NCBI RefSeq assembly: GCF_903913935.1
Contig: NZ_CAIWNH010000097.1
Span: 1-33,865 of the forward strand
Length of the DNA stretch: 33,865 nt
Reading direction: 5' to 3'
Source: an uncultured Mucilaginibacter sp.
GTDB taxonomy: Bacteria > Bacteroidota > Bacteroidia > Sphingobacteriales > Sphingobacteriaceae
Shown: in pieces, positions 1 through 33,865 of the stretch
Position numbering within the stretch: position 1 is the stretch's first letter
Layout of the letters: each line of letters opens with the position of its first letter
Notes under the pieces: generated by a model
Seen by the model: the letters and a program-made list of their open reading frames with translations, nothing else
What the model was told of the DNA's origin: nothing
Databases searched by the model: none
Translations under genes and position numbers: made by a program

Positions 1-280
1 AAATGTAAAAATAATATTACATCACACTTCTTAAATGCTGTTATTTTTGATAATAGTCAATTATACATTGTTTTTCTTTAAAATATATTTTTTAAATAGC
101 AAATCTCTGTGCTAATCAACATTAATGCAGGGGTATTATTGTCAAAATGCTAATTGTAATGAAACACCTGTTTTAATCATTTTTATTAGGTTAATTTGAA
201 TCCCGGTAATAAAATTACGCTTAGCAAACCTAAGTTTTATTCACCTAAATAAGCGGGCATCTGATAGAAAAAATACATTT
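1..280. other. Upstream intergenic region of the HTCS gene
   Basis: A+T-rich leader with no open frame worth calling. A TTAATTTG stretch at about 191-198 is one base off the Bacteroidota -7 consensus TAnnTTTG, but it lies more than 80 bases from the ATG and is not called as a promoter. Nothing else is recognised. Confidence 0.4.
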
Positions 281-3200
281 ATGAAGTGTAAAATTTTAAC
301 GCTGTTTTTTTTGATGTTGCTGCAGGTTACTTTCCTGAGCGCTCAAAACAACCAGTTTCAATTTTCGCATCTTGATATTAACAACGGTTTATCACATAAC
401 GATGTTACCTGCATATTTAAGGATAACAGGGGTTTTATGTGGTTTGGTACCATTTCGGGGTTAAACCGCTATGATGGGTACAAATTTAAGATATTTAAGC
501 ATTCGGTTAACGATACCACCTCGCTCGATGGTGACTATATTGTAAGTATAAGTGAAGGACCTGGAAATAAACTATGGATTGAAACCCGTAATGGCTTTAA
601 TATCTATGATCCCGCCACGGAAAAGTTTGATCATAATATTACAGGTTATTTGCGGACGATTGGTATCCCTGACAGGTATATGACCACCATCAAAAAGGAT
701 AGGGCCGGAAATTTTTGGTTCCTGCATGTAAACCAGGGGATATTCAAATTTGACCCTGTGAGGCATAAAACTATTCACTTGATGCATGCTGCAGCAGATA
801 AAAAAACGATAGGTTCAAATACAGTATCTGACCTTGGACAGGATTCACAGGGGAATTTGTGGCTGACCTATCGTAATGGCCAATTGGAGAGCATGGACCC
901 CCAAAGCCTGCAAATTACATACCGCTCGCAGGTATTTAATAAATTATCGGCCGAGCAGAATGCATCCTATAAAATATTCATTGATAAAGAGAACTGTATA
1001 TGGGCCTATGTGCCTACCTATTCAGAAGGTGTGTATTTTGTTGATGTAAAAAATGGCATTTTTAAACATATTGATAAAGGGCCCGATAATGCCCATTTAA
1101 ATACCAATGTGGTTTCGAGCGTTATCCAGGATGACAAAGACAGGATCTGGATCGCGACAGACCATGGTGGGGTAAACCTGCTGAATAAGCAGGATTTTAA
1201 AATCCAATACCTGCTCAACCGGGAAGATGATGATAAAACGATCGGCCAAAACAGTATCACCCTGCTTTATCATGACTATACCGGTATTATTTGGGTTGGC
1301 TCGTACAAAAGGGGCGTTGGCTATTATCACGAAAGTATTATCAAATTCCCGTTATACACTCACCACCTTGCCGATCCCTTGTCTGACCCGCACAGCCTGA
1401 GCTTTAGCGACATCAATAGTTTCGCTGAAGATAAAACTGGTAACCTGTGGATTGGCACAAACGGCGGTGGCCTGATCTATTTCGACCGGAAAAACGGAAC
1501 TTTTAAAACTTACCTGCATAATGCAGCTGACAATAATAGCCTGGGTAATAATGTGGTGGTTTATTTGTACATCAGTCACGATCAGAAACTATGGATAGGC
1601 ACCTATTTCGGGGGGCTGGATTGTTTTGATGGACGAAATTTTACCCATTTTAAACATGACGACAAAATACCGGGAAGTATTTCTGACGATCGTGTTTGCT
1701 CAATTGCCGAGGATGATGAGCACCATTTACTGGTGGGTACACTGTCAGCAGGGTTGAATGTTTTCGATAACATAACACAAACATTTTCGCATTATGTATA
1801 TAAATCGGAAGAAAACGCAATCCATTCGAACTATATCAGCAAGATTTTGCTCGACAGGCATAAAAACCTTTGGGTAATAACTTCGTACGGCGTTGATGTT
1901 TTGCTTAAGCGTACACACAAATTTATCCATTACATACACGACGACAAAAATCCCAACAGCCTGATCAATAACAGCACCAATAACGTAATGGAAGACAGTT
2001 ATGGTTTGATATGGATAAGTACACGTGAAGGCTTGAGTGTTTTTGATTATAAAACCGGCCGATTTACCAACATAACCCGGCAGGATGGCCTGCCGGATAA
2101 TACGGTGATCGATCTGCAGGAGTATGATAGAAATAATGTTTGGGTAAGTACGCTGAACGGCATCTCAGATATCAATGTAGACCGGAGTGGAGCGGCCCTT
2201 AAATTTCATTTTACCAATTACGATGAAACGGAAGGCTTGCAGGGGCGTGAGTTTACCGAAAATTCTTCCTTTAAAACACGCGAAGGAGAATTGCTTTTTG
2301 GAGGAGGGAATGGTTTTAATATTTTTAAGCCGTCAAACCTGCATATCAACCAAAATGTTCCAAAACTTGTGTTTACAGATTTTCAGGTATTTAATGAAAG
2401 TGTTAATGTTGGTGAAAAAGTAAATGGAAAGGTGATTTTACCATCGTCGATCACTGGTCTGAAATCGCTAAATTTAAAATACAACGATAATGTATTCTCC
2501 ATAGAATTTGCCGCGCTTAATTATTTCAATCCCGGAAAAGTTAAGTATCAGTATATGATGGAAGGTTTTGACAAAGGGTGGATCAATGCCGATAACAGGA
2601 TCAGGAAAGCCACCTACACAAACCTTGATGCCACAGATTATGTTTTTAAAGTTCGGGCAACAAGTGATGATAACTGGAATAATAGCAGTGTCCAGTCTGT
2701 TAATATCAGTATCCTTCCGCCTTTTTGGAAAACTACGTGGGCATATATTTTGTATGCCATGGCAATAATAGGTGCGCTTCTTTATTTCAGGCAAAGGGCA
2801 ATACAAAAACTAAGGGCACAGTTCTCAATAGAAAAAGAACGCGAAGAAGCGCATCGGATGCATGAGCTTGACCTGATGAAAATCAAGTTCTTCACCAACG
2901 TAAGCCACGAGTTCCGTACCCCCTTGTCATTAATAATGGCGCCGGTAGATAAAATATTAAAGCAGATATCGGAACCCGATATACAGCGTCAACTGATGCT
3001 GGTTAACCGGAATGCAAAACGATTATTAAACCTGGTAAATCAATTACTTGATTTCAGAAAAATGGAATACCAGGAATTAAAGCTCCATGAAAAAAATGGC
3101 GACATTGTGAAGTTCATTAAAGAGCTGTCGTATGCTTTTACAGATATTGCTGATCAGAAAAATATTAAATTCATTTTTGATACCGAGACTGCGTCGTTTT

Positions 3201-4456
3201 ATACCAGCTTTGATTATGATAAAATTGAAAGGATCATATTTAACCTGCTTTCAAATGCCTATAAGTTTACCCCCGAAGGCGGACAGGTAAGCGTATTGCT
3301 TAATTTGATAGATAATGAGGGCGATAACAATAAGGTGTTAGAGATAAGGATTGTTGATACCGGTATTGGAATTGCCGCAGATAAGCGGGACAGAATATTC
3401 GAGCCGTTTTTCCAGAACGATATTCCGGGGTCAATGCTCAACTCTGGCAGCGGGATCGGCCTATCTATTACCAGGGAGTTTGTAAAGCTGCACGGGGGCG
3501 AAATAGCTGTTGAAAGTGAATTTAACGAAGGCAGTTGCTTTACCGTTTTACTTCCGGTACAGCAATTGAATAATAACCTGTTTACCGATACTGAATTGTT
3601 GCTGGATAATTCACTTGATTTTGTGCCGGTTGATGTTCCCAACAAACTTAATGGTTGCCACAAGGAAAATCGCGACTTAAAAAAGCCAACCATTTTACTG
3701 GTTGAAGACAATGAAGATTTCAGGTTTTATATCAAGGACAACTTAAAAGCGTCGTTTAATATCATCGAAGCCGAAAATGGAAAAAAAGGCTGGCAAAAAG
3801 CGTTGGCTCAACACCCCAACCTTATCGTGAGCGATATCAGTATGCCCGAAATGAATGGGATTGACCTTTGCGTAAAACTAAAGAATGATATGCGTACATC
3901 GCATATCCCGGTTATCCTGCTAACTGCCCTGATAGGAGAGGACCAGCAGATAAAAGGCCTGGAGACAGGGGCGACCGATTATTTGACCAAACCATTTAAT
4001 TTCGAGATCCTGCAATCAAAGATCAGGAATATACTGAGCCAGCAGGAATATATGCGAAAAACTTATACCAAGCAAGTTGACGTTTCGCCGACAGAATTGC
4101 AGGTCGACTCTCCTGACGAGCTGTTTATTAAAAAGGTACTGCTTTTAATTGACAATAACATATCGAACCCTAATTTTTCTGTCGAGGAATTGAGCAGTGA
4201 TGTATTTGTAAGTCGTTATACGCTTTATAAAAAAATATTGGCAATGACGGGTAAAACGCCAAACGAACTGGTACGCTCCATGCGCCTTAAAAGAGCCGTC
4301 CAACTGCTGGAGACCGGGCACTTAACCATTTCACAAATTTGCCATAAAGTTGGCTTCAAGAGCCAGAAGTACTTCGTAAAGTCGTTTAAAGCAGAATATA
4401 ATACCATCCCGTCAAAATACCTGGAAAGCATACAGGAAACAGAGATTTTCCAATAA
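281..4456 (+). CDS. Hybrid two-component system regulator (HTCS) of the mannan locus
   Basis: One-protein sensor and transcription factor of the Bacteroidota HTCS class; these sense an oligosaccharide in the periplasm and activate the adjacent susCD genes. Visible order: signal peptide (about 1-21, ending LSAQ), a long periplasmic sensor of Reg_prop beta-propeller repeats (recurring IWIGT/LWIGT-like motifs) to about residue 720, a Y_Y_Y domain (about 733-812), one membrane helix (about 817-838), HisKA with phospho-acceptor His876 in FFTNVSHEFRTPLS, HATPase with NLLSNAYKF, DTGIGI and GSGIGLSI boxes, a receiver domain from about 1137 with acceptor Asp1185 (SDISMPEMNG) and LTKPF, and an AraC-type HTH from about 1285 to the end. 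Full length for the class (1391 aa), with all phospho-acceptor residues present. ATG start directly precedes the signal peptide. It stands upstream of susC on the same strand, so it probably controls 5329-11474; the ligand (perhaps mannobiose or longer) is inferred. Confidence 0.96.
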   Translation: MKCKILTLFFLMLLQVTFLSAQNNQFQFSHLDINNGLSHNDVTCIFKDNRGFMWFGTISGLNRYDGYKFKIFKHSVNDTTSLDGDYIVSISEGPGNKLWIETRNGFNIYDPATEKFDHNITGYLRTIGIPDRYMTTIKKDRAGNFWFLHVNQGIFKFDPVRHKTIHLMHAAADKKTIGSNTVSDLGQDSQGNLWLTYRNGQLESMDPQSLQITYRSQVFNKLSAEQNASYKIFIDKENCIWAYVPTYSEGVYFVDVKNGIFKHIDKGPDNAHLNTNVVSSVIQDDKDRIWIATDHGGVNLLNKQDFKIQYLLNREDDDKTIGQNSITLLYHDYTGIIWVGSYKRGVGYYHESIIKFPLYTHHLADPLSDPHSLSFSDINSFAEDKTGNLWIGTNGGGLIYFDRKNGTFKTYLHNAADNNSLGNNVVVYLYISHDQKLWIGTYFGGLDCFDGRNFTHFKHDDKIPGSISDDRVCSIAEDDEHHLLVGTLSAGLNVFDNITQTFSHYVYKSEENAIHSNYISKILLDRHKNLWVITSYGVDVLLKRTHKFIHYIHDDKNPNSLINNSTNNVMEDSYGLIWISTREGLSVFDYKTGRFTNITRQDGLPDNTVIDLQEYDRNNVWVSTLNGISDINVDRSGAALKFHFTNYDETEGLQGREFTENSSFKTREGELLFGGGNGFNIFKPSNLHINQNVPKLVFTDFQVFNESVNVGEKVNGKVILPSSITGLKSLNLKYNDNVFSIEFAALNYFNPGKVKYQYMMEGFDKGWINADNRIRKATYTNLDATDYVFKVRATSDDNWNNSSVQSVNISILPPFWKTTWAYILYAMAIIGALLYFRQRAIQKLRAQFSIEKEREEAHRMHELDLMKIKFFTNVSHEFRTPLSLIMAPVDKILKQISEPDIQRQLMLVNRNAKRLLNLVNQLLDFRKMEYQELKLHEKNGDIVKFIKELSYAFTDIADQKNIKFIFDTETASFYTSFDYDKIERIIFNLLSNAYKFTPEGGQVSVLLNLIDNEGDNNKVLEIRIVDTGIGIAADKRDRIFEPFFQNDIPGSMLNSGSGIGLSITREFVKLHGGEIAVESEFNEGSCFTVLLPVQQLNNNLFTDTELLLDNSLDFVPVDVPNKLNGCHKENRDLKKPTILLVEDNEDFRFYIKDNLKASFNIIEAENGKKGWQKALAQHPNLIVSDISMPEMNGIDLCVKLKNDMRTSHIPVILLTALIGEDQQIKGLETGATDYLTKPFNFEILQSKIRNILSQQEYMRKTYTKQVDVSPTELQVDSPDELFIKKVLLLIDNNISNPNFSVEELSSDVFVSRYTLYKKILAMTGKTPNELVRSMRLKRAVQLLETGHLTISQICHKVGFKSQKYFVKSFKAEYNTIPSKYLESIQETEIFQ

Positions 4457-4457
4457 T

Positions 4458-4761
4458 CGTAGGGGCGACCCTTGTGGTCGCCCATCTCCGAATAGATACC
4501 TCCATTTTGTGGTCGCCCATCTCCGAATGGATTCCCCCCAATTTTGTGGTCGCCCTTGTCCGGATAATTCCATGTGGCCATCGTCCGGCAACGCAATCTC
4601 TTTATACAACCTTTTCGCGACCGTATCATTACTGCCGTGTTATCGCTTTAGCGCCTTAATAATCGATTGTTTTTGATCATCATTTATAATTCTATATGCT
4701 AATTAATCGGCTCCCACAGAGGGGCATCCAAAGCAGGGCGACCACAAGGGTCGCCCCTACG
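4458..4761. repeat. REP/MITE-like element bounded by perfect 26-bp inverted repeats
   Basis: Positions 4458-4483 are exactly the reverse complement of 4736-4761 (core GGGGCGACC...GGTCGCCC). The element starts two bases after the HTCS stop codon. Inside the left part the unit ttgtggtcgccc recurs at 4472, 4507 and 4544 (periods 35 and 37 bases), the first two copies followed by the same atctccgaat. There is no transposase. By arrangement it resembles non-autonomous palindromic repeats mobilised in trans. A role as a transcription stop between the HTCS gene and susC is possible but not shown. Confidence 0.8.
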
Positions 4762-5328
4762 GTTTATTAACCATGCCGGTAATGCGATGGTGTGGAACGC
4801 TCCATCTCGTTTAATTTATTCTTTTGAAAAGCCGCTACGATTAAACTTCCTGCAACTCATCAAACTGTCAGGGGTTATAGCCTGCAGTCTATGGTACTAT
4901 AATACCACTTTAAAAAGTGTATTAGGCTCGCGATGGGTGCACATTTGTCAATATTCCACCTGTTTTTGATCTTTTATTTGGGGTTTATTGTAATTAATTA
5001 ATTGATAATCATTGTTTTAAACAAGGTTGACATTTGTACCCCCATTTATCCACAACCGGGCTTTTATTAGCATATAATTTTACCCTCACAATAATGAAAA
5101 TTGAACATGCGGCGCGATGCCGATTGTTTAAAAACAAAGCCTAAGTAATAAGTTTATAAATTTTAGTGATAGTTTTTGAAGCGCAGCTCATTGCTTCAAA
5201 ATTACTCCGGCTGCAATTTGATTGATCAAATCAAGTTGCTGGTGGGCTTTAATGTATAACAAAAAAACGGGCCCGGATAGTGCATCAATTAATACACATT
5301 ATAAACCAATTTCAACTAACAAATCATT
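4762..5328. other. Long leader region upstream of susC
   Basis: This non-coding stretch must hold the promoter and probably the HTCS-binding site for the uptake module. No exact TAnnTTTG box is seen; the nearest is TAgtTTTTG at about 5165, with one T too many. A small hairpin (tggta/tacca) lies at 4892-4907. The octamer acatttgt occurs at about 4939 and again at about 5030, too short to call an operator. Two short open frames here have no protein-like character. Confidence 0.4.
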
Positions 5329-8300
5329 ATGGGAAAAATTCTACGAATAGCATTGCTGTTTCTTTCCATGGTAATAAGTGCCGGTGTGATGGCGCAAAAC
5401 CAGGGAACAGTGATCAAAGGTACAGTAACCGATGACAAAGGCGTCACACTTCCGGGCGCAACGGTTACTGTAAAAGGAACGCCATCAAAAGTGGCAACTG
5501 ATGTAAATGGCAAGTATAGCATTCAGGTGCCCCCGGGCGGAAAAATCCTCACGTTTTCATTTATTGGCATGGAATCGCAAAACGTTACCATTGGTGCCAA
5601 AACGGTTATTAATGTGGCATTGCAGTTATCATCAACAGCTTTAACAGACGTGGTGGTAATTGGTTATGGCACACAAAAGAGAGGTGATGTAAATGGCGCT
5701 ATATCTTCGGTTACCGCCAAGGACATCCAGGACCTCCCTCAGCCGTCCGTTGACCAGATGATGCAGGGTAAAGCTGCAGGTGTTACCGTTACCCAAAACT
5801 CAGGTGGGCCGGGTAGTGCAACTTCTGTACACATCCGTGGTATCTCTTCATTTACGGGTAGCGAACCATTGTATGTTATTGACGGGGTGGCCATCCAGGG
5901 TAATTCTCAGTCGGGTGTTCAGCTAACGCGCCCGGGTGGTGGGCAGGAAGAAACGACAGTAAGCCCGCTTGCGCAACTTAACCCGAACGACATTGAATCT
6001 ATTGACGTATTAAAAGACGCATCGGCGACTGCCATTTATGGTAGCCGCGCCGCTAATGGCGTGGTAATTATAACCACAAAAAAGGGTAAAAACGGCACTG
6101 CGAAAATTAACTACGATTTTTACTACGGTATACAATCGCAGGGCAAGTTTTTGGATGTGATGAACTTACCACAGTATGCTACACTTCAAAATTCACTTGC
6201 TGATGACTTCGGCGTAGGTCGCCGGATTGAATTTTCTGCCCCCAGTGTTTTAGGGCCCGGTACAAACTGGCAGAATGCTATTTTTCAAAATGCGCCTGAA
6301 CAAAGCCATACCTTATCAATTTCGGGAGCAAAAGATGGAACAGATTATTATATATCCGGTGGTTATTTCAACCAGGACGGTACCATTTTAGGATTCAAGT
6401 TTAACCGGTACTCATTTCATACTACTGTAAATTCGCAGGTAAAAGAATGGTTTAAAATAGGTACAAGTATTTCGGCAAGCCAAAGCAACGAAAACGTTGG
6501 TGAAGGTAATAGCTCAGGGGTTATTTATAATGCGTTATTATCCGCTCCTGATGCAGCAGTTTATAATGCTGATGGTTCCTATGCAGGTCCTTATACACCA
6601 CCGGGTGGTTTGCCGTATGGCGGCCCAAACCCTGTACAGCAGGCTTTGAATATCACCAATACCCTGCTAAGAAGTAATGTTCAGGGTGATTTGTATGGCG
6701 ATATCAAGTTCAATAAAGATTTGACGTTGCACTCAGATGTAAACGGGAATTTTGACTGGAGCAATGCAAAAACATTCCTCCCGACTTACTCGTATGGTGC
6801 TACCGGGTCAGTTCCGGCGTTTCAGAACCAGCAAGCCGTTTTAAATGAATACAATGCCAGCGATAGTTATTGGAACTGGAACGAGCAGTTGAACTACAAC
6901 CATACGTTTGCTAAGAAACATGTAGTACAGGCAACCTTAGGTCACGAAGTTTGGGAATCAAATTATGACGGGATCCAGGCCGGAACAAAAGGCTTTACCG
7001 CAGGGAATACCTTACAGACGCTAAATTTAGGTACGCAAACTGCTGATAACTTAGGAGAACCCAAAGGGAGCAATTCAATGGAATCATTTTTTGCGCGAGT
7101 GATATATACTTACAATAATAAATACAGCATTTCTGCAACTGATCGCCGCGACCAATCCTCGAACTTTGCGCCTGGTCACCAGGTGGGATATTTCCCGGGG
7201 GCATCCGCATCATGGAGGATCTCTGAAGAGCCATTTATGGCTAAGATCAACGGAGTTGTAAACAATCTTAAGTTAAGGGTTGGTTATGGCACCGTAGGTA
7301 ATTCAAATATCCAGCAATATGCTTACGGTTCAAGGATTACGCCGGTAACTACCGGTTTGGGCACAGGTTTTAGTTTTGCTAATTTCAATAACCCGCTTGT
7401 TACCTGGGAAACTGATATTCAGAAAAATATCGGGCTTGATTTTAGTATTCTTAACAATCGTATCGATGGAACAATTGATGCGTTTGACAAAACATCAAAA
7501 AACTTTCTGTTTCAACAACCACTTCCTGCCTTCCTTGGTGGCGGCGTGGGTGAATATTCAGGTGCTGCCGTTGTACAACCACCTTATGTAAATGCAGGTG
7601 AAATTGAAAATAAAGGCTTTGAGTTTAGCATTACCAGCAGGAACATTATAAACAAAAACTTTAAATGGAGCACAACACTTATCTTCTCTCACTATAATAA
7701 TAAAGTAATCTCGTTAAACGGTTTCCCGGCAATTATCGGATATATTAATTCAGGCGGTGGCGCCATCATCCCGGTTACCTCAACCCAGGTTGGTGGCCCG
7801 GTTGGCGAGTTTTACGGATATAAGATCCAGGGCATCGTTTCTTCAAATGCTCAATTACAGTACCTGTCAACACATCCTCAAAATGTAACCGGTGCACCAT
7901 CTGTTGTATCAAGTGACAGAACTATTGCTAACGGTGTTTGGTTAGGTGACCTTCAATACCAGGGTGAAAATAATAACGGTAATTCTCCGAACAGCCAGTA
8001 TGCATTGGGCAACCCTAATCCTGATTTTACCTATAGTATCACCAACAACTTTACTTACCAGGATTTTGATCTGTCAATATTCCTGACAGGATCATATGGC
8101 GGTAAAGTATTAAACGGGCTTAACTTTCAATTAGAAGCATTGGATGGTTTGTACCAAAATCAATTAGCCGCTGCCGGCAACTACTGGACACCTTCAAACC
8201 CAACGTCAACAATTCCGGCGCCAAGGGCTACCTTTGGTAACAATAACCTTGTGATGTCTGACAGGTTTTTAGAAAGCGCTTCTTTTTTACGGTTACAAAA

Positions 8301-8523
8301 CGTGCGGTTAGGCTATAATTTACCGGCAAAATGGGCAAGGTATATTAAAATGAACCACCTTAAGGTTTATGTAAGCGGGCAGAATTTGTATGTCTTTACT
8401 AAATATAGTGGCTTAGATCCCGAAGTAGGTTCGTTTAATCAAAACCCTACATTAATGAATGTGGATAACGGAAGGTACCCTATCCCGCGTGTAATTACTT
8501 TTGGACTTAACGCAGAATTTTAA
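5329..8523 (+). CDS. SusC/RagA-family TonB-dependent outer-membrane transporter
   Basis: Outer-membrane importer that forms a lidded complex with SusD and takes oligosaccharides into the periplasm with TonB energy. The 1064-aa product has a signal peptide (about 1-23, VMAQ), an N-terminal carboxypeptidase-D-like domain (about 26-103, starting IKGTVTDDKGVTLPGATV), the SusC signature DVVVIGYGTQKRGDVNG at about 107, and a plug domain with MMQGKAAGVTV, EPLYVIDGV and the ASATAIYGSRAANGVVIITTKKG-type motif. The rest is a beta-barrel ending FGLNAEF, a typical aromatic C-terminus. Full length. It begins a three-gene run: susD starts 20 bases after its stop. The substrate, manno-oligosaccharides, is inferred from the linked enzymes. 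Confidence 0.97.
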   Translation: MGKILRIALLFLSMVISAGVMAQNQGTVIKGTVTDDKGVTLPGATVTVKGTPSKVATDVNGKYSIQVPPGGKILTFSFIGMESQNVTIGAKTVINVALQLSSTALTDVVVIGYGTQKRGDVNGAISSVTAKDIQDLPQPSVDQMMQGKAAGVTVTQNSGGPGSATSVHIRGISSFTGSEPLYVIDGVAIQGNSQSGVQLTRPGGGQEETTVSPLAQLNPNDIESIDVLKDASATAIYGSRAANGVVIITTKKGKNGTAKINYDFYYGIQSQGKFLDVMNLPQYATLQNSLADDFGVGRRIEFSAPSVLGPGTNWQNAIFQNAPEQSHTLSISGAKDGTDYYISGGYFNQDGTILGFKFNRYSFHTTVNSQVKEWFKIGTSISASQSNENVGEGNSSGVIYNALLSAPDAAVYNADGSYAGPYTPPGGLPYGGPNPVQQALNITNTLLRSNVQGDLYGDIKFNKDLTLHSDVNGNFDWSNAKTFLPTYSYGATGSVPAFQNQQAVLNEYNASDSYWNWNEQLNYNHTFAKKHVVQATLGHEVWESNYDGIQAGTKGFTAGNTLQTLNLGTQTADNLGEPKGSNSMESFFARVIYTYNNKYSISATDRRDQSSNFAPGHQVGYFPGASASWRISEEPFMAKINGVVNNLKLRVGYGTVGNSNIQQYAYGSRITPVTTGLGTGFSFANFNNPLVTWETDIQKNIGLDFSILNNRIDGTIDAFDKTSKNFLFQQPLPAFLGGGVGEYSGAAVVQPPYVNAGEIENKGFEFSITSRNIINKNFKWSTTLIFSHYNNKVISLNGFPAIIGYINSGGGAIIPVTSTQVGGPVGEFYGYKIQGIVSSNAQLQYLSTHPQNVTGAPSVVSSDRTIANGVWLGDLQYQGENNNGNSPNSQYALGNPNPDFTYSITNNFTYQDFDLSIFLTGSYGGKVLNGLNFQLEALDGLYQNQLAAAGNYWTPSNPTSTIPAPRATFGNNNLVMSDRFLESASFLRLQNVRLGYNLPAKWARYIKMNHLKVYVSGQNLYVFTKYSGLDPEVGSFNQNPTLMNVDNGRYPIPRVITFGLNAEF

Positions 8524-8543
8524 TCACTTAATTTAAAAAAGAA

Positions 8544-10184
8544 ATGAAAAAATATATAAAATATTTAATCGGTATGGGCGCCATCGTTGGTATGGCCACA
8601 ACTGGTTGCAAAAAAGATTTTTTTAACCGGCCGCCCGAAAATGAACCTACAGTAGGCACATATTATCAAACAACGGCCCAGGTGCAGGCAAGTACAAATA
8701 TTCTTTACGCCGCGCCATGGTTTGGTTTTAACGGAAAAGCTTTTTTGGCAACCGGTGAGGTGCTGAGCGGGAATGCCCGTTGTTATGTTGGAGCGGATCC
8801 TGAATTTGGGGCATATGCAAACTATACAGAAGGTAATGCTACTCCGATAGTAACAAGCACATGGAACTCGTTGTTCACGGTTGTGGCGCAGGCAAACGCG
8901 TTGTTAAACAATTTACCCACGGCGGTTCCCGCCTCAGTTCCTTCATCTGTTAAAAACAACGCTTTAGGCGAAGCGCATTTAATGCGTGCTGCCGCTTATT
9001 TTTACCTGGTGCGTATTTTCGGAAACGTTCCGATCATCACAAATCCGACTGCATTTGTTGGCACTTTCCAAACAGTTCCGGCAAACTACGTAACAGATGT
9101 TTACCAGTTTATGATCAACGATTTGCAATTTGCCGAAGCCAATTGTACGCCAGGTGTTGCCAGTACAGGTCATGCGTCCAGCGGCTCGGCATCGGCATTA
9201 TTAGCTAAAGTATATTTATACGAACAGGATTACGCTAACGCCAAAAAAGAAGCTGAAAAAGTGATCAACAGCGGCGAATTTGGCTTACTCGGAATCGATG
9301 TTGCAGGCGTTTCATATAACGATCTGTATAAAACTGCCAATAATAATAATAAAGAATCCATCCTTGCAATGCAATGGTCGTCAAATGCCGGGTACGGATT
9401 TGGTAGTCAGTTGCAATCAGTAATCGCCTTAAACTCAACGATCACCGGCACCGGCGACGGTTATGGCGAATTAGGGCCAACATTTGATTTACAGAATGCC
9501 TACAAAGCTGCCGGAGATACCATCCGGAGGCATGGAACAATCATGATCCCGGGAGATTATTATCCGGAAATTGATAAAGCGACAGGAGGCTACAAAGTGC
9601 CGCTTAACGCAAGTGCACAGGGAACTGCTGCTGGGCTTAAAAAATATGTAGTGGGTACGCCTGCTGACAATAACGGGTTGACTGCGTTTCAGGCTACGAG
9701 CAATAACACCTATATTATGCGTTATGCTGAAGTGTATTTGATCGAAGCGGAAGCTGTTATGGGGCTGGCTGCAAATCCGGGAGCCGGACACGGTATAGAT
9801 ACCAATTACACTACCTCAGATCCGACAGCATTAAAATATATCAATTTAGTACGCAAAAGAGCAGGCTTAGGGCCCTATGCTGGTTTTACTTACAGGCAGT
9901 TAATAAAAGAAAGACGTCTTGAATTTGCTATTGAGGGCGATTATTGGTACGATTTGCAACGTATAGATGGTTTTAATTCCGCTACGCACCCTGTAGCTGA
10001 AGCTATTGAAGCCTCAACAAACAAGGGTGATTCTTATGGCGCAACGGCACCTAATTATAATAATTACACAATTAACCATACTTATATTGTTCCAACAGAC
10101 GCCCAGTTCATTATTCCGATTCCGGCTACAGACGCAGCAGCTGATCCGAATTTAACAAAGCCCCCTGTTCACTATAAATTTTAA
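8544..10184 (+). CDS. SusD/RagB-family surface glycan-binding lipoprotein
   Basis: Surface lipoprotein that closes over the SusC barrel and binds the incoming oligosaccharide. Signal peptide with lipobox ending TTGC, lipidated at Cys22, mature end CKKDFF. The body is alpha-helical with TPR-like character, with family features such as EAHLMRAAAYFYLVRIFGNVPI, YNDLYKTANNNNKESILAMQ, MRYAEVYLIEAEAV and IKERRLEFAIEGDYWYDLQR, ending in FIIPIPATDAAADPNL (fragments of conserved SusD blocks). Length 546 aa is normal. It lies 20 bases after susC and 21 bases before the next lipoprotein gene, so the three are almost surely cotranscribed. Confidence 0.96.
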   Translation: MKKYIKYLIGMGAIVGMATTGCKKDFFNRPPENEPTVGTYYQTTAQVQASTNILYAAPWFGFNGKAFLATGEVLSGNARCYVGADPEFGAYANYTEGNATPIVTSTWNSLFTVVAQANALLNNLPTAVPASVPSSVKNNALGEAHLMRAAAYFYLVRIFGNVPIITNPTAFVGTFQTVPANYVTDVYQFMINDLQFAEANCTPGVASTGHASSGSASALLAKVYLYEQDYANAKKEAEKVINSGEFGLLGIDVAGVSYNDLYKTANNNNKESILAMQWSSNAGYGFGSQLQSVIALNSTITGTGDGYGELGPTFDLQNAYKAAGDTIRRHGTIMIPGDYYPEIDKATGGYKVPLNASAQGTAAGLKKYVVGTPADNNGLTAFQATSNNTYIMRYAEVYLIEAEAVMGLAANPGAGHGIDTNYTTSDPTALKYINLVRKRAGLGPYAGFTYRQLIKERRLEFAIEGDYWYDLQRIDGFNSATHPVAEAIEASTNKGDSYGATAPNYNNYTINHTYIVPTDAQFIIPIPATDAAADPNLTKPPVHYKF

Positions 10185-10205
10185 TTAACAATTAAATATA
10201 TTAAA

Positions 10206-11474
10206 ATGAAATTTAAACAATTCAAAAACATAAGCTTGGTACTGTCGGCGTTGATGGTATTCGGCTTCGCATCCTGCAAAAAGATGAATAGTTTGGGGTT
10301 TACCCCAGGTACGGGAACCCCTGTGATTTCGAGTGTGAGAACATTAAGCAAATCAATAGTTGATTCCATGCGCGTTCATTCAACTACCACGTATAATAGC
10401 AGTGGTATTGCAACAACCACTTCTTATTTCGATTACACACCGCAGGCAACCGCATTTGATTCAACTACAGTTACCGGGAATTTGAATAATTACTATGTTT
10501 TAATCGGTGCAAACCTGGGTAGTACTACCAAAATAGCTATCAACGGTGTTTCGGTGTATTTTAACCGGGCCTTTAATTCTGATAAATCAGTAGTTTTTCA
10601 AATACCAACAACGGTTCCGTATGTGCAGCCGCAGCCAAATACCATCGTAGTTACTACATTGAACGGTAGCTTTACGTATAAATTTACCACGCTGCCTCCC
10701 CCGCCAACAATTACCGGCGTATCAGATTATGATTTCCAGGCAGGTACGCAAATAACACTTACAGGTAAGGGTTTTGCTTCGGTTTCTGGTATAAAACTAA
10801 AGGCAACCAGTGATGAAGTTTCTATCGTATCTCAAAATGACAGTACTTTAGTTATGAAAATGCCTGCGCACAGTACCGCTACAGAATCTACATTGTTGTT
10901 TACCTATACTTCAGGGTCAAATCCTGCGGCGCAAACAGCTTCGACTACGGTATTTAACGACCTTGATAATGGTTACATCATTTTCGCTGACAATAATTTC
11001 CAGAATGCATGGGGCGATAATTCATGGGCCGGGCCATCCGGAGTTTCAACAACAGCTTCACATTCAGGTACTGCATCCGCCGCAGCAAGTTATCCTGCTG
11101 GTCAATGGAAAGTTGAAGGCTGGGCCAACTGGTATCCAAGTTTCTCTTACGATGCAGCTTATAAGTATTTAACTTTCTGGGTTAAGGGCGGTACTGTTAC
11201 CCATACGCTTGTATTGGTGGGCGATAAGATGGCAGGCGGTTATGGCCAGATTCAAAACGTAAGCGCATACGCCGCACAGTTAGTTACCGTACCACCAAAT
11301 GTTTGGACTTTCTTCAAAATTCCGCTGGCTTCATCACAGTCATCAACAAATGTTAACACCCTTAATTATTGGGCTAATGGTTCGCCGGCGCAACAACTGG
11401 GCTTCTTCCTTCAGGGTATGAGCGGTGATGTTGATGAAAAAATGTTCTTTGATGAAGTTGCATTTATAAAATAG
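10206..11474 (+). CDS. IPT/TIG-domain surface glycan-binding lipoprotein (SGBP-like)
   Basis: Third gene of the uptake module, in the place of SusE/SusF-type accessory binding proteins. Signal peptide with lipobox FASC, lipidated Cys24, mature end CKKMNS. A degenerate immunoglobulin-like (IPT/TIG) region spans about 36-162 and a clearer IPT/TIG domain about 166-250 (PTITGVSDYDFQAGTQITLT). The C-terminal part (about 254-422) is rich in Trp/Tyr (WGDNSW, EGWANWYPSFSYD) and ends MFFDEVAFIK; it resembles the glycan-binding C-terminal domain of SGBP-B-type proteins in other loci. The fold assignment of this last domain is by resemblance only. It probably captures mannan chains at the cell surface. 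No catalytic motif is seen. A strong terminator follows. Confidence 0.85.
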   Translation: MKFKQFKNISLVLSALMVFGFASCKKMNSLGFTPGTGTPVISSVRTLSKSIVDSMRVHSTTTYNSSGIATTTSYFDYTPQATAFDSTTVTGNLNNYYVLIGANLGSTTKIAINGVSVYFNRAFNSDKSVVFQIPTTVPYVQPQPNTIVVTTLNGSFTYKFTTLPPPPTITGVSDYDFQAGTQITLTGKGFASVSGIKLKATSDEVSIVSQNDSTLVMKMPAHSTATESTLLFTYTSGSNPAAQTASTTVFNDLDNGYIIFADNNFQNAWGDNSWAGPSGVSTTASHSGTASAAASYPAGQWKVEGWANWYPSFSYDAAYKYLTFWVKGGTVTHTLVLVGDKMAGGYGQIQNVSAYAAQLVTVPPNVWTFFKIPLASSQSSTNVNTLNYWANGSPAQQLGFFLQGMSGDVDEKMFFDEVAFIK

Positions 11475-11808
11475 ATAACAGAACGTAAAAACGCATTAAC
11501 ATTTAGTTTTTACAATAATGATAAAAATAAAGGGGTAAATAATAATGCAGGTTTTACATAATAGTTGATTAGTTACCAAGCCATCACTGGTGATAAGCTA
11601 AGGCTAAGCTGGTGGTGGCTTTTTTAAATTCATTGTTCACTATTATTAATGTCATGAAAAGTTGAGCGGTGAATAGGTGCGCAGTGAGTCGTCAGCAGTG
11701 AGCCGGACATTAAATATTTCAACAACTCACTACCCACCACTCTCTTTTCACCAAATAAGTGTTAATTTCGTATTATATAAATGACGTTTTTGTATAACTA
11801 AATTACTT
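11475..11808. other. Intergenic region between the uptake and catabolic modules
   Basis: Contains the terminator at 11578-11626 and then an imperfect inverted repeat (11668-11752) built of gtgag/ctcac and ggtgaa/ttcacc phrases. The last 50 bases before the AraC gene are A+T-rich and probably hold its promoter, but no exact -7 box is found. Confidence 0.5.
11578..11626 (+). terminator. Rho-independent terminator of the susCD-SGBP operon
   Basis: A ten-base stem aagccatcac (11578-11587) pairs with gtggtggctt (11612-11621) with one G-U pair, and the descending arm runs into a T-tract (cttttttaaa). It lies about 100 bases after the SGBP stop and marks the end of the uptake module. Confidence 0.8.
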
Positions 11809-12687
11809 ATGATGACAAGCAATGTAATGCGCGAAATTACCCCGCTGACACCAAGCGATTGCTTTACTATTTTTTCGAGGGTAAAAAAGAAATTCGACTT
11901 CCCGCTTCATTATCATGACGAATATGAACTTAACCTGATATTGAACGCGAAAGGGGCGAAGCGGGTAGTGGGCGGCCACATTGAGGTAATTGATGACCTG
12001 GAACTGGCCCTGATCGGCCCTAATCTTTACCATGCCTGGTTTACCAACCAGTGCCAGAGTGAGGCGATAACAGAGATTACTATCCAGTTTCATAAAGATC
12101 TGTTTGATGAGAAGTTTTTAAAAAGAAACCAACTGAGCTTTTTGAAAAACATGCTGGAGCGCTCCCAAAAAGGCATCTTGTTTTCGCAGGAAACCATCAA
12201 CACGCTTAAGGACAGGGTACTTAATTTAGATAAAAAAAACGGCTTCGATTCTGTGCTTGAGTTACTATCAATACTTCATGATCTTTCTACATCAAGGAAC
12301 ATGAAAACGTTATCGGATTCCAGTTTTACTAATGAAAAGTTTTTTTACAACAGCCGGCGTATCGAAAAGGTGTTTGAGCATATGAATAATAACTATAATA
12401 AGCAGGTAACGCTTGCAGAAGTGGCCCGGATAGCCAATATGCCGGAAGCTTCGTTCAGCCGTTTCATCAAAAAACGCACCGGCAAAACATTTATTGATAG
12501 TTTGAACGAGATAAGGCTTGGCCATGCCTCCAGGATGCTGATCGACTCAACCACAACGGTTGCCGAAATAGCCTATAAATGCGGGTTTAACAATATATCC
12601 AACTTCAACAGGATATTTAAACGCAAGAAAATGTGCATTCCTAAGGAGTTCAGGGAAACCTATACCGGCAACAGGGTTTTTATTTAG
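11809..12687 (+). CDS. AraC-family transcriptional regulator with cupin-like sensor domain
   Basis: The 292-aa protein has an N-terminal cupin-like sensor half (FDFPLHYHDEYELNLIL, about residues 29-45, with the His/Glu pattern typical of sugar-sensing AraC regulators) and a C-terminal double HTH of about 100 residues (KQVTLAEVARIANMPEASFSRFIKKRTGKTF... VAEIAYKCGFNNISNFNRIFKRKKMCIPKEFR). No signal peptide or membrane helix, so cytosolic. It opens the catabolic module and sits 174 bases upstream of the symporter. It probably responds to an intracellular sugar and controls 12862-21633, so the locus would have a second regulator beside the HTCS. Effector unknown. The start could be Met1 or Met2; both are ATG. 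Confidence 0.9.
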   Translation: MMTSNVMREITPLTPSDCFTIFSRVKKKFDFPLHYHDEYELNLILNAKGAKRVVGGHIEVIDDLELALIGPNLYHAWFTNQCQSEAITEITIQFHKDLFDEKFLKRNQLSFLKNMLERSQKGILFSQETINTLKDRVLNLDKKNGFDSVLELLSILHDLSTSRNMKTLSDSSFTNEKFFYNSRRIEKVFEHMNNNYNKQVTLAEVARIANMPEASFSRFIKKRTGKTFIDSLNEIRLGHASRMLIDSTTTVAEIAYKCGFNNISNFNRIFKRKKMCIPKEFRETYTGNRVFI

Positions 12688-12706
12688 ACAATTTGAAGGT
12701 TTGGCA

Positions 12707-12855
12707 ATTTGAAAATGTGTTTTTTGATAAATAAATTTAAATTTATAGTTAAAAAAGTATTATAAAATGGTTGTCAATAAATCTACTTTAGTAATTGCCA
12801 TTATAACCCGTTTGGAAAGTGATTTTCAAATCGTCAAATCAACCCATTTTCAAAT
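12707..12855. repeat. Short inverted repeat in the AraC-symporter spacer
   Basis: atttgaaaatg at 12707-12717 is the exact reverse complement of cattttcaaat at 12845-12855. The arms lie 127 bases apart and similar phrases occur near both. It belongs to the same style of short intergenic repeats seen elsewhere in this window; it could also be a pair of regulator sites. Weak evidence. Confidence 0.35.
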
Positions 12856-12861
12856 AAAAAA

Positions 12862-14694
12862 ATGAAGCTCCATCCCATAGACATCGCCATTATTGCGCTC
12901 TACCTGCTAAGTACCATATTTATTGGCCTTTGGTATCGTAAAAAAGCGCGGCAGAATAAGGAGAGCTATATGCTTGGCGGTAAATCGCTGCCCTGGTACA
13001 AACTGGGACTGAGCGATGCCTCTGATATGTTTGATATCAGCGGCACCATGTGGATGGTGAGCCTGTGTTTTGTTTACGGCATGAAAAGTATCTGGATCCC
13101 CTGGCTTTGGCCGGTTTTTAACCAGGTGTTTTTAATGATGTACCTCTCGCGCTGGCTGCGGCGCTCCAACGCCTCCACCGGCGCCGAATGGTTGGCCACC
13201 CGTTTTGGCAAAAGCGGTCCGGGGGTAACCGCATCACAAATTGTGGTGATTGCCTTTGCGCTATTGAGCTGTCTGGGCTTTATGGCCTATGGCTTTATCG
13301 GCCTGGGGAAATTTATAGAGATCTTCGTTCCCTGGGACATGATCAAGGGCTATATTCCTTTTGATGTTGCGCCCCAATATGTACCACATGTTTACGGTGT
13401 AATTTTTACCCTGTTTGCCATGTTTTATTCCATTTTAGGTGGAATGCATAGCATCGTGGTGGGCGATATGGTTAAATACGGCATCATGACGGTGGCCTGT
13501 ATCTGGATCGGTTTCATCGCCGCCGGACAATTGAGCAGCCATCATTTGAATGTGCCCAACGGCTGGTTCAGTCCGTTTTTTGGAAAACATCTTGACCTGA
13601 ATTGGTCGGGGATCATCAGCCAGGTAAATGAAAAAATAAAAACCGACGGCTATTCGCTTTTTGGCCTGTTTTTTATGATGATGACCTTTAAAGGCTTTTT
13701 TGCAGCATTGGCGGGCCCTGCGCCAAATTATGATATGCAAAAGATCCTTTCCACCCGCTCGCCTGAAGAGGCCAGTAAAATGAGTGGTTTTGTAAATATC
13801 ATCCTGCTGCCTATCCGGTATACGCTAATCATCAGCCTGACTGCTTTAGGGCTCATCTATTATCACCAGATGAACTTAAGCGATGGCGCGGGAGGGATTG
13901 ATTTTGAACGCATTTTACCTGCAGTAATCAATAACTTTTTACCCGTTGGCTTAGTAGGCTTGCTGCTGGCAGGTTTACTCGGCGCCTTCATGAGCACCTT
14001 TAGCGGTACGATGAATGCGGCACAGGCGTATTTGGTTAATGATATTTATTTAAAATACGTTAACCCAACAGCGTCAAACCGAAGAACGATTGCCATGAAC
14101 TACCTTGCAGGTATAGTTGTTGTGGCGCTGGGCGTTTTCATCGGTTTTTTTATGAAAAACGTGAATACTACTTTACAGTGGATCGTGTCGGCACTCTACG
14201 GAGGGTATATTGCTTCAAATGTGTTAAAATGGCATTGGTGGCGTTTTAATGCATCCGGATTTTTTGTAGGGATGCTGACGGGGATTGTAACCGCCATGGT
14301 TTTCTCATTGGTTATCCCTGATGGCGAGTTATTGTATTGGTTCCCCTTATTGTTCGGTTTGTCTATGGCAGGTTCCATTATCGGTTCCTATGCATTTCCG
14401 CCAACGGACCAATCTGTGTTAAAATCTTTTTATAAAAATGTTCGCCCCTGGGGATTTTGGGGGCCTGTGAAAGATGCCGTTTTAGCGGAAGACCCATCCT
14501 TTCAGCCAAATAAAAACTTTAAGCTGAATATGTTCAACGTGGTAATTGGTACGGCGGCACAATGTTGTTTAACCATATTACCCATGTACCTGGTATTGAG
14601 CCAAAAAATGCCGCTATTGATCACCGTGGGCATTTTGGCGGTGATCATCATTATCCTGAAGAAAACATGGTGGGATAAATTGAAGGATTATTAA
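12862..14694 (+). CDS. Sodium:solute symporter (SSS family), probable mannobiose/sugar transporter
   Basis: Inner-membrane sodium-coupled symporter. The 610-aa protein starts with a first membrane helix (PIDIAIIALYLLSTIFIGLW) followed by the SSS hallmark ESYMLGGKSLPWYKLGLSDAS, and has about 13-14 hydrophobic segments, including GLVGLLLAGLLGAFMSTFSGTMNAAQ, a conserved SSS block around helix 8. It is directly upstream of the GH130 and epimerase genes. In the B. fragilis mannan cluster a sugar/cation symporter holds the same place, so mannobiose is the likely cargo (inference). The long cytosolic and C-terminal tail (about residues 500-610) ends with two further helices. Full length, with no anomalies. 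Confidence 0.92.
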   Translation: MKLHPIDIAIIALYLLSTIFIGLWYRKKARQNKESYMLGGKSLPWYKLGLSDASDMFDISGTMWMVSLCFVYGMKSIWIPWLWPVFNQVFLMMYLSRWLRRSNASTGAEWLATRFGKSGPGVTASQIVVIAFALLSCLGFMAYGFIGLGKFIEIFVPWDMIKGYIPFDVAPQYVPHVYGVIFTLFAMFYSILGGMHSIVVGDMVKYGIMTVACIWIGFIAAGQLSSHHLNVPNGWFSPFFGKHLDLNWSGIISQVNEKIKTDGYSLFGLFFMMMTFKGFFAALAGPAPNYDMQKILSTRSPEEASKMSGFVNIILLPIRYTLIISLTALGLIYYHQMNLSDGAGGIDFERILPAVINNFLPVGLVGLLLAGLLGAFMSTFSGTMNAAQAYLVNDIYLKYVNPTASNRRTIAMNYLAGIVVVALGVFIGFFMKNVNTTLQWIVSALYGGYIASNVLKWHWWRFNASGFFVGMLTGIVTAMVFSLVIPDGELLYWFPLLFGLSMAGSIIGSYAFPPTDQSVLKSFYKNVRPWGFWGPVKDAVLAEDPSFQPNKNFKLNMFNVVIGTAAQCCLTILPMYLVLSQKMPLLITVGILAVIIIILKKTWWDKLKDY

Positions 14695-14704
14695 TTGTAC
14701 CCTT

Positions 14705-14779
14705 AGAGACGCAATACGTTGCGTCTCTCGAAGAGATTATTCAATGACGAAAATGGAGACGCAAAGTGTTGCGCCTCTA
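14705..14779. repeat. Pair of hairpin repeats between symporter and GH130 genes
   Basis: First hairpin: agagacgcaa (14705-14714) and ttgcgtctct (14719-14728), a perfect ten-base stem with a four-base loop. Second: gagacgcaa (14756-14764) with ttgcgcctc (14769-14777), one G-T pair. Both are copies of the same gagacgcaa motif. No T-tract follows, so these look like REP-type repeats rather than terminators; they could still modulate mRNA levels downstream. Confidence 0.75.
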
Positions 14780-14799
14780 CGAAATAGAAAAAACAAAAC

Positions 14800-15993
14800 A
14801 TGACACAACTATTTGAAAAACGTTTAAAAGAATTAGAAGCGGAACAAAAACAGCTGACGGACTTGCGTAATGAAATAGCGGGTACAGGGAACGGTGTTTT
14901 CGATCGCTATAAATATCCTGTTTTAACCGCAGCACATACCCCGCTGTTTTGGCGCTATGATCTCGACCCGGAAACCAATCCATATTTAATGGAACGGTTC
15001 AGCATCAATGCCGCCTTTAACGCAGGGGCAATAAAGTTAAACGGTAAATATTTAATGGTAGCCAGGGTGGAAGGAGCTGATCGTAAATCCTTTTTCGCGG
15101 TAGCCGAAAGCCCTGATGGCATCAACAACTTTACCTTTTGGGATTACCCGGTGGATATGCCCGAAACGGATGAACCGGACACCAATGTTTATGATATGCG
15201 TTTAACAGCGCACGAAGACGGATGGATCTATGGTTTGTTTTGTACCGAAAGGCGAGACCCTGAGGCCCCGGCACATGACCAGTCGATGGCGATTGCCGCT
15301 TGTGGTATTGCCCGTACAAGAGACCTTGTAAAATGGGAACGCCTGCCGGACCTGGTCACCAACTCGCCCCAGCAGCGTAATGTAGTGTTGCATCCCGAAT
15401 TTGTGGGTGGCAAATATGCTTTATATACCCGCCCGCAGGATGGTTTTATCAGCGCAGGTAAAGGTGGAGGCATTGGTTTTGGCTTAACAGAAACCATGGA
15501 AAATGCTTTTGTGAATGAAGAAACCATCATCGACAATAAAAATTATCATACGGTTTACGAAGCAAAAAACGGACAGGGGCCAACACCCATCAAAACCGGT
15601 AAAGGCTGGCTGCACCTGGCACACGGTGTGCGTAATACGGCCGCAGGTTTGCGTTATACGCTGTATATGTTTATGACCGATCTGCACGATCTCACCAAAG
15701 TTTTATACAAACCCGCTGGTTACTTTTTAGCGCCGGAAGGAGAGGAGCGCATTGGCGATGTATCCAATGTGGTATTTTGCAACGGCTGGATCAGGGACGA
15801 TGATGATACGGTTTACATTTATTATGCTTCATCAGATACCCGGATGCATGTAGCTACCAGCACTGTGGATAAACTGCTGGATTATGTGATGAATACGCCA
15901 CCAGATGGTTTGCGTTCAGCATCATCGGTGAACACCCTTTATGAGATCATTGATAACAATAAGGCGCTTTTAAGTCCGAATTCCTTAGTCTGA
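14800..15993 (+). CDS. GH130 phosphorylase, probable 4-O-beta-D-mannosyl-D-glucose phosphorylase
   Basis: Cytosolic inverting phosphorylase that converts mannosyl-glucose plus phosphate to mannose 1-phosphate and glucose. At 397 aa it has the length of the characterised B. fragilis enzyme. GH130 motifs seen: [29 protein letters not shown] (phosphate-binding Arg region, given here in parts at about 69-97), [15 protein letters not shown] with the presumed catalytic Asp132, [15 protein letters not shown], and [19 protein letters not shown] with the late phosphate-binding His/Arg. The N-terminal helix ([15 protein letters not shown]) is typical of GH130 subfamily 1. It has no signal peptide, in agreement with an intracellular reaction. 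Immediate neighbours are the transporter that would bring in the disaccharide and the epimerase that would make its substrate. A mannobiose or mannooligosaccharide phosphorylase (subfamily 2) is the less likely alternative. Confidence 0.9.
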
Positions 15994-16084
15994 ATTTGAT
16001 AAACTCAGCGGCTGTAAGACTTTAATTTCCGAATGGATAAATTGTTAAAATGACAGTATATAAAATAAAAATAATATCACCAGG

Positions 16085-17293
16085 ATGCAGGAGAAGGCGA
16101 TAACGTCACAAATTGATAACTACAAGACGGAACTTAGTACGGAGTTACAGTCCATATTGGATTATTGGACAAGTAATACGATTGATCATGCCAATGGCGG
16201 TTTTTTAGGAAGAATTGATTGCCAGGAACTGGTTGTACAGGATGCCCCAAAAGGATCGGTATTAAACGCCCGGATTTTATGGACCTTTGCTGCCGCTTAT
16301 AACTACGATGCCAACCCGGTTTACCTGGAGACGGCGAACCGTGCTTATGATTATATAGGCAAGTTTATCTTCGATCACGAGTTCGGCGGGGTTTTTTGGT
16401 CTGTTGATCATACAGGCGCGCCGCTTGATACCAAAAAACAGGTTTATGCTATCGCTTTTACTATTTACGCGCTGAGCGAGTATTACATGGCCTCAGGTAT
16501 TGAAGTAGCGAGGACAAAAGCGGTTGAATTATACTATTTACTGGTTGACAAGGCATACGACTCCGTGAAAACAGGGTATTTTGAAGCCTTTACAAGAGAC
16601 TGGAACCCGATAGATGATTTGCGACTGAGTGCCAAGGATGAAAATGAAAAAAAGACGATGAACACCCACCTGCATGTACTGGAGGGGTATACTAATCTTT
16701 ACCGGGTATGGCCCGAGGGTACCTTAAGGGCGCAAATCCTGTTATTGCTGCATAACTTTTTCGATCATTTTATTGATCCTGAAAGCCACCACCTGCGCCT
16801 GTTTTTTGACGAGAACTGGGAGAATAAATCTGGCCTGGTGTCTTATGGGCATGATATCGAGGCGACCTGGTTGTTACTGGAAGCTGCCGAAGTGATTCGC
16901 GACGAAGCGATGATCGAAAAGATAAAAAAGGTAAGTATTCCGATAGCTGAAGCAACGATAGATGGCCTGGACACCGATGGCGGCCTTTGGTACGAGTATG
17001 AACCTGCAGAAGAGCTGCTCATTAAAGAAAAACACTGGTGGGTGCAGGCGGAAGCAATGGTGGGATTTTATAATGCCTGGCAAATAAGCGCCGATGAAAA
17101 ATACCTGCAACTATCCATCAAAAACTGGGCATTTGTTAAAGATAAAATTTTAGATAAAGTAAACGGCGAATGGTTTTGGGGAATCAATAAAAACGGGCTG
17201 GTAATGCCCGGCGAAGATAAAGCAGGAATATGGAAATGCCCGTATCATAACAGCAGGGCATGTTTGGAGATCATAAAAAGAACAGGACTATGA
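16085..17293 (+). CDS. N-acylglucosamine 2-epimerase family: cellobiose/mannobiose 2-epimerase
   Basis: Cytosolic epimerase that turns the reducing-end mannose of beta-1,4-mannobiose into glucose (or the reverse with cellobiose). The 402-aa product is an (alpha/alpha)6 barrel with the cellobiose 2-epimerase blocks GGFLGRID (about 39-46), NARILWTFAAAYN, GGVFWSVDHTGAPLDTKKQVYAIAF, NTHLHVLEGYTNLYRVWP, SYGHDIEATWLL with His256, KHWWVQAEAMVGFYNAW, and WKCPYHNSRACLEI with His388. The two His residues sit about 132 residues apart, as do the catalytic pair in known cellobiose 2-epimerases. No signal peptide. The RBS-like CAGG is immediately before the ATG. Placed right after GH130, it should feed that enzyme. 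An N-acetylglucosamine 2-epimerase role is unlikely given the context. Confidence 0.92.
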   Translation: MQEKAITSQIDNYKTELSTELQSILDYWTSNTIDHANGGFLGRIDCQELVVQDAPKGSVLNARILWTFAAAYNYDANPVYLETANRAYDYIGKFIFDHEFGGVFWSVDHTGAPLDTKKQVYAIAFTIYALSEYYMASGIEVARTKAVELYYLLVDKAYDSVKTGYFEAFTRDWNPIDDLRLSAKDENEKKTMNTHLHVLEGYTNLYRVWPEGTLRAQILLLLHNFFDHFIDPESHHLRLFFDENWENKSGLVSYGHDIEATWLLLEAAEVIRDEAMIEKIKKVSIPIAEATIDGLDTDGGLWYEYEPAEELLIKEKHWWVQAEAMVGFYNAWQISADEKYLQLSIKNWAFVKDKILDKVNGEWFWGINKNGLVMPGEDKAGIWKCPYHNSRACLEIIKRTGL

Positions 17294-17364
17294 TTAAAGG
17301 ATTGACAGGATTTTAAATCGCAGGCTTTTCTTAATCCTATCATCCTAACAATCCTACGAATCAT
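17290..17364. repeat. Imperfect inverted repeat between epimerase and GH51-like genes
   Basis: The left arm (17290-17312, attaaaggattgacaggatt) and right arm (17333-17364, aatcct repeated three times, ending cgaatcat) are imperfect reverse complements, with about nine extra bases on the right. It resembles the aatcct-rich palindromic repeats common between genes in Sphingobacteriaceae. It overlaps the last codons of the epimerase gene. Confidence 0.5.
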
Positions 17365-17372
17365 AGTCAAAA

Positions 17373-19178
17373 ATGGAAAAAATGAAAAAAACAGCACTAA
17401 TTGTATTAACTGCCATAGTGGTAGCACAATCATGTAAGAAGGATCCGAATAATTCCGGCGGAGGAACGACAACGACATCTACGACTCCGGGAACCGGCGT
17501 TGGTACGGGTCCGGGCGGCAGTATTTTAGCCGGGACAGATCCATCGGTTGCTGCTACACAGGGCTTCTTTTTGGATAACTGGCAGGGAAAAACCTTTACT
17601 GCTCCCACATCACAAAATGTTTCAAAGCCATCGGCCGGGTCAATCAACGTAACTGTCGACCTGAGCCAGATCACCACAAAAACTTCGAAATTGCTATTTG
17701 GCAATAATTCCAACCCTTTTATGGGCCAGGTTGTTGACCCTTCCTCGTTCAGCAATTCAATTTTGCTTAACAATATAACCGCACTTGCGCCCAATATTAT
17801 AAGAGCACCCGGTGGCAGTCTTTCAGATGTTTACTTTTTTAATGGCGATGGCATTGGGAACGTTCAGGCACCTGCTGATGCGCCTTCCACGCTGCTTGAT
17901 TTGAATGGCAATTCGTCAACCGCAGGCTATTGGTTTGGTAATAACACCCAAAATTGGACATTTAGCCTGGATAACTATTATAAATTGTTGCAGCAAAGCA
18001 ACAGCACCGGCCTGATCACCGTAAATTATGGTTATGCCCGTTATGGAACAGGTCCAACGCCTGTTCAAACCGCGGCACATTTAGCTGCCAGTTGGGTTAG
18101 GTATGATAAGGGACGTACTACTTATTGGGAAGTAGGTAACGAGAATTACGGAAACTGGGAAGCGGGATACCGGATCGACCCTTCAAAAAATCAGGATGGT
18201 CAACCAGCAATCATCACCGGAACTGTTTACGGAACACATTTTAAGGTTTTTGCCGACTCGATGCGTGCAGCTGCCATCCAGGCTGGCAACAACAATATAA
18301 AAATAGGCATCGTGCTAACCACAACCAACGATGCAAATAACAACGCCGGCGTTACCAATTGGAACCGTGATGTTTTGGCAGCCGCCGGTAATGCCGCAGA
18401 TTTTTTTGTGGTGCACAATTATTACACGCCCTATGGCCAGAATTCAAACCCTACGGTGATATTGAGTTCACCTGCACCTGCCACAAGTGCGATGATGAGC
18501 TGGGTAAAAACGTCGGCCCAAAATGCCGGTGTAACTCAAAAGCCTGTGGCGATGGATGAATGGAACCTGCAGGCGGTGGGTTCCAGCCAGATGGTTTCGA
18601 ACATCGCAGGTTTGCACGCGGTAATGGTTTTAGGTGAAGCCTTGAAAAACCAGGTAAGTATGGCAAGCCGGTGGGATTTGGCCAACGGGTACAGCAATGG
18701 CGATGATATGGGCATGTTTAACAATTCATCAGGTGGCGGCGCCGAACCGGGAGCACCTGCATGGAACCCGCGCCCAGCGTTTTATTATATGTATTTTTTC
18801 CAAAAATATTTTGGCGACCGGGTGGTAGGTTCAACTGTAAGCGGGAGCAGCGATATTGTTAGTTACGGGTCGTCATTTTCCTCAGGGGAGGCAGGGGTTG
18901 TTTTAGTAAACCAGGGAAATTTTGATCATGTAGTAAATATTGCCTTTAATAACTATGCTATCGGTACCAAATACTATTATTATACGCTTAATGGCGGTAC
19001 GGATAATGTGCCTTTTTCGCATAGTGTTTTCGTAAACGGAGTTGGCGCCGCAAGCGGCAAAACCGGTGGCCCGGCTTCGTATGCAACAGTGCCGGCCATC
19101 TCGCAAACGGTTTCAGGCGGTATCATCGTTATGGTTCCGGCTTACGGCGCAGTTTATTTAGTGGCTGATAAAAAGTAA
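17373..19178 (+). CDS. Lipoprotein glycoside hydrolase of clan GH-A type, GH51/alpha-L-arabinofuranosidase-like
   Basis: A 601-aa surface or periplasmic lipoprotein: signal peptide with lipobox VAQSC (Cys21 from the first ATG; a second ATG at 17382 would also give it), mature end CKKDPN, then a Gly/Thr-rich flexible tether to about residue 52. The catalytic part has a retaining clan GH-A pattern: NIIRAPGGSLSDVYFF (like the RxPGG block of GH51/GH39/GH79), the presumed acid/base Glu257 in YWEVGNENYGNW, and the presumed nucleophile Glu396 in VAMDEWNLQ, 139 residues later. A C-terminal beta-sandwich (about 490-600) follows. The closest resemblance is to proteins called alpha-L-arabinofuranosidase, but in a mannan locus it could act on another side chain or on beta-mannosides. 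Family and substrate are not settled by the sequence. Confidence 0.65.
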   Translation: MEKMKKTALIVLTAIVVAQSCKKDPNNSGGGTTTTSTTPGTGVGTGPGGSILAGTDPSVAATQGFFLDNWQGKTFTAPTSQNVSKPSAGSINVTVDLSQITTKTSKLLFGNNSNPFMGQVVDPSSFSNSILLNNITALAPNIIRAPGGSLSDVYFFNGDGIGNVQAPADAPSTLLDLNGNSSTAGYWFGNNTQNWTFSLDNYYKLLQQSNSTGLITVNYGYARYGTGPTPVQTAAHLAASWVRYDKGRTTYWEVGNENYGNWEAGYRIDPSKNQDGQPAIITGTVYGTHFKVFADSMRAAAIQAGNNNIKIGIVLTTTNDANNNAGVTNWNRDVLAAAGNAADFFVVHNYYTPYGQNSNPTVILSSPAPATSAMMSWVKTSAQNAGVTQKPVAMDEWNLQAVGSSQMVSNIAGLHAVMVLGEALKNQVSMASRWDLANGYSNGDDMGMFNNSSGGGAEPGAPAWNPRPAFYYMYFFQKYFGDRVVGSTVSGSSDIVSYGSSFSSGEAGVVLVNQGNFDHVVNIAFNNYAIGTKYYYYTLNGGTDNVPFSHSVFVNGVGAASGKTGGPASYATVPAISQTVSGGIIVMVPAYGAVYLVADKK

Positions 19179-19196
19179 AACACAGCAGTATATCGT

Positions 19197-19219
19197 TAAA
19201 TTTGGTTTTGTAAACCAAA
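19197..19219 (+). promoter_or_regulatory. Possible promoter with overlapping palindrome upstream of GH27 gene
   Basis: TAAATTTG at 19197-19204 matches the Bacteroidota -7 box TAnnTTTG exactly, 44 bases before the GH27 ATG. It overlaps a palindrome, tttggttttgtaaaccaaa (19201-19219), an eight-base stem with a three-base loop, which could be an operator or a 5' mRNA hairpin. No good -33 TTG is seen, so the promoter call is tentative. Confidence 0.4.
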
Positions 19220-19248
19220 AAAACTTAGGCTGCTTTAATACCAATAAA

Positions 19249-20472
19249 ATGAAGGTAAACCCTGTAAAAAAAATCCTGCTGGCATCGTTGCTTTGCCTGG
19301 CCTGCTGCGGACAATTGTTCGCGCAAAAATTTGAGGAACTGGCCCAAACGCCCCCGATGGGCTGGAACAGCTGGAACACATTTCAAACGAATATTGACCT
19401 GCCCCTGTTAAAAGGAATGGTAGATACCTTCGTGTCTTCGGGAATGAAGGACGCGGGCTACACCTATTTTGTTTTGGATGATGGCTGGATGGCTATGCAG
19501 CGGGATATGGATGGCAATTTAGTAGCCGACCCCAAAAAGTTCCCCAATGGGATGAAGGAATTTGCAGATTATGTGCATTCAAAAGGCCTGAAGTTCGGCA
19601 TTTATAATTGCGCCGGAACATTGACCTGCGCAGGTTATCCCGGTACCCGGGGTTATGAATATCAGGATGCCCGCTTATATGCCTCATGGGGCGTGGATTA
19701 TTTAAAGTTCGACTGGTGCAATACTGACGGGATCAATGCGATTGAAGCGTACAAAACCATGAGCAAAGCCATCCGCGCGGCAGGCAGACCAATGATCTTC
19801 AGTTTATGCGAGTGGGGGCAGCACAAACCCTGGCGCTGGGCCAAAGATGTGGGCCAGTTGTGGCGGTCGACCGGCGATATTGGTGTCGGCTTTGAAAAAA
19901 ATATCAGCAAAGGCGACTGGACAGCGTTAAGTGTGCTATCGATACTTGACCAGCAGGATAGCATCCGCCAATATGCAGGTCCCGGTCACTGGAACGATCC
20001 CGACATGCTGGAAGTGGGCAACGGGATGAAGTATAATGAGGATAAGGCCCATTTTTCGCTATGGTGCATGCTGGCAGCGCCGCTGATGGCAGGTAACGAT
20101 CTGCGTAAAATGTCAGATCAAACCAGGTCTATTTTAACCAATAAAGAGCTGATCGCACTTGACCAGGATCCATTGGGTGTTGAAGCCTTTAGGTTTTATG
20201 CTTTTGACGGCATTGAAATATGGGTAAAGCCATTGGCCAATAACGAACTGGGTGTTTGCTTTTTAAATCGCTCCGGCAAGCCGCAAAAGGTAAGTTATGA
20301 CTGGAAAGACCACGTGATCAACGATGCGCTATCCAATACCAGTATTGATTTCAACCAAACAACTTACAAATTGCGCGACCTTTGGGCGAAAAAGGATCTA
20401 GGCACTACGGCAAAGCCTTTTAGCCAGGTAATTCCTGCGGATGATGTGGTGGTTATGAGGTTAACCAAATAG
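19249..20472 (+). CDS. GH27 alpha-galactosidase, exported
   Basis: Removes alpha-1,6-linked galactose side chains from galactomannan or its oligosaccharides. Signal peptide MKVNPVKKILLASLLCLACC...FAQ, probably cut after Gln26 (the C-C does not form a proper lipobox), so periplasmic or secreted. GH27 motifs are complete: TPPMGWNSWNTF, YFVLDDGWM, GIYNCAGTLTCAGYPGTRGY, DYLKFDWCN with nucleophile Asp155, LWRSTGDI with acid/base Asp210, PGHWNDPDMLEVGN, and HFSLWCMLAAPLMAGNDLR. A C-terminal beta-sandwich closes the protein at 407 aa, normal for bacterial GH27. It lies 70 bases after the GH51-like gene and 48 bases before the GH26 mannanase. Its presence argues that the target polysaccharide carries galactose. 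Alpha-N-acetylgalactosaminidase activity cannot be excluded but does not fit the locus. Confidence 0.95.
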   Translation: MKVNPVKKILLASLLCLACCGQLFAQKFEELAQTPPMGWNSWNTFQTNIDLPLLKGMVDTFVSSGMKDAGYTYFVLDDGWMAMQRDMDGNLVADPKKFPNGMKEFADYVHSKGLKFGIYNCAGTLTCAGYPGTRGYEYQDARLYASWGVDYLKFDWCNTDGINAIEAYKTMSKAIRAAGRPMIFSLCEWGQHKPWRWAKDVGQLWRSTGDIGVGFEKNISKGDWTALSVLSILDQQDSIRQYAGPGHWNDPDMLEVGNGMKYNEDKAHFSLWCMLAAPLMAGNDLRKMSDQTRSILTNKELIALDQDPLGVEAFRFYAFDGIEIWVKPLANNELGVCFLNRSGKPQKVSYDWKDHVINDALSNTSIDFNQTTYKLRDLWAKKDLGTTAKPFSQVIPADDVVVMRLTK

Positions 20473-20485
20473 GCTTTTTTGGCCC

Positions 20486-20493
20486 TATGTTTG
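20486..20493 (+). promoter_or_regulatory. Possible -7 box upstream of GH26 gene
   Basis: TATGTTTG matches TAnnTTTG exactly, in the 48-base GH27-GH26 spacer, 27 bases before the ATG. No clear -33 element. It would let the mannanase be made apart from the rest of the module. Confidence 0.35.
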
Positions 20494-20520
20494 TTATTTT
20501 AATTTTATATCGAATAATTA

Positions 20521-21633
20521 ATGAAGAAAATACAAATCTTATGCTGCATCATCTTGTTTAATTCGTGCGCAAAGGGACAATTATTTGGACCAAGCGACCG
20601 GCGGGCAACTGCCGAAACGCGGGAATTGTATTACAGTATGCAGCGCATAGCCGATGGAGGTATTTTGTTTGGGCACCATGACGATACCGGCTACGGTGTT
20701 AACTGGAAGTACGAGAAGGATAGTTCCGACGTAAAAAGCATTACAGGATCATACCCTGCAATTTATGAATGGGACCTTTCAAAAATTGAGCACGACAGTA
20801 TCAATGATATCAATGGCTTTCCGTTTGCCGTGCAAAAGCAAAGGGTGAAAGAAGCTTATGAACGCGGCGGCATCAATACCTATTGCTGGCACATGGATAA
20901 CCCAACCAACGGCAAAACTGCCTGGGACACCAGCAGGCGTACCGTTGCTGATCTGATTCCGGGTGGCGCTTTCCACGATGCTTATGTGCAATACCTGGAT
21001 AAAGCGGCGAGTTACCTTGCAGATCTGAAAGGAAATAATGGCGAGCAGATCCCGATGCTGTTCAGGCCGTTTCATGAACTTACGGGAAACTGGTTCTGGT
21101 GGTGTAAAAATACCTGTACCCCCGATGAGTTTAAAACCTTGTGGCGCTTTACCATTGATTATATGCGCAATACCAAAAAGCTGCACAATTTACTCATCGT
21201 TTATTCGGTTTCGGATTTCAACTCGGAAGCCGATTTTATGGAGCGATATCCCGGCGATGGATATGTTGATTTTGTGGGCTTCGATAATTATTGCTTTGCC
21301 AATACTGCAGTTTATGCAAAGAACCTGGATAAACGACTGGCGCTGCTGGATGTGATAGCCGCCAAACATCGTAAATTATCCTGCCTTGCCGAAACCGGTT
21401 ATTTAAATATCCCTCAAACAGATTGGTGGACGAATGTTTTGCTGCCTGTTATCTCCAAATACAAAACATCCTATGTACTGATCTGGCGCAATGCCGGTAC
21501 GGAGCAATATTATGCCCCTTACCCCGGACAGAAAAGCGCCGAGGATTTTAAAAAGTTTTCGGAGGATCGTCATTTGATCTTTCAGAACCGTTTAACTCCG
21601 TTGTCGGTTTACGGGGAGCAATCAGGGAAGTGA
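20521..21633 (+). CDS. GH26 endo-beta-1,4-mannanase lipoprotein
   Basis: Cuts the mannan backbone, mostly releasing mannobiose in related Bacteroidota enzymes. The 370-aa product has a short signal peptide with a lipobox-like LFNSC (Cys16), so it is probably an outer-membrane lipoprotein. GH26 blocks: GILFGHHDDTGYG, YPAIYEWDL, GGINTYCWHMDNP, MLFRPFHELTGNWFWWC with acid/base Glu186, DFVGFDNY, and CLAETGY with nucleophile Glu291. The His-Glu pair in RPFHE and the WFWW subsite are typical of mannanases rather than of GH26 xylanases or lichenases. Last gene of the catabolic module; no terminator hairpin with a T-tract follows, only a palindromic repeat. Whether it faces the outside or the periplasm cannot be told. 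Confidence 0.95.
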   Translation: MKKIQILCCIILFNSCAKGQLFGPSDRRATAETRELYYSMQRIADGGILFGHHDDTGYGVNWKYEKDSSDVKSITGSYPAIYEWDLSKIEHDSINDINGFPFAVQKQRVKEAYERGGINTYCWHMDNPTNGKTAWDTSRRTVADLIPGGAFHDAYVQYLDKAASYLADLKGNNGEQIPMLFRPFHELTGNWFWWCKNTCTPDEFKTLWRFTIDYMRNTKKLHNLLIVYSVSDFNSEADFMERYPGDGYVDFVGFDNYCFANTAVYAKNLDKRLALLDVIAAKHRKLSCLAETGYLNIPQTDWWTNVLLPVISKYKTSYVLIWRNAGTEQYYAPYPGQKSAEDFKKFSEDRHLIFQNRLTPLSVYGEQSGK

Positions 21634-21647
21634 TGGGATGTTTGAAG

Positions 21648-21668
21648 GTTGTAATGTTGGAAAGTTGA
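21648..21668. repeat. Left copy of a 21-bp repeat flanking the ynfA-like gene
   Basis: These 21 bases (core gtaatgttggaaagttg) recur exactly as the reverse complement at 22395-22415, so the repeated pair brackets the nested palindrome and the ynfA-like gene. Confidence 0.8.
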
Positions 21669-21693
21669 ACGGTGTTGCGGCCAGCCGGAATGG

Positions 21694-21940
21694 GCAGGGA
21701 AATCGCTTTAAATACGCAAAACACGAGGTAATCTGTGCTGAGGAGAAATTCACAAGCTATTCATGCCCCGTTAGGGACTACCTGTTTGTAGAAAAAGAAA
21801 TCTAAACAAAATATTACCCCGTCAGGGGTTACCCATTCGCAAAGGGTAGCCCCTGACGGGGCAATTGCCTGGCGGGTAACGAATGCTACAAACAGGTAGT
21901 CCCTAACGGGACATTCGCTTTTTAAACGCGATTTCCCTGC
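21694..21940. repeat. Nested three-layer palindromic repeat element
   Basis: Three inverted repeats lie one inside another. Outer: 21694-21712 with 21921-21940 (gcagggaaatcgctttaaa and its complement, one extra base on the right). Middle: 21767-21791 with 21886-21910, 25 bases, perfect. Inner: 21817-21834 with 21844-21861, 18 bases with one mismatch, nine-base loop. The whole could fold into one long hairpin in DNA or RNA. It holds no gene and looks like a REP/MITE-type composite, following the GH26 gene. Confidence 0.8.
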
Positions 21941-22015
21941 GGCAATGACCTGGTTTAAAATCGATTTAAATTTATATGTATCTTAAAGCCGCCTAACAAG
22001 TGGCTTGTTGTTGGA

Positions 22016-22345
22016 ATGAATATTGTAAAATCGTTAGGGTTATTTGTGCTGGCCGGCTTGTGCGAGATTGGCGGCGGTTATTTGGTTTGGCTTTGGTTAA
22101 AATCGGACAAACCATTGTGGTATGCGATTTTGGGAGGCTTGATATTAGTCCTTTACGGCGTTGTCGCCACGCTGCAAACCAGCAACTTTGGGCGGGTGTA
22201 CGCTACTTACGGCGGCATCTTTATTGTAATGGCGTTGCTGTGGGCCTGGAAAGTGGATGGCTTTAAACCGGATAAATGGGATTTGATAGGGGCCGGAATA
22301 GCCCTGATTGGTGTTTGTATGATTATGTATATGCCGAGAAAATAG
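22016..22345 (+). CDS. YnfA/UPF0060-family small membrane protein
   Basis: A 109-aa inner-membrane protein with four hydrophobic helices and the UPF0060 signature blocks [17 protein letters not shown] (about 13-29), [21 protein letters not shown] (in parts, about 47-67) and [17 protein letters not shown]. The family is related in size and topology to small multidrug resistance transporters; E. coli YnfA itself has a poorly defined role. Full length with an ATG start; another frame runs across the same bases but lacks any family likeness. It stands alone, bracketed by inverted copies of a 21-bp repeat, with no functional link to the mannan locus visible. Confidence 0.88.
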
Positions 22346-22394
22346 GAATTCTATTTGCGTGACAAACAACAAACAACAAAAACATTACAACCTT

Positions 22395-22415
22395 TCAACT
22401 TTCCAACATTACAAC
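22395..22415. repeat. Right (inverted) copy of the 21-bp repeat flanking the ynfA-like gene
   Basis: Exact reverse complement of 21648-21668. It lies in a pyrimidine-rich stretch of related phrases (acaacctttc, ccaaccttccaacat) between ynfA and the carbonic anhydrase gene. Confidence 0.8.
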
Positions 22416-22484
22416 GTTCTACCCCTCCAACCTTCCAACATAAATTGTATTTTTACAGCCGAACAAACTACCCTGTAAAAGAAA

Positions 22485-23150
22485 ATGTGCGCAAAAATTG
22501 ACGATGACCTGAATGAACTTGACCCTTTGTACCAAAGTTTGCTGGAGGGGAACAAGCAATTTATTAAAGATTCATTAAAAATAGATTCAGAATATTTCAC
22601 CAAGCTGGCGAAGGGACAGGCGCCGCCGGTATTATGGATCGGTTGTGCTGATAGCCGCGTGCCGGCTAACCAGATAACCAATACCGCCCCGGGAGAAATA
22701 TTTGTACACCGCAACATCGCTAACATGGTGATCCACTCGGATATGAATATGCTTTCTGTGCTGGATTATGCCGTAAATGTTTTAAAGGTAAAGCATGTGA
22801 TCGTAACCGGCCATTATGGCTGTGGCGGGGTTATTGCTGCCATGGGTAACCAGCAATTCGGGTTGATAGACAACTGGCTCAGGCACATCAAAGACGTTTA
22901 CCGCCTTCATGCCGCCAAACTCGATGCCATCGCAGATATGGATGAACGCTGCGACCGTCTGGTAGAATATAACGTGATTGAAAATGTGCGGAATCTCTGC
23001 AAAACCTCTATCGTGCAAAATGCCTGGAAGATCGGCCAGCCCGTAGGCGTGCACGGTTGGGTATATAGCCTTAAAACCGGCGTCATTACTGATATGAAGG
23101 TAAGCGCTTACGACAATGCCAATATGGATAATGTGTTTAAGTTTAAGTAG
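22485..23150 (+). CDS. Beta-class carbonic anhydrase
   Basis: Catalyses the reversible hydration of carbon dioxide to bicarbonate in the cytosol. The 221-aa protein has the three zinc ligands Cys54 (in GCADSRVP), His110 and Cys113 (GHYGCGGV), and the Asp56-Arg58 dyad; HRNIANMV is also conserved. The two-residue His-Cys spacing is the usual one. No signal peptide. A TATTTTTA stretch about 30 bases before the ATG is near the -7 consensus. It converges on pruA, with only a 68-base spacer that is an inverted repeat. Full length, no anomalies. Confidence 0.95.
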   Translation: MCAKIDDDLNELDPLYQSLLEGNKQFIKDSLKIDSEYFTKLAKGQAPPVLWIGCADSRVPANQITNTAPGEIFVHRNIANMVIHSDMNMLSVLDYAVNVLKVKHVIVTGHYGCGGVIAAMGNQQFGLIDNWLRHIKDVYRLHAAKLDAIADMDERCDRLVEYNVIENVRNLCKTSIVQNAWKIGQPVGVHGWVYSLKTGVITDMKVSAYDNANMDNVFKFK

Positions 23151-23215
23151 TTCATAGTTGATGGTTCACGGCAATTTTTGCAGCTGCCATGAACCATGAA
23201 CTATCAACCATGAAC
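23150..23215. repeat. Inverted repeat between convergent carbonic anhydrase and pruA genes
   Basis: The 19 bases at 23150-23168 (gttcatagttgatggttca) match the reverse complement of 23197-23215 at 17 of 19 positions. The repeat fills the whole gap between the two stop codons. It could serve as a two-way transcription stop, or be a REP-type repeat; there is no T-tract on either strand. Confidence 0.6.
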
Positions 23216-23218
23216 CAA

Positions 23219-24856
23219 CTATACTTCTTTCCCCAAAAAAGGATACCTGTAATCTTTTGGCGGATCAAATGTCTCTTTTATCGTACGTGGCGATACCCAG
23301 CGTAAAAGGTTGATCATGGAGCCGGCTTTGTCATTAGTGCCTGACCCCCTGGCGCCGCCAAAAGGTTGCTGGCCCACTACGGCACCGGTTGGTTTGTCGT
23401 TAATATAAAAGTTTCCGGCTGCGTTGCGTAATTTGTAGGTTGCTTCGGCTATTGCGTATCGGTCCTGCGATATAATGGCACCTGTTAAGGCGTAGATAGA
23501 TGTTTTGTCGACAATATCCAGCACCTTGCTAAAGTCCTTATCTTCATAAACATAAATGGTAAGCACCGGGCCGAATAATTCCTCGCACATGGTCACATAG
23601 TACGGATCGTTCACTTTTATCACAGTTGGTTCAATAAACCAGCCCTGGCTTTTATCATAACTGCCGCCGGCAACAACTTCTACTTCTTTATCTGCTTTGG
23701 CAGCATCAATATATTTGGCGAGTTTATCAAAGGAAACTTCGGAGATCACCGCATTGATGAAATTACCAAAATCCTCAACCGGACCCATTTTAAAGGAGGC
23801 GATGTCACGCTGGATATTCTCTTTCACTGCCGGCCACAAGGAAGCGGGGATATAGGCCCTTGAAGCGGCAGAACATTTCTGTCCCTGGTATTCAAATGCA
23901 CCGCGAACCAATGCTGTACTTACCACGTCAGCATCGGCGCTCGGGTGCGCTAAAACAAAGTCTTTACCACCTGTTTCGCCCACAATCCGCGGGTAAGTTT
24001 TGTATTTATGGATATTGGTGCCGATAGTTTGCCAGATATTCTGAAAAACTTTGGTTGAACCGGTGAAATGGATACCCGCAAAATCAGGATGGTTAAAGAT
24101 CACCTCGCCTGCAACCGGGCCGTCAACATAAATTAAATTGATCACGCCATCAGGTAAACCAGCTTCTTTAAATACCTGCATAATCACATTAGCGGCGTAG
24201 ATCTGGGTGTAGGCAGGTTTCCAAACCACCACATTGCCCATCATGGCAGCAGATGCCGGCAGGTTGCCTGCAATGGCAGTAAAGTTAAAAGGGGTTAAGG
24301 CAAATATAAAGCCTTCCAAAGGGCGTTGTTCCACCCGGTTCCAAACACCTTTGCCGGATACGGGGGGCTGTTGTTTATAGATTTCGGACATGTACTCCAC
24401 GTTAAAACGCAGAAAATCGATCAGCTCACACGCGGAATCGATTTCAGCCTGGTAGGCATTTTTTGACTGTCCCAGCATGGTGGCCGCATTTATCGTAGCA
24501 CGGTAAGTACCTGAAAGCAGTTCGGCAGCTTTTAAAAATATAGCCGCGCGCTGTTCCCAGGGCAGGTTTTCCCAATCGGCTTTGGCGGCCAGGGCTGCGT
24601 CAATTGCTGACTTTACATGGCTGGCGTCACCTTCGTGAAAAGTAGCTAATAAATGTTTGTGGTCATGCGGCGGGCGGATTTCCAGCTTTTTGCCGGTCCG
24701 TATTTCCTTACCGCCGATATACATGGGTATATCTGTTTGTTGGGCGCGGGCCTCATCCAAAGCAGCTTTAAGCGCTGCCCTCTCCACACTGCGCGGGCCG
24801 TAATTCAATACAGGCTCGTTCTGCGGTGCAGGAACGTTAAAAAATCCTTTAAGCAT
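23219..24856 (-). CDS. pruA: L-glutamate gamma-semialdehyde (1-pyrroline-5-carboxylate) dehydrogenase
   Basis: Second step of proline breakdown: oxidises glutamate semialdehyde to glutamate with NAD. The 545-aa protein is of the stand-alone P5C dehydrogenase type (not fused to proline dehydrogenase). Visible: N-terminal PVLNYGPRSVERAALKAAL, the Rossmann-side FNFTAIAGNLP and VVWKP blocks, GIHFTGSTKVF, catalytic Glu294 in VGETGGKDF, nucleophile Cys328 in YQGQKCSAASRAY, and C-terminal NDKPTGAVVGQQPFGGARGSGTNDK (cited in part). Cytosolic. Its own promoter is likely, given a TAnnTTTG box 20 bases upstream. The proline dehydrogenase gene is not in the window. Confidence 0.96.
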   Translation of the reverse strand: MLKGFFNVPAPQNEPVLNYGPRSVERAALKAALDEARAQQTDIPMYIGGKEIRTGKKLEIRPPHDHKHLLATFHEGDASHVKSAIDAALAAKADWENLPWEQRAAIFLKAAELLSGTYRATINAATMLGQSKNAYQAEIDSACELIDFLRFNVEYMSEIYKQQPPVSGKGVWNRVEQRPLEGFIFALTPFNFTAIAGNLPASAAMMGNVVVWKPAYTQIYAANVIMQVFKEAGLPDGVINLIYVDGPVAGEVIFNHPDFAGIHFTGSTKVFQNIWQTIGTNIHKYKTYPRIVGETGGKDFVLAHPSADADVVSTALVRGAFEYQGQKCSAASRAYIPASLWPAVKENIQRDIASFKMGPVEDFGNFINAVISEVSFDKLAKYIDAAKADKEVEVVAGGSYDKSQGWFIEPTVIKVNDPYYVTMCEELFGPVLTIYVYEDKDFSKVLDIVDKTSIYALTGAIISQDRYAIAEATYKLRNAAGNFYINDKPTGAVVGQQPFGGARGSGTNDKAGSMINLLRWVSPRTIKETFDPPKDYRYPFLGKEV

Positions 24857-24876
24857 AAATTGTCAGTTACTACCGG

Positions 24877-24884
24877 CAAAGATA
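24877..24884 (-). promoter_or_regulatory. pruA -7 promoter box
   Basis: On the minus strand TATCTTTG matches TAnnTTTG exactly, 20 bases before the pruA ATG, with a TTTA about 20 bases further up in the place of the -33 element. Confidence 0.55.
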
Positions 24885-25028
24885 GTGCTTAATGTGGAGA
24901 TTTTAAATGTAGGGATATGCAGATTACGCGGGATTGACAGAAGGAGATGGTGAACAGGTTTTGGGTATTTTAATCTGTCAATCGATAACGAAGTATTTAT
25001 ACAGGAAAAGTACAGCGGAGTATGCATG

Positions 25029-26016
25029 TTATTCCAAATTTATTTCATCTTCAATATTATTTTTATATTCATTTCTTAATGTTATCCTACTTAATAATGG
25101 GTTGAAAAGTGGGGCAGGGTATTTTGTAAGCGCAATAAGAAGATACTTACCCAAAACTTGATGCCGAAAATCATTTTTCGTTTTGATTGTTTTATCGAAT
25201 AAACTTAAAGTTTGTTGAGAAGGATATTTAGCGAGGGTCTGATATAAGTTTCTCCATTTTGGATAACTATAATATTTTCGCCCCCAATCATTTTTAAAAA
25301 TCTTAACCAGGTAAGGGTAAAACGAACTATCGGGAAATACTTTTGCTGCATCGATCCCGTAATCTTCTGTTTCATTTCTATCAAACAGGGTGCTGATTAA
25401 ATTAATGTCGGTTTTGATATTATACTTAGCTATAGCTACTATCGCAATTGGATAGTTCTCTTCTATGGCAATTTTTTTTAGTTGTTTATAATATTGTTGT
25501 TCAGGTTTTAAGTTTTGTATGAACTTGTATTTCGCCCTTAACTTTATGTTTTTATTGTTAAATAGAATACTGTCAATGGTGTTTTTTTGAATAGGGTTGG
25601 CTGGAAAACTGTTTAGAAAATAGTCGCCCACCATTGTTGTTACACCGACGCAGTTGTCCAAAGTATGAATGTAAGTAGTATCGTTTAAATGTTTTAAAAC
25701 TATTGGAAATGTTAATTGAAAATCCCGGAACAGTAAAGCTTTAAAAGCATAGCATCGCACAACAGCATTTTCATGTGATGTAAGAGATTGCAATTCGTCA
25801 ATGGCAGATTGGACTATATAATTTTTTGAACCTATCCCACTGCTCTGAATCTGAACCAGAATAACCGATTATTGGACCATCTAATACATTGTAATCGGCG
25901 ATTTCTTTTACTAAAGCATGTATTTCGGGGCGAATGTTTTGGCTATATGCGTTAGCGATCAATAATGGGGATATAAGTGTCCAAATAGAAAGTGTTATGT
26001 TCCTGAAAAATTGCAT
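25029..26016 (-). pseudogene. Secreted HEAT-repeat-like protein gene broken by a frameshift
   Basis: Two adjoining minus-strand frames make one protein. The first (26016 down to 25798) has a signal peptide (MQFFRNITLSIWTL...NAYSQ) and the segment IRPEIHALVKEIADYNVLDG. The second continues in another frame with DELQSLTSHENAVVRCYAFKAL, a helical HEAT-like repeat, to a stop at 25029. Removing one base from the six-T run at 25822-25827 joins them as ...DRFKNYIVQSAIDELQSL..., a 328-aa protein with no break. Proteins with this N-terminal segment and alpha-helical repeats are common, uncharacterised, in Bacteroidota. It could be a true pseudogene, a slippage-controlled gene, or an assembly error in a homopolymer. 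Base content is more A+T-rich than in the flanking housekeeping genes. Confidence 0.75.
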
Positions 26017-26306
26017 TATACGTAACTTGATAGAACTGTGAGTAGATTAATAGGGTGCTTGCTTTGTAATACTATAAGCGAACTTGATGGGTAATTATTG
26101 TATTAAAAGTATTATATTTCTAACCAGATGTTTTTAGATGTGAATATTTTCAACTTCTTGTAAAAAATGCGGTCCAATATATTTACTTGATGATTGATTT
26201 GTAAATACAAAGGTTACCGTGGTTGAAAAAGCTTCTTATAAGCTGGATTTTTGATATACATTAGTTCAGATTTTAACTTAAATTACACCGACTTAACCCA
26301 AAAACC

Positions 26307-26852
26307 ATGAAGCTGCTAACCCTAACAGCGTTGATCTTTCTATCTCTTGATTCTTACGGGCAAAAAGACAGTGCTGCTAAGGATATCCGTTTTAAAATAG
26401 TTGAATACATTAATGGAAATCTTTATAGAAAAAGGATTGAGGCTATTGATACTGTTGGTTTAATGGGAAAAACAATAGATTTATATTTCTACAGGAAACA
26501 CTTTTATATACCCTATTACCTCCCTGATCAATTTGTTGATCGTCGGTATAAAAATGAAACGATAATTAAGTCGGATAGCAATGCCTCTGCTGTTATAAAA
26601 AAAATAATATCATTTACTTATGACAGCCTATCAAGGATAGTCAGCTATAGCAATTCGGGATGTATAATTTGCAATTATCTTCCGTATAGTTATCATTTTA
26701 GTTATAACCAGGCCGGAAAAATTAAACGAATTACGAGCATAATTAACACGAAAGAAAAATTTAAAATATACTACGATAAAAAAGGGAACATACAACGGCT
26801 TGATTACTTGATGTTTGACAAACTGGACACACAAATTATCAGGATAAATTAG
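26307..26852 (+). CDS. Secreted hypothetical protein with YD-like repeats
   Basis: Not recognised as a named family. The 181-aa product starts with a signal peptide (MKLLTLTALIFLSLDSYGQ) and ends with three spaced motifs of the form tyrosine-(D/N)-x-x-G/S-(R/K)-I: YDSLSRIVSYS (about 110), YNQAGKIKRITS (about 133) and YDKKGNIQRLDYL (about 153). These resemble the YD repeats of RHS-type wall proteins, here in a very short form. A Cys pair (CIIC) lies between the first two. A+T-rich like the neighbouring HEAT-like gene. Its role is unknown; small periplasmic or cell-surface YD proteins are frequent in Bacteroidota. Confidence 0.65.
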   Translation: MKLLTLTALIFLSLDSYGQKDSAAKDIRFKIVEYINGNLYRKRIEAIDTVGLMGKTIDLYFYRKHFYIPYYLPDQFVDRRYKNETIIKSDSNASAVIKKIISFTYDSLSRIVSYSNSGCIICNYLPYSYHFSYNQAGKIKRITSIINTKEKFKIYYDKKGNIQRLDYLMFDKLDTQIIRIN

Positions 26853-26910
26853 AACCATGCTCCTTCCCGAGGGAACTGTCTTTTATAAATAAGCCTGATA
26901 ATTCTTATAT

Positions 26911-27333
26911 CTACACCCTGTCATTCTTCGGATATCCTTCCTCATCCAAATCATCGCGGTCATCTTCTGGCGTATGGCCGAGTACCCTGTCAGTAACGTC
27001 TACGTCAACAATTTCGCCCTCGTCAATATGCATTCCCAATTTATCAACGTCTGTTTCTAACGATTCCTTGGGGATATATTCTTCACCGGCATCATAAGGA
27101 TTAGCTTCATCATAGGTGGAGTTCATATCCTCGCCGTTTTTGGCGGCAGTATTGTAAGTTTCCAGGTGCTGGTAATCGGGGTTGTCGCTTTTTACATCGT
27201 ACTCATAGCTGTTTTCCTCCGCATCAAAGGCGAGGTCTTCGCTGTCAATGGTTTCGCCCAGGTCATCTTTTAGTGTCCTGTCCCGGTCTTCGCTTTCGTC
27301 GTTAAATCCGGGATAAAAGGTATCTTTATTCAT
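26911..27333 (-). CDS. Small, strongly acidic hypothetical protein
   Basis: 140 aa, no signal peptide or membrane helix, and an extreme excess of Asp and Glu over Lys and Arg throughout (EDRDRTLKDD, DAEENSYEYD, PEDDRDDLDEEG). Probably intrinsically disordered for much of its length, with one more ordered stretch around DKLGMHIDEGEIVDVDVTDR. Similar acidic proteins are found in related genera without known function. A TAAATTTA box (one base off consensus) lies about 40 bases upstream on the minus strand. The start is ATG and the frame has no competing gene. Confidence 0.65.
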   Translation of the reverse strand: MNKDTFYPGFNDESEDRDRTLKDDLGETIDSEDLAFDAEENSYEYDVKSDNPDYQHLETYNTAAKNGEDMNSTYDEANPYDAGEEYIPKESLETDVDKLGMHIDEGEIVDVDVTDRVLGHTPEDDRDDLDEEGYPKNDRV

Positions 27334-27461
27334 AATAACAGGTTTAATAAGCTTAGCTAAATTTACGCTAAAGAGGAAGCAGAACGAACGGTTATTTTCA
27401 ATCTATAATGATTAAAAATAATCCACCGGATCACTTCTTAGAGCCTATCTTTCAGAACCTG

Positions 27462-28178
27462 TTAATAAGGAATTTGTTTTCTGTACGAAACAATATCGCC
27501 GCCGAAGGCAAACTTTACACCAATGATAAACTGGCTGTAAATGTCAAAATGATTACCGGAGGTGAGGCCGTCGAGGTTATCGCTTAAAACTATATTATAC
27601 TCATAGCCCAGGTCGATTTTAAAGGCAGGCTGTTCGTATTTATTATATACTTTAAATTCGTACCCAAGGCGGAACGGAATGAAGGGCCCCTGGCTGTTCA
27701 TTACACCCGGCGTATATAAGCCGGCGACAGGTTTGATAGAATACCTGTTGATGCTGGTAATATGGCTTACTACAAAGCCAAGCCCTGCCGAAATATAAAG
27801 GTTTTTAATGGCGTTGTTGAAAGGGCTACGTGAATAATCCACAATTTCTCCCATTTGCAACTGGCCTCTCAACATCAGCGCAGTTAAGTCAGCAGTAAAT
27901 TGCCGGCCCGATGAGGTTGCCAGCGAATCACCCCCGGCAAGCCGGCCCATTTGCGCCTCAAATACAATGTTCACGTAAGGGGTTGGGTCATACGTTAAGT
28001 TCAAATGAAAGGAAGGGGTGGTAGTTTGTGTTTGTGCATCGCCATACACCTGGTTAAAACCGGCAGCAAAGCCTATTTCGTAATGCGAAAAATCAAATCC
28101 TATTTGTGCCCGTGATATTAACGCGCTGCAGCAAATCAATAGTGTTAAAATGGTTGACCTGAGTATGTTTTTTATCAT
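27462..28178 (-). CDS. Outer-membrane beta-barrel protein, function unknown
   Basis: 238 aa with a clear signal peptide (MIKNILRSTILTLLICCSALISRAQ) and then alternating hydrophobic/polar strands rich in aromatic and Gly residues (YEIGFAAGFNQVYGDAQ, FHLNLTYDPTPYVNIVFEAQMG, LGYEFKVYN, FIIGVKFAFGGD). This is the pattern of a small eight- to ten-strand barrel of the OmpA/OmpX-like superfamily found widely in Bacteroidota. No OmpA peptidoglycan domain. On the minus strand a TATCTTTA box sits about 20 bases upstream of the ATG. Ligand or partner unknown; no operon partner is evident. Confidence 0.75.
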   Translation of the reverse strand: MIKNILRSTILTLLICCSALISRAQIGFDFSHYEIGFAAGFNQVYGDAQTQTTTPSFHLNLTYDPTPYVNIVFEAQMGRLAGGDSLATSSGRQFTADLTALMLRGQLQMGEIVDYSRSPFNNAIKNLYISAGLGFVVSHITSINRYSIKPVAGLYTPGVMNSQGPFIPFRLGYEFKVYNKYEQPAFKIDLGYEYNIVLSDNLDGLTSGNHFDIYSQFIIGVKFAFGGDIVSYRKQIPY

Positions 28179-28409
28179 AATAAGTTGGCGATGGCTAAAG
28201 ATATTTACTTTAACTTATTTTATGCTGATATATTTTACCGCTTGTACGGATATTTATCCTATATCGTTTGGCTAAGTTAATAAAGTTAATGAATTTGAAA
28301 AACTACATCGAATGGATGAGGCAATTTCTTGCATCGCGGTTTTAAAGGGTGTGCCAATAATTTTAAACTTAAACAATCATACAACTCATTAACTTAATTA
28401 AGCAATTCA

Positions 28410-28417
28410 TATATTTG
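28410..28417 (+). promoter_or_regulatory. icd -7 promoter box
   Basis: TATATTTG matches TAnnTTTG exactly and lies 25 bases before the ATG of the isocitrate dehydrogenase gene. No convincing -33 TTG at the expected distance. Confidence 0.5.
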
Positions 28418-28442
28418 GCGCACAAAATAAAAGTATCCAAAA

Positions 28443-29672
28443 ATGTCAAAAATTAAAGTAGAAAATCCGGTAGTTGAACTGGATGGCGATGAAATGACCC
28501 GAATCATCTGGAAATTCATCAAAGACAAATTGATATTCCCGTATCTCGACCTTGATATTAAATATTACGACCTTGGTATTGAGTATCGCGATGAAACTAA
28601 CGACCAGGTAACCATTGATGCCGCCAACGCTATTTTAAAATACGGCGTAGGCATTAAATGCGCCACCATTACCCCTGATGAAGCGCGCGTAACTGAATTT
28701 GGTTTGAAGCAAATGTGGAAATCGCCAAATGGCACTATCCGTAATATTTTGGATGGTACGGTTTTTCGTGAGCCTATTGTAATGGCTAACGTACCGCGTT
28801 TGGTGCCCAACTGGACCGCGCCGATCTGTATTGGACGTCACGCATTTGGCGACCAGTACCGCGCGACAGATTTTGTGACCAAAGGAAAAGGTAAATTAAC
28901 CATCACTTACACCCCTGAAGACGGCAGCGCCGAGCAATCTTTTGAAGTGTATAACTTTAAGGGTGATGGTGTCGCCATGGCGATGTACAACACCGACGAA
29001 TCTATCAAAGGTTTTGCCCGTGCTTGTTTTAACCAGGCTTTACTAAAAAAATGGCCTTTATATCTGTCTACAAAAAATACCATTCTTAAAAAATACGATG
29101 GCCGTTTTAAAGACATTTTCGAAGAAATTTATCAGAATGAATTTAAAATTGAGTTTGAAGCCAACCAGTTAACTTACGAACACCGTTTGATTGACGACAT
29201 GGTAGCTTCTGAATTAAAATGGCATGGCAACTTTGTTTGGGCCTGTAAAAATTACGATGGCGACGTGCAATCAGATACTGTTGCACAGGGTTTTGGTTCA
29301 TTAGGTTTAATGACATCAGTTTTAGTTACCCCTGATGGATCTGTGATGGAAGCTGAGGCTGCACACGGTACGGTAACCCGCCACTACCGCGATCACCAGG
29401 CTGGTAAACCAACTTCAACCAACCCAATTGCTTCTATTTTTGCATGGACCCGCGGCCTGGAATTCCGTGGCTTGCTTGACAATAACCAGGAACTGATCAA
29501 TTTCTGTAAAGCATTGGAAGAGGTGTGTATCGAAACCGTTGAAAGCGGTAAGATGACCAAGGATTTAGCCATTACCATCAAACCAAAAGTTGAACACGGT
29601 ACCGATTACTTATATACCGAAGAATTTTTGGCAGCTATTGACGAGAATTTGAAAGTGAAGCTGGGAAAGTAA
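28443..29672 (+). CDS. icd: NADP-dependent isocitrate dehydrogenase (subfamily II, eukaryote-like)
   Basis: TCA-cycle enzyme that decarboxylates isocitrate to 2-oxoglutarate, making NADPH. The 409-aa protein follows the homodimeric, mitochondrial/cytosolic-type sequence: [16 protein letters not shown] at the N-terminus, [12 protein letters not shown], the isocitrate-binding [21 protein letters not shown] (about 91-113, cited in part), [48 protein letters not shown] with metal-binding Asp residues, and the NADP site [18 protein letters not shown]. It is not the E. coli-type enzyme. It has its own promoter and terminator, so a single-gene unit. Confidence 0.97.
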
Positions 29673-29692
29673 TTTCAAGAGCGAAATAATTA

Positions 29693-29720
29693 AAGGCCTC
29701 CTAAAATAGGGGGCTTTTTT
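29693..29720 (+). terminator. Rho-independent terminator of icd
   Basis: aaggcctcct (29693-29702) pairs with agggggcttt (29708-29717), with two G-T pairs, followed by a T-tract to 29720. It sits 21 bases after the stop codon. Confidence 0.8.
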
Positions 29721-29822
29721 AATGACCATATTTTAAAAACTTTCTCCAAAATCAAATCAAAATAAGCCAAAGTCTTCCGGTTATTATTTTTACTGATAAC
29801 TTAGCCGCATAAATTGAAAATC

Positions 29823-30803
29823 ATGTCATCATTATATCCATTAAAATTCAAAACCATTTTTAAAGACAAGATCTGGGGCGGTCAAAAAATAAAAACTTAC
29901 CTGAACAAAGATTTTGGAACACTGCCCAATTGCGGCGAGACCTGGGAGATTTCGGGCGTTAAGTCGGATGTATCCGTTGTCGCCAATGGCGCACTTGAGG
30001 GACAATCCCTTGCGGACTTGCTGGAGCAATATAAAGATGAATTGGTGGGCAAAAAGGTTTACGATCATTTTGGCAATATTTTCCCCTTGCTGATCAAATT
30101 TATTGATGCCAACGAGGATTTATCCATCCAGGTGCATCCTGACGATGAGTTGGGTAAGAAACGCCATAATTCTTTCGGTAAAACTGAAATGTGGTATGTG
30201 ATAGAGGCTGATCCGGGTTCCACTTTAATCGCAGGCTTTAATAAAGCGCTTAACCAGCAGGAATACCTGGATAAGTTTAACAGCGGCCACTTAACTGATA
30301 TTTTAAACAAGGAAGATGTGAAAGCGGGAGATGTGTTCTTTTTGCCTGCCGGCAGGGTGCATACCATAGGCAAAGGCCTGCTGATCGCCGAGATCCAGCA
30401 AACATCGGATATCACCTACCGGATCTACGATTTTGATCGTTTAGACGACAAAGGCAATAAACGGGAACTGCATGTTGAAGAAGCGCTTGCGGCAATTGAT
30501 TATAAGCATTACCCGGAATATAAAACCACCTATCATCCCGAAGAGAACAAAACCATAAAACTGGTGAGCTGCCCGTACTTTACCACCAATATAATGGACT
30601 TTACGGAAAGTACTGAAAAGGATTACTCGGGGCTGGATTCATTTGTGATCTATGTTTGTGTGGAGGGTGAATTCGTAGTAAAAAGTAAGGGATCGGATTA
30701 CCCAGTAACAATGGGTGATTGCATCCTGCTCCCAAAAAGTATCGATAAAGTACAACTGGAAACAACTTCAGGATTTAAGATACTGGAAAGCTATATAGAG
30801 TAG
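29823..30803 (+). CDS. manA: Mannose-6-phosphate isomerase, class I
   Basis: Interconverts mannose 6-phosphate and fructose 6-phosphate with zinc. I choose the ATG at 29823 (MSSLYPLKFKTIF) rather than the in-frame TTG at 29814, because the conserved N-terminus starts there; this gives 326 aa, close to the short Bacillus type. Zinc-site blocks are present: IQVHPDDELGKKRH with His105, FGKTEMWYVI with Glu122, and PAGRVHTIGKGLLIAEIQQ; TYRIYDFDR is also conserved. Its product route would serve the mannan locus, since mannose 1-phosphate from GH130 must pass through mannose 6-phosphate, but the gene lies 8 kb away with housekeeping neighbours and no shared regulatory site is seen. Confidence 0.94.
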   Translation: MSSLYPLKFKTIFKDKIWGGQKIKTYLNKDFGTLPNCGETWEISGVKSDVSVVANGALEGQSLADLLEQYKDELVGKKVYDHFGNIFPLLIKFIDANEDLSIQVHPDDELGKKRHNSFGKTEMWYVIEADPGSTLIAGFNKALNQQEYLDKFNSGHLTDILNKEDVKAGDVFFLPAGRVHTIGKGLLIAEIQQTSDITYRIYDFDRLDDKGNKRELHVEEALAAIDYKHYPEYKTTYHPEENKTIKLVSCPYFTTNIMDFTESTEKDYSGLDSFVIYVCVEGEFVVKSKGSDYPVTMGDCILLPKSIDKVQLETTSGFKILESYIE

Positions 30804-30806
30804 TTT

Positions 30807-30838
30807 GTTGAAAGGTTGTAATGTTGAAAGGTTGTAAT
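30807..30838. repeat. Tandem duplication of a 16-bp unit after manA
   Basis: gttgaaaggttgtaat occurs twice head to tail, exactly (30807-30822 and 30823-30838). The phrase is related to the 21-bp repeat at 21648 (both hold ggttgtaatgttg), so the same repeat family appears at a third place. Confidence 0.75.
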
Positions 30839-30870
30839 GTTTTTACATCTTTCTTATGGACTTTTCCGAC

Positions 30871-30890
30871 CCTGCCTGCCGGCAGGCAGG
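30871..30890. repeat. Perfect 20-bp palindrome between convergent genes
   Basis: cctgcctgccggcaggcagg is its own reverse complement. It lies between manA and the histidine kinase gene, which converge. Similar CTGCC-rich palindromes are frequent intergenic repeats in Bacteroidota; a terminator role is possible but without T-tract. Confidence 0.7.
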
Positions 30891-30906
30891 TTTCCTGACT
30901 TTCGGA

Positions 30907-32388
30907 CTAAACTAATTTTATCGTAAACTTAGTGCCTACATTAACGGTACTATCGAGTTTGATAGTGCCACCGAGCGATTCGATCTGGTTGCGGGTAATA
31001 AACAGCCCGATACCTTTTGCATCAGAATTTTGATGGAAAGTTTTGTACATGCCGAACACCTTGTCGCCATAGCGGGCCATGTCTATGCCAATACCGTTGT
31101 CTTCAAATATCATGTAAATATGCGGTCCATCTTTCACCGTGCGGCAGCTGATGATCGCTTGCCTGTCAGGATGGCGGTATTTTAATGAGTTGGTAAGCAA
31201 ATTCTGTATGATACTTTCCAGATACGCCGGGATGTAATTGATCACCGGGCATTTTGTAAAATCATACTCAATTTTAGCGCCCGCGCTTTCAATATTACTT
31301 TGCAGGGTTGCTGTTACGTTTTTAAATACTTCTTCAAATTCAAGCGTCGTTCTATCCTTATCAATTTCGGTTTGTATTTTAACAATTTCGTTCAGGTGAT
31401 CGATCGTAGTGATTAAGCTGCTGCTGATTGATTTGATATGGGCAAACACTTCGGTACGGTCATCTTCCGATTCGCTTTCCTCAAATAAATTCACCATAAA
31501 CTGCAAGTTCCCGGTATTTGAACGCAGGTTATGTGATACGATATAAGCGAAATTTTGCAGCCGTTTGTTCTGGTCGTTCAATAAGTTGATGGATGATTGT
31601 AAAGCCAGTCCCTTCTTTTTAATGTTATCAATATCCTGGAAAATGCCCCTTATTTTTATGCATTTGCCAAAGTCGTCAATAATAGGCATGCCTTTGGCCC
31701 TTACCCAAATCACATTGTTCTTGGCCGTGCGTAACAGCAATTCCATATCATAAGGTTTGCAAAACTTAACGGCGTTATCAATGGCTTCATTTAACAGGGG
31801 GCGGTATTGAGGCTCAAAAAAACTGATTGCTTCTTCAATGCTTAATTTTACCTGGTCATTAAGTTGATAAATATCAAAGGCTTCTTTCGAGAGGGATAGG
31901 TTCATGCCCACAACATCAATTTCAAAACCGCTAACCTTGGCTATAGTGCCTGTTTCGTTAAAAAAGAAATCATTTTGTGCTGCGTGTAAACTTAAAAGCT
32001 TTGCCTGGTTAATATTGATGAGCGAGCCGGTAAATTTGGGGCCATGGCCATTTTCCCATCGTTGGGTAGTACTCTCGAACCATTGGTACCCGGATGATTT
32101 GGTTAAAAGCCGGATCTGTACGGTATTGCTGTTTTCGGGATTACGGGTGTTAATGGCTTTCAGGAAAATTGGTTTATCATGATGATAAATCAGGTTCTCC
32201 AGAAAGCAGTTGTAAGAACATTCAATCTCGCCCGGCTTATAGCCAAGGATGGTATAAAACCCCAGCGACCATTTAACATCTTTTGTAGTGATGTCAAATT
32301 CCCATATACCCGCATTAATATGATCAATTATCTGAGCAAGATGGGATGCATCGTCCGAATAAAAATTGTTCCCTTCCTCAGTAGTCAT
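30907..32388 (-). CDS. Cytosolic PAS-domain sensor histidine kinase
   Basis: 493 aa without membrane helices, hence a soluble sensor. Two PAS domains: about 20-127 (GIWEFDITTKDVKWSLGFYTILGYKPGEI, PAS_3-like) and about 145-255 (ending IKIRGIFQDID). A short coiled linker leads to the dimerisation helix with His286 in NFAYIVSHNLRSNTGNL, the HNLR variant of the phospho-acceptor motif common in Bacteroidota, then the ATPase domain with NLLTNSLKYRHP, DNGIGID and GIGLFITRNQIESLGG. No receiver domain and no response regulator gene next to it, so its partner is unknown. The N-terminal ATG is the only good start. Confidence 0.92.
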   Translation of the reverse strand: MTTEEGNNFYSDDASHLAQIIDHINAGIWEFDITTKDVKWSLGFYTILGYKPGEIECSYNCFLENLIYHHDKPIFLKAINTRNPENSNTVQIRLLTKSSGYQWFESTTQRWENGHGPKFTGSLININQAKLLSLHAAQNDFFFNETGTIAKVSGFEIDVVGMNLSLSKEAFDIYQLNDQVKLSIEEAISFFEPQYRPLLNEAIDNAVKFCKPYDMELLLRTAKNNVIWVRAKGMPIIDDFGKCIKIRGIFQDIDNIKKKGLALQSSINLLNDQNKRLQNFAYIVSHNLRSNTGNLQFMVNLFEESESEDDRTEVFAHIKSISSSLITTIDHLNEIVKIQTEIDKDRTTLEFEEVFKNVTATLQSNIESAGAKIEYDFTKCPVINYIPAYLESIIQNLLTNSLKYRHPDRQAIISCRTVKDGPHIYMIFEDNGIGIDMARYGDKVFGMYKTFHQNSDAKGIGLFITRNQIESLGGTIKLDSTVNVGTKFTIKLV

Positions 32389-32904
32389 ATTAATAGTAGA
32401 TTCATGTTGGTTTAACCAATGTTACAGTTTGATATAGAAAATTCTATGCCAAACCAAAAAACAGCTGGACACCAAGCCTCCCTAATACGTAATCGGTTGA
32501 AAATGGTTGGCAAAAATGTTTAAAATTCGGGGGCATTAATAAGTTTTTGACAGTAAAACCGCATATTTCAATTATAAGTTGTAATTGTTTTAGTTGTAGA
32601 TATATGGCCATTTGATAACACTAAAGGTGTTTTAAGACTGAAATGAGCCAACGTCCATCACTTAAAAAATCATCCGGCCCATTTTCAATATCCCGGTTTT
32701 TAACGGTACAACCCCGGCGAAAAACTAATCGCTAAGTTTTATGAGCGAGTTTAATTGAGTGCGGGTGTACCCGTTTATTAGTTTAAATAACAATTTATAC
32801 TTCCACAAATCGTGGACGGGAATACCCAATGCCCAATATGCAATCAGGCGCTTTTTGATGGATCGGCGCGGGGAGTATAAGGTAAGGGGCAACCGTCAAC
32901 AGCA
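32389..32904. other. Intergenic region upstream of the histidine kinase gene
   Basis: No gene, repeat or RNA is recognised. It should hold the histidine kinase promoter on the minus strand. A GTG-started frame on the plus strand from 32759 runs into the protease gene antisense and has a composition unlike a protein. Confidence 0.4.
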
Positions 32905-32938
32905 ACAAAAAAGGGCCCGGAAAAAAACCGGACCCTTA
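32905..32938 (-). terminator. Rho-independent terminator of the HtrA-type protease gene
   Basis: On the minus strand aagggtccgg pairs with ccgggccctt (one G-T pair) round a seven-T loop, and the arm runs into a six-T tract. It begins 22 bases after the protease stop codon. Confidence 0.85.
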
Positions 32939-32959
32939 ACTATTTATTCACAGAAAATG

Positions 32960-33865
32960 TTATTGTATCTGGATGGTGCTTCTGAGCTTGCTGCCATCGG
33001 GGTAATAACCCGAAATGGTTAAAACGCCATGGTCCAGGTGACCCAGCGCATGGTCCATATCATCAATGCTGGCGATAGGCTGCTTGTTGATCTGTGTGAT
33101 CACTGATCCCACCGGAACTTCGGTATAATCAAACAAACCACCGTCCCTCACCTGGGTAACTACTACACCCGCATTCACATGGAACTTGGCTTTCATTTCA
33201 GCATTAACCGGAACAAAGCTTGCGCCAATGCGGTTGAATAATTCTTCAGCCGATTTTGTTACCGCTACTTTTTCAGGTGCAGGGTTATTCGCTTTCAGGG
33301 TAACGGTAAAGTTTTTCTCATCATTGCCACGTAACACGGTCAAGTGAATTTTATCACCCGGTTCCAAACGGCCTACCCGTTCCTGCAAGTCAGATGATTC
33401 ATACACCTTCGCGCCGTCAATCTTAGTGATGATATCCCCGTCTTTGATACCGGCTTGTTCAGCTCCGCCACCTGCCACTACGGCGTTTACGTATAAACCC
33501 GCAGTTTTATCGGTATGCAGCGCAGCAGCAGCATCTTCATCAAGTTCCCTGAAACTGATGCCCACATAACCGCGTTTTACAGCGCCGAATTTTTGGATAT
33601 CATTCAATACCTTTTTTGCAAGGTTAATTGGTATGGCAAACCCATAGCCTTCATATGAACCGGTATGAGAGGCAATCGCCGAATTGATACCGATCAGTTC
33701 GCCATTGGTGTTTACCAGGGCGCCACCGCTGTTACCAGGGTTAATAGCTGCGTCTGTTTGAATAAACGACTCTATCGCCTGGTTTAATTTTGGTGTCTGC
33801 TGGTATTGGGTACGGCCGAAAGGGCTTTCCTGTTGCTGATTTTCTTCCTGCCCGATAATTCCGAT
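32960..33865 (-). CDS. HtrA/DegP-type serine protease, C-terminal part (cut by window end)
   Basis: Periplasmic quality-control protease with trypsin fold and PDZ domains. Reading continues in frame without a stop to the window edge, giving 301 residues of the C-terminal part; any start near 33607 (a TTG) is internal. The first visible residues are the end of the protease domain: [20 protein letters not shown] with the catalytic Ser (codon 33728-33730) in GNSGG, then [15 protein letters not shown]. The first PDZ domain starts [17 protein letters not shown] and has [15 protein letters not shown]; a second one has [25 protein letters not shown]. The catalytic His and Asp, and the signal or membrane anchor, lie outside the window. 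Terminator follows. Confidence 0.93.

Follow-up and report, generated by a model that had tools for sequence, protein, structure and literature searches.

A predicted lipoprotein hydrolase of clan GH-A, apparently distinct from GH51 and GH79, that accompanies SusC/SusD importers in mannan loci of Mucilaginibacter

The gene described here, which we call X, is found in a stretch of 33,865 nucleotides (the window) from an uncultured Mucilaginibacter species, and it co-occurs with a SusC/SusD importer across the SSF-GH130-epimerase loci of the genus. On balance we favour the view that X is a surface-tethered retaining endo-hydrolase of beta-1,4-(gluco)mannan which acts beside SusC, SusD and a surface glycan-binding protein (SGBP), has sister clades of glucan type and belongs to an undescribed family of clan GH-A. 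We infer its surface location, endo mode, retaining mechanism and substrate, as well as the sites at which the remaining enzymes of the locus act; a function as surface endo-mannanase is supported by the genome context. The window corresponds to contig C97 in a genome of 5.26 Mb (contigs, genomes and loci carry our own labels), and its nearest named relative is a Mucilaginibacter MAG (L001).

The window contains a SusC/SusD pair, hydrolases and a regulator, the set of genes that defines a polysaccharide utilization locus (Table 1). The genes for SusC, SusD, SGBP, the AraC-type regulator, the SSF symporter, GH130, the epimerase, X, GH27 and GH26 are all on one strand. A first-pass annotation of this DNA had called it a mannan locus, which agrees with the presence of GH130, epimerase, GH27 and a BoMan26A-like GH26 beside SusC/SusD. 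The solved structure closest to this GH26, 4ZXO, is BoMan26A according to the accessible part of PMC5217682.

Table 1. Features of the mannan locus, with positions in the window
Feature	Position	Strand	Evidence
HTCS, hybrid two-component regulator	281..4456	+	Pfam
SusC-like TonB-dependent importer	5329..8523	+	Pfam Plug, CarbopepD_reg_2
SusD-like lipoprotein	8544..10184	+	Pfam
SGBP, IPT/TIG type, BACOVA_02650-related	10206..11474	+	5e7g E 2e-13; no Pfam match
AraC-type regulator	11809..12687	+	Pfam
SSF sodium/solute symporter, predicted disaccharide uptake (substrate inferred)	12862..14694	+	Pfam
GH130, 4-O-beta-D-mannosyl-D-glucose phosphorylase type	14800..15993	+	3was E 6.8e-178; Pfam
Cellobiose 2-epimerase type	16085..17293	+	3wkf E 1.1e-110; NCBIfam EpiA 402 bits, below cut-off 800
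X, predicted lipoprotein glycoside hydrolase, clan GH-A	17373..19178	+	Translation, fold, conservation, tree
X signal peptide and lipobox, Cys21 then KKD	17373..17441	+	Sequence; lipobox regex survey
GH27 alpha-galactosidase	19249..20472	+	Pfam Melibiase_2 E 3.6e-76
GH26, closest solved BoMan26A (mannobiose-forming), then CjMan26C	20521..21633	+	Pfam; 4zxo E 2.5e-92

X had been put forward as the sole candidate for any additional activity on the backbone, on the premise that a beta-mannosidase is lacking. The identities of the GH130, epimerase and GH26 genes led us to reject this premise. A route from mannobiose through an epimerase and a phosphorylase makes a beta-mannosidase dispensable, and because the locus encodes this route the beta-mannosidase is not missing. 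There is also a second GH26 gene in the same genome, outside the mannan locus (contig C544, L134 1462-2526, minus strand). Its product most resembles 6q75, named 'GH26A' (E 1.2e-118), followed by several endo-mannanases; it has a signal peptide, and no lipobox was seen by eye. From its sequence this enzyme could make endo-cuts itself, in which case X may be dispensable for this step. Behind the mannan locus lies a carbonic anhydrase gene (22485-23150), and the two remain close together in the relatives L001-L005 and L007. Two further open reading frames of the window (25029-25793, minus strand; 26307-26852, plus strand) have no Pfam match up to E 0.01.

X is a protein of 601 amino acids. Its reading frame has no internal stops, and many stops lie in the single minus-strand frame that was read across this interval. 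A comparison of 596 codons with the copy in L001 (87% amino acid identity) gives a dN of 0.064 and a dS of 1.0, a dN/dS of about 0.06 for this single pair with the nearest relative. The open reading frame is a real, intact gene, and X matches once in its own genome.

The N-terminus carries a lipoprotein signal with the sequence VVAQSC followed by KKDPNN, which bears out the earlier description of a tethered lipoprotein. The Cys is followed by KKD, as it is in the SusD of the same locus; this KKD we take to be a surface-export signal. A simple regular expression picks out a possible lipobox Cys in 62 of the 65 relatives. The matches in L110 and L111 seem to be false positives, and in several other relatives the Cys chosen is unlikely to be the one that is modified. 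Tandem pairs of X lie beside GH3 genes in L085 (7222-10638, with a GH5) and L087 (8030-11632, with a GH97). The downstream copy of L085 has no lipobox by the same expression, so tethered and untethered versions may coexist.

The motifs GNEN (E257), DEWN (E396) and RAPGG (R144-G148) are at the positions given in the first-pass annotation, and the clan GH-A active site that it read from them is matched by a predicted fold of that clan. The residues R144, N256, E257, H348, Y350, E396 and W434 do not vary among the 66 copies aligned, which are X of the window and 65 relatives. Thus a predicted (beta/alpha)8 barrel, the Asn-Glu of the acid/base (N256-E257) and a Glu nucleophile (E396), the features that define clan GH-A, are all found. 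E257 is the predicted acid/base and E396 the predicted nucleophile, and the arrangement is consistent with a retaining mechanism. The same conservation bears on the idea that X is derived from a hydrolase, has lost its catalysis and now serves as a surface glycan-binding protein. X adjoins SusC, SusD and SGBP, which would suit a binding role, but the 66 aligned copies all keep both catalytic glutamates and their neighbouring residues unchanged, and we regard a dead enzyme as highly improbable.

The structural model of X has a mean pLDDT of 83.9 and a pTM of 0.86, with several blocks of ten residues at pLDDT 54-73, some of them near the active site. It matches clan GH-A enzymes (Foldseek; VIA), and GH44 glucanases are among the Foldseek matches. 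The best Z scores among the 50 fold matches listed are 30.5 for GH79 and 29.5 for GH51, which is a tie. GH39, GH164 and GH113 do not appear among these 50, an absence that is uninformative. The comparison with GH51 and GH79 by structure prediction, proposed earlier as a check, gives a predicted clan GH-A barrel to which both families are equally near. The label 'GH51-like' holds for the fold and for the motif GNENYGNWE; it does not hold as a placement, since the model is as close to GH79 and a phylogenetic tree sets X outside five GH51 sequences.

X matches no Pfam or NCBIfam family, and the earlier failure to name one was justified. No Pfam model scores above its cut-off, the only match being HARP (E 0.09, 12.8 bits, cut-off 25), and no NCBIfam model matches up to E 0.1. 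The GH51 models PF06964 and PF22848 do not match X up to E 0.1, nor do they match the related loci L036-L039, L025 and L022 up to E 1; the GH51 control L041 matches both. The GH79 model does not match X, and the GH79 of this genome is a different gene (PF16862 E 2.1e-10). A separate GH51 gene is likewise present elsewhere in the genome. The GH5 and GH26 models hit other proteins and not X, and no Pfam match of X to GH39, GH164 or GH113 was found, the Pfam model for each of these three being unconfirmed.

More distant similarity leads to GH51 and beyond it. A search of the PDB with X as a single sequence returns weak GH51 matches only (E 0.013-0.016). A profile of 30 sequences of the X family finds GH51 structures (3ug3, E 5.8e-10) and the hyaluronoglucuronidase 7eyo (E 7.3e-7). 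In a tree of 75 sequences X and L036 are part of one clade of 66 leaves with a support of 1.0; the sequences outside it are five GH51, one GH79 and three unassigned, a thin sampling of the outgroup. Near the start of the GH51 barrel is a GxFxE motif whose Glu presumably has a role in the glycone site and is present in 5 of 5 GH51 rows of the alignment. None of the 66 copies of X has a Glu at positions G110+2 to +6.

GH51 membership was rejected on the missing Pfam match, the position outside the clade and the GxFxE Glu that has no counterpart. GH79 membership was rejected on the missing Pfam match and the distinct GH79 gene of the genome. X has the machinery of clan GH-A, yet it fails every test for GH51 or GH79 that was made. 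The best explanation is that X stands for a clan GH-A family of its own, undescribed so far and intermediate between GH51 and GH79, which is set apart by Pfam, NCBIfam and these tests; X may have received a recent CAZy family number. Among the literature matches listed (titles and openings of abstracts, with most subscription journals outside the scope) no report of the X family was found; Mucilaginibacter and GH130 occur together in two of the papers covered. The same evidence bears on an alpha-L-arabinofuranosidase of GH51, one of the activities suggested at first. The profile matches to GH51 structures and the motif GNENYGNWE, common to X and GH51, speak for this activity, but the three grounds that exclude X from GH51 and the presence of a distinct GH51 in the genome speak against it. 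Arabinofuranose is not a known substituent of mannans either, which counts against it too, and an arabinofuranosidase is very unlikely.

A genome scan found 42 related loci, of which L001-L035 have 46-86% identity to X, L036, from a Fibrobacteres MAG, 28%, and L037-L042 21-30%. L041 is a GH51 by Pfam, and L040 and L042 align to it at 60 and 51% identity. The nearest group to X by profile is L037-L039 (hhalign E 5.8e-40 versus 3.6e-24 for GH51). These keep the motif GNENYGNWE and differ from X in their 25-30% identity and in flanks with no SusC/SusD match (the flank of L037 is short). They come from MAGs labelled Omnitrophota, Bacillota and Proteobacteria. Three further relatives, H1-H3, group with them, and H1, from Streptomyces, is annotated as 'cellulose-binding protein'; carbohydrate genes were not found in the flank of the relative on a Streptomyces plasmid. 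A further relative, on a Nonomuraea plasmid, is in a stretch without annotation. X copies are present in 73 of 149 genomes of the genus and in 14 of 395 genomes spread across the phylum, four of these 14 being within the genus itself. In G110:C85 (L169) and G008:C60 (L062, L066 and L067) X is in two or three pieces, which are pseudogenes or errors of draft assembly.

The co-occurrence of X with the importer was counted at GH130 loci. All 78 GH130 places found in the 149 genomes of the genus were taken; four were left out for short flanks, and 10 of the remaining 74 for lacking an epimerase, which leaves 64 loci with an SSF-GH130-epimerase core. A locus is counted as without importer where tblastn (E 1e-15) gives no match to SusC or SusD of the window on that strand 3-12 kb upstream. 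Of the 32 core loci with SusC/SusD upstream 30 have X, and of the 32 that lack SusC/SusD there 3 have it (Fisher p 2.8e-12). For GH27 the counts are 18 of 32 and 18 of 32 (p 1), and for GH26 they are 29 of 32 and 10 of 32 (p 1.7e-6). Core loci without the importer nearly always lack X too, and often retain GH27. The exceptions are L152, L153 and L154, which have X and no SusC/SusD match upstream, and L115 and L117, which have the importer and no X. Because the 64 loci are related, changes were also counted on their midpoint-rooted tree. Fitch parsimony gives 11 changes for the importer, 11 for X and 14 for both jointly, so that under the most parsimonious joint account at least 8 are shared. 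The same sum gives 2 shared changes for GH27 (11, 12 and 21) and 4 for GH26 (11, 10 and 17). X therefore follows the importer more closely than does the adjoining GH27 or GH26, although the GH26 of the locus tracks the importer too, and this and the five exceptions count against the proposed role. L115 additionally has esterases of SASA and CE2 type. Ten other loci with GH130 and SSF but no epimerase (L114, L116, L118, L119, L125, L126, L129, L172, L178 and L186) have no X either, and a SusC-like match lies upstream in L114 only; their GH130 proteins are 65-72% identical to that of the window and perhaps have another substrate.

X tracks the importer and not the oligosaccharide genes, and it therefore fits better as a polymer-cutting partner of the importer than as a downstream trimming enzyme. 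This argues against an exo-acting beta-mannosidase or beta-glucosidase. X is in clan GH-A, in which many GH51 and GH79 enzymes are exo-acting, and these closest solved relatives of X are mostly exo-enzymes. However, such a job is already done by the phosphorylase and epimerase of the locus, and exo-activity at the surface would be expected to feed neighbouring cells. We consider an exo-enzyme unlikely.

X is not restricted to mannan loci. There are 83 X places in the genus, after three fragments were dropped from 86 rows; 35 of the 83 are within 10 kb of a GH130, and 24 of 77 GH130 genomes have no X. The idea that a mannan locus always includes X was rejected on these two counts. In 18 of 53 genomes that carry both, X is away from GH130. 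Unlinked X loci, of which 20 were fetched from 48 places, have SusC or SusD within 8 kb on the same strand in 17 cases. A wider set was assembled from 68 copies by removing three duplicates, which leaves 65, and then eight with short flanks. In the resulting 57 X loci, which come from three non-random draws, SusC or SusD is within 8 kb on the same strand in 48. L074, L075, L076 and L078 have no hydrolase of the searched families within 8 kb on the strand of X.

Other copies stand behind SusC-SusD-SGBP cassettes, some of them beside enzymes of glucan or xyloglucan type. Outside mannan loci the neighbours of X include GH31, GH9, GH2, GH3 and GH5, and SGBPs with a xyloglucan-binding domain, a set typical of xyloglucan and glucan loci. 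Because X also sits with these genes, the common factor appears to be a beta-1,4 backbone. With neighbours typed only against the window genes and annotated families, 23 of the 57 loci have GH130 or GH26, 18 have GH31, GH9, GH3 or GH5, and 6 have both. Other possible endo-enzymes are encoded at some X loci, namely GH5 in L023, L027, L085 and L103 and GH9 in L105, L106 and L109. L103 has X together with GH26 and GH5, and this, with the endo-type GH26 in the genome of the window, weakens the suggestion that X makes up for the lack of an endo-mannanase.

The residue before the nucleophile, 395, is D in 23 of 28 mannan-labelled copies. In the glucan-labelled group it is T in 12 of 13; the glucan label of one member, L086, comes from a GH97 neighbour alone. 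In 19 copies with the importer alone it is D in 10 and T in 9. A paired change, S149N/E263Q, occurs in the same eight copies, six glucan-labelled, two with the importer alone and none mannan-labelled. S149 and E263 are close in sequence to the active-site motifs. These residues hint at substrate-specific clades, relatedness being a confounder, and other clades of X probably cut beta-1,4-glucan or xyloglucan.

The X of the window might itself be a surface endo-beta-1,4-glucanase, cutting Glc-Glc or Glc-Man bonds of glucomannan, or xyloglucan, and not a true mannanase. The 18 loci with glucan-type neighbours, the SGBP_B_XBD proteins at further X loci and the GH44 glucanases among the Foldseek matches are consistent with this. 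The 23 loci with GH130 or GH26, six of which also have a glucan-type gene, count against it, and the difference at residue 395, confounded by relatedness as it is, may mean that the mannan and glucan copies have different substrates. We consider a glucanase in the window rather unlikely, though the most serious of the alternatives.

An endo-hydrolase of (gluco)mannan would act at the start of the pathway, and X is probably the enzyme that first cleaves mannan-like fibres, ahead of their uptake. The polymer would be cut by X outside the cell and the resulting fragments brought in by SusC/SusD. In the periplasm GH27 and GH26 would trim them to mannobiose, and inside the cell the SSF symporter, the epimerase and the GH130 phosphorylase would complete the breakdown. 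A broader proposal is that X represents a new family of clan GH-A surface endo-beta-1,4-glycanases, a vanguard of SusC/SusD systems in Bacteroidota with mannan-specific and glucan-specific clades. This we put forward tentatively, at somewhat less than an even chance.

The first surface cut in SusC/SusD-based uptake of hemicellulose helps to decide the diet of Bacteroidota. The X family is absent from Pfam and NCBIfam, and annotation that rests on them would overlook it. If active, X would represent an endo-hemicellulase family not known before, found in mannan-type as well as glucan-type loci; it would serve studies of specificity and could help to assign substrates to loci that at present appear short of enzymes. 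Beta-mannanases are placed in GH5, GH26, GH113 and GH134 in the accessible part of PMC9032380, and the X family would join these for mannan if the proposal is true. The word 'GH51' was not returned by a word search of the main text of the review PMC10492685.

The known enzymes most similar to X in structure are found in two families. The GH51 arabinofuranosidases (3ug3, 3s2c) share its fold (3ug3_C, Z 29.5, rmsd 2.8, 414 aligned residues, 20% identity) and the motifs R-PGG, GNENYGNWE and DEWN. X differs from them in having no Pfam GH51 match, in its place outside five GH51 sequences in the tree, in lacking the GxFxE Glu and in being a lipoprotein beside SusC/SusD. The GH79 beta-glucuronidase of A. 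capsulatum (8b0d) and heparanase are also alike in fold (Z 30.5, rmsd 2.9, 411 aligned residues, 16% identity). X has no Pfam GH79 match, and the GH79 of its own genome has GGE in place of the PGG-S of X and is without YGNWE.

In proposed role X resembles enzymes of other families. In Bacteroides ovatus, according to the accessible part of PMC5217682, BoMan26B makes the endo-cut at the surface and BoMan26A, which is likely periplasmic, produces mannobiose. BoMan26B makes, as X would, a surface cut that feeds SusC/SusD in a locus with GH26 and alpha-galactosidase, as far as the accessible parts of PMC5217682 and PMC6556568 describe it, and differs in belonging to GH26. In the window there is a single GH26, which is of the BoMan26A type. 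In the xyloglucan locus of F. johnsoniae a GH5_4 endoxyloglucanase is described, in the part of PMC11892949 that was available, as an outer-membrane endo-enzyme that works with SusC/SusD. This enzyme is unlike X in its family, GH5, and in its substrate, xyloglucan; the likeness is in the proposed role as a surface endo-enzyme.
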